From Eurosta solidaginis (taxonomy: Eukaryota; Arthropoda; Insecta; Diptera; Tephritidae): a DNA stretch of 64,000 nt. Below, piece after piece: positions 1 through 64,000 of the stretch (the first letter of the stretch is position 1; each line of letters starts with the position of its first letter). Location of the stretch: assembly GCF_040869045.1 (NCBI RefSeq), contig NC_090321.1:33415426-33479425 (forward strand), written 5' to 3'. The notes under the pieces are model-generated. The model had not been told where the DNA came from. It made no database searches and was given only the letters and a program-made list of their open reading frames with translations. Both the position numbers and the translations under genes were made by a program.

Positions 1-2835
1 AAATTTATAAATGCTATTATTAAAGTTAAGAAGCCCACTATATCATTTGCAAGGTGTAAAGCCTTGGATATGGGTTCATTCAACGCGTAATTCGTTCGAT
101 GAGTTACTTCAACAAATAGTCTGGTGTGCCTTAGATCACGTGGTGGAATGTATGAAACGAATAAATTAGATAAATCAGGACAGTTTATATTACCGTTGGT
201 AACGTGATAGGCAAGCATGAGTGAGATACAAGTTCTACGATCATACAAAGCCTGGAGTCCGAGCAATTTACGCCTGCCGATATACGATGGGAGGCCATCG
301 GGCCAGTGAAGCATACACAAAGCAATTTTGGTGAAAAATCTTTGAACTCTCTCAATTTTATGTGAGCTGCCTTGATAGAATATACTCCATATAATCGAGC
401 AATATTCCAGACGACTTCTTACCAATGCCGTAAAAAGTGCCTTCAAAGTCATCGGATCCTTGAAGTCACTGGAATTACGTCTAATAACCCCAGCCATTGC
501 AAAAGATTTGGAAATAATAAAGTCGATGTGACCAGAAAAAGAGAGTTGGTTGTCAAAAATTACACCCAGATCTTTTATCTCTCGACAACGGTTTAAAGAT
601 CCAGCATTTAATTTGTAGTTGAAAAAGGTGGTAGTGACCCTTTTTGAATAGGAAACCACGCAGCATTTGTTAGTATTTAAAAGTAGGTTATTACTTGGAG
701 ACCATTCATTAAAAGAATCGAGTTCATATTGCAAGTTAATGCAGTCAGAAGTATCCCGTACGTTTAGAAAGAGTTTGACGTCGTCTGCAAACATTAAACA
801 TTTAGCAAATTTGTATTCTTGAGGCAGATCATTAATAAAAATTAGGAACAACAGAGGGCCACAGTGGGTTCCCTGTGGGATTCCAGACCAAGCGTTAATA
901 AGCGCAGTAGACTGGTTTGCTCCGATTGACACAAAAAGCTTTCTATTCGATAAGAAACTTGAGAAGAACTTCAGCAAACTTCCGGTCGCTCCGTACATCC
1001 CCAGTTTGTGCAATAGTATAGAGTGGTCGACCTTGTCAAATGCTTTCGAGAAGTCAGTATAGATGACGTCTAGTTGCGCATGGTTCTCAAAGGCATCTAC
1101 AATTTGGCTAGTGACTAAAGCCAGATTGGTAGAAGTAGACCTGCCAGGAAAAAACCCATGCTGACACTCAACAATAGCCTTGACTATGTAGTCAAACAAT
1201 TTGCTATGAAGGATACTATTGAATAGTTTTGCCAGAGTACTCTGCTTAACAATAGGTCTGTAGTTGCGAATATCATTGCGGTCACCAGACTTGAATACCG
1301 GATTTATGGAGCATAACTTCCAAGAGTCTAAAAATATCCCATGGTTCAAGCATCCTTGGAAAAGAAATTGCCAGGGGTTCAGAATTTGTATTTGAACATA
1401 GTTTGAAGAATAACGGGGAAAATCCCTCGCTATCTGATTTCGGACTAGAAATTTCGGAAAGAAGAAATTTGACGCGGAGAACCAGAGTAGAATGTCGGAC
1501 TAGGTGAAGAGGTAGGATCTGAGTATACCTTATGAAATAATTTGGCAAATAAGTTACAAATATCTACCGTATTACTGGACGATACACCGTCATACTCCAT
1601 GCACGTCGGAAATCCGTTAGTCCGCCTCTTGGAATTAATCACCGACCAGAGACTAGATGGATTCGTCTTCAGTTTTGATTCCAGATTATTCATATATTGT
1701 CTAAACAAGAACTTATTGAGACAGTTAAAAGTCGATTTAAGCCTGACAAAGGTAAGACGATCAGATTCACTCCTGCTCCTTTTATATTTCTTAAAGGCCT
1801 TACGTTTTTTATTTTTAATATTATTAGAATTTTCCGTTTTCGCGGAACAAAATTCGAGACTGCTAATGAAAGTCTTTGCTTTAAGAGTTCATAGGAAGCC
1901 TCAGGCCCATTAGCGGAGTCCAAGAAGGACCAATCAGTGTAGAGGAGAAACTCGTTTATCGCTGGAGCATCAGCCTTGAAATAATTATATTCTGAAATAT
2001 TTGCAGCTGGGTTTTTATCAAAGCTATAAAACTCGAAATTTGCAACCAAAGCATTGTGATGTAAACTGTTTTCCAAGATTGGAGATAGACACTCCAGGCA
2101 AGATATTCTTAAATCATCAGATCCAAAAACGAGATCAAGGAACCTACCATTACTGTTTGGTTGAGTATTTTATTGTTTTAAGCCATACGAGAACAAAGTG
2201 CTAACAACAAGCACATCGATATCGGATCTGATATTTGTGGGTAAATTATTACAGCCACTTGACCAGGAGATATTACTTAAGTTAAAGTCGCCTAGATATA
2301 TAATCTCATCAGACGGATTAGCAGTACTTATGACACTATTTACATTATCTAAATGTTTTCGATAGACAGCAATTTCACTACTTGGCGGAATATAAGACAA
2401 CACGATTATTATTGTTTTATTGTCATTAAACTTAACGCTTACACAGATTTGTTCAACGCCACCATCTATCAAATCATTAGTAATCAGTTTACTACATAGA
2501 TCTGCTCTAATAGCAATTAAAACACCACCACCCCTCTCAAGACCGGTGGTGTTCGGGCACCGATCATTACGAAATACGTTATAATAGCTGTCAAAAAATT
2601 CGTTAGATGAAAAATTTTCATTCAACCAGGACAGAGCTAATATATCATATTCGTGTGAACTAACGTTACAATAGAATTGTGACGATTTGGTACTCATACC
2701 ACTAACATTTTGATAATAAAGCGCATAATTCGATTTTGATTTATTAATAGATCTACTAGAATTAGCGACTATGTCTTCGGTTCGAACCTTTTTCGGCCAA
2801 ACCGAAAAGGGCAAACCGTCACACCGGCAGGCCAA
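1..2835 (-). pseudogene. LINE ORF2: endonuclease plus reverse transcriptase, frameshifted
   Basis: The endonuclease part (2835 to 2170) shows ALYYQNVSG, RGGGVLIAIRADL, LSYIPPSS and YLGDFNLS, the boxes of an APE-type endonuclease that nicks target DNA. The segment that normally reads TETWL reads LALSWLNE here, so the catalytic glutamate is gone. After 2170 the frame shifts repeatedly. Fragments at 2076-1690, 1708-1445 and 1548-1282, and onward to position 1, carry the linker, the RT fingers and the FADD catalytic box. The open frame into 2835 comes from overlap with ORF1, so the true start is probably further downstream. Not functional. Confidence 0.8.
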
Positions 2836-3250
2836 AGCTCAGGGTTGAGCATCTTATCAAACCAAGAATCGGGAACACCAAGTTTGAATGTAATTCGCTT
2901 CAATGATTCAACGGCAGTACCTTTCCTGATAAGCCCGTGACAAGAAAGCAAATCTCTTCGTATCCCAGAATACTTAGAGACGTATTCAATAATATTGTCC
3001 TCTATAACGGATGGCAAAAACGACGCAATATGAATCCACTTAGTCTTAGCAACTCTAAGCTCAGTGCTTACATTCGAACCAATAATGCGCATTTGTTTAT
3101 CATCATTATTCTTCATTGCATCATTTACCTTCTGATGTTGATGATTGTTGTTGACATTCGCAATGGTAACTTCAGCATTAGTGCCATTAACAGCTGACGC
3201 AGAGGAAGACGGAGATGCGGCGGTATTTATGTCAGATTTATCCGGATAGG
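2769..3250 (-). pseudogene. LINE ORF1 C-terminal part (gag-like)
   Basis: The minus-strand frame stays open from about 3250, without a start, to a stop at 2769. A Ser/Ala/Asn-rich stretch comes first. It is followed by a conserved block seen in insect LINE ORF1 proteins: TKWIHIASFLPSV, then KLGVPDSWFDKMLNPELWP, then VCPFRFGRKR. In this family ORF1 encodes the RNA-binding coat protein of the retrotransposition particle. The end overlaps the open ORF2 frame by about 65 bases, as is usual for this layout. The 5' half is missing, so the piece is a truncated pseudogene. Confidence 0.7.
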
Positions 3251-4056
3251 ACTAAATTACTTCCAAAGCTATTTTAAATAAAAAAGAAAAAAAAAAACAA
3301 GTAAAGGTGTCTAAGTTCGGGTGTAACCGAACATTATATACTGAGCGTGAGCTTCAATTGTACATTTCATTTCAGATAAATTACATTCTACATAACACGT
3401 GGCACAGCCCGTTTAAAAAAAATGTCCCCATTTCCTCTTACAGTAAAACTTGATAAGTGAAATAGCATTGATTCAAAACTATGTATTTCTTGCTAAGTTA
3501 TAGCTTATTATTCTAGTCTACTACCCTTTTAAAAATCTTTTATATAAAAGTGGGCGTGGTCTTTAACCGATCCCGTCCATTTTTACAAGAATAATTTTCT
3601 GCTATAAGGAAAATATGTGTAGACAATTTCATTACGATGGGTTCATTTTTATTCGAGTTATGGTTCCCGAAACATAGAAAATTACTTAGTCATAAAAAGG
3701 GAGGTGCCACGCCCATTTTTTTTAATTTGAAGTTTTTCCTATTTATTGTTATAAATCCACTTGGGAAATGAAATACCATTGATATAAAGCTCTTTTTTGC
3801 AAAGATATAGATTATTTTATTCGTCCACGACCCTTTTAAAAATCTTTTATATAAAAGTGGGCATGGTCCTTAACCGTTTTCGTGATTTTTCTTCAAAGCA
3901 TTCCTTATAGTAAAAGCAACCGCTCTGCCGAATTTTGTTACGATAGGTTTAACTGTTTTTGATTTATGATTAATAATATTTGTAAAATTGATTTTATCAC
4001 AAGTGGGCGGTGCCACGCCCATTTTAAAAAAATTTTCCAAATTTTTATCAAGAGTC

Positions 4057-5372
4057 ACTGGACACGGCGAGCACCTCCAAAATGCTAGTGTCAGTGCAAC
4101 GGACGGCGCTTATCGGCATCAGTGGCGCTATGAGAACAACACCTACCTTGGCACTGAATGTCATGCTGAATATACATCCAGTAGATATTGCGGGAAAGGC
4201 AGCCGCGGCCCGGTCGTTGGTCAGGCTTCGTGATATGGGTTATATGCTTTCTGACTTCGGACACTCTAGCCTTCTTACTAGTTTCGACTTTATCCCGGAC
4301 AGACCGGACTATTGCATGCCGGTGGCCGCTCCCTATACAACCTTCACCCCAGTCATTCCCCCGAGGGAGGAGTGGAGAAGAGGAATTATCTGGGGCATGG
4401 GACCGGTTAACTTGTTCACGGATGGGTCGAAGTTGGACGGAAAGGTTGGCGGGGGGGTCTTTTGTCAAGAGCTAAATGTAAGCCGCAAGTTTAAGTTGGC
4501 TGATCACTGCAGTGTATTCCAAGCGGAAGTTGCTGCGATTAAGGATGCGGTGGATGAAATGCTAACCAGCGCTACTACGGTTAGGGAATTTAACATCTAC
4601 TCTGATAGCCAAGCGGCTATAAAGGCCTTGAGCTCAACTACAGTGCGATCGAGGGTGGTCTGGGAGTGCCTGACCACACTTGCGATTGCATCGAATTATT
4701 TTACAATTAAGATTATCTGGGTCCCGGGCCATAGTGATATTCCGGGTAACTGTCAAGCGGATCTCTTAGCCCGAATCGGTACAACTGAACCGGATGAAGA
4801 TGGCTGTAGGGATTTCGGGATTCCGCTAGCCACCTGTGGATTGCTCTTCCATAGCTGGGCCTCGAGTCAGCTCAGCAAACGTTGGGCGGACACTACGTCT
4901 TGTAGGATATCAAGATCTTTCTGGCCGAAAGTGGATGGCAGGAGGTCTGCTGAAATAATTGGGTTCACTAAGGCTCACCTATCAATGGTCATTGGGGTTT
5001 TGACAGGGCACTGTCCCATGGGTATCCATGCGGTACGTCTCAATATATTGGAAACTCCATCCTGCTGCAGCTGTATGGAGGATGATGAGGTGGAATCACC
5101 AAATCACTTTATGCTTGACTGCCCAGCTTTTGCCAGAACTAGGCGAAAGTATTTTGGTCGTGACTCACTTGGATCTCCCGAGGAGCTATCCAAGGTTGAG
5201 ATCGGGATCATTCGGAACTTTATCGTTGCTACCCAACGATTCTCTAAGTAGTTATATCTACGTCACCATTAGTTTAGTTTATTATATGTGGTATCACAAC
5301 GGACCGTCATGTTGTCCAAGTGAGCTTCCTCTCATCAGGGAAGCTACCACCCAACCTAACCTAACCTAACCT
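4057..5372 (+). mobile_element. 5'-truncated RNase H-bearing LINE (A) with (CCTAA)n tail and TSD
   Basis: A LINE 3' fragment nested in the interspersed repeat. AAGAGTC occurs directly before it (4050-4056) and directly after it (5373-5379), a 7-bp target-site duplication. It covers the end of the RT region, an RNase H domain, a 3' UTR, a hairpin (5323-5345) and a (CCTAA)n tail. RNase H after RT is found in the I, R1 and LOA groups of LINEs; the exact clade is not assigned. Confidence 0.85.
4082..5251 (+). pseudogene. LINE ORF2 C-terminus: RT thumb region and RNase H
   Basis: An open frame of 389 codons with no internal stop; the ATG is incidental because the element is 5'-truncated. The N-terminal ~110 residues match the post-RT region (QRTALIGISGAMRTTPT, LNIHPVDIAG). 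RNase H follows with all catalytic positions present: LFTDGSKLDG (Asp), VFQAEVAAI (Glu), IYSDSQAAIKAL (Asp) and VPGHSDIPGNCQAD (His and final Asp). A C-terminal Cys/His segment (CCSCMEDD ... NHFMLDC) ends the frame. RNase H would remove the RNA template during target-primed reverse transcription. There is no RT catalytic core here, so it cannot work alone. It is better preserved than the other LINEs, which suggests a younger insertion. Confidence 0.85.
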
Positions 5373-5374
5373 AA
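5323..5374 (+). repeat. 3' hairpin and (CCTAA)n tail of LINE A
   Basis: Stem AGCTTCC (5323-5329) pairs with GGAAGCT (5339-5345). After a short linker come four CCTAA units. The same hairpin-plus-tail order ends the LINEs at 11970 and 23813. Confidence 0.75.
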
Positions 5375-5760
5375 GAGTCTCAATATCAGTCCACATGTCA
5401 AATTTCAACATTCTAGGGGTATTATTTACTAAATTATCAGGTTTTTTGTGTTTTCCAAAATTTTATATATATAAAAAGTGGACGTGGTTATCATCCGATT
5501 TCACTCATTTTCAATACCTATATCTATTCTGGGTCCAGATAAGCTAGTGTACCAAATTTGGTGAAGATATCTCAATATTTACCCAAGTTATCGTGCTAAC
5601 GGACGGACGGACGGACATGGCTCAATCAAATTTTTTTCGATACTGCTGATTTTGATATAGGAAGTCTATATCTATCTCGATTCCTTTATACCTGTACAAC
5701 CAACCGTTATCGAATCAAAGTTAATATACTCCGTGTGCAAAGCACGCTGAGTATAAAAAT

Positions 5761-6865
5761 AAGCCGCATGCGTTGGAAATATTTTAATACGAAATGTCAG
5801 CCTAGAAAAGGAAGTTTTTAATAAGTTTTTCGAGCTTCCGAAAATTGCTTTGGTGGAAGAAACATGGATCGAAGTATACAAAGCCAGGGAGTATAGCCTT
5901 CTTAAATGTTCGTACGTTTGCTCAGAATATGTTGACAAAACATATACGTTTGTCAATTGATTGCCCAAAGGAGGTCTTGTAAACCAACACTGCAATTTCT
6001 AAAGAGTTTAGCATACTTAAAAGCAATTTTTATGAAATTGAATGGAGATAAATTGACTACAAGTCCACATGTTTTATTTATTGTATAATTCAAGCGCACC
6101 TCTTGATGAGGGAATTGTTAAACCCTTTTTATGGAGAACAAAGCCCTGTAGCTCTGCATGTTAGCCACTAGTTATGATAGTTCTATTGCCATTGTACCAG
6201 GTGTCACCTTGAGGCACGCCCCGCCTATATACATTCTGTACCCTTTCAGCATTGACATGGATGTGGCGTCCCCAAACGTAACAAAATAACACCTACCACT
6301 CACTGCAGACTTTGGAGGTACACTTTTTCTCAACATGCCTTGAGAAATATCCACTGTAGAGGCATGATAATAGGGCCATGATAGAACAGCAGGATTCTTC
6401 GTGTAGTTTTTTCTGTCTAGGGGTTAAGTTGCCATAAAGATACGAGTCTTTAACCAAGGTATGAGTCACTATCCACTATTTTTCAATATAATTGCATATT
6501 TTACTGTATTATCAATCGATATGTATGCACATAAATCGAGCTAAAGATTATTATTATTGTATCAGATGATCATTGGTTTTCATCCTGAAGGAAATTTCCA
6601 TCCCAAAAAACCACAATTTCGCCTTAAACAGTAACGGTATGGCAACGCTTCTAGCAAAACAACAAAGATTATGAAACTTCAAAAATCCCCAAATGCGTTA
6701 AAAATTTTAGAGTGAAACTACATTCTTTTTTATACCATGCCCACACTCAATAACAAGAATTTAAATCGTTCTAACCAGTAGGCATACCAAATCTTGCAAA
6801 TTTTAATTCCTATATTAATTATTATTTTTTTAATTAAAATTTTTTATCGAACTAATCAATAATTG
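5761..6865. other. Unassigned stretch upstream of the Tudor gene
   Basis: No clear gene. At about 5811-5960 a plus-strand frame reads FFELPKIALVEETW and LLKCSYVCSEYVDK before a stop; I do not recognise it. At 6172-6354 the minus strand holds a 60-codon frame with no recognised family. The rest is AT-rich. If the Tudor gene has further 5' exons they could lie here, but I could not identify one convincingly. Confidence 0.4.
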
Positions 6866-9800
6866 ATGAAATCTTCACAAATAGATGGTGCCAGCGGTGG
6901 AGTCATACAAATGGATGGCATTGCGCTACCTTGGAAACAAAAATATTGGCAATTATACATTACGTACTGTGCTTCGACGATTGATGTGTGGGCACGTCTC
7001 TTTGGCAAGGAATATAGCGAACGCTTCGATAATGTAATGAATGATATCGATTTGTACATGGCAACACAAAAGACAAGACCAATAGCACTCACCAATAAAA
7101 ACATCTATTTGGTGTGCATCAACGAATGTTGGCATCGAGTACGTGTGGAGGAATTGGACAAACCGAATGCCACGGCACATTGTTTCTTCATTGACTATGG
7201 TGATAGCGATTGGGTGGCCGTAAATAAGTTGTATATATGTGATGCGCAATTTTTACGTTTGCCGGCGCAAGCAGTGCCATTGTCATTATTCGGTTTAGAA
7301 GATTTTGCTGGTAATCCTAATGCGCGACGTCACTTGGATACGATGTTGTCAAGCAAATCGGTTGTTGGTGAAATTTTAACTAAAGAAAGTGATTTCTACA
7401 ATACAGAATCAAGCGCTTGTGGTAAAATGCAAGTTGTGCTGTATGACACCTCCACAGAGGAGGATGTGAATTTGAATCCATTGTTATTAAGCAAAATTTG
7501 TGATGATACACCACCACCAGAGATTAAACATAAAGGTGCTACGAATGTGCTGGTATCACATGTGAGCGATGAAGGTGATTTATATTTGCAGATACTCAAT
7601 AGTGATTTCAAATATGTGCAGGTTAGTAGTGTTTTGGAAATATAAAAGCCATTAATTTTTTGTGCGCAACTTTTAAATTTACATGTTTTAGAAATTAATT
7701 CAACAACTCATTGAAGCCAAATTCAAACAAGATCAACACAAAATTACCGCTACTGATTTGAAACGCTCGAATCTCTTTTTGATTTGTGATAATACAGATA
7801 GCGACCATACACAATGGTATCGTGGCGCGCTTACAGACTTAGCGAGCTATCGTCCAGAGGATGAAGAATTCGATATTTTATATGTAGACTATGGCATAAC
7901 GCGACACACGCATATTTCGAACATTTTCCGCTTGGAATCTTTAAGCACTGCGTTAAGTAAATTTCCCAGGCAAGCCATTCGTGCGCGGCTACACAATATA
8001 CCGCCAGTAAATAAAAGCATTGTGGGGCGCATGCGCGCTCTGTTACCGCCCAATTGCGCAGCTTTTGTAAGTTAATACTTCAAATGCACTTAAATGCCTG
8101 TTTATTAATTTTCTTTTTAAAGGTAAAAATGAATAAGCCAGACAAAATCCCTTATGTAACGGTTTATCGTCGTCATGAGAGCACTGGTATGTTGTGTAAT
8201 ATAAATGAAGATATTCGTATGGAAGCCGAATTGGAATGGTAAATGGACATGATATTTATTTTTATATTTCATTTTCATTTGATATATACGTATATATTAA
8301 TTTTTTATACTTAGCTGAGCAGAGCTCACAGAGTATATTTGTTTTGTTCGCATAACGGCAATCCGTAATGGCATAAACTAATCGAGATAGATACAGACTT
8401 CTATATATCAAAATGATCTGCGCGAAAAAAGAAATCCATTTAGCCATGTCCGTCCGTCCGTCTGTCCGTAAACACGATAACTTGAGTACATTTTGAGTTA
8501 TCTTGATGAAATTTGATATGTAGGTTCCTGGGCACTCATCTCAGATCGCTATTTAAAATGAACGAAATCGGACTATAACCATGCCCACTTTTTCGATATC
8601 GAAAATTTCGAAAAACCGAAAAAGTGCGATATTTCATTACCAAAGACGGATAAAGCGATGAAAGTTGGTAGGTGGGTTGACCTTATGACGCAGAATAGAT
8701 AATTAGTCAAATTTTGAACAATGGGCGTGGCACCGCCCACTTTTAAAAGAAGGTAATGTAAAAGTTTTGCAAGCTGTAATTTGGCAGTAGTTGGAGATAT
8801 CATGATGAAATTTGGCAGGAACGTTACTCCTATTACTATATGTGTGCTAAATAAAAATTAGCAAAAACGGATGACGAACACGCCCACTTAAAAAAAATTT
8901 TTTTTTAAGTCAAATTTTAACAAAAAATTTAATATCTTTACAGTATAAGTAAATTATGTCAACATTCAACTCCAATAATGATATGGTGCAATACAAAAAT
9001 AAAAGAAAAGTTCATAATGGGCGTGGCTCAGCCCTTTTTCATTTAATTTGTCTAGAATACTTTTAATGCCATAAGTCGAACAAAAATTTACCAATCCTTG
9101 TGAATTTTGGTAGGGGCATAGATTCTATGACGATAACTCTTTTCTGTGAAAATGGGCGAAATCGGTTGACGCCCAGTTTTTATACACAGTTTACCGTCTG
9201 TCCTTCCGCTCGACCGTTAACACGATAACTTGAGCAAAAATTGATATATCTTTACTAAACTTAGTTTACGTACTTATCTGAACTCACTTTATCTTGGTAT
9301 TAAAAATGGGTGAAATCCGACTATGACCACGCCCACTTTTTCGATATCGAAAATTTCGAACAATTAAAAAAATGCCATAATTGTATACCAAATACGAAAA
9401 AAGGGATGGAAAATGGTGATTGGATTGGTTTTTTGACGCAAAATATATCTTTAGAAAAAAATGTGTAACATAGCTGTGATGAAAAAGTTCTGCAGGGCGA
9501 AATCAAAAGCCTTTGGAATCATGGCAGGAATACTGTTCGTGGTATTATATATATAAATAAACAGATGATGTTCTGGAACCCCTGGTCCACATTTAGGTCG
9601 ATAGCTCGAAAACGCCTTCACATATACAACTGAGGGCCACTCCCTTTTAAAAATACCTTTAATTTGATACCCATATTGTACAAACACATTCGAGAGTCAC
9701 CCCTGGTCCACCTTTATGGCGATATCCCGAAATGGCGTCCACCTATAGAACTATGGCCCACTCCCTTTTAAAATACTCTTTCATAACTTCCATTGGATGC

Positions 9801-12800
9801 CCATGTCAAACAAACAAATTCCAGGGTTACCGTAGGTTCATTTTCCTACATGGTGATTTTCCCTTATTTTGTCTCCAAAGCTCTCAGCTGAGTATATAAT
9901 GTTCGGTTACACCCGAACTTAAACTTCCTTACTTGTTTTAATTGAAATTCGAAATAATTATAAAATCTATTTTTTATTTCAGTTCTACTGCTTCGAATGG
10001 TGACGATGATGATGTACCAAGCAATGGTAAGAAATATGGTCTTACTAATAATAGCAGTAACAGCAGTTTGAATTTGCCCACAACCAAACAAACGTTTGTA
10101 GAAATGACGCGTGGTTTAACCATCACTACTTCAGTGCCAAATTCACCACAAAAAGTTGCTGAAATGCCAAAATTGCAGAACTATGATGCGATACCTCATG
10201 ATCCAAATGACTTTTTGGAAGTCCGCGTTACTATGGTGTCAAATCCTTCCAATTTTGCGGTATGTTTTATAAAAAAAGTAGTTTGCAGAATTCGATTATT
10301 CAGAATAGTATTTAAAAAAAAAATACGTAAGCAATGTAGTTCGGTTGAAACTGAATGTAAAATACGCGGCTGTGCTGGTGTTTTGCTAATAAGTTATCTC
10401 TTAAGAATAGTGTAATCATAATTTTAAAGCAGCTAAGAGATGACAACTTGTTATGTTGTTGTTGCGATAGATTCTTCCCGAAGGTTTTGGGGAGTGTTAT
10501 CGATGTTGATGGTCTTTGCCACGCACCAGTAAGGTACAAGCCTCTTGCGAAATTCGTCGAGCTCCTTCTAAACAAGAGAATTATTATCTCTGAGCTGGGC
10601 AGCTCATCGTTAATAAGGTATACCAACATACCCATACTCTTCTACGCCGTCACCGTATGGTGGACGGCACTCGATATCGAAGCTAACAAGAGCAAAGTAA
10701 CGAGAGTGCAGAGGATGGCGGCAATGCTTACCAGCGGCGCCCTTCCCTCCACTCCCACCAAAGCTCTTGAAACCATATTATTCCTTCTCCCAACTGATCT
10801 ATATGGTAGATACTGTGCCTCCAGTAACGCGGCAAGGCTCGACGCTATCGAACCATGGAGGGACTGCAAGTTTGGTCACACCCGGATCCTGAAGCAAGTC
10901 CCCGAAATCTTCTTGAAATTGGACCATACAACATCGTCCCCTTGCTGGGACAACAAATTTTCCACAAGAATCCCAAAGAGGAATGAGTGGGCAAACGGCG
11001 TGGAGCCGGGATCACACGAAATCTCCGTTTTTACAGATGGCTCTAAACTAAACAACATAGTCGGCAGCGGAATATTCTCGGAGAAGCTCAATCTAAGCGA
11101 GAGCTTTCGTTTACCCGATCACTGCAGTGTTTTTCACGCTGAACTCATAGCTATCTGGAAAGCAGCCCTCTATCTTGCTAACCTGCAGGTGACCAATTCT
11201 ATTTCAATTTTCCCTGACAGCCTAGCTGCCATAAAATCCCTGCAATGCAGTAACACCTCGTCACTAGTGGCATTGAAGTGCAGAGAAACCCTCAACAAAC
11301 TAGCTGAAAATTGCAACCTAAGCATAATATGGATTGCAGGCCACTGTGACATCTCAGGAAACTGCACCGCGGATGAGCTAGCTAGGGAAGGCACCAACCT
11401 GCAAACAATAACCTCCGCTGGTTGGGCCAGCCCTCCTCTAAACACTTGCAAATACTACCTGTGATCTCTTTTCACGGATCAGGCAAACGCCAGATGGGCC
11501 AAGGAGCCTACATGTAGTATATCCAAGCAAATCTGGCCTAAGCTGGATGAAAAGAGATCGCGATCGGTGATATTGTTAAACCGTATCTCTATAAGCCCAC
11601 TAGTGGGCCTTCTTACACTCACGGTGCCTATATGGGCCTGCAGACAAATGACTTCTGTCGCAGCTGTAGGGCGAGGAGGAGATAGAAAGCGTTGAGCACT
11701 ATCTGTGCAACTGTCCCGCACTGTCAAAAACCAGGTATCATTGCCTCCACAGACACTCTTTTGGGTGCCTTGCGGAGCTTGAATCTCTAAACTCAAACGG
11801 CATCTTGCGTTTCATTAGGCAAACGCTCTGGTTTAGCCTCACTGGGGTCTAAACTTTCTTCATCTTCGAAAGTAGGTTAACAGGAAATAGGGCCCCCCGC
11901 GTGGTAGCACAACGGCCTACGTGAGTCTCCGCTCGGACAGCGGAGGCAGCCACTTTAATCTAACCTAACCTAAGGTACAAGCCTGACATCTCGGGAACGA
12001 TTTAATATGACCACATTATACCTTCTAGGCCGCCCCCACCACCTAGTTCCATAATGAGCTTGAGATCTTCAGAGCCTCGCCTCGATACGCATTGAGATAC
12101 AGATCTAAGCGCTCCATACACCTCTTTGTGAACGTGAACGTGGAGGTGTGGTGAGTTCTGAAATCTCCGCTTTTTGAACGTTCACGCCCTGCTGTCAATT
12201 GAATTCATCCCCAACAAAGTCTAGGAGGAATCAACTCTAAGTCTGCCGTGGTAAATACGAAAATTTTATTTTCACATGCGGCCGCGTTCCATTTGAGTGC
12301 AGCTTGTAAAATATGTTTATTCACTGTTTTAAACTACTTTAAAACGTGTGGGAGGGACACAACAGATTAAATGGGGTTACACTGAAATGACAGTCCTTGG
12401 TCGGGAAAAATCCAGAGTCGCTCCGGTATATAGAACCGACTGCCTTGGAAAGCGGAACCGACTGCCTTGGGAAGCGAGAACCGACTGCCTTGGGAAGCGC
12501 GTCCCCACATGACACCAACCATCTCTTCAACTGTATTGTGGAACCGACGCCTCCAACACCCCTGTCGTTGTGGTCCACCCCTGTTGAAATAGCAAGTTTC
12601 CTTGGGCTCCTGTTAGAAGATATTGATAACAATTTATGATCGGGATCACACCTATTGGATGGGGCGAAGCACTGCTACAACAACAACTTTAAAACGTAGC
12701 ATTTCGAAAGATATTTCAATTCTATATCATTTGATGTGTCAATTGTAGGAAAAGCGGAGTAATGAAGATATTGGACAAAAGAATATAACTCACGTTTCGT

Positions 12801-15124
12801 AAAGAGGTGTATTCGAATTAATATCCGTCATAAAATTTTTGTGAATAAAAATTTTTTACAAAAATTGGGCTTCAAAAATTTTGGAAGGCCAACACGTATT
12901 TTTTCCTTTAAAAAAACACCAACACAATTCTTCGTTTTTGTTTGCTATTTTCTTAACATAATTTACATGCTTTTAAATAAAGCTTGGGTAGTGATAGCAG
13001 ATGTAGGAGGTGCGGGTTGATGAGGAAACGATCGAGCACGTTTTGTGAGCCCCAGCGAGTTACGGGGTTAGAATATACCCGCGTTAGGTATGCCTGTCGT
13101 AAGAGGCGACTAAAATACCAGATTCAAGAGCTGTGTAGCGCAACCCCTCAGGTTGCCAGCGCAATATATAGCTTCACCAAATCCAATTGTAAACCTCACC
13201 TATCCGCAGCGAATCCTGTTTCACTAACAGACGAGGCTCTGGCGACCCCAAGCTCCTCATGGAACTTGGGGGTGGGCGGGAGGTATGGCCTGAAGGTTTA
13301 ATGTGGCCATATAAAACGTTCCCGAGATGGTCGGGCTAGCACCTTAATGGTGCTGTGTTACCGGAGCGTTCCGGATCTGTATCCGGCAAAGGACCATCAC
13401 GTCGATAACACTCCCCAAAGCCTTCGGGAAGTAATCTTAGCGCTAAAAAAACAACAACAACGAGCACGTTTTGTGCTCGCGACCTCTAGAAACACTAAGT
13501 TGGAAAAGTTCTAGAAAGCTGTCATTTGCCTAGAGTACGGAGTTATTTTTTTGACATAGGTCCTGGTTTTTGATAGGGGTTTTTAGTTTGTTGTTAAAAC
13601 AAACTTTTGGTTACACTTTGAACTCATTCAGTCTATATGAGGTCCTCACGGATCGGCCAGTTTAATCTAACATAACCTACATAATTTATCAATTGAAATC
13701 ATTTTTTTTAGATACAACCATATAAAGACTATCCTCGCCTTCGTGAACTTATGAAGGAGTTACAGGAATATTGTGAAAATAATGATGAATTTATACCGGC
13801 TGATATGGTGGATATCGGACAAGCCTATGCGGCCAAAAATGCTGATGGTTTCTATCATCGGTAAGTAAGCGAAAGAAAACTACAAATTATTTAAATATAT
13901 ATTTTTGTACTCATATTCCCACTCTTTTACACACTCAGCGTTGTTGTTGTAGACACTTATAATGGTGATATGATACATGTTTGTTTCTGTGATTTCGGTG
14001 ATATAGCTGTTTTACGCAGTGATCAATTAAAAATATTACCAGCCAAATATCGTCAATTGCCAAAAATGTCGATACAAGCTAAATTGCATGGTAAGTAATG
14101 CGTGAGCATAAATTAATTATTTAATATTTTTATTAATATGTAGTTTTTAATTTAGAATAGGTGGCAAACCTAAATTGCAACCCTACTAAAAATGTCCCTA
14201 TTGTAATGCGGAGTGAAATACCTTTCGTTTGATACCCATATCGGCATATCTCATGCAATTTTTTTTAATTTCGAATAGGTGGCAACCCTAAATGGAAACC
14301 CTACTCAAAAATGTCCCTATTGTAAGGCGGAGTGAAATACCTTTCGGTTGATACCCATGTCGGCATATCTCATGCAATTTTTTTTATTTCGAATAGGTGG
14401 CAACCTTGTGAAACATTCTGAGTGGCAACACGTAGGCAGAAAGTCTTAGAAGGTGATACATTACCTCTGTGCCAAATTTCATTTAAATCGGTTGAGCCGT
14501 TCCCGAGATCGTCCGGCTATACAAACATACAAATATACGAATAAACAAATATATACATATACAAATATACAATGGCAATCCTACTCAAAAATGTCCCTAT
14601 TGTAATGCGGAGTGAAATACCTTTCGTTTGATACCCATATCGGCGTATCCAATGCAATTTTTTTTAACTTCGAATAGGTGGCAACATTCTGAGTGGCAAC
14701 ACCTATGTAGAAAGTCTTAGAAGGTGATACATTATCTCTGTGCCAAATATTTAAATCGGTTGAGCTGTTCCCGAGATCGTTCGGCTATACAAACATACAA
14801 ATATACGAATACACAAGAATTGCTTAAATTTTAAGATTAATATGTAGTTTTTTTTTTTTAATTTTGAAAGGCATTATTGCGGCGCATTGTGATTGGAGTT
14901 TGGAAGATTGTTTACGCTTCCGTCAACTTACAGTTGGACAAAAATTTGTAGCATCTATAAAACGTATTACATATGATAAGTTAGATACTTCATGCAGTAC
15001 ACCAATACTCGATTTGGAATTGATTGATGTCACTACTGATGAAGATGTTTATATACATGAAATATTATTGCAAGAAGAGCGCGCGATTAAAGAAGTAGAT
15101 ATTGATGCTGCTAAAAGCAAATAA
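6866..15124 (+). CDS. tapas: Tudor domain-containing protein, TDRD7/tapas-like (7 exons)
   Basis: Exons: 6866(or 6885)-7621, 7692-8066, 8123-8238, 9983-10259, 13712-13860, 13939-14090, 14871-15124 (TAA). All junctions have GT..AG and the phases join into one frame of about 692 codons. Three extended Tudor domains are visible. The first, in exon 1, has WHRVRVEELDKPNATAHCFF then IDYGDSDW. The second, in exon 2, has QWYRGALTDL and LYVDYG. The third, in exons 5-6, has YHRVVVVDTYNGDMIHVCFC then DFGD. Tudor domains of this family bind methylarginine on Piwi proteins. TDRD7/Tapas acts in germline perinuclear nuage in transposon silencing. The wording of the first domain (VWARLFGKEYSERFD, LPAQAVPLSLFGLEDFA) is why I chose TDRD7 over other Tudor proteins; this rests on memory. 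Family members carry N-terminal LOTUS domains. None is seen here, so upstream exons may be missing: a stop lies at 6860-6862, and CACAAATAG at 6876-6884 could be an acceptor. Transposons fill introns 3, 4 and 6. Confidence 0.8.
8302..9939 (+). mobile_element. Tephritid-type interspersed repeat, copy A (complete) in intron 3
   Basis: An uninterrupted 1.64 kb copy filling most of the intron between 8238 and 9983. It begins TTTTTATACTTAGCTGAGC and ends with GTTCGGTTACACCCGAAC followed by CTTACTTGTTTT. Both ends carry a subterminal TATACT(C/T)AGCTGAG motif in opposite orientation. It contains the GTCCGTCCGTCTGTCCGT tract near 8449 and several 'cacgcccac' blocks. No transposase frame is present. 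It provides the reference for reconstructing the broken copies at 3295 and 19622. Confidence 0.8.
10544..11464 (+). pseudogene. LINE ORF2 C-terminus: post-RT region and RNase H
   Basis: An open frame through the LINE (its upstream ATG at 10448 is in the SINE-like repeat, so it is not a real start). RNase H boxes are complete: SVFTDGSKLNN, VFHAELIAIWKA, IFPDSLAAIKSL and IAGHCDISGNCTADELAR. The frame stops at 11462-11464. The tail region (FTDQANARWAKEP, then Cys-rich residues) continues in other frames to about 11690, so the protein is broken. It lacks the RT core because of 5' truncation. Confidence 0.8.
10544..11970 (+). mobile_element. 5'-truncated RNase H-bearing LINE (C) with 14-bp TSD
   Basis: TAAGGTACAAGCCT stands at both 10530-10543 and 11971-11984, a clean target-site duplication. 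Inside are the RT C-terminus (NIPILFYAVTVWW), RNase H, a Cys-rich tail in shifted frames, a hairpin at 11927-11945 and a tail of CTAACCTAACC. It is inserted in the SINE-like repeat within intron 4 of the Tudor gene, on the same strand as the gene. Confidence 0.85.
12397..12690 (+). pseudogene. Jockey-type LINE 3' terminus
   Basis: The frame around 12500-12639 reads PHDTNHLFNC, PPTPLSLWSTPVEIASFLGL and LEDIDNNL, ending at a stop. This matches the extreme C-terminus of ORF2 in the element at 27480-28212. A short 3' UTR (CACCTATTGGATGGGGCGAA) and a CTACAACAACAAC tail follow. Its 5' part is replaced by a tandem repeat at 12433-12500. Confidence 0.7.
12433..12500 (+). repeat. Three short tandem copies, 22-23 bp
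   Basis: GAACCGACTGCCTTGG recurs at 12433, 12455 and 12478, each followed by GAAGCG or a variant. It lies immediately upstream of the LINE C-terminal remnant and replaces the coding sequence expected there. Confidence 0.8.
13045..13460 (+). mobile_element. SINE-like repeat, plus strand, in intron 4
   Basis: Begins GTGAGCCCCAGCGAGTTACGG, passes through CCTGTCGTAAGAGGCGACTA and GAACTTGGGGGTGGGCG, and ends in AAAAAAACAACAACAACG. The interrupted copy at 10455-12180 is the same repeat in reverse. The ORF across it (12984-13301) is not a gene. Size and A-rich/CAA tail suggest a retroposon; a Pol III promoter was not securely identified. Confidence 0.6.
13462..13711. repeat. Dispersed repeat with a LINE-tail remnant
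   Basis: The segment around 13530-13640 (CATAGGTCCTGGTTTTTGAT, then GGGGTTTTTAG, AACAAACTT, ACTCATTCAGTCTAT) reappears reversed at about 28550-28690. Just before the exon acceptor stands TTTAATCTAACATAACCT, a decayed (CCTAA)-type LINE tail. Confidence 0.6.
14152..14815 (+). repeat. Three imperfect copies of a ~120-bp unit in the last intron
   Basis: Units near 14155, 14274 and 14575 share AAAATGTCCCTATTGTAA, GCGGAGTGAAATACCTTTCG, TTGATACCCAT and TCGGC. Two are followed by GAGATCGT(C/T)CGGCTATAC and AT-rich 'caaatata' runs. The first two are adjacent. The pattern is of a repeat that duplicated locally. There is no coding content. Confidence 0.75.
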
Positions 15125-15246
15125 ATGTAAGAAAGGCGGTGTTCTCTCTTCATCGACTATTATTTTTTTCTAGACTTAAGAATTAGATTAGTAAGTGACT
15201 AAGTATATTTTTATTTTTTTTTTTTTTGATTTCGAAGATTTCGATT

Positions 15247-15252
15247 AATAAA
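15247..15252 (+). terminator. Polyadenylation signal of the Tudor gene
   Basis: AATAAA 123 bases after the stop codon, the first canonical signal downstream of the last exon. Confidence 0.6.
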
Positions 15253-15948
15253 GACTTACTGAAAACTAAACAATTAACAATTATTTTAAGAATATGTGCG
15301 AGTAATGAAAGTATATATGAGTAGCGCTTTCGCTACAAAAAAAAAAAAACGAAGGTGGTAATTAAAAAACTTTTTTTTACTAATCATAATAAATTTGATT
15401 TCTCAGCAAATGGTAATGTTATCGTTATTTTATAACATCGTCATTAATCGTTATAAATAGTTGCATCCATATGCTGAGTTTAAAGAGAATCGAAAAAACA
15501 CATTTCTTTTTTTTTAATTTTTAATTTCAAAATTCGTTTAAGCGCGTAAATCACATTCCGTGCATTAATTTTCATACACCAAATGCTTTGTATTTCCACT
15601 CATTTCTTGTTAAGTTTAGTTTGTAAGCTTTTGATTTTTTAATTTTTAAGCGTTGAATTCTAAAAACGAAATTTTGTTTATTTTTATTTGTTTTAATATA
15701 ACTTCAATTATTAAACGAAAATGAAATTCTTCGGCATATATGCGTGATTTTTGTAAGCATATGAAGATATATACATATTTTATTTTGTTCATTAATAAAC
15801 TTTTTTTTCTGATTATTATATATATATAACAAAGTTATTTAGAAGTATAGTTTATTATTTGTTATTTTATCTAATACACTTGTAACTAATAAATAAACTA
15901 AATAAATTATAAAAGTGAAACATGTAAAAATAAACGCAAACGAAATAT
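15253..15948. other. AT-rich intergenic sequence
   Basis: Follows the Tudor gene. Poly-A and poly-T runs only; no gene, RNA or recognisable repeat seen. Confidence 0.5.
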
Positions 15949-16850
15949 AAGGGAGTTCAGAATTGTGTGCAAATGTTCTAACATCATTGCATTGCAAACT
16001 AACGTAGCATATTTTTTACAGTACACCAACAAAATACACTGCTATGAATTTGCTATGCCATTGCAAAAACGCAACATCAAAAAATATAAAAAAAATATTT
16101 ACTTTTTTCAATATTGAATAGCAAGTCATCAACTGTCAAAACGAAACAAAAAGTGCAAATTAAAAATTTATTAATGAAAAAAGTTACTCATGTTCCGTTG
16201 CTTATATTTGCTACATGAAATACACAAAATTCTGAACTCCCTTTATAAGGCAGCGCAGAGTTTTGTGCATTGGATATTGGCAACGTTGCAATAGCAAATA
16301 TAAACTACGGACCGTGAGTAACTTTTTTCATTAATAAATTTTTAATTTGCACTTTTTGTTTCGTTTTGACAGTTGATGATTTGCTATTCAATATTGAAAA
16401 AATTAAGTTTTTTTTTTTTTGATGCGTTTTTGCAATGGCATAGCAAATTCATATCAGTGTATTTTGTTGGCCGTGAACAACCTTTTCCATTTTTAAATTT
16501 TTCTTTGCAAATTATGTTTTGAATTTACAGTTGCTGATTTGCAGTTCAGTGTTCAAAAAATAAACTATAATGGAGTTCAGATTTTTGTGTATTTGATGTT
16601 GGAAACTTTGCTATAGCAAACGAATCGTGAACATTTTTTTTTTAATTTTAAATTTTTCTTTGCTTTTTTTTTTTGTTTCGACAGTTGTTGATTTGCTATT
16701 CAATATTGAAAATATAAACTACGATTTTTGATGTTGCTTATTTTTCATGACGTAGCAAATGCATATTTACATATGTATTGTAAAAAATATGCCACACTAG
16801 TTTGCAATGCAATGGTGCTGGACTATTTGTACAAAATCCTGAACTCCCTT
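15949..16850. mobile_element. Fold-back element with nested inverted arms
   Basis: The left end AAGGGAGTTCAG (15949-15960) is mirrored by CTGAACTCCCTT at 16839-16850, and the next ~60 bases also pair (CATTGCATTGCAAACTA, GCATATTTTTTACA on both sides). Inside, 16024-16190 pairs with 16314-16470, including about 41 consecutive matching bases (16150-16190 with 16314-16354). Extra copies of the end motif occur at 16232-16243 and 16571-16580, so two smaller units may be fused. No open frame; a non-autonomous DNA element of fold-back or MITE type. Confidence 0.8.
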
Positions 16851-17380
16851 AATCAATTTATATACCCAACCGATATTCAGAGGTATCATGGAATCCAATA
16901 GTTGGCGGAATTAGAGTTGTAGGCCAATAAGTAATTTAATACGTTTATCAAACCAAAATTTTTTGAATTTATGGCATAAATATTTATTAGACAGCCATTT
17001 TTGACACCACTGATTACACCGCACCACAGAAAAAAATAACAAGAGCTAACTTTTGAATTCTGACAACGGATTCGTGTTCAGCGACCAAAAATCCATAAGA
17101 ATTGACATGTCTCCTCCGTTGTACATCCCACTTTTTTTCTGTGGGGCTGTGTTATCAGCGTAATGAGCTACCCAAAAACTACTACATTGCTACTATCAAA
17201 TGAAACTTTTTTTTTAAATTAATCGATTATTTATGTATTCAACCGGAGAATATGAAATACTAGCAAAAAAAAGCAGTTCTTCACAATAAAAACTTTCGAA
17301 AAAACAAAACGAAAAATAAGTAAAACTAAACTATTTTACCATTTAAATAAAAAAAAAACACTTCCCAAAAAACATTTTTG
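16851..17380. other. Intergenic sequence, nothing recognised
   Basis: AT-rich with poly-A runs. No gene or repeat I can support. Confidence 0.4.
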
Positions 17381-18260
17381 TCAATTCTCAGTTTGAGATA
17401 CATTTGAGAATATGTCCATTTCTCACATTTCAAACGTTAGTTTTCAAATGCATTTCAAACAACCGTTGATAGCATTCTCAAGCTAAAAAGCGCATTTTTA
17501 ATATGGATTTTTTTTATTTTCAAATTGAGAATTTTTGGATTCTCAACTCTTTCTCAAACGAGAATAAAGCGGAACGAAATGGAATCCACTGTTGTGCCAC
17601 TTTCGGTAAGCATATTTATTATTTGCCTCACTTCACTTTTAACTCGTTTAGATTTATGCATAATGTAGTAGAATATCACTTAATATTATTAAAATGTATA
17701 GATACTTCCTTATTGTTTCACTTTATGTCCAACTTCACCCAATAAAATCGCTTGCTTACATTTCCAGCTAAAGTATGCAAATTAGAGATCGACGAATTAT
17801 CGTCGACACTATCGATAGCATTGATGTAAAGTAAGCATGTTGTACTATGTTTTATTTTATTTTTGGATTTCATAAACACTTATTATGTACTTTAAAATTT
17901 AGACACATTGGCGCAAAAAGTATTCACATCACGAAAATATTCCATTATGTCGATACCAGAATGGAACAAAATGCAAGTTTATCTCAAACCATTCTCAAGT
18001 TGAAGACAACGTTTGCGAAAAAGTTGAGAGAATATTTAGCTTCAAATAATTAATAATGCTGAATATCAAACTGAGTATTGATGTTTTCTCAAACATTTAA
18101 GAAAAAAAATTTTTCAAGTATGTCTCAAACTATTCTCAAGTTGAAGATCGGCGTTTGAGAAAAAGTCGAGAAAATATTTTGTTTCAAATGATAATGTTGA
18201 ATATCAAACTTAGAATCAATGTTTTTCTCAAACATTTGAGACTTTTGTTTTCAGTGTTTG
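17381..18260. repeat. TCTCAAA-rich repeat with a 141-bp direct duplication
   Basis: TCTCAAAC(C/T)ATTCTCAAG starts near 17982 and again near 18123. The following ~120 bases agree (GAATATCAAACT, TTTCTCAAACATTT). Related 'ttctca' and 'gagaat' phrases run in both orientations from 17386. Short frames within are not genes. Confidence 0.65.
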
Positions 18261-19621
18261 TTTGGTTACTATTCAAAAAGATGAAAACCTACTTATACTT
18301 GCATAAATATATTTATTATAGAACATTACTGAGCAATTGATTTATGTTGACTGAGCATTCTGATTTGAACCTGTTTTCAGAAACTAAATTCAAATGAGAA
18401 TGTGGAATTCAAGTATTTGTTTGAACTATCGCAAAATGAAATATACTACATAGAGTTGTGGAATCAATTGGAACTGTTTCCAAAATATATGCTGCATCCA
18501 TGAACTCAGATTGGCTCATTTTACAAGTCTAATTCGAACATGGCACCAGCAATTCAAGAATACATTTAAATAATTTTACTTAAAACGAAGTGAAATTGAA
18601 AAATTTTTGACCGTTTTCTCATTTCAGCATACGAATTTATTAAAAAATTTTCTCATTTTCTTTAAATTTTTTTTTCGTTTTGTGAAATTTTTTTTACCCA
18701 TCTATCAATAAATTTTCGCTAATGTATATAAAAATATATATATATATTTTTTTTTTTTTGAAGACAAATAGGGGTTTCAAATTTTCAATGTTCATTCAAC
18801 ATAAGACAAGGCTTCAAAATAAAAATAAAAATTATATAAAAAAAAATAAAATTATTAACTAAACAAACCAGTAACTACATATGTATGAAAATATGTATGT
18901 AGTACATACCCATATATAGTATCGTTGTATCTAACCCAAAAACAATATGCACACCTAAGTAGTAGAGCTCTTGCATACAATCGATTATGTGGTAATTCGA
19001 CAAGTGAACTTGAAAATCGAATGAAAAAATTAGAATAATCGCATTTGTTTGCTAGGCACCTATGAACGAGTAGTTCATCAATGACTTACGCTTACTTTCT
19101 AAAATAATAACTCCCGCTATTGGGTTATCCCACTGATTGATTGGTCAAACAAGAACTCTACTATGTACATACCTATTCTATACATGTAATAAAATGAAAA
19201 TAAATGTGTAAAATACAAATTTTCTGGTTTTTCTTCGCTCATTTTAGCAGAATCGGGTTGCCCTGTCCTTGGTAGTTTATCATAAGAAGACAGTTTGCTT
19301 TTCAACTCTTGTTTCAATAATGTTTGACGAGCCGATTGGTGTAGAATATAAATCATCCATATAATGTGTGTGTTCGTGTAGGATGGAGACGGTGTTTGTC
19401 CACTAATTTCTGAATTCGATACACTGTATGCTATGCTGAGTATTGGACCAAAACAACTTTTTTGAAGAATTTGATCTATAAGCAAAAAAGCAATTTCCAC
19501 GCTTTTCAAAGTTAGCTTCCAAGTTCGAAAGTTGACTAATTCTAATATATTTTATTTATTTTGTTCAAAAATGTAAAAATTTGGCGTGGGCTCACTTCTT
19601 TTCTTTTTAGAATTGTATAAC
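18261..19621. other. AT-rich intergenic sequence
   Basis: Contains an (AT)n run near 18725-18760 and poly-A/T runs. Short frames such as 19117-19509 on the minus strand show no recognised family. No RNA gene seen. Confidence 0.4.
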
Positions 19622-20710
19622 TTTTTATACTCAGCTGAGCAGATCTCACAGAGTATATTAATTTTGTTCGCATGACGGCACCCCGTAACGGCATAAACTA
19701 ATCGAGATAAATATATATCAATGTGATCTGGGCGAAAAAAGAAATTCATTTAGCCATGTCCGTCTGTCCATCCGTCCGCCCGTAAACCAGATAACTTGAG
19801 TAACTTTTGAGGTATCTTAATGAAATTTGGTATGTAAGTTCCTGGGCACTCATCTCAGATCAATATTTAAAATGAATGAAATCGGACTATAACCACGCCC
19901 ACTTTTTCAATATCGAAAATTTCGAAAAACCGAAAAAGTGCGATAATTTATTACCAAAGACGGATAAAGCGATGAAACTTGTTAGGTGGGTTGATCTTAT
20001 GACGCAGAATTCAAAATTAATAAAATTTTGTACAATGGGCGTAGCACCGCCCACTTTTAAAAGAAGGTAATGTAAAAATTATTGCAAGCTGTAATTTGTC
20101 ATTCGTTGAAGATATCATAATGAAATTTGGCAGGAACGTTACTCCTATTACTATATGTGTGCTAAATAAAAATTAGAAAAAACGGATGACGAACACGCCC
20201 ACTTAAAAAAATTTTTTTTTAAGTCAAATTTTAACAAAAAATTTAATATATTTACAGTATATAAATAAATTATGTCAACATTCAAATCCAGTAATGATAT
20301 GGTGCAACAAAATACAAAAATAAAAGAAAATTTCAAAATGGGCGTGGCTCCGCCCTTTTTCATTTAATTTGTCTAGAATACTTTTAATGCCATAAGTCGG
20401 ACAAAAATTTACCAATCCTTGTGAAATTTGGTAAGGGCATAGCTTCTATGCCGGTAACTGTTTTCTGTGAAAATGGGCGAAACTGGGCGAAGTCACGCCC
20501 AGTTTTTATACACAGTCGACAGTCTGTCCATTCTCTCGATATATCCTTACTAAACTTAATTCACGTACTTATCTGAACTCACTTTATCTATCCATAATTC
20601 TATACAAAATACGAAAAAAGGGATGAAACATGGTGACTGGATTGGTTTTTGACGCAAAATATAACTTTGGAAACAACTTTGTAAAATGTGTGACACCTAC
20701 CATATTAAGT

Positions 20711-23690
20711 ATATGTAATAGGGGAAACGATCCCACTTTCATCACGAGGAACCGCGAAGAGGTCCTTGACATAACCCTGGTCACAGACTATTTCAGTGAT
20801 CTGATTGTTTCATGGAGAGTTCTAAAGGAGCACTCCTTTTCTGACCATAGATATATAAGCTTAAGATAATAGGTAAAAACCTATCTGAAGAGGCCCAGAA
20901 AGCGAGGAGGAGCTAGAAGTGTTTGTAAACAATTTCAGTCAAAAATTCAGGAATGCTTTAGATAGGGCTTACCCGACTAAAAAGGCTTGGGAAACTCACA
21001 AACCACCATGGTGGTCGTCCGATTTTGATAAGCTTAGGAAGTCATGTAGGGCGGCCTTTAATAAATCAAAGCATGATGGACATGAATCCTCATGGGCTGC
21101 TTATAAAGCGAAAATAAATATATATAAAAAAGCAATCCGAAATGGAAAGCGATCCTCCTGGCAGGATTTCTGCGGCAGGATTGAATCCACATCCGTGGCT
21201 ACCCGGTTAAGGAAGGTGCTATTGAAATCTCCAACTCAGCTAAGTTACGTCCAAAAAAGCCGGATGGGCACTGGACGGACTCCAGCGCTGAAACCATAAA
21301 CTTGCTAATGGATACGCACTTCTCAGCAAGTGCGGGCGTGTTTTCAAGCTGATAAGCGAAATCACAGATGATAAAAGGATAGATTGGGCTTTACAGACCT
21401 TCAAGCCCTATAAATCGCCGGGCCGGATGGAATTTTTCCGACTCAGCTACAGTATACTGCCGAGTTTATGAGGCCCCGGATTAAAGGGATGTTTATAGGT
21501 TGTCTTAGGCTCAATTACGTACCAGTATCGTGGAGGGAAGTGAACGTGGTCTTTATCCCCAAGGCAGAGAAACCCTCCCACTCTAAACCAAATGATTATA
21601 GGCCAATAAGCTTATCTTCTTTTCTGCTTAAAGCACTCGAAAGACTCCTAGAGGACTACATCAGGAGGAGGATTGAGCCGTCGCTTCTTTCGCAAGCTCA
21701 GCATGCCTATACTAAGAGCAGGTCAACTGACACGGCCTTGCACTCACTGGTATCCGTTATCGAAAGGTAACTAGACCCCAAGGAATACACATTGATGGCA
21801 TTTCTAGATATAGCGGGTGCCTTCAACAACGTTCTCCCGGAGGCCATCACCTCGGCGATTACCGATCTGGGGGTGGACGCGGGCCTGGTGGAGTTTATAT
21901 AAAACCTGCTTACGCGTAGGCAGATTAAAACTGAGCTAGGTGGATGCGTGACCCGAAGACCGGTCGGCAGAGGCACACCGCAGGGAGGTGTTTTCTCTCC
22001 GCTACTTTGGGTGGTTACCGTCAACCAACTACTACGCCTCATGGAATCAGAAGGTTACCAAGTGATCGCGTATGCAGATGACATCTGCGTCACCACGCGG
22101 GGGAAATTTCCGCAAACTCTTTGCAACCTAATGGAAGGGGCACTATCCAAAATTTCGCACTCGGCCACAGCCACAGGTTTGGAAGTCAACCCGGAAAAAA
22201 CCGAGCTTGTCCTCTTGACGAGGAGGTACAAAGTACCAAATCTAACACCGCCAAGAATTGGGGGTACGTTTTTAGCGTTTGGCGATCAAATCAAGTATTT
22301 GTGTTCTGGATAGGAAGCTATTATGGAGTTACCATATAGGTGAGCGATGCAAGAAGGCAGCAGCAGCGCTGTTCACCTGCAACAGGGCAATTGATACCTC
22401 TTGGGATTCTCCCCTAAGGTGACCTACTGGATTTATACAGCTATTGTGCGCCCGATTCTTCTTTATGGTGCCTTGGTCTGGTGGCCTGCACTAGCTAAAA
22501 CTACCTATCTTAAAACGCTTCAAAATGTGCAACGGAGCTCGGAGCTCTGCATCACCGGAGCTCTCGGCTCCACTCCATCTGAAGCACTCAACACAATGCT
22601 ATACCTTCCACCTCTTGACCTGGTGGCGAAGGAAAAAGCGGTCATCGCCGCTCTACGCATAAGGGAAACAGGTCTCTGGTCAAATAGATCCAGTGGACAC
22701 GCAACAATCCTGGGCACGAACGCCCCAGTCCCAATACCGGTGCGCACTGACTACTGCACGCCAAAGAACGTCTTCGTTAAAAACTGTAGTATAAATATAC
22801 CATCGAGACAGGACTGGAACACCAGACAACATACGATACCGGGTGCCATCAACATATTCACGGATGGTTCTAAGCTTGACGGGAAGGTGGGAACAGGCCT
22901 CTTTTCGCCGGATCCGGGTCTAGAGGTTTCTTTGCCTACCAGATCACTGTAGTGTTTACCAAGCGGAAATGCTGGCAACACACAGGGCTGTGAACCATCT
23001 CGGGTCTATGCCTAAGGATGGTAAACGGGTGTTTTTTTTTTCAGACAGCCAGGCCGCATAATAGGCCCTGATCTCATTCTTCGACAACGCAAAGTCGGTC
23101 ACTGAATGCCGCAGATCTTTTAACGAGATGGCTCAGCACTTCAGTATCAGCTTTATATAGGTATCTGGGCACAGGGATATTGAAGGCAATTGCAGAGCAG
23201 ACGAGCTGTCCAGAAGAGGCACTACCGACCATATCCTTCCGGGAAATGATTCGGTAGGTATACCCATGGCCACTTTCACGCTTCGTGTGAACACAAGCAC
23301 TATAAGAATTGCAAATGGACTATGGTCAGCCATATCATCGTGTGAGACATACAGGCAAACCTGGCCCTCATATGACAAGGGGCGCACAGAAACGCTTCTG
23401 ATTTTAAACAAATCAGTTCTATCGTCCCTGATAAGGGTTCTAACAGGGCATTGCTCAATAGCCACACATGGTGCTAGAATGGGGTAACGACCTTCGACTA
23501 TTGTCGCAGCTGCAGATGTACAGAAGAGGAAGAGAGTGTCCAGCACCTTCTCTGTCATTGTCCAGCGCTTAATAGGCGTAGGTTGACCATCCTTGGTAAA
23601 CCTTCTCTTCATGACCTCGCTGAGGTCTCTAGCTATGAAGTAAAGGCTCTAGCAAAATTTATAATTTCCACGAGCTGGCTAGACCCGCTT
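20711..23690 (+). pseudogene. LINE ORF2 (endonuclease end, RT, RNase H), multiply broken
   Basis: Endonuclease end: DITLVTDYFSDL then KEHSFSDHRYI (near 20765-20865; SDH is the catalytic histidine box). Linker PPWWSSDFDKLRKSCRA near 21000. RT: VFIPKAEKPSHSKPNDYRPI (21550-21605), MAFLDIAGAFNN near 21795, GTPQGGVFSPLLW near 21970 and AYADDICVTT near 22065-22095. Post-RT RPILLYGALVWWPAL near 22450. RNase H from NIFTDGSKLDGK near 22855, with FSDSQAA near 23040. Frame breaks or stops occur near 20867, 21297, 21768, 21900, 22311 and 22950, so no protein can be made. Same group as LINEs A and C. Confidence 0.85.
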
Positions 23691-23760
23691 TAGGCAGGGC
23701 AGGGGTCCTCTTTGAGACCGTATAGGGTATTAAAATGGGCCCATTGTTGGCCTAAGTAGT

Positions 23761-23813
23761 GAGCTGTTACCATAGTGTCCAGCTCAGCCCTTGCAACCCA
23801 ACCTAACCTAACT
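23761..23813 (+). repeat. 3' hairpin and (CCTAA)n tail of LINE B
   Basis: GAGCTG (23761-23766) pairs with CAGCTC (23780-23785). CCCAACCTAACCTAAC follows and runs into the target duplication. Confidence 0.65.
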
Positions 23814-24183
23814 ATATTAAGTGGAAGAAAATGAAAAAGTTCTGCAGGGCGATATCAAAAGCCCATGGAATCATGGCAGGAATACTGTTTGTGGTATTAC
23901 ATATATAAATAAATTAGCGGTACCCGACAGATGATATTCTGGTCCACATTTTGGTCGATATCTCGAAAACGCCCTTACATATACAACTCAGGGCCACTCC
24001 CTTTTAAACCCCTCATTAATACTTTTAGTTGGATACCCATATCGTACAAACACATTCCAGAGTCACCCATGGTCCACCTTTATGGCGGTATCTCGAAAAT
24101 GCGTCCACCTATAGAACTAAGGCCCTATCCCTTTTAAAGTACTTATTAATACCTTTCATTTGATACCCATATCGTACAAACTA

Positions 24184-26693
24184 GAGGTTTATGCCGATCA
24201 CTTTATCGGCGGCGGCGGCGTAGGCTCTATTATATACCGGCGGCGGCGGTGTGGGCGGCGCGCCGGCGTACGCCGGTGTTCTTTTTTTAAAAAGCTTAAT
24301 TTTTCTATTTAAAAAATTATATTAGGAAAGGTTTTCTTTGTATGTATTTAAGGAAATCAACGTTTTGGCCATTTCTGAAAGATTCGGGGTTTGTGCCTCA
24401 AAATCTCACAGATCGTTCAAATATTTTCAGGAGTAGCTCCTTGTGGAGGGATTGTCCCTCGTTCACTTACTCCAGAGAGGCTTCGAACCTTACCCCGGTT
24501 TTTGAAATTGGCACTGCTTCGTCTACTGAACAGAAATAGAGATACATAAAATGGTCACACTTTTGTCTGTATATCTCCTGCAAAGCGTACTTTCACCTGG
24601 GGTTAACTCCTAATAATCGTGGTGAACACAGTTTCTTTAGATCATTTGTAACTCTTTGGCGTTTACGCAAAAAGGCGACTTACGGTTGCTATTAATGGTC
24701 TATTAATACTCATGACTCGTGGCACAGGGTGTTTTTTCGGCTGTTTTTAAGAGCTACAATTCCCGATGTGCGAAAAGTAGCAATCCCGACCATCAGTCGC
24801 TACCACACCTCCTGAACCTCACACCATATGCCAGCAAAGAAGCTATACGACGGCGACTTCGAACTCATATGTACCTTCGTCGACGTCACTTTCCTAGAAG
24901 CTCTATGTGTAGCTCCAGAGACTTTCTAACGGATGTTTTTGTCGCGCTATGCTGCCGAGCTACACCAGAGAAACACCTTGAAACGTTAGGGAGTGACTAT
25001 TCGGCCAAGGATGCCGCCCTCGAAATCATAAGCAGTCTAAGTGGATGTCATTGCGTAAATCATGGGTGAAAATCGTATAATCCTCGGCGGATTTACATAA
25101 CTAAAATTTTACAAGGACCCTGGATACAATTTTTAAAATGTATACCAAAGTTTGCAGACGTTTGTGTTCACAACATTGGTTTCAATAGTCTTCGTTAAAT
25201 CAAAACGATATTTTGGAATTAAAGTCGACCGATTTTAAGTTTAAAGATGTTAACTCCGGCCTTATGATATAAGAGCTCATTCTGGATGACCGCGTAGCTT
25301 CAGTCTAGTTCGACTGTCCACTACGTTAGGGTAATAGCACACACGGTCTTTTGCTTCACCGCTTTGAGTTTTCTTCCGAAGGACAAAGCCTCACCTGGTA
25401 AATATATGTGCCTACGTATTCACATTTGTAAAAGGAGTCATAACGCGTAGGTTATATTTAAACTTGGTTGATAGACTATAATCAATGTGATTCACTCCAA
25501 GGGACTAGTTTTGGATAGGGCCGCCAACTTTAGGAAATACCAACCCGGGAGACTTGGGCGTTGAAGGATGAAGTGTGAAAATCAAAATTTACATTCCAGA
25601 CCCTATTGTATAGTTTCGCAAAAAACAACAGATGTTTGAATTTAAGCCCAAGTGATTTTTCAAACCCTTCTCATACGTAAATATATCCTCAACTTACGTA
25701 TGAGGTAAGAATCGGGATTAAGGATAAAGGATTTTGCATCACTGATTTCGCTTATTCTTTCAGCCAATCGAAATATAATTTTTTTTTTTTTAATCCGCAC
25801 CTGTTGTTGGGTAATTTGCTTTTTTTTTAACAATTTGAGGACAATTTGAAAACATGTTCGACTTGGGTCATTTTATTTGATTTCATTATTCATTAGGGGG
25901 ACTCATGAAAGCATAAGGTGTAAAATTATATCCATTTACACACGCTGTTATATGAACGCACCTAGTAATACTCTTGATAAACTTAATTGTTTATCAGATG
26001 TATTATTGCCAAACAAAAATTTTTAAATTATTATACAAATTAAAAAATGCCAAGATTAAGTGAAAAATCAAAACTAAAACGTCTTTACTAAGATATTCTT
26101 GTAAATAACTTGCTAATGTTGGAGATTTCTGATGAAAATGCGTGCTGTAATGTCTGCAAGGTTGCATTCCTTTGGGTTTACCGCGTTTACACAATGAAAT
26201 GTGCGCGTAAATTTATACAAATTGTGTAAATGATTTTTCATACAAAATTTGACAGTTCGTTTACGCACTAGATAAATTTATACGTTTACACACTTTATAA
26301 GGCATTTATACGGTTACATGATTCCCCCTATTATTAATTTTTTGAAATATGCAAAGTGAGCATATAAATTTATTATATAACTTTTCTTTTAGTGTTTTGT
26401 TTTAATAACTTCTTGGTGAATTGGGCGATGCAAAGTCCGTGTTAAGCTGACATCGAAAGCACTTGTTTTTTTTAAATAACTTTTGAACAGTTAGAAAGAG
26501 TTAAATTTCGCAATTAGTTTCTTATAAGTGGCAGTGATGCGCATCCGTTGATACCACTTTCGACAATATCCGACCAATTTTCGACATGAACAATAAATGG
26601 CCCAAAACAGTATTAAGCGAGTAGAAAATACGATAACACGCCGGTCGCCGCCGCCGCCGCCCCGATATTTTTGACATTCGGCGGCGGCGTTTA
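24184..26693. mobile_element. 2.5-kb insertion with CGG-rich inverted ends
   Basis: Interrupts copy B of the interspersed repeat. The left end, near 24207-24275, has TTTATCGGCGGCGGCGGCG, a second CGG run and GCCGGTGTT. The right end, near 26638-26693, carries the inverse (AACACGCCGG, CGCCGCCGCCGCCGCCCCGAT) and then CGGCGGCGGCGTTTATCGG. The AT-rich interior has only short frames; the longest (24719-25069, plus, 116 codons, Arg-rich) matches nothing I know. No transposase is visible. About nine bases of the host repeat are missing at the junction, so a clean target duplication is not evident. Confidence 0.55.
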
Positions 26694-26812
26694 TCGGGGT
26701 TACCCTAGGTTCATTTTCCTAAATGGTGATTTTCCCTTATTTTGTCTCCAAAGCTCTCAGCTGAGTATGTAATGTTCGGTTACACGCGAACTTAGCCTTC
26801 CTTACTTGTTTT

Positions 26813-27479
26813 CTCTTTAACTTTATACAGCAGGGCTCAGCAGCTTATAGTCCAAAGAAAATGAATGTATACTGAATGTGTATGGGTAAAGTTACGGGCG
26901 TCATCTACCTTCGATGCAAAGCTTTGTAGTACCGAATCTCATCATAGTACTAATGGAGATGTCCCCTTATAAGCCTAGAAAGCGATGTTTCATCAAGCAG
27001 TTATCTGCAAGTATCTCCGGCTTTATAAGTGCTTATTCAGCGTTTAAGTTCGCTATTTCACATTGAGGTTTTTCGCATTGAGATTCAGGTGCCATAGGAG
27101 GATAATCCTTGACAGTTTTGAATATACAGTTTTGACATGGCTGTAACCTTCTCGAACGATTGTCACATAAATCTGACGTTTGCGATTTCTTTATATTTAT
27201 CGCGCCCTCAAGTGCTATAAGCAAGGCAAGGAAAATGGGATTGCGAATGTCTTGAGCCACAAACTACTATCCACAGTCACACTTACGGCTCTCGAATGGC
27301 TGATACGGCAGCTTAATGCTATTGATATGGATGTATAATTATTGTGTTATCTCATTCGTCCACGTCGTAAAAAAGGCAACAGAAGACTTTTTCGGTGGAA
27401 GACACGTGAGGTGAAAATACTGAAAAGATCAAGGATATGTTTATTTGGAGCTTAGCTCGTCTATGGAGGAACAAACAGC
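26813..27479. other. Intergenic sequence, nothing recognised
   Basis: No gene, RNA or clear repeat. A 75-codon minus-strand frame (27033-27260) has no recognised family. Confidence 0.35.
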
Positions 27480-28212
27480 CAATATTGCTCAGTCATATTC
27501 ATGGAAAATTATGGTAACTTCTTCTGGTGGGAAAGATAGTTACGATATGTGTAAACTAAACAAATGTGGCTGAAGAATAACATCCCGTTGCAATGAGGCG
27601 AAAATACTCCCCATAAGTGAGAGAAATGAAATGCTAACCAAACTGTTCCTGTTGAATACCCAGAAACCTGGGCATCCCAACAGACATCTGATTGATGAGC
27701 CAGTACTGCCCCGGATGCTTAAGGAGTCATCTCCGTAAGCATTATGAGGAAATACGGCACCTGAGAACACAGCGGTATGAAGAGAAAAAACTCAAGCAGG
27801 TCCTCAGTGAACTCCACAAACAGGCGTCGGACCTCTATGCCAGGAATTTCCCGGTGAATCCTATACTAAAAGAACAATACCCTAAACGTGCAGAAGAGGA
27901 TCGCACACTCCCTAGGGAAACGCGAGTCACTCTAGCTCACTTCGATCTGGAGACTGTAACAGGTTAAACTCTTACCTATCCACAATCAACACCGACATAC
28001 AAAATGTATGCCCTGCTTGCAATGTGTTCCCACATGACACCAACCATTCCTTCAATTGTAATGTGAAACCAACGCCTCTAAGACCCCTCTCATTATGGTC
28101 CACCCCTGTTAAAACTGCATGTTTCCTTGGACTTCCGTTAGAGGATACTGATGACAATTTGTGATCGGTTACACCTATTGGATGGGGCGAAGCATTGCTG
28201 CAACAACAACCC
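27480..28212 (+). pseudogene. Jockey-type LINE ORF2 C-terminus and 3' end
   Basis: Plus-strand pieces in different frames: LPISERNEMLTKLFLLNTQK near 27605-27665, LPRETRVTLAHF near 27910, then after a frameshift RLNSYLSTINTDIQN, VCPACNVFPHDTNHSFNC (a Cys/His cluster), PLSLWSTPVKTACFLGLPL and LEDTDDNL with a stop near 28163. This is the conserved C-terminal tail of jockey-type ORF2. A 3' UTR with CACCTATTGGATGGGGCGAA and a GCAACAACAAC tail ends it near 28212. RT itself is absent. Confidence 0.75.
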
Positions 28213-29379
28213 CGTTGCAAGAACTATTTAACTCCTGTTTTAGGGGTTTTGCTCCTGAACTGCACAAGTGCATGCCTATTACTAAGATTTGCTATCCAGC
28301 ACTTTAGACTTGGGAGAATGGGTGATCCATGTATGTCTTGGAGTAGCGACAGGGTCAAACGCCTTTGTCCGGCCACGAGCGCTGTCCAGTGGTAGGGTTT
28401 TTGTTGAGCCCGTTGTTTATCGATGTTCTTAAGACTTTGTCGTTTAGCATGGTGGTGATTTTAAGCATTTTGCGGAAGCTGTGCTGATTATTTGCTTACC
28501 GAAAAACAATTCCAAGTATATCCACTAATAGCATACTGGTGAGATGTTACTGCCTTTGATAGACTGAATGAGTCCGTAGTGTTACCAGAAGTTTGTTTTA
28601 ACTACCAAACTGAAAACCCCTATCAAAAACCAGGACCTATGTTATAAAATAACTCCGTCCTTTTGGCTATACTAGAAGCTTCCTAGTCCAGCTGACTTGC
28701 AGCTGCCGTTCGGTGTTGGCATAAGAGATGGAGGTTCCGTCCCTCCAATTAAAAATATTATCAGAGGTAAATCTCGCCAAGTATTTATTTATTGGTTTTT
28801 ATGGCTTTGAAGGCCTTGGCCTTTCTGGTGGCTACCACCAACTCAGCCGGGTTAATGCTTATGAGCGTACATTGTTTTTATGTTCATGCGCCTGTCCGAA
28901 GGATGCAAATTCACGACTAAATGCGCTCGCGTCTTTCTAAGACCTAAAAACCATAACGCCTTTTCTGCGTTTGTTCGCTTTAAAGCGACAAAGCGTTCCG
29001 GCCTCAATAATTGATTGGGTCATCATTATGTTTTGCTGGTTGACTAATGCTTTCTCGTACCAGCTCTGATGTTGCATTCCAGAGGATGTTCTACCCTTTT
29101 CCAGGGGCGGAAACGGTTATTCCTTTTATAATAGAATTCCTTGCAAAACTATTAATTTTGGACTTTTAATATATTTGGATTAAGATAAAAATTATTTTCG
29201 GATTTTTATTACCTGAGTCCGATAGAACTAGTTAAACTCGGACTTTTAAAAATAAAAGTCCGGAAATAAAAGTTAAATCCGGACTTTTATTTTTTAAGGC
29301 CAAAATACGATGGGGATATTGTTGGGAGTATATTCCGTTTTAATAATGTATTATACGGAATATTTAAAAAATGCATATC
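28213..29379. other. Repeat debris between two LINEs
   Basis: About 28550-28690 is the reverse complement of the repeat near 13490-13645. Near 29240-29300 four pieces of AAAGTCCGGA/TCCGGACTTTTAT form short palindromes. Otherwise no gene or recognised family. Confidence 0.45.
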
Positions 29380-31317
29380 TACGTCCGAAACCACTGCTAT
29401 ATCCTCATCAGCTTGGAGCACTAAAAAATTGAAACGCCTGAAAAATCAGAAGACGCGTTCATTCAAACGTTACAAACTTTCTGGATCAATCTGACTATGC
29501 CGCCTACTCAATTTTTCGTCACAAATATAACACATTGAACAGAATTTGTTATAGGAACTATATCAGTAGGATAAAAAGTCAAATTTTTGTAAATCCTAAG
29601 TCGTTTTACAGCTTTGTTAATTCAAAAAGGAAGATAAAAGGGTTTCCTTCTACAATGAAGCTAAATGATCAGATTTCCAACGATAGCTTCGAAATTGCTA
29701 ACATGTTTGCGGATTTCTTCGAATCTAATTATTCAAACACCTATGATTACCCGCCATCGAATTATCCTTTCAGATTGCCTCCTCTGGATTCCCATGCAGT
29801 CCCATATATATGTACTGATGATGTTTTAACTCATCTGGAAAATCTAAAAATTTCTTACTCTGGTGGTCCGGATCAAATTCCGTCGGTAGTGCTGAAATCT
29901 TGTGCTCGATACTTGTATCAACCTCTAGCCTGTTTGTTTAATGCGTCCCTGAAGCAAGGGATATTCCCCAAGAAGTGAAAAGAATCATTCATTATACCAC
30001 TGCATAAAAATGGAAGCAGAACGTGTGTTATAAATTATAGAGGAATAGCCAAACTCAACACTATTCCTAAGCTATTTGAATTGATTATCACAAAACAGAT
30101 TGCTTTTAGAGTATCTTCATTAATGAACTTTTCACAACATGGCTTTGCAAGGGTAAATCAACGGTGTCCATCTTGCTCGAGTTTACAACCTTTGTATCCA
30201 ACAGTTTTAAGACTAATTGTGAATTTGATGTTATTTATACTGATTTTAGTAAGGCATTTGATAAAGTATCTCATTCTATACTTTTATTCAAACTTGATCG
30301 GTTAGGATTTCCTCCTTTGCTTCTATCTTGGGTTTCTTCCTATATGAAGGAAAGAAAACAAACAGTTATATTTAATAATTGTTGGTCTCGGTTCATAAAC
30401 GTAACTTCTGGTGTCCCTCAAGGCAGCCATCTTGGTCCGGTTTTGTTCCTGTTGTTCATTAATGGCCTTCCTAGTGTTTTGAAGAGCTGCAAGCCGTTGA
30501 TGTACGCTGATGATGTCAAACTTATAATGCCTATCCGCTCACCCGTGGATAGGGCATGTCTTCAGGCTGATCTGAATAGTCTTGGTGACTGGTGTAATGT
30601 AAACGCCATGTCACTAAACCTAACTAAATGTAAGTTCATGTGTTTTACAAGGAAGTCCTTCCAATCACATGATTATGTTATTGGCGACTATGTAATCAAG
30701 CAAGTCACTAATTTTATTGATTTAGGCGTTACAATGGACCCAAAACTCGATTTTAAACTTCATATTGAATCTTGCGTGAATAGCGCTAAAGGTACTTTGG
30801 CTTTCGTTAAACGTTGGTTAAAGAATTTAATGACCCATACGTTACAAAAACTCTTTTTATATCATTGGTCAGACCTACTTTGCAATATGCTTCAATAATT
30901 TAGAATCCCCGTTATCAGGTTCATTCTGACAAGCTGGAATCGGTCCAGAAACAATTTTTTAAAACACTTACCATGGGATTCTTCTAAAAATCTTCCCCCC
31001 TATTGCAGCCGGTTAAAACTAATACAGCTGCCCACATTGCAGAGCCGCAGGGAGATGCTTGGAGTCTTATTTATTGTTTAATTAATAAGAGGGCAATAAA
31101 TAGTCCATGTTTGCTTGGCGAAATTAAGTTTAACGTTCCTATTAGGCCATCTAGACATTTTCAATCAATTTTTGTAGCTACATGCAGGTCGAATTATGAA
31201 ATGCACGAACCACTTCACTGTTTATGTCGTGATTTTAATAAACACTGTAAAAATTTAGACGTCTGCTACTCGTTTCTTGGTATTAAAAAATACCTTTTAA
31301 CTACATTAAATTTGTAA
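29380..31317 (+). pseudogene. LINE ORF2 reverse transcriptase, frameshifted
   Basis: A first frame (29535-29978) carries the linker and RT start: INYRGIAKLNTIPKLFE follows just after a TGA at 29976. Near 30160 the frame shifts. The frame 30164-30898 contains the catalytic palm, with YTDFSKAFDKVSH, SGVPQGSHLGPVLFLLF and MYADDVKL (Asp-Asp near 30503-30508), then the thumb region. A third frame, 31003-31317, holds the C-terminal end. The catalytic residues are intact, but the stop and two shifts prevent a full protein. Confidence 0.85.
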
Positions 31318-31768
31318 TTCGAAATGAAGCAAAGAACCTAAACCGTAATATACTGTTCAACCCTCTGTTTCAAATTTGAAATACCAGTTACTTGAAACTT
31401 GTTTGCAAAATTGCGTTGTGATCATTATTTTTATATGTACATATGTAATGAAATTCTGTATAAATTCTATTCTGTATATATTTTATCTACTATTAATTTG
31501 CTTTATTGTCAAATTCATAAACTATTATTTACTAGCTCCTTCATGAGTACATTTTAACACATTTACAACATTTTATCTTTTGCTTACTTCTAAGTCTTTA
31601 ATTGAAATTGTCAAGCGTTTGGTCAATACTGTTTAAATATTACTTTAAAATTGATGACTGCCTATGTTGTTTATATCGTGTATTACATCTGGAATTAAGT
31701 GTCGGTATATTTGGTCTGTATAATTGTTTAAATTGTAGACTGATGAATAAATAAATACTTAAATAAAA
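29380..31768 (+). mobile_element. Jockey/CR1-type LINE, 5'-truncated
   Basis: Starts within the endonuclease-RT linker (SAWSTKKLKRLKN near 29410). It continues through RT to a 3' UTR ending in AATAAATAAATACTTAAATA near 31745-31768. It resembles the element at 1-3250 in RT style and lacks the RNase H of the LINEs at 4057, 10544 and 20711. Confidence 0.8.
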
Positions 31769-32657
31769 ATTGGTTTTTGGTTTTTCGCCATATCCCTAAC
31801 CTAAAAATATTTGAGTTGGTGAACTTACAAACTTTTTGTATATTTTATTTATTGTTTTGGATACGTTTTGACTAAGAGGCTTATTTTTTGTGGATTATGT
31901 TTGTAACTTTTTGCGTTTTCTTCATTTTTGTGAAATTTTCAAAATTTTTAGGTTAAGGCATCATTAATCGATCACATTGGAGATGGATATGTACATGGGT
32001 ATGGTTACGACTATGGCATTACGGTTAAGAAAGTTTAGTCCTTAAATCAGCCGCTAATGTGAACTGCATTACCGACTCTGTTTAACATCACGTTACCGTT
32101 ACGTTACTGCTGGCTGACATTTGATGCTCGCCTGATGCTCGCCTGTTTTTGACTTTTCCAGACAGTTTGACAAACGCGATAATTACAATCCATCTTGTGT
32201 TGTGCATTTTCTCAGTGAACTTTTTGTTGGATGTGGAGATATTTTTTAATTAAATAAAAAAGAAAAACGATATAAAAAATAAAACAAATTCAATTACGTG
32301 ACTAGTGTGTTGTTGCACATCGAAAAATAAAAAGAATAAATTGTAAAAATTAAATGCTATTAAACAATTTAGTGAGCTGAAAATAGCGACGCAACAAACG
32401 CCAGTTATGGCGTCCACCAGCAAATAAGCGGAAATATTGAAAAAATCATAATTGTGATATTTTTGTGCAAAAAAATAATAGAAAATATCAGTGTATTAGT
32501 ATCGACTGGAAATTGTATACATTTAATTAAAGTAAAATTAAGAAAAATATATATATTAACACACAATTTCTGCAAAAAAAACGAACAGTTATTTGTTTAT
32601 TGGGCCGATAAGCGCAAGAATTCGCTGTTGGCATTGGCAGCGACGTCGACTCGAATT
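31769..32657 (+). other. Single-copy region, possible 5' end of a host gene
   Basis: No repeat recognised. Near 32205-32220 TTTTCTCAGTGAAC contains an initiator-like TCAGT, and an AT-rich leader-like stretch follows. At 32600-32657 the sequence becomes codon-like (a frame reading WADKRKNSLLALAATSTR) and is cut by the transposon at 32666. I infer a promoter/5' leader but cannot name a gene. Confidence 0.3.
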
Positions 32658-32665
32658 GCTCTGGT
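32658..32665. repeat. Target-site duplication, left
   Basis: GCTCTGGT, identical to 48818-48825. It separates putative host sequence from the left terminal repeat. Confidence 0.7.
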
Positions 32666-32694
32666 CAAAGAGGATAAATAAATAAGAGGAGTCA
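32666..32694 (+). repeat. Left terminal inverted repeat, copy 1
   Basis: CAAAGAGGATAAATA then AATAAGAGGAGTCA. Pairs with 48789-48818 with one single-base gap and one mismatch. Confidence 0.8.
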
Positions 32695-35600
32695 GCTCGC
32701 CAACATTGGCAGAATCACTCGCTGCAAAATTTAACAAATGTACCAGCCTGACTGGGTCGCGCTTTACCTTTGTTCTTCTCTTTCGTAAAATCGCCGCACA
32801 CTACTTTTTTCGCCGGAGCAAATGAGAATTTTTTTGGTTTGAGTTATTTTTTGTTTTATGTCGAGTTTTCGTGAAGTAGAGACTCAGCCATTTGAGTTTT
32901 TGTAAACTTGAGAAAATTTGATAATTTCTTTTATATACGCTTTATCGAAAGCAAATGCAACTTTTAATTCGAAATGTATGTTCACTTCATCAATATTTGA
33001 TATATGGCCCAGTTGGAAACACATTTACTAATTTTCCCTTGATAAAACTAGTTTTGCTGCCTTCGTATCCACCACCTTGAAATTGGTGAATTTGTGCGGC
33101 GCACCAAAACAAGAAATGTCAAAAAGAAATCAGCGAACAACCAATTCGGAGCTATTGAAGTAAATAGTGGGGAAAATTTTAGAATAGCACCCCCCGAGTT
33201 CGGGGTAAAACTTCGTATCAAATGAAAGAGGGAGTTCTCCCGATCACAAATATATATATTTTAAAGTGCGCAAACTTATAATTTAAAAGTTATTTGTTGT
33301 TAAAGTTTGCAAATTTAGCAAATTTCTATAGCACTTTAAATTACAATTTACATATCTTTCAAAACATTAATCCACATACATATCTATATAAATTGGCAAC
33401 GATAAGTTTAAATTGCATTTTTGTATATTTCACATTTCATTTTTGCATTGTCTTTACTTATTATAAATGTTTTTATTAAATCAATCGCGCTTTTGTACCA
33501 ACATGCACATATATCATGATTCAATCACAAGAGGTTTGCTCGACAGACACATTTTTTGACAATTGCAGCCATTTTGCTCCCAAATCCAATTGACACCCGT
33601 TACCTGTGTTGTTTCTTTGCGAATTTTCGAAAAATGTTAGTAGTAGAAATAGGAAGCAATCAGTTTACAAATACCCGACAAGTTCTTAACTGCATAATTC
33701 CTTAGAATATTTATTTTAATTTTATGATGAATTTATTAACTATGCCATCATCTATTAGTGTGGATGAACATAGGTTTTATGAAAAGTACGGACACCAAGG
33801 AATCGTGCACTTTCTTAAACCTATGAACATACGAAACCTAAACCAATTCAAAATTCATCGTTCAACGTCAAAACCTCGACTATTAAATCGATTCACGTAA
33901 AAATGTCATTAGTAAATAATGGAAATGCCATAACGAAATGTACTCCTTGGGCATGTTAACTTATTCAGGTAAAAGTCTAGAACAGGAGGCTACTGCTAAT
34001 ACGCGTCCAAAAATGGTGACCTCGACAACAATAATCCCAAGGCGGAAAAGAAAAATTGTATCTCTGTCCGGAGATATGTGCAGTTGAAAGTTGCCAATTT
34101 TCATGTGTTTGTTGTAATGTTTTTGTGCACTGAAAAATATTTTGTGTACAAAGGGATTTTGCACGCATTAAATTTTGATCCGACCTCATTTGTGGACCGG
34201 CCAGAGTAATTTTTTATAAGCTCGGCTGAAGGCCGTCAATGAAACCCGGGGTAATTTTCGGTTTTTCGTCAATATCTTTTGAACGAGCTAGAATATTTGT
34301 TTCCGCCCTCGAATTATTGTTATCGAGGTCAATACGCGTCTTTTGACACTTCTCTTGATATTTTTGGGCGCGTATTAAAAGTCGACCTTCTGTTCTATTA
34401 ATTCCGTATGTTCGGAACATTCGTCTCCATTTAAGAATTTGCAGAATCGGTTTATATTTGGAATATTATGTATATTCGGACCTCGTGAGGTAGTATCAAA
34501 TGAACACATTCCGAATATTCTAAATTAACGGTTTATACGCAACGCTTCCATGAATAATTAACGGAAAAGAGCTTTCCGAAATTTCAGAATAAAAAGTTGA
34601 ATACTCCCTGTGTAGCGGCAGGACCGCACAAAAGCTTAACTCTTCTGTCAAAGTCAAAGTAGGAATATAAAGTTCTAAGACAATAAGCCATTTTCTTTTA
34701 TTTTTGTTTTTGTAAGTTCATTGCGGCTGCTGAGTATCGTATCACCCCATGTCGGCTGCCTCTCAAAATATTTTTCAAAAATTTCCCAAATCTGGATTTG
34801 TCACAAAACCGCCCTATATTAGAGTTAAATTGAAGAACGCTTCACCTCAGAATGCTTTTCATTAACTCCCTCTTATGACAAAATGCATTGAACTTATGCT
34901 CATGTAGGGAGTTTTGGAAACAAATTTTGAGATAATGCATTTTTGAATAAAATTCTAACGTACGGCTTTCTTCAAACAATTTCTGAAAGAATGACCAAAC
35001 CAACATAACTTTATCAATTCACGAAATATTTAGTAGAAAATGAATTATTTCCCCAAAAACTTTTGGCATTTACAAATTTATTATCACTACTAAGATACTA
35101 CCAAAGATACTTGTCTACTACAATTTCGCTGAAGGGGATTGAATTACTCCCCTTTTTCCTTATTTCGAAAAAGCAACCCGTCCAGATTTTTCAATTTGAG
35201 AGTGTCAAAGATCTGTCATCATTGAAGAACAAACCTCTAGTAATTGAATCATGCACATATATATAAACGAAAAAAAAACCAATATAAATATTACCTTACC
35301 ACCGTTCAGTTAATAAAGAAAAAGTAAAATATATAAAATAATACGACAAACGAAGAAGGAAAAACAACATCGAATTTGGCTGTGCCAAGGAGAATCATGT
35401 TTGTAAAGAGCATGTACAGCACAAAGTGCATTTGTATATTTTGTTATTGAAAGTAATTTAATATATAAGCAAATAAAAATTTATAAATAAATAATCATAT
35501 CAACAATCAAGTGATATTATTTATTTTTCTAATTGTTGTAATGCATTATGTTGAATTTCCATATTGTCATCTTCCTCTCCTACAGACAATTCATGTTACC

Positions 35601-35760
35601 GTCTTACTCATTTGCATACAATCTGATAAAAATTTATTCATATCGAATTTCCTCATTTCCATATTGTCTTGTCATCTTCCTCATCTGCATACAATTTTAT
35701 TTTTCCCTCTTCCTCCCTAACGCACCGGCACTCTTATTTTTGAAATCATATGGTATATGG
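32695..35760. other. Left (transposase-3') non-coding part of the P-like element, copy 1
   Basis: AT-rich. Only short frames with no recognised family. Phrases such as 'cgtatcaaatgaaagag' (near 33214) and 'caatatcttttgaacgag' (near 34270) resemble dispersed fly repeats, so older insertions may be buried here. The same sequence recurs at 48855-51920. Confidence 0.45.
32749..32759 (+). promoter_or_regulatory. Subterminal 11-bp inverted motif, left (copy 1)
   Basis: TGACTGGGTCG starts 84 bases into the element. Its inverse lies at 48714-48724, about 95 bases from the other end. Drosophila P elements carry an 11-bp inverted repeat about 125 bp from each end that enhances transposition. Function here is by analogy. 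Copy 2 has it at 48909-48919. Confidence 0.55.
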
Positions 35761-35774
35761 ATGGTTAAGTGCCT

Positions 35775-36380
35775 TATGCGGCAGTTACCCACCGACGTGT
35801 GCCGTACGTAAGGACGTTTGTCGTATGAAGCACGTTTGACCGAGCTCTCAAGCCCGTAGGAATCAATGTGTGCGTCTGTGTACGTGTACATAACATATTT
35901 GCGTGTGTATTGTTTACAGATAAGCACTGTTGCCATTGACCATTTTGCATGCATGCTTATGGAAACATCAACTTTTTCCAATTTAATTTTTGATATTGTA
36001 AAAGGCCGGAATAAATATTAAATAAGTATAAATAGATTACGTATTTATAATCTGCACTTTTACATAATTATTTCGAATTATTTTCACAATTTTTCAAACT
36101 TTAATTAGGTGTTTTTGCATAAAAGTGCAAACGGTCAAAAATTAGCGCACAAAAGTTTACAAGGCAACTCTGTCTAGTGAGAGAGCGATCAGCTGACACG
36201 TTCTTACGCAAAAAATCAAAATTGTTTTGATTTCTACGTTCCGGGCTACGTACGTACGGGCGTTGCACGTCGGTGAGTTTACGTTTACATTGCACACTCA
36301 TAAGATAGGTCGTGTCAGCTGATATGTTATTGGTACGTACGTTCGTGAGTAACCACGGCTTTATGCTGCGCGCACAACTT
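35775..36380. repeat. Cluster of inverted CACCGACGTG/CGTACGTA motifs, probable MITE(s)
   Basis: TTACCCACCGACGTGTGCCG near 35785 is mirrored by CGTTGCACGTCGGTGAGTTT near 36261-36280. A weaker mirror occurs near 36330-36375 (ACGTACGTTCGTGAGTAACC). Fold-back arms without coding sequence suggest one or two MITEs. Recurs at +16,160. Confidence 0.45.
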
Positions 36381-36542
36381 TTATTAACTCTGAGTTCGAC
36401 TACTGCGTCGACTCCATGATTTATTTATTTTTGTATTTTGTCTGCTTTGGTGGTTGAAAATCAATAAAAAAGTTTCTTTTTACAAGCTACAGAGGAAGGC
36501 AGAAAATTTTAAAAAGAGCCCGATTCACATTTTACTTAAGCG

Positions 36543-36759
36543 GGAGTCATTGGTGCCGTATGTCGTATCGCTGTATCCGTATCCCTAACGTAATCAGCTG
36601 TTTATCGTTACGACGGTAAACCAAAAACCAATTGGTTGGCTACGATACGGTTACGACCTTAGCGGCACCAATAATCGATTGCATTGATTCTCATAAGGTT
36701 GGTCGAATCAGCTGTTATAAGGTTACCGATACGGTTACCAATAAAGCACCAATGTCTCC
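36543..36759. mobile_element. MITE, 217 bp, copy 1
   Basis: GGAGTCATTGGTGC at the left end (36543-36556) and GCACCAATGTCTCC at the right end (36746-36759) form a 14-bp terminal inverted repeat with one mismatch. Inner arms also pair partly (AATCAGCTGTT on both sides). No frame inside. Confidence 0.65.
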
Positions 36760-36873
36760 AGCTTTAGAAATTAACGTTAGTTATATATATCTCCTACACA
36801 TTCACTCACCATCACTTAATTGATACTCATGCTTATAACTGCCTGTTAGGCTATGAACTGGCATAAGCTATTG

Positions 36874-36957
36874 TAGCATAGCCGTATAGTCAAGTGAATT
36901 GTTGTAGGATTTCGTAGGTTCGAAGCCCGCTCCAAGTTAATACTTCTTTATTTTTTT
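36874..36957 (+). promoter_or_regulatory. Pol III-like A and B boxes with T-run (tRNA-derived?)
   Basis: TAGCATAGCCG (36874-36884) fits the tRNA A box, and GGTTCGAAGCC (36917-36927) is an exact B box. Their starts are 43 bases apart, as in tRNA genes. A long T-run near 36949-36958 could terminate Pol III. Stems of a real tRNA do not form well, so this is at best a tRNA-derived SINE head. Recurs at 53034-53117. Confidence 0.35.
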
Positions 36958-37194
36958 TTCTGAAATTATAAAAATGCTGATATTGCGGCAAAATAGCAAA
37001 ATTTTGCCGATAAGCGCGTTTTCTTACAATGCAATATTATCAAAGCAAAACTTTTTAAAAGAATAACGTGCTAAAACCATTTGACAAAATCTAAAGCTAA
37101 CCAAATTCGAACAATTATTGAATGAAAGCTGGCATGGTAATAGGCGACCATATAAAATAGCGAATGTCGCTTAAATATGCAAGCATTTTTCCTA

Positions 37195-37575
37195 ACTTCC
37201 ATTCCCGCGTTCGCCTCATCCACAAGCACAAAAGTCAATCCAGAGACAAAATCTTAAATTTTGATTTTGTGTCGATTCTTATTACCAACACATTCAAACA
37301 TTTCGTCCGGCCTCGTACATATAGGCCAAAACTAACACAACCTTAGATTTTGGCGAGGAAATCTTACATTCCCGCCTACGTCTCATCCACAAAATCACAA
37401 ACATAAGAGGAAGAACAAAAAATCGAAGTCAGACAAAATTTTTATTTCTACTTGATTCCGCTTACTAACACATTCAAAGTTTCTGTCTGGCCTCGTACAT
37501 ATAGGCCAAAACGACTACAACCTAAGAGAAAAACTTCCATTCCCGCCTACTACACCTTGTCCAAAAGCAAACTTA
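37195..37575 (+). repeat. Tandem repeat, period about 170-180 bp, 2.3 units, copy 1
   Basis: Units share CATTCCCGC, CTCATCCACAA, CCAACACATTCAAA-type text and GGCCTCGTACATATAGGCC. Unit starts (CCCGC) lie at 37204, 37371 and 37542. The frames across it are not genes. Recurs at 53355-53735. Confidence 0.75.
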
Positions 37576-38224
37576 TAGAATTAATTTGTTCAAACACATT
37601 GTATTGTCTTCAAAGTGTAAGAAGAAGAAGAATCATTGGACAAGAAACATTTTTATATTACCAGGCACTCATAAAAGTTAGCGCGTGTGTGAAATGTATG
37701 GAAATATTCTTTTGGCTTTCGTACGCACATATGCCATTCCTTTTACGCATGAGGCTATACCATACAAAACTTCATATTTCCATTTCTGTTCTGATATTTC
37801 GAAGTTTCGAATGAGCAGAAAAAATCTTCTTTTTCTTCACCACCTTCACCTGACCCACAAACAAAATAGCAAAAGCGAAATAATTTTGAGGTCGTTTGCA
37901 CTTGTAAGCGCAATGTATTTGAAATTATGCATGGTCAGTTGATAAGGTCAGAATAATGTAATCAAAGATTTTAAACGCAAAATAGTGAAAAAGGGGAAAA
38001 ATTGCCAAAAATCGGCGGAATTTTTTATGAACTTGACACTTGCACTTTGTTAGGGTAGAATTAAAAGGGCTATAAAACTGTAGACTTGAAATATTATTTC
38101 AAATTACAGAAAAAAATCCACACTTAATAAAATAATTAACAAAACTTTAGTTTTTCATAAATTTATATTTTTATTTATATCTTTATTTTATTTTCATATG
38201 TTTAAATAAAAAATATTTTAAACA

Positions 38225-38358
38225 AGCCTGAAACGAAAAAAAGGAACAAATTATTGAAAAACCTAAAACGAAAAGAGAAAATTAAATAAAAAGCCTGAAA
38301 CGAAAAAAAGGAACAAATTATTGAAAAACCTAAAACGAAAAGAGAAAATTAAATAAAA
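38225..38358 (+). repeat. Perfect 67-bp tandem duplication, copy 1
   Basis: AGCCTGAAACGAAAAAAAGG starts at 38225 and again at 38292, with the following bases identical to the end of each unit. A-rich, non-coding. Recurs at 54385-54518. Confidence 0.85.
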
Positions 38359-39322
38359 AACAATTAGAAACGGTATGTAATAATAATTATTTAATAACCT
38401 GAGAGGAAAACAAGAATAATTAATAAAAAAGCTAAAGAGAAACAAAAAGAATTATTAAAAATCTGAAAAGAAAAAAAGGAAAAATTTATTAAAAATATTT
38501 AATCACTTTAATGAAAATTGGTATAACTAGACACGATTTACGAATTTAACATACCTTTGGGTTTAACGGATTTAAAATTAATTTGCATCGGAATTACGAA
38601 ATTGCCACCATATAGCGACAATTTCTCTCACAACTTAACCTTTTCAAGTTAAATGTTATTTCACCTGTATTTGAAAACATTTATTATACTCACAGTCCCT
38701 TTTATATTGAATCATTAAAAATCGACCACATTATCAAATCTAAACTGTAAGCATGTTTTAGTGACGATTTAAGAATACTTATAATTTTCTATTAATTTAC
38801 GCGTTTATTTAGGTACCTTTCATTGCTTAATATTTAAATATGTGCTTTTGGCTTTCATTGAGTATTTAAAATTTTACCAACGCAATAAGAACAATATAAA
38901 GGTTGAAAATTTGCATTGATATTTTTGATTACCGTGCAAAAAAATTATAATTACAATGTGCTAAACTGTATAAATTGTACCGGTTGGTAAATTAACACGG
39001 CCAAATTATAAGGGATTGTGAGTAGCCAAATTATTGAGCAATTTTTGTAATTTTGAGTAAAATATTAAATAAGCTGGTTTAATCAATAAGAATATTAAAA
39101 ATACAGGCTTTAATGTTTTTAAATACTAGGCTCTGATGCTTAAAACCGTTAGGCTGGAGACAGGCTGCAAGCGATAAGCGTTGCTTCACGCCTACCCAAG
39201 CTTATAGCAAGCACTGTGCCCTCAGCCTAGATAAAAATATATTCGGTAGCAAACAACCGCTACCTGGAGGAATCTATAAAATAAATATAAAAACTTCATA
39301 AAACAAAGATGTAAATTCCAAT
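38359..39322. other. AT-rich stretch downstream of the transposase, copy 1
   Basis: No gene seen. Recurs at 54519-55482. Confidence 0.4.
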
Positions 39323-39328
39323 TTTATT
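39323..39328 (-). terminator. Polyadenylation signal of the transposase, copy 1
   Basis: AATAAA on the minus strand, about 91 bases after the stop codon. Its repeat is at 55483-55488. Confidence 0.5.
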
Positions 39329-39418
39329 TAAATTATATTACCGGTTTCCTCGTTAAACCATAGCCCTGAACAGAAGTCGCTAGGAATGTAGGGTTCTGGC
39401 CAAACTTGTCAATCCTCT

Positions 39419-42400
39419 TTACTTTTCTGCAGCGTTTAATTTTTGTAGTTTTTCGATCGCGCGTCGTCGTCGTTCCTCCTGTTCGTCCGCTCGGGCCATC
39501 CACTTTGCATTTTTATATAAAAGGACGGTGACCATGAAATCCAACAATTGAATCCGGTGGTCTGCGCACTCCCCGGTGAACCATTCAGGGAACATTTCAT
39601 CAGTCTTTGACTTTATGTAGTCGATGATTTGTTTTTTTACATAAAGTGTGTGTGCGCAGACCCGGAATTTTTCGAGGTACCACTTCATGTGCGCCGTACT
39701 TATTTCGAAGAACTGGTCCGACGGGTTCACAAGACGTAAGTCATCGTACGGCTTATAGTTCTTTGCAATTATAAGCGCTTCGGAACTATAAGCTGGATCG
39801 ACACCAGACTTGCACATGAGTTGTGCACATTTTTCACATTGTATTCTCTTCATCACTTTGGTATAAATGGCATAACCAGTGTAGTACCTCTGGATCTGCT
39901 CTTCCGCAGTCCGTGCAGCAACTTCCTCCACTAGGGGTTGCTTTGTAATGTCCACATTTCTGACTTCTTCATCAGTTATTGGTACATTCGAAAAAACTGT
40001 TGCTCCCACGATGTCCTCTTCTGCCATTTGCCGTATTACTTCCTCTATGGTCGCGTCGATTGAATCCCTCACTCGCTGTGCAACCTCCTCCGGTGGGTTC
40101 GCTTCAGCTCCACACGCCGGCTTGTTGCGGCTGGATAATAAATTGTGGAGCTGGACCTCACCGAGGAAGTCCGAGCCGGCTCCACGCGCCGGCTCATTGT
40201 GGATGCATAATAAATTGTGTTGAGGGACCTCCTCCGGGAGGTCCAAGCCGGCTCCACGCACCGGCTGATTGTGGCTTAACGAATTGTTTTGCCGGACCTC
40301 CCCTTGGAAGTCCGAGCCGGCTCCACGCGCCGGCTCATTGCAATTTGATGAGTTGGGTTGCGGGACCTCCTCCGAGAGGTCTGAGGCTGCTCGCTGTGTT
40401 CGCACTTCCCTACGTCCATCGTTGGCTAGGTTGTTCACAATAAAATATTTTTTATATTTTAATTGCGCTGCTTCCCCTATGCATTGCCTCCGTAAGCGGT
40501 CGACCACATCCTGGAGGTCTGTTCCCGCTCCTTGCGGTGGGACCTCCTTGCGGAGGCCCTCTCCGGCAACTGTATGTACAATATACCGCTGTTTATATTG
40601 TAACAAAATTGCGTCACTTTGGCATTCCCTCCGTATGCGGTTGAGCTCCACCTGTAATTTTACGCATGCTCCTTTCGTGTGATCCTTTGTGCCCCTTGTT
40701 GCTTTTCCTCTGCAGTGAGTGTGGTCGTGTTCTGTCGAGCTGTACTGGTTCTGTCCTTGGACCTCCTGCGGGAGATCCGTGCCGGCGTTTGGTCTCTGTC
40801 CGCCGCCGATTATGTCCTGTTGTCGGGCCTCCCCTAGGAGGCCCTCGCCGGAAGTTGTCAAAATGTCATGCGTCGATCCATTGTGGCTGGATGCGTTGTG
40901 CTGCGGGACATCCTCCGGGAGGTCCGAGCCGGCTCCACGCGCCGGCTCATTGTGGCTTGACAAATTGTTTTGCCGGACCTCCCCTAGGAAGTCCGAGCCG
41001 GCTCCACGCGCCGGCTCATTGCAATTTGATGAGTTGGGTTGAGGGACCTCCTCCGGGAGGTCCGAGTCAGCTCCACGCGCCTGCTCATCGTGGCTCGTTG
41101 AGTTGTTCTCAGTAAATATTTGTTTGAGCAGGTCCGCTATGGTGTCATCGGTGCTGTATCCAAAGTTTGTGGTTTCATCTATTGGTTCACGGGCTTTTGT
41201 TGCGATATGTCTGTCCTGAGTCGGTAAGTCATCGTCTTCGTAATTTTTTGAATGTGGTTCGTCAACCGGCATTCTTGTATCCACGGCCGGTGTGACTTTC
41301 TCCACGCAACTGTTTGGATCGACACCTGGAGTCTGATTCCAATCTAGGAATATGTCGTCATCATCCTCACAGTTGGTGCCCTTAGCTTGGAAGTGATGTC
41401 TCAAGATACTCATTGAGACCAATCGGGCCACGATGTACTGCATTTCATTTGCAGTAGGATGCATATTAATGCCTTGGCTCGCTCGTACCTTGTAAAAAAA
41501 GTTTTCCAAGGCGTCCTGGTTCAGCTTGCCAAACATTACGAAGTCTAACTCTGGGTATCGCTCGAATAAATCCTCCGACAATGTTATCATCGATCTGATG
41601 GTCAATATAAACCCGTCCACACAATTTACACGGTTTTGGAATCTAACGGTCTCCAAATATTTGATATGTTCCAATAGACGATTTTTTTTCTCGTTAGATC
41701 CGCGCTTAATTGGCCTTTTCAACGGGTTTTTATCGTTTAAGTTTTTACTGTCAAGCTCATCGAACAAATCGTTCATCTGTTTTATAAAGATTTGCGTGGG
41801 CTTGACTGACTCTAAAACCTTTGTCTCATGTCCAAAAAGTTTTAGGTCTTCCATCATCTTTAGACCGGCGTAAACGGAATTGCTCAACAACTGAGTCGCT
41901 CTCGACACACTCATTTTCTCAAAATTGTTCGGGTGGAGGTGGGAATCTGTCAGTTTTGGGCAAATTTTATAATTGTCGTTCTTCTTGTCCATTTCGTACA
42001 GTTTTTCTACTACCACTAAGTTAGCAATGCCATCTCTTGTTTGCACATTGTAACCTGAAATAAAATTATTCCGCATATTTTTTATCAGGTGGCAGTAGTC
42101 GAACATGAAGTGAATTGTTTCTCCATTGTGAATCCTTGTTGTGTTGTTTGCGTTAATACCCAGTTTTTTGAACGCGTTTTGGTTCGTGGTGCCTTGGTCA
42201 CATACAGCAACCTTTACGTTCAGTCCAATACTACATGCGACGTCGATGTTCCTCCATATCAGCTTGACTAGTTCGATTCCTTTGACTGCATTTTTCGCCA
42301 CGTAGTAGGACAACACGTATTTCCAATTGCTGCAGATTCCCTTTACCATAAAAAAGAGGCACTTGTCTGCAATTCGATTCTCCCGACAGGCTTCTCCACT

Positions 42401-43348
42401 GTCTACAAAACCGTCAATTACATCAACCGTATTGTTGTATGTCAAGTCTTTTTTTATTGAAACCTCATCCCACATGATTGAGCATATGCGATGGGTAGGT
42501 GGCATTGATTTAATCATTGCTTCCAAGTTGCTGATTACGTTGTTATCAATGCCTGGACGGACATATCGAATTGGTCGCTCTCTTAATAGGGTACTGTCAC
42601 TTGGTAAATGGAATCCCAAGTCATCCTTCATAAATTTGTAGGCTTTCGTAGACATGTAGCTTATGTTTTGCGCTACCGTTTTTTCTTCGGGCTTGTACCG
42701 AGTATCCTTCTTGCCAACTATCGTCCTGGCGAAGGTAATTGCTTCTTCGGTTGCTCCTGGTTGTGCTATGATGGATGTTTTCCTGAGGTTGTCCAGCTTC
42801 TTCTCCGTTAAATCCACCGCCTCCGTCAGCTTCTGGATTGTGTCCATCATGTTCTTTTCCCTTCGCATATAAATCCGCTCTCGCTTAGCGAAGGGCTCAT
42901 GATCACATACAATCGCCGGGTCCGTGTTGGTTCCTTCCTCTCTGCAATGCACATCTGGATACTGTTTTTTAACATGGGGGTCTGTGTAAAATGGGACTTC
43001 CTCCAAAGCGATGTCAGTGGGCAGTGTTTTTGTGGCTGTCGTTGGTGCAACCTGCTGCACGAACGAGCAACCACTACCACTTGGCACTTCATCGTCAGTA
43101 CCCCCAAAAATTGTTGGAACAGCCCCGTCCTTCAAACGTTTTCCTGTTCCTCCTTTTTGATCCGCTTCGAAATGGCGATCGCAAATATACAAATTTTTCT
43201 TTCCTAATTGAGAAATTGGCATATTACATGCCAGAACCCATACCCTCTGCGCTTCTTCTTCTTTTGGGAACTCATGTAAAATGGTTCCCTCCATCCAAGC
43301 GCACGTCGATACGCAGCATTTCCTCTTCTGCTTCAATATTTTCGCCAT
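39419..43348 (-). CDS. THAP / P-element-type transposase, 1309 aa, copy 1
   Basis: An uninterrupted frame from ATG at 43348 to TAA at 39419. Residues 11-80: THAP zinc finger (Cys12/Cys16, HEFP, Trp37, Cys56-x2-His59, GKRLKDGAVPT), which binds transposon ends. Residues 150-195: Leu-rich coiled-coil-like segment, as in P transposase dimerisation. Residues 225-660: RNase H-like core. Candidate acids are Asp294 (IMWDEVS), Asp384 (AVCDQGTTNQNAF) and Glu615 (LNQDALENFF); the GTP-binding-type insertion domain lies between, with FMFDYCHLIKNMRNNF. Residues 755-1090: about eight degenerate units around EPARGAGSDLPEEVPQ, plus a ~47-residue duplication (LNRIRRECQ / VDRLRRQC). Residues 1150-1280: C-terminal domain with CEKC and LRLVNPSDQFFE. 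Drosophila P transposase is 751 aa; the repeat tract accounts for much of the excess. A domesticated host THAP9-like gene is the alternative, but the flanking TIRs favour a transposase. Confidence 0.9.
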   Translation of the reverse strand: MAKILKQKRKCCVSTCAWMEGTILHEFPKEEEAQRVWVLACNMPISQLGKKNLYICDRHFEADQKGGTGKRLKDGAVPTIFGGTDDEVPSGSGCSFVQQVAPTTATKTLPTDIALEEVPFYTDPHVKKQYPDVHCREEGTNTDPAIVCDHEPFAKRERIYMRREKNMMDTIQKLTEAVDLTEKKLDNLRKTSIIAQPGATEEAITFARTIVGKKDTRYKPEEKTVAQNISYMSTKAYKFMKDDLGFHLPSDSTLLRERPIRYVRPGIDNNVISNLEAMIKSMPPTHRICSIMWDEVSIKKDLTYNNTVDVIDGFVDSGEACRENRIADKCLFFMVKGICSNWKYVLSYYVAKNAVKGIELVKLIWRNIDVACSIGLNVKVAVCDQGTTNQNAFKKLGINANNTTRIHNGETIHFMFDYCHLIKNMRNNFISGYNVQTRDGIANLVVVEKLYEMDKKNDNYKICPKLTDSHLHPNNFEKMSVSRATQLLSNSVYAGLKMMEDLKLFGHETKVLESVKPTQIFIKQMNDLFDELDSKNLNDKNPLKRPIKRGSNEKKNRLLEHIKYLETVRFQNRVNCVDGFILTIRSMITLSEDLFERYPELDFVMFGKLNQDALENFFYKVRASQGINMHPTANEMQYIVARLVSMSILRHHFQAKGTNCEDDDDIFLDWNQTPGVDPNSCVEKVTPAVDTRMPVDEPHSKNYEDDDLPTQDRHIATKAREPIDETTNFGYSTDDTIADLLKQIFTENNSTSHDEQARGADSDLPEEVPQPNSSNCNEPARGAGSDFLGEVRQNNLSSHNEPARGAGSDLPEDVPQHNASSHNGSTHDILTTSGEGLLGEARQQDIIGGGQRPNAGTDLPQEVQGQNQYSSTEHDHTHCRGKATRGTKDHTKGACVKLQVELNRIRRECQSDAILLQYKQRYIVHTVAGEGLRKEVPPQGAGTDLQDVVDRLRRQCIGEAAQLKYKKYFIVNNLANDGRREVRTQRAASDLSEEVPQPNSSNCNEPARGAGSDFQGEVRQNNSLSHNQPVRGAGLDLPEEVPQHNLLCIHNEPARGAGSDFLGEVQLHNLLSSRNKPACGAEANPPEEVAQRVRDSIDATIEEVIRQMAEEDIVGATVFSNVPITDEEVRNVDITKQPLVEEVAARTAEEQIQRYYTGYAIYTKVMKRIQCEKCAQLMCKSGVDPAYSSEALIIAKNYKPYDDLRLVNPSDQFFEISTAHMKWYLEKFRVCAHTLYVKKQIIDYIKSKTDEMFPEWFTGECADHRIQLLDFMVTVLLYKNAKWMARADEQEERRRRAIEKLQKLNAAEK
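40090..41100 (-). repeat. Coding minisatellite inside the transposase, copy 1
   Basis: GC-rich units around CCGAGCCGGCTCCACGCGCC (e.g. 40181-40200, 40314-40333, 40924-40943, 40992-41011), with CGGGACCTCCTCCG-type linkers. The first cluster is 40100-40390 and the second 40890-41090. Units stay in frame. This tract is much richer in G+C than the surrounding element. Plus-strand frames across it are shadows. Recurs at 56250-57260. Confidence 0.8.
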
Positions 43349-43399
43349 GTAATGCGATGGTCTTCCATCGTAACCTTCGAATTAATATTAAAATAATGA

Positions 43400-44500
43400 A
43401 CAACTCAAAAAAATAATATATAAAAAAAATTTAAGTAAAAAAACTAAAAATAGAAATTCAGGGCTTAATGAAATAAAATTAAAATAATAAGAAAATTAAA
43501 TATAACAAATAAAAACCATAAAAAGATATACTAAAAAAATAAATAACGTAGCATAAATTATAAAATAAAATCGGAAAAAAATATAAAAAAAATATGAAAA
43601 TAGAGACATAGGAAATATAGTAAAATAAGAAAATATTTAAAAATAAAAGCCGGAGTTAAGCTCATGAATTCTTAAATATAAGTAAAAATAAAAACTTTAA
43701 GAAGAAACAAAAATAAAATAAATAAATAATATAGTAATAATAAAAAACTAATGGACAAAAAAAAAACAATAAAAAATGCATCTCAAGTGGCAAACGTGAG
43801 TAAAAAACGTATGACCTTGTAAAGTATTTACGTACCAAATTCTATCCAAATCGGTTGAATCGTTGCCAACATAATAGTTGATATACTAATATATAAATAT
43901 ACAAAATAATAAGTATACACAGTTTTAATATAAATATGAAAACGTAAATATTAACGTTATAATATACATACATATATCTATAAAATGTTCAAAGATAAAT
44001 ACATATATATAGCTTAAAGGTGAATTTAAACATTTGTAATAATGTATAGGCATATATTTTTTTGTTATAAGATACAAATTCAGAGCTGGGTAGTAATGGT
44101 TTCCTTAGCTATTCAATTCCTCCAGAGAAAAGGAATAGATTACATTTCAATTTCTAAAAAAAAAAAATAATACCAAAAGTAATTTTTTTGAGGCTCGACT
44201 ACAAAAATTTTTTTTTTGTAATTGAAAACAAACACTTTGCTCAAACGTAATTTCTGCTCCAGTACTTTCGAAAGGAATGGAAAGAATTGGAGATTTTCCA
44301 ATTACATAACAAGGAATGCCTCAATTGCAATTGCAAAAATAATTGAAAAATCTTTAGTTTAAAAAATTTTTTTGAGATTGAAGCGGTGATTTTATGAAGA
44401 CATAGTAACTCCTTGGACCATAAGAAAATTTTTGTAAAACAGAATTACTGTCTTCTATGACTGGCAAATTCATTTCTCCTCGCCATATATCAGGACGGGT
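43400..44500. other. Very AT-rich stretch upstream of the transposase, copy 1
   Basis: Long A-rich runs (43400-43790), then AT-rich sequence with CAAATCGGTTGAATCGTT near 43849, a phrase shared with the repeat near 14750. No frame. It could hold transposase control or intron sequence. Recurs at 59560-60660. Confidence 0.4.
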
Positions 44501-44509
44501 ATGGTAAAA

Positions 44510-44815
44510 TTGTATCATTTTAGGTTAGATTTGCTGTTGAGCGGTCGGCCAATTGCCTTTGTATGTCGTAAGCAACGTTACTTAATCTTTTCCCAAAGTG
44601 TTGCTGACCAGCGACTTGAGGATTTTGTTGCGGCCTTGTATTTTAGCTACAACTTCGATGGCATACGCCTTGAAGGTAATAGTGTCACCGAATGTTATAC
44701 CTAAGATATTTGGATGACTGACAGCGCAACACCATCGACGTGAACATCCAATATTCCACGTCGTTAAACAGAGTGGACGTGGCTTTGAGCTTGTTTCGAA
44801 TCCGCGATCTTACCT
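44510..44815 (-). pseudogene. Jockey-type LINE RT fragment, copy 1
   Basis: On the minus strand, pieces in shifting frames resemble the post-RT region of jockey-type ORF2: DGVAL..., KAYAIEVVAKIQGRNKIL, then GKRLSNVAYDIQRQL. Homologous at the DNA level to 46880-47285 on the other strand (shared GGGAAAAGATTAAG, AACGTTGCT). Fragmentary. Recurs at 60670-60975. Confidence 0.55.
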
Positions 44816-45479
44816 TTGTATATATGTATCTATTAATGCAGATCCCTTCCACTTGCACATACATATTTATCGAAATTTGGAAAGGCTCATTTCAAAATTG
44901 CGAGGTCTTCAATAGGGATATATTAATATAAAAAAAAGTTACGCCTTCGTCTTATGCTTACTTACTCCATATAAAACAAAAAACATTCATTTGGTATCAA
45001 TTATAGTTGAACCATGGTATCAATGGTAAATATACTTTGCCAATTGACTCAAAACTAGTTATGATATGTTTCATGTTTGGTTTGGACTTCCACATATTTT
45101 GTAAACTTTCTCTAACATCTTCACAATCACTTACACTAACACTTACTAAAGACTTCTGAAAGGACATAACTCCACTCTTTCTGACGGTATATAAGTTTTG
45201 TTCATAGATTATGCAATTTCAAGGCGACTGACCTTGGCTTCTCTCTCTAATCAGCTATCTTGAACTCGCACTCTGAAACCCAATTTGCCTCTTTGTTAAA
45301 CTAATTTTTCATTCAGAGGAAAAATTGTAGTTAAAACCATACAAATTAATTTTCCTGGAAAAGTTTGCAATGGCATTACTTTTTTTTAAATTATATTTTG
45401 TGTTGACTTTTCTATCGTTTAAAGTAATCACAATTCCAAAAAAATGTATTGTTTAATCATTAAAATTTGCCAAACTATT

Positions 45480-45880
45480 GGCGTTCCCACTCAGCATTTA
45501 GGTGATTCAATTTTGAATTTCCCTACATATCAATACAATTTGATTACTCTTTCTGACTAAATAATGAGTTATCATACAATTGAACAAAAGAAATAATCAA
45601 ATATGAATACTTTCGATGATGAAAAACTTCGATCACTTTTTGGAATCATTTTTGAAGTCCTTTAATGACTAAATTTTAATATTTCATAAAAACCAACAAA
45701 AAGAATAATCAAATATGCTTACCTATGATGATCAAAAACTGAATATAGTTTTTCAATCACATTTTGGAATCATATTTGAATCAAATGTGTTTACTTTAGG
45801 TGATCAAAAATTTATAATCATTTTTCATTCAGCTTTCTAAATCTTTCATGAATATATTTGTTGACTGAATAATGAATTTT
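45480..45880 (+). repeat. Diverged AT-rich direct repeats, copy 1
   Basis: Three diverged units of about 120-130 bp share 'aataatcaaatatg', 'gatgatcaaaaact' and 'ttttggaatcat' phrases. Non-coding. Recurs at 61640-62040. Confidence 0.45.
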
Positions 45881-46879
45881 ATACTTGTTGAAATTTTACT
45901 TTTCATTAAAAATCTTATTTTTTCACATACACATATTTTTTCAATCATGAAGCTAAGAAAAAATATATAAAAATTTTATTATTTATGCAAAAGATATTCT
46001 TCAAGACAAAAATAATGTAATGCTGCTCGTGAACGAAATTTTCCCCAACCATTTCTCCCCTTCAACTTCCCAGAAAATACATAATGATTGGACATAGGTT
46101 GTGAGCTATTTGAACCCCAGGTAAGTAAAACTATCTTGACATACCTGGATACGGCTTCAACATCCCGTATCGCATCCATATTTTAAGATGCAGACGATAA
46201 TGCTGATGTTGGATGTTGTAGTCGCAGGTGTATATCGGTCAAGTTTGTTTGCAAGTTAGCTGTGGTTCGAATAGCTCACTTTCGCATGCTTTCTTCCCCT
46301 GATGAAATAAGATTATTATGTAGTATCATATTTTGAAGGAGATATGAGGAATAAATGCATCATAATCGCATTCAAAAATTATTCAAAAATCTCAACCAAA
46401 ACGATTGAAATATGTTCACGAATATGATCGGAAAATGACTGTGAAAAGCAGTCAGATATTACTCTAAAACTATTAAAGCTCCATTTTACAATGATATCAA
46501 ATATGAATAAAAGGCGTTTCGAAATAGGAATCATAAATGATTTTTCAAGAATAATCACATTTAAGGTACATTTTTCTACCGACGATACATTAATTTTCGA
46601 ACAGAAAATGCCTTTAAATTTGAACGTTTTTAATCATCTTGGGGTATGATATTTAAATATTTTTTGATCAAAATTTTCAAAAAATGGTGGCTGGGATATA
46701 TTTGCTGGTAGCGTATAATTTCATGAAAATTAAAATAGTCCGTAACCACAATTAAAAAAGGCATATTAAGTTATTTTCAATCACAATAATTGCTCCATTG
46801 CTTTGACCGAAAGATAAACATATGCACAATGTACCTACGTATGTCCTATTTATTGTAATTCATTCATTGTAATAAATAA

Positions 46880-47285
46880 AAAGGCACATCAGCTTAACAA
46901 TGATGGTGTTACATTACCGACTGTCAGTCACCAAAAGATTTTAGGGGCAACGTTTGATAAGGCGCATGCCACCGAAATTGTATCCAAAGTACAATGCCGC
47001 CATAAAATCTTAGGGAAAAGATTAAGAAACGTTGCTGGACATACACAGCAATTGACGTTCATGTGCTACGTGACACCTGTGTGGTCACCTGGTCTTAGAA
47101 ACACGCACTGGAAAAGGCTGCAGGCCTGATAAAATTCTGCACGCAAAACAGTCACGGGATGTCTTCTTATGGCCCCTGAACACCATCTGCATATTGAGGC
47201 AGAAGATCTCAACATTACAGAGCATAACGAAATGCTGAAGACAGTTTTTGCTTAATTGTCACAAACCTGGACACCTTAGCAAACT
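46880..47285 (+). pseudogene. Jockey-type LINE ORF2 fragment, copy 1
   Basis: Plus-strand frame: QLNNDGVTLPTVSHQKILGA, FDKAHATEIVSKVQCRHKIL, GKRLRNVAGHTQQLTF, VTPVWSPGLRNTHWKRLQA and a stop. Then, in another frame, PEHHLHIEAEDLNITEHNEM. This is the conserved region after the RT catalytic core in jockey-type elements. No RT core remains. Confidence 0.75.
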
Positions 47286-47455
47286 AGACATCTAACAAGA
47301 GCAAAATATTAAATCATTCAAAAGAACATGTATAGATAGTAATTAAGAAATGTTGTAAATAATATCAATCTAATTACAAGTAACCCTATTACTATATAAA
47401 TCAATCGATCTATTTTATACATATGTATATAATATATCTATTTTTTTCAACTTAC

Positions 47456-47690
47456 CCAAATTTAATGTTGGTAAAGCGTAATCTTTAAGACGCTTTCCAA
47501 TCCTCACGTCTTTCTCAAAATGAAGGGAGCAAACAAATGTAGTATTTTTGTTGACTACATTTATTTTCAAATTATCCATCCATTTGCTCCTAACATCAGC
47601 GTTGGCCGGGAAGGAATAAAAAACCAATCCCGGATCCGCCCGTGCATTTCTGCAACACCCGACCGCGCAACATTTACGAATTGTCGGCAT
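47456..47690 (-). CDS. THAP-domain exon with splice donor, copy 1
   Basis: From ATG at 47690 the minus-strand frame encodes a complete THAP zinc finger: KCCAVGCCRNARADPGLVFY, FPANADVRSKW, FVCSLHFEKD, RIGKRLKDYALPTL. A GG|GTAAGTT donor follows at 47456/47455. The open frame runs on to 47415 but is non-THAP after the donor, so this is probably exon 1 of a spliced gene. It lies about 1.1 kb inside the right end, where a P transposase gene would begin. The same GKRLKD(G/Y)A(V/L)PT signature occurs in the 1309-aa protein, so the two THAPs are paralogous. The partner exon is not identified: it may join the main transposase as an alternative N-terminus, or make a THAP-only DNA-binding repressor. Confidence 0.65.
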
Positions 47691-48132
47691 TTTTTAGATT
47701 TAAGGTTGTTTTGAAAAAAACAATTAGCACAATTAAATTTATTTGATATTTTCGCAAAATTAGTGAAAACGAACTGAACGCGTCAAGAACTTTTTCATAA
47801 TAAAAAATTGCTTCATTTTTGGTAGTTTTGGCGCAATTTAACTTCGAAAATGTGTGGGAGAAAGAGTTCATAATTTGCAAATTTCACTCAATAAGATTTT
47901 CACTTTTATTTGGTTTTATGTTGACAACAAAATGTTTATACATTCATATATAATTGCATTGATTTCTAAATCACTAATGCAATATATATATAATAAGTAT
48001 AATAATTTTGTATTTTATATGTTGAACACGATTAGAACTTACTTAAATTTATTCACCTGTTGGTTTGTATACTTAGTTGGGGTAGGTTATGTTTGTAGTT
48101 CCGCCATCATCGCAATTTTGCTTTCGTACTTG

Positions 48133-48363
48133 TTTGCAGAATTTTAGTTCTGTACGTCTGTGACTGGGTATGGGTTGGTACAGAAAACTGCTTTTTTAAA
48201 CACTTCCCAAGAGTTTATATTAATATATTTTGTAATTTTTGGAAAAAGGATAAATTAGTTTATTAATAATAACCTTCAAAACAAACTGGAATACATTAGG
48301 AAAGCGTTTTAAAGGCAATTTTCCATACCCAGTCACAGAGGTACAGAACTAAAATTCTGCAAA
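48133..48363. mobile_element. MITE with 41-bp terminal inverted repeats
   Basis: TTTGCAGAATTTTAGTTCTG and following bases (48133-48173) match the reverse complement of 48323-48363 at 40 of 41 positions, ending in GTGACTGGGTATGG. Total 231 bp with an AT-rich, non-coding interior. It sits 0.45 kb from the right end of the P-like element, upstream of the THAP exon. The second-unit copy would lie past the window end. Confidence 0.8.
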
Positions 48364-48713
48364 ATACGCGTTTACACGCCTCTTTTAATTAAATTTTTTA
48401 CACTATGCACACACACATATCCTCGTTCTATTTGCACATGACACTTGCAACCATTTTTTCACTGTTTTATCAACATATTTTTAAATTTAATTTCACTTTT
48501 CAAGTTATTTATTATCAATAAACGCAATCTTTTATGCATTTCCTTTATTCACTCCACTTCTTATAGAAAAGGATAAAAATATAATTTTTGCAAACTGTAG
48601 TGTTCGTGGCCCTTTCATACACTTTGGCCAAATAACTCAAAACGCACTCAAAGAGATTTTTATTTTCGCCGCGTTTCTCAAGCAAACAGCGGACAGACAC
48701 AAAGAAGAATCGC

Positions 48714-48724
48714 CGACCCAGTCA
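48714..48724 (-). promoter_or_regulatory. Subterminal 11-bp inverted motif, right (copy 1)
   Basis: CGACCCAGTCA on the plus strand, the exact inverse of 32749-32759. Confidence 0.55.
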
Positions 48725-48788
48725 TAGAATCCATCGAGAAAATATTGTTACAACTAGAAGATAAACATAAATTTTTCAAATCAGCGAA

Positions 48789-48818
48789 TGACGCCTCTTA
48801 TTATATTTATCCTCTTTG
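48789..48818 (-). repeat. Right terminal inverted repeat, copy 1
   Basis: Read on the minus strand: CAAAGAGGATAAATAT then AATAAGAGGCGTCA. With the left end of copy 2 (48826-48854) it forms a near-perfect hairpin around CTCTGGT. Confidence 0.8.
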
Positions 48819-48825
48819 CTCTGGT
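48818..48825. repeat. Target-site duplication between the two elements
   Basis: GCTCTGGT between the right terminal repeat of copy 1 and the left terminal repeat of copy 2. Only one copy of the duplication separates the elements. Confidence 0.7.
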
Positions 48826-48854
48826 CAAAGAGGATAAATAAATAAGAGGAGTCA
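48826..48854 (+). repeat. Left terminal inverted repeat, copy 2
   Basis: Identical to 32666-32694. Confidence 0.8.
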
Positions 48855-51800
48855 GCTCGCCAACATTGGCAGAATCACTCGCTGCAAAATTTAACAAATG
48901 TACCAGCCTGACTGGGTCGCGCTTTACCTTTGTTCTTCTCTTTCGTAAAATCGCCGCACACTACTTTTTTCGCCGGAGCAAATGAGAATTTTTTTGGTTT
49001 GAGTTATTTTTTGTTTTATGTCGAGTTTTCGTGAAGTAGAGACTCAGCCATTTGAGTTTTTGTAAACTTGAGAAAATTTGATAATTTCTTTTATATACGC
49101 TTTATCGAAAGCAAATGCAACTTTTAATTCGAAATGTATGTTCACTTCATCAATATTTGATATATGGCCCAGTTGGAAACACATTTACTAATTTTCCCTT
49201 GATAAAACTAGTTTTGCTGCCTTCGTATCCACCACCTTGAAATTGGTGAATTTGTGCGGCGCACCAAAACAAGAAATGTCAAAAAGAAATCAGCGAACAA
49301 CCAATTCGGAGCTATTGAAGTAAATAGTGGGGAAAATTTTAGAATAGCACCCCCCGAGTTCGGGGTAAAACTTCGTATCAAATGAAAGAGGGAGTTCTCC
49401 CGATCACAAATATATATATTTTAAAGTGCGCAAACTTATAATTTAAAAGTTATTTGTTGTTAAAGTTTGCAAATTTAGCAAATTTCTATAGCACTTTAAA
49501 TTACAATTTACATATCTTTCAAAACATTAATCCACATACATATCTATATAAATTGGCAACGATAAGTTTAAATTGCATTTTTGTATATTTCACATTTCAT
49601 TTTTGCATTGTCTTTACTTATTATAAATGTTTTTATTAAATCAATCGCGCTTTTGTACCAACATGCACATATATCATGATTCAATCACAAGAGGTTTGCT
49701 CGACAGACACATTTTTTGACAATTGCAGCCATTTTGCTCCCAAATCCAATTGACACCCGTTACCTGTGTTGTTTCTTTGCGAATTTTCGAAAAATGTTAG
49801 TAGTAGAAATAGGAAGCAATCAGTTTACAAATACCCGACAAGTTCTTAACTGCATAATTCCTTAGAATATTTATTTTAATTTTATGATGAATTTATTAAC
49901 TATGCCATCATCTATTAGTGTGGATGAACATAGGTTTTATGAAAAGTACGGACACCAAGGAATCGTGCACTTTCTTAAACCTATGAACATACGAAACCTA
50001 AACCAATTCAAAATTCATCGTTCAACGTCAAAACCTCGACTATTAAATCGATTCACGTAAAAATGTCATTAGTAAATAATGGAAATGCCATAACGAAATG
50101 TACTCCTTGGGCATGTTAACTTATTCAGGTAAAAGTCTAGAACAGGAGGCTACTGCTAATACGCGTCCAAAAATGGTGACCTCGACAACAATAATCCCAA
50201 GGCGGAAAAGAAAAATTGTATCTCTGTCCGGAGATATGTGCAGTTGAAAGTTGCCAATTTTCATGTGTTTGTTGTAATGTTTTTGTGCACTGAAAAATAT
50301 TTTGTGTACAAAGGGATTTTGCACGCATTAAATTTTGATCCGACCTCATTTGTGGACCGGCCAGAGTAATTTTTTATAAGCTCGGCTGAAGGCCGTCAAT
50401 GAAACCCGGGGTAATTTTCGGTTTTTCGTCAATATCTTTTGAACGAGCTAGAATATTTGTTTCCGCCCTCGAATTATTGTTATCGAGGTCAATACGCGTC
50501 TTTTGACACTTCTCTTGATATTTTTGGGCGCGTATTAAAAGTCGACCTTCTGTTCTATTAATTCCGTATGTTCGGAACATTCGTCTCCATTTAAGAATTT
50601 GCAGAATCGGTTTATATTTGGAATATTATGTATATTCGGACCTCGTGAGGTAGTATCAAATGAACACATTCCGAATATTCTAAATTAACGGTTTATACGC
50701 AACGCTTCCATGAATAATTAACGGAAAAGAGCTTTCCGAAATTTCAGAATAAAAAGTTGAATACTCCCTGTGTAGCGGCAGGACCGCACAAAAGCTTAAC
50801 TCTTCTGTCAAAGTCAAAGTAGGAATATAAAGTTCTAAGACAATAAGCCATTTTCTTTTATTTTTGTTTTTGTAAGTTCATTGCGGCTGCTGAGTATCGT
50901 ATCACCCCATGTCGGCTGCCTCTCAAAATATTTTTCAAAAATTTCCCAAATCTGGATTTGTCACAAAACCGCCCTATATTAGAGTTAAATTGAAGAACGC
51001 TTCACCTCAGAATGCTTTTCATTAACTCCCTCTTATGACAAAATGCATTGAACTTATGCTCATGTAGGGAGTTTTGGAAACAAATTTTGAGATAATGCAT
51101 TTTTGAATAAAATTCTAACGTACGGCTTTCTTCAAACAATTTCTGAAAGAATGACCAAACCAACATAACTTTATCAATTCACGAAATATTTAGTAGAAAA
51201 TGAATTATTTCCCCAAAAACTTTTGGCATTTACAAATTTATTATCACTACTAAGATACTACCAAAGATACTTGTCTACTACAATTTCGCTGAAGGGGATT
51301 GAATTACTCCCCTTTTTCCTTATTTCGAAAAAGCAACCCGTCCAGATTTTTCAATTTGAGAGTGTCAAAGATCTGTCATCATTGAAGAACAAACCTCTAG
51401 TAATTGAATCATGCACATATATATAAACGAAAAAAAAACCAATATAAATATTACCTTACCACCGTTCAGTTAATAAAGAAAAAGTAAAATATATAAAATA
51501 ATACGACAAACGAAGAAGGAAAAACAACATCGAATTTGGCTGTGCCAAGGAGAATCATGTTTGTAAAGAGCATGTACAGCACAAAGTGCATTTGTATATT
51601 TTGTTATTGAAAGTAATTTAATATATAAGCAAATAAAAATTTATAAATAAATAATCATATCAACAATCAAGTGATATTATTTATTTTTCTAATTGTTGTA
51701 ATGCATTATGTTGAATTTCCATATTGTCATCTTCCTCTCCTACAGACAATTCATGTTACCGTCTTACTCATTTGCATACAATCTGATAAAAATTTATTCA

Positions 51801-52702
51801 TATCGAATTTCCTCATTTCCATATTGTCTTGTCATCTTCCTCATCTGCATACAATTTTATTTTTCCCTCTTCCTCCCTAACGCACCGGCACTCTTATTTT
51901 TGAAATCATATGGTATATGGATGGTTAAGTGCCTTATGCGGCAGTTACCCACCGACGTGTGCCGTACGTAAGGACGTTTGTCGTATGAAGCACGTTTGAC
52001 CGAGCTCTCAAGCCCGTAGGAATCAATGTGTGCGTCTGTGTACGTGTACATAACATATTTGCGTGTGTATTGTTTACAGATAAGCACTGTTGCCATTGAC
52101 CATTTTGCATGCATGCTTATGGAAACATCAACTTTTTCCAATTTAATTTTTGATATTGTAAAAGGCCGGAATAAATATTAAATAAGTATAAATAGATTAC
52201 GTATTTATAATCTGCACTTTTACATAATTATTTCGAATTATTTTCACAATTTTTCAAACTTTAATTAGGTGTTTTTGCATAAAAGTGCAAACGGTCAAAA
52301 ATTAGCGCACAAAAGTTTACAAGGCAACTCTGTCTAGTGAGAGAGCGATCAGCTGACACGTTCTTACGCAAAAAATCAAAATTGTTTTGATTTCTACGTT
52401 CCGGGCTACGTACGTACGGGCGTTGCACGTCGGTGAGTTTACGTTTACATTGCACACTCATAAGATAGGTCGTGTCAGCTGATATGTTATTGGTACGTAC
52501 GTTCGTGAGTAACCACGGCTTTATGCTGCGCGCACAACTTTTATTAACTCTGAGTTCGACTACTGCGTCGACTCCATGATTTATTTATTTTTGTATTTTG
52601 TCTGCTTTGGTGGTTGAAAATCAATAAAAAAGTTTCTTTTTACAAGCTACAGAGGAAGGCAGAAAATTTTAAAAAGAGCCCGATTCACATTTTACTTAAG
52701 CG

Positions 52703-52919
52703 GGAGTCATTGGTGCCGTATGTCGTATCGCTGTATCCGTATCCCTAACGTAATCAGCTGTTTATCGTTACGACGGTAAACCAAAAACCAATTGGTTGGC
52801 TACGATACGGTTACGACCTTAGCGGCACCAATAATCGATTGCATTGATTCTCATAAGGTTGGTCGAATCAGCTGTTATAAGGTTACCGATACGGTTACCA
52901 ATAAAGCACCAATGTCTCC
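52703..52919. mobile_element. MITE, 217 bp, copy 2
   Basis: Exact repeat of the MITE at 36543-36759 in the second unit. Confidence 0.65.
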
Positions 52920-55578
52920 AGCTTTAGAAATTAACGTTAGTTATATATATCTCCTACACATTCACTCACCATCACTTAATTGATACTCATGCTTATAACT
53001 GCCTGTTAGGCTATGAACTGGCATAAGCTATTGTAGCATAGCCGTATAGTCAAGTGAATTGTTGTAGGATTTCGTAGGTTCGAAGCCCGCTCCAAGTTAA
53101 TACTTCTTTATTTTTTTTTCTGAAATTATAAAAATGCTGATATTGCGGCAAAATAGCAAAATTTTGCCGATAAGCGCGTTTTCTTACAATGCAATATTAT
53201 CAAAGCAAAACTTTTTAAAAGAATAACGTGCTAAAACCATTTGACAAAATCTAAAGCTAACCAAATTCGAACAATTATTGAATGAAAGCTGGCATGGTAA
53301 TAGGCGACCATATAAAATAGCGAATGTCGCTTAAATATGCAAGCATTTTTCCTAACTTCCATTCCCGCGTTCGCCTCATCCACAAGCACAAAAGTCAATC
53401 CAGAGACAAAATCTTAAATTTTGATTTTGTGTCGATTCTTATTACCAACACATTCAAACATTTCGTCCGGCCTCGTACATATAGGCCAAAACTAACACAA
53501 CCTTAGATTTTGGCGAGGAAATCTTACATTCCCGCCTACGTCTCATCCACAAAATCACAAACATAAGAGGAAGAACAAAAAATCGAAGTCAGACAAAATT
53601 TTTATTTCTACTTGATTCCGCTTACTAACACATTCAAAGTTTCTGTCTGGCCTCGTACATATAGGCCAAAACGACTACAACCTAAGAGAAAAACTTCCAT
53701 TCCCGCCTACTACACCTTGTCCAAAAGCAAACTTATAGAATTAATTTGTTCAAACACATTGTATTGTCTTCAAAGTGTAAGAAGAAGAAGAATCATTGGA
53801 CAAGAAACATTTTTATATTACCAGGCACTCATAAAAGTTAGCGCGTGTGTGAAATGTATGGAAATATTCTTTTGGCTTTCGTACGCACATATGCCATTCC
53901 TTTTACGCATGAGGCTATACCATACAAAACTTCATATTTCCATTTCTGTTCTGATATTTCGAAGTTTCGAATGAGCAGAAAAAATCTTCTTTTTCTTCAC
54001 CACCTTCACCTGACCCACAAACAAAATAGCAAAAGCGAAATAATTTTGAGGTCGTTTGCACTTGTAAGCGCAATGTATTTGAAATTATGCATGGTCAGTT
54101 GATAAGGTCAGAATAATGTAATCAAAGATTTTAAACGCAAAATAGTGAAAAAGGGGAAAAATTGCCAAAAATCGGCGGAATTTTTTATGAACTTGACACT
54201 TGCACTTTGTTAGGGTAGAATTAAAAGGGCTATAAAACTGTAGACTTGAAATATTATTTCAAATTACAGAAAAAAATCCACACTTAATAAAATAATTAAC
54301 AAAACTTTAGTTTTTCATAAATTTATATTTTTATTTATATCTTTATTTTATTTTCATATGTTTAAATAAAAAATATTTTAAACAAGCCTGAAACGAAAAA
54401 AAGGAACAAATTATTGAAAAACCTAAAACGAAAAGAGAAAATTAAATAAAAAGCCTGAAACGAAAAAAAGGAACAAATTATTGAAAAACCTAAAACGAAA
54501 AGAGAAAATTAAATAAAAAACAATTAGAAACGGTATGTAATAATAATTATTTAATAACCTGAGAGGAAAACAAGAATAATTAATAAAAAAGCTAAAGAGA
54601 AACAAAAAGAATTATTAAAAATCTGAAAAGAAAAAAAGGAAAAATTTATTAAAAATATTTAATCACTTTAATGAAAATTGGTATAACTAGACACGATTTA
54701 CGAATTTAACATACCTTTGGGTTTAACGGATTTAAAATTAATTTGCATCGGAATTACGAAATTGCCACCATATAGCGACAATTTCTCTCACAACTTAACC
54801 TTTTCAAGTTAAATGTTATTTCACCTGTATTTGAAAACATTTATTATACTCACAGTCCCTTTTATATTGAATCATTAAAAATCGACCACATTATCAAATC
54901 TAAACTGTAAGCATGTTTTAGTGACGATTTAAGAATACTTATAATTTTCTATTAATTTACGCGTTTATTTAGGTACCTTTCATTGCTTAATATTTAAATA
55001 TGTGCTTTTGGCTTTCATTGAGTATTTAAAATTTTACCAACGCAATAAGAACAATATAAAGGTTGAAAATTTGCATTGATATTTTTGATTACCGTGCAAA
55101 AAAATTATAATTACAATGTGCTAAACTGTATAAATTGTACCGGTTGGTAAATTAACACGGCCAAATTATAAGGGATTGTGAGTAGCCAAATTATTGAGCA
55201 ATTTTTGTAATTTTGAGTAAAATATTAAATAAGCTGGTTTAATCAATAAGAATATTAAAAATACAGGCTTTAATGTTTTTAAATACTAGGCTCTGATGCT
55301 TAAAACCGTTAGGCTGGAGACAGGCTGCAAGCGATAAGCGTTGCTTCACGCCTACCCAAGCTTATAGCAAGCACTGTGCCCTCAGCCTAGATAAAAATAT
55401 ATTCGGTAGCAAACAACCGCTACCTGGAGGAATCTATAAAATAAATATAAAAACTTCATAAAACAAAGATGTAAATTCCAATTTTATTTAAATTATATTA
55501 CCGGTTTCCTCGTTAAACCATAGCCCTGAACAGAAGTCGCTAGGAATGTAGGGTTCTGGCCAAACTTGTCAATCCTCT

Positions 55579-58500
55579 TTACTTTTCTGCAGCGTTTAAT
55601 TTTTGTAGTTTTTCGATCGCGCGTCGTCGTCGTTCCTCCTGTTCGTCCGCTCGGGCCATCCACTTTGCATTTTTATATAAAAGGACGGTGACCATGAAAT
55701 CCAACAATTGAATCCGGTGGTCTGCGCACTCCCCGGTGAACCATTCAGGGAACATTTCATCAGTCTTTGACTTTATGTAGTCGATGATTTGTTTTTTTAC
55801 ATAAAGTGTGTGTGCGCAGACCCGGAATTTTTCGAGGTACCACTTCATGTGCGCCGTACTTATTTCGAAGAACTGGTCCGACGGGTTCACAAGACGTAAG
55901 TCATCGTACGGCTTATAGTTCTTTGCAATTATAAGCGCTTCGGAACTATAAGCTGGATCGACACCAGACTTGCACATGAGTTGTGCACATTTTTCACATT
56001 GTATTCTCTTCATCACTTTGGTATAAATGGCATAACCAGTGTAGTACCTCTGGATCTGCTCTTCCGCAGTCCGTGCAGCAACTTCCTCCACTAGGGGTTG
56101 CTTTGTAATGTCCACATTTCTGACTTCTTCATCAGTTATTGGTACATTCGAAAAAACTGTTGCTCCCACGATGTCCTCTTCTGCCATTTGCCGTATTACT
56201 TCCTCTATGGTCGCGTCGATTGAATCCCTCACTCGCTGTGCAACCTCCTCCGGTGGGTTCGCTTCAGCTCCACACGCCGGCTTGTTGCGGCTGGATAATA
56301 AATTGTGGAGCTGGACCTCACCGAGGAAGTCCGAGCCGGCTCCACGCGCCGGCTCATTGTGGATGCATAATAAATTGTGTTGAGGGACCTCCTCCGGGAG
56401 GTCCAAGCCGGCTCCACGCACCGGCTGATTGTGGCTTAACGAATTGTTTTGCCGGACCTCCCCTTGGAAGTCCGAGCCGGCTCCACGCGCCGGCTCATTG
56501 CAATTTGATGAGTTGGGTTGCGGGACCTCCTCCGAGAGGTCTGAGGCTGCTCGCTGTGTTCGCACTTCCCTACGTCCATCGTTGGCTAGGTTGTTCACAA
56601 TAAAATATTTTTTATATTTTAATTGCGCTGCTTCCCCTATGCATTGCCTCCGTAAGCGGTCGACCACATCCTGGAGGTCTGTTCCCGCTCCTTGCGGTGG
56701 GACCTCCTTGCGGAGGCCCTCTCCGGCAACTGTATGTACAATATACCGCTGTTTATATTGTAACAAAATTGCGTCACTTTGGCATTCCCTCCGTATGCGG
56801 TTGAGCTCCACCTGTAATTTTACGCATGCTCCTTTCGTGTGATCCTTTGTGCCCCTTGTTGCTTTTCCTCTGCAGTGAGTGTGGTCGTGTTCTGTCGAGC
56901 TGTACTGGTTCTGTCCTTGGACCTCCTGCGGGAGATCCGTGCCGGCGTTTGGTCTCTGTCCGCCGCCGATTATGTCCTGTTGTCGGGCCTCCCCTAGGAG
57001 GCCCTCGCCGGAAGTTGTCAAAATGTCATGCGTCGATCCATTGTGGCTGGATGCGTTGTGCTGCGGGACATCCTCCGGGAGGTCCGAGCCGGCTCCACGC
57101 GCCGGCTCATTGTGGCTTGACAAATTGTTTTGCCGGACCTCCCCTAGGAAGTCCGAGCCGGCTCCACGCGCCGGCTCATTGCAATTTGATGAGTTGGGTT
57201 GAGGGACCTCCTCCGGGAGGTCCGAGTCAGCTCCACGCGCCTGCTCATCGTGGCTCGTTGAGTTGTTCTCAGTAAATATTTGTTTGAGCAGGTCCGCTAT
57301 GGTGTCATCGGTGCTGTATCCAAAGTTTGTGGTTTCATCTATTGGTTCACGGGCTTTTGTTGCGATATGTCTGTCCTGAGTCGGTAAGTCATCGTCTTCG
57401 TAATTTTTTGAATGTGGTTCGTCAACCGGCATTCTTGTATCCACGGCCGGTGTGACTTTCTCCACGCAACTGTTTGGATCGACACCTGGAGTCTGATTCC
57501 AATCTAGGAATATGTCGTCATCATCCTCACAGTTGGTGCCCTTAGCTTGGAAGTGATGTCTCAAGATACTCATTGAGACCAATCGGGCCACGATGTACTG
57601 CATTTCATTTGCAGTAGGATGCATATTAATGCCTTGGCTCGCTCGTACCTTGTAAAAAAAGTTTTCCAAGGCGTCCTGGTTCAGCTTGCCAAACATTACG
57701 AAGTCTAACTCTGGGTATCGCTCGAATAAATCCTCCGACAATGTTATCATCGATCTGATGGTCAATATAAACCCGTCCACACAATTTACACGGTTTTGGA
57801 ATCTAACGGTCTCCAAATATTTGATATGTTCCAATAGACGATTTTTTTTCTCGTTAGATCCGCGCTTAATTGGCCTTTTCAACGGGTTTTTATCGTTTAA
57901 GTTTTTACTGTCAAGCTCATCGAACAAATCGTTCATCTGTTTTATAAAGATTTGCGTGGGCTTGACTGACTCTAAAACCTTTGTCTCATGTCCAAAAAGT
58001 TTTAGGTCTTCCATCATCTTTAGACCGGCGTAAACGGAATTGCTCAACAACTGAGTCGCTCTCGACACACTCATTTTCTCAAAATTGTTCGGGTGGAGGT
58101 GGGAATCTGTCAGTTTTGGGCAAATTTTATAATTGTCGTTCTTCTTGTCCATTTCGTACAGTTTTTCTACTACCACTAAGTTAGCAATGCCATCTCTTGT
58201 TTGCACATTGTAACCTGAAATAAAATTATTCCGCATATTTTTTATCAGGTGGCAGTAGTCGAACATGAAGTGAATTGTTTCTCCATTGTGAATCCTTGTT
58301 GTGTTGTTTGCGTTAATACCCAGTTTTTTGAACGCGTTTTGGTTCGTGGTGCCTTGGTCACATACAGCAACCTTTACGTTCAGTCCAATACTACATGCGA
58401 CGTCGATGTTCCTCCATATCAGCTTGACTAGTTCGATTCCTTTGACTGCATTTTTCGCCACGTAGTAGGACAACACGTATTTCCAATTGCTGCAGATTCC

Positions 58501-59508
58501 CTTTACCATAAAAAAGAGGCACTTGTCTGCAATTCGATTCTCCCGACAGGCTTCTCCACTGTCTACAAAACCGTCAATTACATCAACCGTATTGTTGTAT
58601 GTCAAGTCTTTTTTTATTGAAACCTCATCCCACATGATTGAGCATATGCGATGGGTAGGTGGCATTGATTTAATCATTGCTTCCAAGTTGCTGATTACGT
58701 TGTTATCAATGCCTGGACGGACATATCGAATTGGTCGCTCTCTTAATAGGGTACTGTCACTTGGTAAATGGAATCCCAAGTCATCCTTCATAAATTTGTA
58801 GGCTTTCGTAGACATGTAGCTTATGTTTTGCGCTACCGTTTTTTCTTCGGGCTTGTACCGAGTATCCTTCTTGCCAACTATCGTCCTGGCGAAGGTAATT
58901 GCTTCTTCGGTTGCTCCTGGTTGTGCTATGATGGATGTTTTCCTGAGGTTGTCCAGCTTCTTCTCCGTTAAATCCACCGCCTCCGTCAGCTTCTGGATTG
59001 TGTCCATCATGTTCTTTTCCCTTCGCATATAAATCCGCTCTCGCTTAGCGAAGGGCTCATGATCACATACAATCGCCGGGTCCGTGTTGGTTCCTTCCTC
59101 TCTGCAATGCACATCTGGATACTGTTTTTTAACATGGGGGTCTGTGTAAAATGGGACTTCCTCCAAAGCGATGTCAGTGGGCAGTGTTTTTGTGGCTGTC
59201 GTTGGTGCAACCTGCTGCACGAACGAGCAACCACTACCACTTGGCACTTCATCGTCAGTACCCCCAAAAATTGTTGGAACAGCCCCGTCCTTCAAACGTT
59301 TTCCTGTTCCTCCTTTTTGATCCGCTTCGAAATGGCGATCGCAAATATACAAATTTTTCTTTCCTAATTGAGAAATTGGCATATTACATGCCAGAACCCA
59401 TACCCTCTGCGCTTCTTCTTCTTTTGGGAACTCATGTAAAATGGTTCCCTCCATCCAAGCGCACGTCGATACGCAGCATTTCCTCTTCTGCTTCAATATT
59501 TTCGCCAT
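55579..59508 (-). CDS. THAP / P-element-type transposase, 1309 aa, copy 2
   Basis: Same 1309-residue protein as 39419-43348, with no amino-acid difference, 16,160 bases further on. THAP domain, Asp294/Asp384/Glu615 core, repeat tract and C-terminal domain are all retained. Two intact identical frames suggest the element is very young, or that one copy is an assembly duplicate. Confidence 0.9.
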   Translation of the reverse strand: MAKILKQKRKCCVSTCAWMEGTILHEFPKEEEAQRVWVLACNMPISQLGKKNLYICDRHFEADQKGGTGKRLKDGAVPTIFGGTDDEVPSGSGCSFVQQVAPTTATKTLPTDIALEEVPFYTDPHVKKQYPDVHCREEGTNTDPAIVCDHEPFAKRERIYMRREKNMMDTIQKLTEAVDLTEKKLDNLRKTSIIAQPGATEEAITFARTIVGKKDTRYKPEEKTVAQNISYMSTKAYKFMKDDLGFHLPSDSTLLRERPIRYVRPGIDNNVISNLEAMIKSMPPTHRICSIMWDEVSIKKDLTYNNTVDVIDGFVDSGEACRENRIADKCLFFMVKGICSNWKYVLSYYVAKNAVKGIELVKLIWRNIDVACSIGLNVKVAVCDQGTTNQNAFKKLGINANNTTRIHNGETIHFMFDYCHLIKNMRNNFISGYNVQTRDGIANLVVVEKLYEMDKKNDNYKICPKLTDSHLHPNNFEKMSVSRATQLLSNSVYAGLKMMEDLKLFGHETKVLESVKPTQIFIKQMNDLFDELDSKNLNDKNPLKRPIKRGSNEKKNRLLEHIKYLETVRFQNRVNCVDGFILTIRSMITLSEDLFERYPELDFVMFGKLNQDALENFFYKVRASQGINMHPTANEMQYIVARLVSMSILRHHFQAKGTNCEDDDDIFLDWNQTPGVDPNSCVEKVTPAVDTRMPVDEPHSKNYEDDDLPTQDRHIATKAREPIDETTNFGYSTDDTIADLLKQIFTENNSTSHDEQARGADSDLPEEVPQPNSSNCNEPARGAGSDFLGEVRQNNLSSHNEPARGAGSDLPEDVPQHNASSHNGSTHDILTTSGEGLLGEARQQDIIGGGQRPNAGTDLPQEVQGQNQYSSTEHDHTHCRGKATRGTKDHTKGACVKLQVELNRIRRECQSDAILLQYKQRYIVHTVAGEGLRKEVPPQGAGTDLQDVVDRLRRQCIGEAAQLKYKKYFIVNNLANDGRREVRTQRAASDLSEEVPQPNSSNCNEPARGAGSDFQGEVRQNNSLSHNQPVRGAGLDLPEEVPQHNLLCIHNEPARGAGSDFLGEVQLHNLLSSRNKPACGAEANPPEEVAQRVRDSIDATIEEVIRQMAEEDIVGATVFSNVPITDEEVRNVDITKQPLVEEVAARTAEEQIQRYYTGYAIYTKVMKRIQCEKCAQLMCKSGVDPAYSSEALIIAKNYKPYDDLRLVNPSDQFFEISTAHMKWYLEKFRVCAHTLYVKKQIIDYIKSKTDEMFPEWFTGECADHRIQLLDFMVTVLLYKNAKWMARADEQEERRRRAIEKLQKLNAAEK

Positions 59509-62500
59509 GTAATGCGATGGTCTTCCATCGTAACCTTCGAATTAATATTAAAATAATGAACAACTCAAAAAAATAATATATAAAAAAAATTTAAGTAAAA
59601 AAACTAAAAATAGAAATTCAGGGCTTAATGAAATAAAATTAAAATAATAAGAAAATTAAATATAACAAATAAAAACCATAAAAAGATATACTAAAAAAAT
59701 AAATAACGTAGCATAAATTATAAAATAAAATCGGAAAAAAATATAAAAAAAATATGAAAATAGAGACATAGGAAATATAGTAAAATAAGAAAATATTTAA
59801 AAATAAAAGCCGGAGTTAAGCTCATGAATTCTTAAATATAAGTAAAAATAAAAACTTTAAGAAGAAACAAAAATAAAATAAATAAATAATATAGTAATAA
59901 TAAAAAACTAATGGACAAAAAAAAAACAATAAAAAATGCATCTCAAGTGGCAAACGTGAGTAAAAAACGTATGACCTTGTAAAGTATTTACGTACCAAAT
60001 TCTATCCAAATCGGTTGAATCGTTGCCAACATAATAGTTGATATACTAATATATAAATATACAAAATAATAAGTATACACAGTTTTAATATAAATATGAA
60101 AACGTAAATATTAACGTTATAATATACATACATATATCTATAAAATGTTCAAAGATAAATACATATATATAGCTTAAAGGTGAATTTAAACATTTGTAAT
60201 AATGTATAGGCATATATTTTTTTGTTATAAGATACAAATTCAGAGCTGGGTAGTAATGGTTTCCTTAGCTATTCAATTCCTCCAGAGAAAAGGAATAGAT
60301 TACATTTCAATTTCTAAAAAAAAAAAATAATACCAAAAGTAATTTTTTTGAGGCTCGACTACAAAAATTTTTTTTTTGTAATTGAAAACAAACACTTTGC
60401 TCAAACGTAATTTCTGCTCCAGTACTTTCGAAAGGAATGGAAAGAATTGGAGATTTTCCAATTACATAACAAGGAATGCCTCAATTGCAATTGCAAAAAT
60501 AATTGAAAAATCTTTAGTTTAAAAAATTTTTTTGAGATTGAAGCGGTGATTTTATGAAGACATAGTAACTCCTTGGACCATAAGAAAATTTTTGTAAAAC
60601 AGAATTACTGTCTTCTATGACTGGCAAATTCATTTCTCCTCGCCATATATCAGGACGGGTATGGTAAAATTGTATCATTTTAGGTTAGATTTGCTGTTGA
60701 GCGGTCGGCCAATTGCCTTTGTATGTCGTAAGCAACGTTACTTAATCTTTTCCCAAAGTGTTGCTGACCAGCGACTTGAGGATTTTGTTGCGGCCTTGTA
60801 TTTTAGCTACAACTTCGATGGCATACGCCTTGAAGGTAATAGTGTCACCGAATGTTATACCTAAGATATTTGGATGACTGACAGCGCAACACCATCGACG
60901 TGAACATCCAATATTCCACGTCGTTAAACAGAGTGGACGTGGCTTTGAGCTTGTTTCGAATCCGCGATCTTACCTTTGTATATATGTATCTATTAATGCA
61001 GATCCCTTCCACTTGCACATACATATTTATCGAAATTTGGAAAGGCTCATTTCAAAATTGCGAGGTCTTCAATAGGGATATATTAATATAAAAAAAAGTT
61101 ACGCCTTCGTCTTATGCTTACTTACTCCATATAAAACAAAAAACATTCATTTGGTATCAATTATAGTTGAACCATGGTATCAATGGTAAATATACTTTGC
61201 CAATTGACTCAAAACTAGTTATGATATGTTTCATGTTTGGTTTGGACTTCCACATATTTTGTAAACTTTCTCTAACATCTTCACAATCACTTACACTAAC
61301 ACTTACTAAAGACTTCTGAAAGGACATAACTCCACTCTTTCTGACGGTATATAAGTTTTGTTCATAGATTATGCAATTTCAAGGCGACTGACCTTGGCTT
61401 CTCTCTCTAATCAGCTATCTTGAACTCGCACTCTGAAACCCAATTTGCCTCTTTGTTAAACTAATTTTTCATTCAGAGGAAAAATTGTAGTTAAAACCAT
61501 ACAAATTAATTTTCCTGGAAAAGTTTGCAATGGCATTACTTTTTTTTAAATTATATTTTGTGTTGACTTTTCTATCGTTTAAAGTAATCACAATTCCAAA
61601 AAAATGTATTGTTTAATCATTAAAATTTGCCAAACTATTGGCGTTCCCACTCAGCATTTAGGTGATTCAATTTTGAATTTCCCTACATATCAATACAATT
61701 TGATTACTCTTTCTGACTAAATAATGAGTTATCATACAATTGAACAAAAGAAATAATCAAATATGAATACTTTCGATGATGAAAAACTTCGATCACTTTT
61801 TGGAATCATTTTTGAAGTCCTTTAATGACTAAATTTTAATATTTCATAAAAACCAACAAAAAGAATAATCAAATATGCTTACCTATGATGATCAAAAACT
61901 GAATATAGTTTTTCAATCACATTTTGGAATCATATTTGAATCAAATGTGTTTACTTTAGGTGATCAAAAATTTATAATCATTTTTCATTCAGCTTTCTAA
62001 ATCTTTCATGAATATATTTGTTGACTGAATAATGAATTTTATACTTGTTGAAATTTTACTTTTCATTAAAAATCTTATTTTTTCACATACACATATTTTT
62101 TCAATCATGAAGCTAAGAAAAAATATATAAAAATTTTATTATTTATGCAAAAGATATTCTTCAAGACAAAAATAATGTAATGCTGCTCGTGAACGAAATT
62201 TTCCCCAACCATTTCTCCCCTTCAACTTCCCAGAAAATACATAATGATTGGACATAGGTTGTGAGCTATTTGAACCCCAGGTAAGTAAAACTATCTTGAC
62301 ATACCTGGATACGGCTTCAACATCCCGTATCGCATCCATATTTTAAGATGCAGACGATAATGCTGATGTTGGATGTTGTAGTCGCAGGTGTATATCGGTC
62401 AAGTTTGTTTGCAAGTTAGCTGTGGTTCGAATAGCTCACTTTCGCATGCTTTCTTCCCCTGATGAAATAAGATTATTATGTAGTATCATATTTTGAAGGA

Positions 62501-63039
62501 GATATGAGGAATAAATGCATCATAATCGCATTCAAAAATTATTCAAAAATCTCAACCAAAACGATTGAAATATGTTCACGAATATGATCGGAAAATGACT
62601 GTGAAAAGCAGTCAGATATTACTCTAAAACTATTAAAGCTCCATTTTACAATGATATCAAATATGAATAAAAGGCGTTTCGAAATAGGAATCATAAATGA
62701 TTTTTCAAGAATAATCACATTTAAGGTACATTTTTCTACCGACGATACATTAATTTTCGAACAGAAAATGCCTTTAAATTTGAACGTTTTTAATCATCTT
62801 GGGGTATGATATTTAAATATTTTTTGATCAAAATTTTCAAAAAATGGTGGCTGGGATATATTTGCTGGTAGCGTATAATTTCATGAAAATTAAAATAGTC
62901 CGTAACCACAATTAAAAAAGGCATATTAAGTTATTTTCAATCACAATAATTGCTCCATTGCTTTGACCGAAAGATAAACATATGCACAATGTACCTACGT
63001 ATGTCCTATTTATTGTAATTCATTCATTGTAATAAATAA

Positions 63040-63445
63040 AAAGGCACATCAGCTTAACAATGATGGTGTTACATTACCGACTGTCAGTCACCAAAAGATT
63101 TTAGGGGCAACGTTTGATAAGGCGCATGCCACCGAAATTGTATCCAAAGTACAATGCCGCCATAAAATCTTAGGGAAAAGATTAAGAAACGTTGCTGGAC
63201 ATACACAGCAATTGACGTTCATGTGCTACGTGACACCTGTGTGGTCACCTGGTCTTAGAAACACGCACTGGAAAAGGCTGCAGGCCTGATAAAATTCTGC
63301 ACGCAAAACAGTCACGGGATGTCTTCTTATGGCCCCTGAACACCATCTGCATATTGAGGCAGAAGATCTCAACATTACAGAGCATAACGAAATGCTGAAG
63401 ACAGTTTTTGCTTAATTGTCACAAACCTGGACACCTTAGCAAACT
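63040..63445 (+). pseudogene. Jockey-type LINE ORF2 fragment, copy 2
   Basis: Exact repeat of 46880-47285 in the second unit. Confidence 0.75.
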
Positions 63446-63615
63446 AGACATCTAACAAGAGCAAAATATTAAATCATTCAAAAGAACATGTATAGATAGT
63501 AATTAAGAAATGTTGTAAATAATATCAATCTAATTACAAGTAACCCTATTACTATATAAATCAATCGATCTATTTTATACATATGTATATAATATATCTA
63601 TTTTTTTCAACTTAC

Positions 63616-63850
63616 CCAAATTTAATGTTGGTAAAGCGTAATCTTTAAGACGCTTTCCAATCCTCACGTCTTTCTCAAAATGAAGGGAGCAAACAAATGT
63701 AGTATTTTTGTTGACTACATTTATTTTCAAATTATCCATCCATTTGCTCCTAACATCAGCGTTGGCCGGGAAGGAATAAAAAACCAATCCCGGATCCGCC
63801 CGTGCATTTCTGCAACACCCGACCGCGCAACATTTACGAATTGTCGGCAT
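63616..63850 (-). CDS. THAP-domain exon with splice donor, copy 2
   Basis: Exact repeat of 47456-47690, with the same start, zinc-finger residues and splice donor. Confidence 0.65.
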
Positions 63851-64000
63851 TTTTTAGATTTAAGGTTGTTTTGAAAAAAACAATTAGCACAATTAAATTT
63901 ATTTGATATTTTCGCAAAATTAGTGAAAACGAACTGAACGCGTCAAGAACTTTTTCATAATAAAAAATTGCTTCATTTTTGGTAGTTTTGGCGCAATTTA

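Follow-up and report, generated by a model that had tools for sequence, protein, structure and literature searches.

The window, by which we mean the whole stretch of 64,000 nucleotides of Eurosta solidaginis analysed here, appears to hold a DNA transposon of the P superfamily that moves by cut and paste and, to judge from its coding sequence, is probably autonomous; it belongs to a tephritid lineage with a two-THAP transposase and stands in a tandem that most likely arose when a second copy entered the 7-bp duplication of the first. To this reading as a whole we assign a probability of roughly 0.8. Its assignment as a cut-and-paste transposon of the P superfamily follows from ends that occur in pairs, duplications of 7 bp at independent loci, paralogous sites without the element, a transposase frame that is free of interruptions and contains the catalytic acids of P, and thousands of matches to the end sequence; movement by cut and paste may be regarded as well supported.

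Copy 1 of the element, as delimited by its paired ends and by comparison with other copies, comprises 16,153 bp (window coordinates 32666–48818, minus strand, which is that of the transposase gene). In agreement with the ~30-bp repeats described in the first-pass annotation, it is bounded by terminal inverted repeats (TIRs) of ~29 bp on the left (32666–32694, plus) and ~30 bp on the right (48789–48818, minus), which begin with CAAAGAGGATAAATA (at 32666 on the plus strand and 48804–48818 on the minus strand) and align, at about 29/30 bp, with one gap and one mismatch; in a second long copy, B, the ends match at 93% over 30 bp. The target duplication at this locus is CTCTGGT, 7 bp long, the first of its copies lying at 32659–32665. 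The first-pass annotation had set the limits at 32658–48825 with a duplication of 7–8 bp and had taken 8 bp as the family rule; the 7-bp version stands and the 8-bp version falls: With CA...TG ends, the 8-base flanks read GCTCTGGT and CTCTGGTC and are mismatched, and among 26 end pairs read an exact 7-bp duplication was found in 14 and an exact 8-bp duplication in none, although in 8 of the 26 the flanks differ at at least two of the seven bases. This sample is non-random, being hand-picked from the first 100 listed places of the end 15-mer with opposite ends close by, together with copy B and both window copies; an insertion seen at both of two loci entered the count a single time, and L025 was dropped, its flanks being those of L020. 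At the window locus, where each end is ambiguous by one base, and nowhere else, duplications of 8 or 9 bp (with AAAGAGG... as ends) would also fit; they are ruled out by the other copies, which agree with 7 bp and in no case with 8, 9 or 10 bp. Compared with GTANTAC, 21 exact 7-mers reach a score of 3.14 of 6, against 1.63 for random 7-mers of the window and 2.33 for the best of 2,000 random sets; these 21 are the ones in exact agreement on both sides; mismatched 7-mers are not among them, nor are ACCAAAG from the array and the outer 7-mers of the C5 and C2 pairs treated below. TIRs with target duplications at independent loci accord with membership of the P superfamily.

The second CTCTGGT (48819–48825), placed by sequence and by a survey of junctions, is followed on its right not by host DNA but by another element, so that the single 16-kb element of the first-pass annotation has to be replaced by a pair. 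Copy 2 is 100% identical to copy 1 over all 16,153 bp; it begins at 48826, fills the window to 64000 on the minus strand and runs on to window coordinate 64978, directly after which a third CTCTGGT stands, giving a head-to-tail layout of CTCTGGT-E-CTCTGGT-E-CTCTGGT, with E for the element. A fourth CTCTGGT lies 5 bp beyond the third, forming a 12-bp extra, CTCTGGTCTCTG, which is absent from the six empty paralogues read; if this extra is an excision scar, a further copy possibly stood once in the same array and has since gone.

As the most likely origin of the tandem, at somewhat better than even odds, we regard a second transposition, in which a freshly moved identical copy (e.g. one from the sister chromatid) inserted precisely into the 7-bp duplication of its predecessor. 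Less probable, yet the strongest competitor, is a single insertion after which the unit, made up of the element and one 7-mer, was duplicated in tandem; unequal exchange, a template switch while a gap was being repaired, or recombination with a circle released by excision could each bring this about without a second transposition. The identity of the copies over their full length favors such a duplication, as do two pairs elsewhere that resemble one: the pair at C5:264.07 Mb (period 10,622; 4,935 of 4,935 compared bases identical; outer 7-mer GTTACAA) has an inner junction that lacks the 7-mer and ~10 bp of an end, and the pair at C2:19.80 Mb consists of two 3,479-bp units with 1 mismatch, a 48-bp spacer and outer TTTTTGT. 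However, duplication would require a break that hits the 7-bp duplication exactly on both sides, and the C5 and C2 pairs, unlike MITE dimers with dissimilar units, do not have the exact-7-mer form; with no shared 7-mer at their inner junctions, they look like products of another route.

Insertion into a resident duplication is also suggested by the spacing of neighboring elements. At 7 of 19 close junctions between elements the gap is exactly 7 bp (reversed control: 0), corresponding to a Poisson P of 1.5e-5, or 0.0007 for the 5 of 17 that are left when the window is excluded and one array is counted once; both values are calculated against a flat spread over 25 gap lengths, which is a rough control. 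Two MITE dimers share a 7-mer between units that are 85.8% alike (L073) and, in opposite orientation, 77.2% alike (L076), about as unlike as unlinked MITEs with their median likeness of 82.8%; from these two exact junctions between unlike units we conclude that insertion into the duplication of a resident recurs. Against re-use speak the other gap lengths at the remaining 12 of the 19 junctions and the nearly identical units of two further dimers (L074 and L075). Taken together, this suggests that the elements are able to re-use one another's insertion sites. More tentatively, and with the balance somewhat against it, the transposase might preferentially target a resident copy at its duplication and outer ends, in which case everything from 345-bp MITEs to 16-kb copies would stack through one shared 7-mer, and this P-superfamily lineage would be self-homing, assembling arrays of itself.

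That the tandem is an error of the assembly and the fly carries a single copy we consider improbable: Common accurate long reads are about as long as the 16-kb unit, and the unit is perfectly repeated, but the window contains no N run, the outer flanks of the pair together make up one target repeat, half on each side, and the exact element–element junction containing the 7-mer of this locus is found at a single place in the assembly, so that a mix-up of repeats would have had to invent it.

Looking beyond the window, the Eurosta solidaginis assembly contains 2,926 occurrences of the end 15-mer (reversed control: 56), and all 10 left-end copies found have a matching right end in the same orientation 1.5–16.2 kb away; the co-occurrence of both ends at other loci, on which the first-pass annotation had made its proposal depend, is therefore borne out. 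Five copies of 12.7–16.2 kb, the window pair included, possess both ends, which implies that large units moved, and the 500 bp inside each end are common to the same five in unchanged order and orientation. Copies B (12,700 bp, GTCATAT), F (14,289 bp, CTAGCAT) and D (13,046 bp, GTTCTGT) each have their own exact 7-bp duplication, and the window copy agrees with copy B at 97.4% over 12,299 aligned columns. These shared inner sequences, separate duplications and long alignment have already refuted the idea, suggested by how common the ends are, that no mobile unit of 16 kb exists and that the ends of a small transposase element or MITE lie 16 kb apart by chance. The left flank (32486–32658) belongs to a dispersed repeat in which the target site lies; empty sites, for which the first-pass annotation had suggested a search, are present among its paralogues in the genome, with CTCTGGT in one copy each.

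About three quarters of the window copy lie outside the transposase exons. The earlier suggestion that the element accumulates other transposons holds in part: A 575-bp insertion with an imperfect ~10-bp flanking repeat (35783–36357), probably a nested small transposon, is missing in copy B, and parts of the interior are repeated elsewhere in the genome. A single nested transposon as the source of the 16-kb length is ruled out, however: Of five internal differences between the window copy and copy B that were examined, three are replacements, one consists of additional DNA on the side of B and one of an insertion on the side of the window copy, and copies of 12.7–14.3 kb have duplications of their own. 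The segment at 33170–35333 is replaced by 95 bp in copy B, and copy F has the first part of it; close to the right end, a repeat search located a 41-nt inverted repeat with a 149-nt spacer (48133–48363). Of ten reading frames in the interior, the THAP exon alone had a clear Pfam match, and passages that look retrotransposon-like by eye had none; a search of the window for Rfam families and tRNA yielded no family at gathering score and no tRNA.

The transposase is encoded on the minus strand by two predicted exons that join in frame to a protein of 1,396 aa. Exon 1 (47456–47690) contains the first THAP domain and a GT donor; the predicted intron (43375–47455, 4,081 nt, GT...AG) agrees with two successive THAP-like regions in the alignment of P0001, P0002 and P0006; and exon 2 (39419–43374), delineated by domain searches, alignment and splicing, comprises the second THAP domain, an HTH, an RNase H-like domain with GTP-binding insertion, a repeat-rich tail, a conserved C terminus and the stop. 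By copy identity (shift 16,160), the exons of copy 2 lie at 63616–63850 (predicted) and 55579–59534 (also an open frame), both minus. The idea that the THAP exon at 47.5 kb is a cargo gene is ruled out by its in-frame splice to the rest of the transposase and by the two THAP-like regions of homologues. The P-type transposase with an open frame and THAP character, which had been recognized between the TIRs, is confirmed by two THAP domains (Pfam E 4.4e-14 and 2.5e-12), an RNase H-like domain split by the GTP-binding insertion (PF21787, 2.2e-30; PF21788, 1.9e-19; PF21789, 2.5e-5) and a PDB match to P transposase 6p5a (E 7e-19). D293, D383 and E614, invariant in a 7-row alignment, align with D230, D303 and E531 of P, and D611 with D528; in the cited part of PMC7776569, the first three P residues are catalytic and D528 contacts GTP. 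The whole 1,308-residue main frame is stop-free only in the window pair, among the matches scored. Between subfamilies, dN/dS of the core is 0.10–0.17 in 7 of 11 comparisons, dS being saturated in the other 4, whereas the window copy and copy B differ by 6 synonymous and 24 nonsynonymous changes, so that no constraint is visible since their split. Other subfamilies also have long open frames, e.g. of 1,133 and 1,073 codons, so that the MITEs may be moved by any of several subfamilies.

Within the P superfamily, the element constitutes a new lineage of tephritids and does not count as a P element sensu stricto. On a transposase tree of 63 rows it falls into one clade with tephritid P-like transposases (100/100), among them Zeugodacus LOC105214929, Bactrocera 'THAP9' and Rhagoletis LOC118747120, with P0054 (Rhagoletis) as sister (100/99), while the P core joins the unnamed P0047; the row label 'metag' in this tree also covers some sequences that do have names, e.g. 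P0056 from Bactrocera dorsalis. The first-pass proposal of a new P lineage in tephritids is supported as to a large P-superfamily transposon of a tephritid; the 7-bp duplication and the position of P outside that clade set the element apart from P in the strict sense. As in the element, two THAP-like regions are seen in the alignment for P0001 (Eurosta) and P0002 (Zeugodacus); the full-length tephritid P0001–P0004, known here as proteins alone, ends not included, are 45–47% identical. Drosophila melanogaster P shares THAP, HTH, RNase H with GTP-binding insertion and catalytic acids, and its ~30-bp ends likewise start with CA. It differs in size and duplication (2.9 kb and 8 bp in the cited part of PMC7776569, against 12.7–16.2 kb and 7 bp), and the element has in addition two THAP domains and a ~480-aa repeat-rich insertion. 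Galileo of Drosophila, compared by duplications and published consensus alone, resembles the element in its typical 7-bp duplications and its preference for GTANTAC / GTATTAC targets (cited part of PMC4168063), but its terminal repeats are unusually long (cited part of PMC3688188), whereas likeness between the two ends of our element runs out after ~30–35 bp; no Galileo-named protein is among the protein-search matches listed. 1360/Hoppel/ProtoP is likened to the element by description alone, as third member of the superfamily according to the cited part of PMC4168063. Zebrafish Pdre2 is a P-like transposon with a transposase gene, but has 13-bp ends and 8-bp duplications (cited part of PMC10983969) instead of ~30-bp ends and 7-bp duplications. 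Among these relatives, 1360/Hoppel/ProtoP too has 7-bp duplications.

By analogy with P, the transposase would bind the ends via its THAP domains, cut both with GTP as cofactor and join them 7 bp apart at GTANTAC-like sites, and most relatives, that is, MITEs and internally deleted copies, would be passive. With this element, the P superfamily gains a lineage outside Drosophila whose transposase is apparently intact, whose long copies are recent and whose end sequence is very common; the finding also shows that P-type transposons of more than 12 kb can move as units. The same-site stackings form a natural set, with which homing of P-type transposases on their own duplications becomes directly testable.

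At C3:33415426–33479425 of the 1.9-Gb assembly, the window carries two P-superfamily elements in direct succession: The left end of copy 1, CAAAGAGGATAAATA, has its first base at 32666 and its inverted partner has its last at 48818, and from 48826 to the window's end the sequence repeats that from 32666 onward with no mismatch over 15,175 bases. In the fetched continuation copy 2 is complete at coordinate 64978, and it is identical to copy 1 at 16,153 of 16,153 positions. CTCTGGT occurs left of copy 1, between the copies and right of copy 2. Because a complete identical copy begins at 48826, what the first-pass annotation read as the right flank of a single 16-kb element is actually the left end of copy 2, and the single element gives way to a tandem pair sharing CTCTGGT. 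The joined flanks of the pair match a dispersed repeat; of at least 71 hits, the top two beyond the locus itself (84% and 82%) span the insertion point. The insertion is absent from all six paralogues read, five of which have CTCTGGT singly within the stretch shown; empty paralogous sites with one target copy, which the first-pass annotation proposed to look for, exist, with 7 bp instead of an octamer. The bases CTCTGGTCTCTG beside the pair correspond to an 11-column alignment gap in all six paralogues and may have been left as a scar by another insertion. Elsewhere in the window, at 6863–8075 and ~25 kb left of the element, host-like exons match Tudor domains in Pfam (E 9.8e-19 and 1.4e-7). 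Remnants of retrotransposons lie at 2170–5251, 10361–11464 and 30110–30898, with matches to endonuclease, RNase H and reverse transcriptase, those to the endonuclease falling slightly below the Pfam cut-off.

The end searches score the best candidates only and their counts are lower bounds: The left 500 bp gave at least 30 matches (5 full-length, 5 over bases 1–260 and 20 inner pieces only), the right 500 bp at least 41, 5 of them full-length. As had been expected of a mobile element, both ends co-occur at other loci, the right end being present in the same orientation in all ten left-end copies found, which measure 16,153 (twice), 14,289 (copy F), 13,046 (D), 12,700 (B), 6,626, 3,479 (twice), 1,567 and 1,534 bp; a copy at C2:243.03 Mb has the right end and no matching left end. 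Copy B is 97.4% identical to the window copy across 12,299 columns. Copy F, ~360 kb from the pair and including C3:33846522–33850628, is identical to the window element over its first 687 bp and has an open frame of 698 codons that lacks transposase residues 370–942 and ~48 others. In this recent long copy the internal deletion is in frame and leaves the THAP domain together with the beginning of the catalytic domain, an arrangement that resembles the repressor-type deletions of P. The end 15-mer has 2,926 matches in the assembly, and a ~345-bp MITE family with the same ends is found at C1:1.2–52.4 Mb (first 100 places) and genome-wide.

For the target duplication we compared the flanks of 26 end pairs, hand-picked from those first 100 places of the 15-mer search and supplemented by copy B and the window pair; 14 of the 26 are of MITE size (333–352 bp). 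Flanks were identical over 7 bp in 14 pairs and over 8 bp in none, against the 8-bp rule first assumed; within 7 bp, four pairs differ at one base and eight at two or more. Exact 7-mers also flank copies F (CTAGCAT) and D (GTTCTGT), as well as two of the short derivatives (ACATTGC and CTTCAAC); in one more derivative the two flanking 7-mers differ by one mismatch. The 21 exact 7-mers are biased toward GTANTAC, given in PMC4168063 as the preferred target of Galileo, which the element resembles in this respect.

The assembly contains 19 junctions at which ends face each other no more than 24 bp apart (none with the reversed control), with a gap of exactly 7 bp in seven cases and of 1 to 22 bp in the remaining 12. 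Six of the 7-bp gaps lie beyond the window, at five places: The 7-mer is found three times at L073 and at L075, three times at L076 with one of the three mismatched, and twice at L077, where the far end was not found; L074 is a three-unit array with a different 7-mer at its right border. Since the units of L073 (85.8% alike) and L076 (77.2%) differ roughly as much as MITEs that are not linked (45 pairs of 10 MITEs: median 82.8%, range 70.4–97.7), their divergence marks them as separate insertions; at L074 and L075 the units are 99.4–99.7% alike and could be either separate insertions or not. A second route to tandem pairs, beside stacking on a shared 7-mer, is indicated by the pairs at C5:264.07 Mb and C2:19.80 Mb, which have one outer duplication each and no inner 7-mer. 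At C5:264.07–264.09 Mb a 63%-identical subfamily forms a direct tandem (period 10,622; 0 differences in 4,935 bases compared) whose inner junction lacks a duplication and ~10 bp of one end. At C2:19.80 Mb two 3,479-bp derivatives with 1 mismatch are spaced by 48 bp, TTTTTGT flanks the pair as a whole, and a third end lies reversed at 19808068. Three consecutive copies of a 46%-identical subfamily occupy C3:277.27–277.29 Mb, identical over 5,139 compared bases, with a 902-bp segment inverted between copies.

The main frame of the transposase, 1,308 aa from the first Met, comprises THAP, HTH, RNase H and GTP-binding insertion domains and matches the Drosophila P transposase (PDB 6p5a), whose catalytic D230, D303 and E531 correspond to D293, D383 and E614; D611 is aligned with D528. 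A second THAP domain at 47456–47690 terminates at a GT donor, and a predicted in-frame splice to an AG acceptor, with exon 2 from 43374, would yield 1,396 aa. The homologous proteins P0001 (Eurosta), P0002 (Zeugodacus) and P0006 show two consecutive THAP-like regions in the alignment and lack a repeat-rich stretch of ~480 residues present in the element's transposase. The tail (residues 681–1140) contains tandem repeats of 69–72 bp, a multiple of three, at 40107–41142; of the 24 nonsynonymous changes that separate the window copy from copy B, 18 fall in this tail. A genome search with the main frame gave 71 matches (best 36 of 746 candidates scored): Among the matches scored, only the two window copies are stop-free over all 1,308 residues, copy B has one stop, and other subfamilies have open frames of at most 1,133 codons covering part of the query only. 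Against other frames, core dN/dS is 0.10–0.17 in seven comparisons (dS 1.0–2.9), and in four more dS is saturated and yields no value. The P-type RNase H domain has at least 150 Pfam matches in the genome (best 150 of 424 candidates) and none in 14 control genomes.

Among the papers listed by literature searches on P elements in tephritids, mostly outside subscription journals, none was on such an element. In a tree of 63 rows including the Drosophila P core, the element's clade holds 12 other rows, 10 from named tephritids (support 100/100), with a Rhagoletis protein as the element's sister (100/99), whereas the Drosophila P core branches apart in a group with protein P0047 (100/100). The element is a P-superfamily transposon that is novel in lineage and size and occurs as a tandem pair through one common 7-mer.
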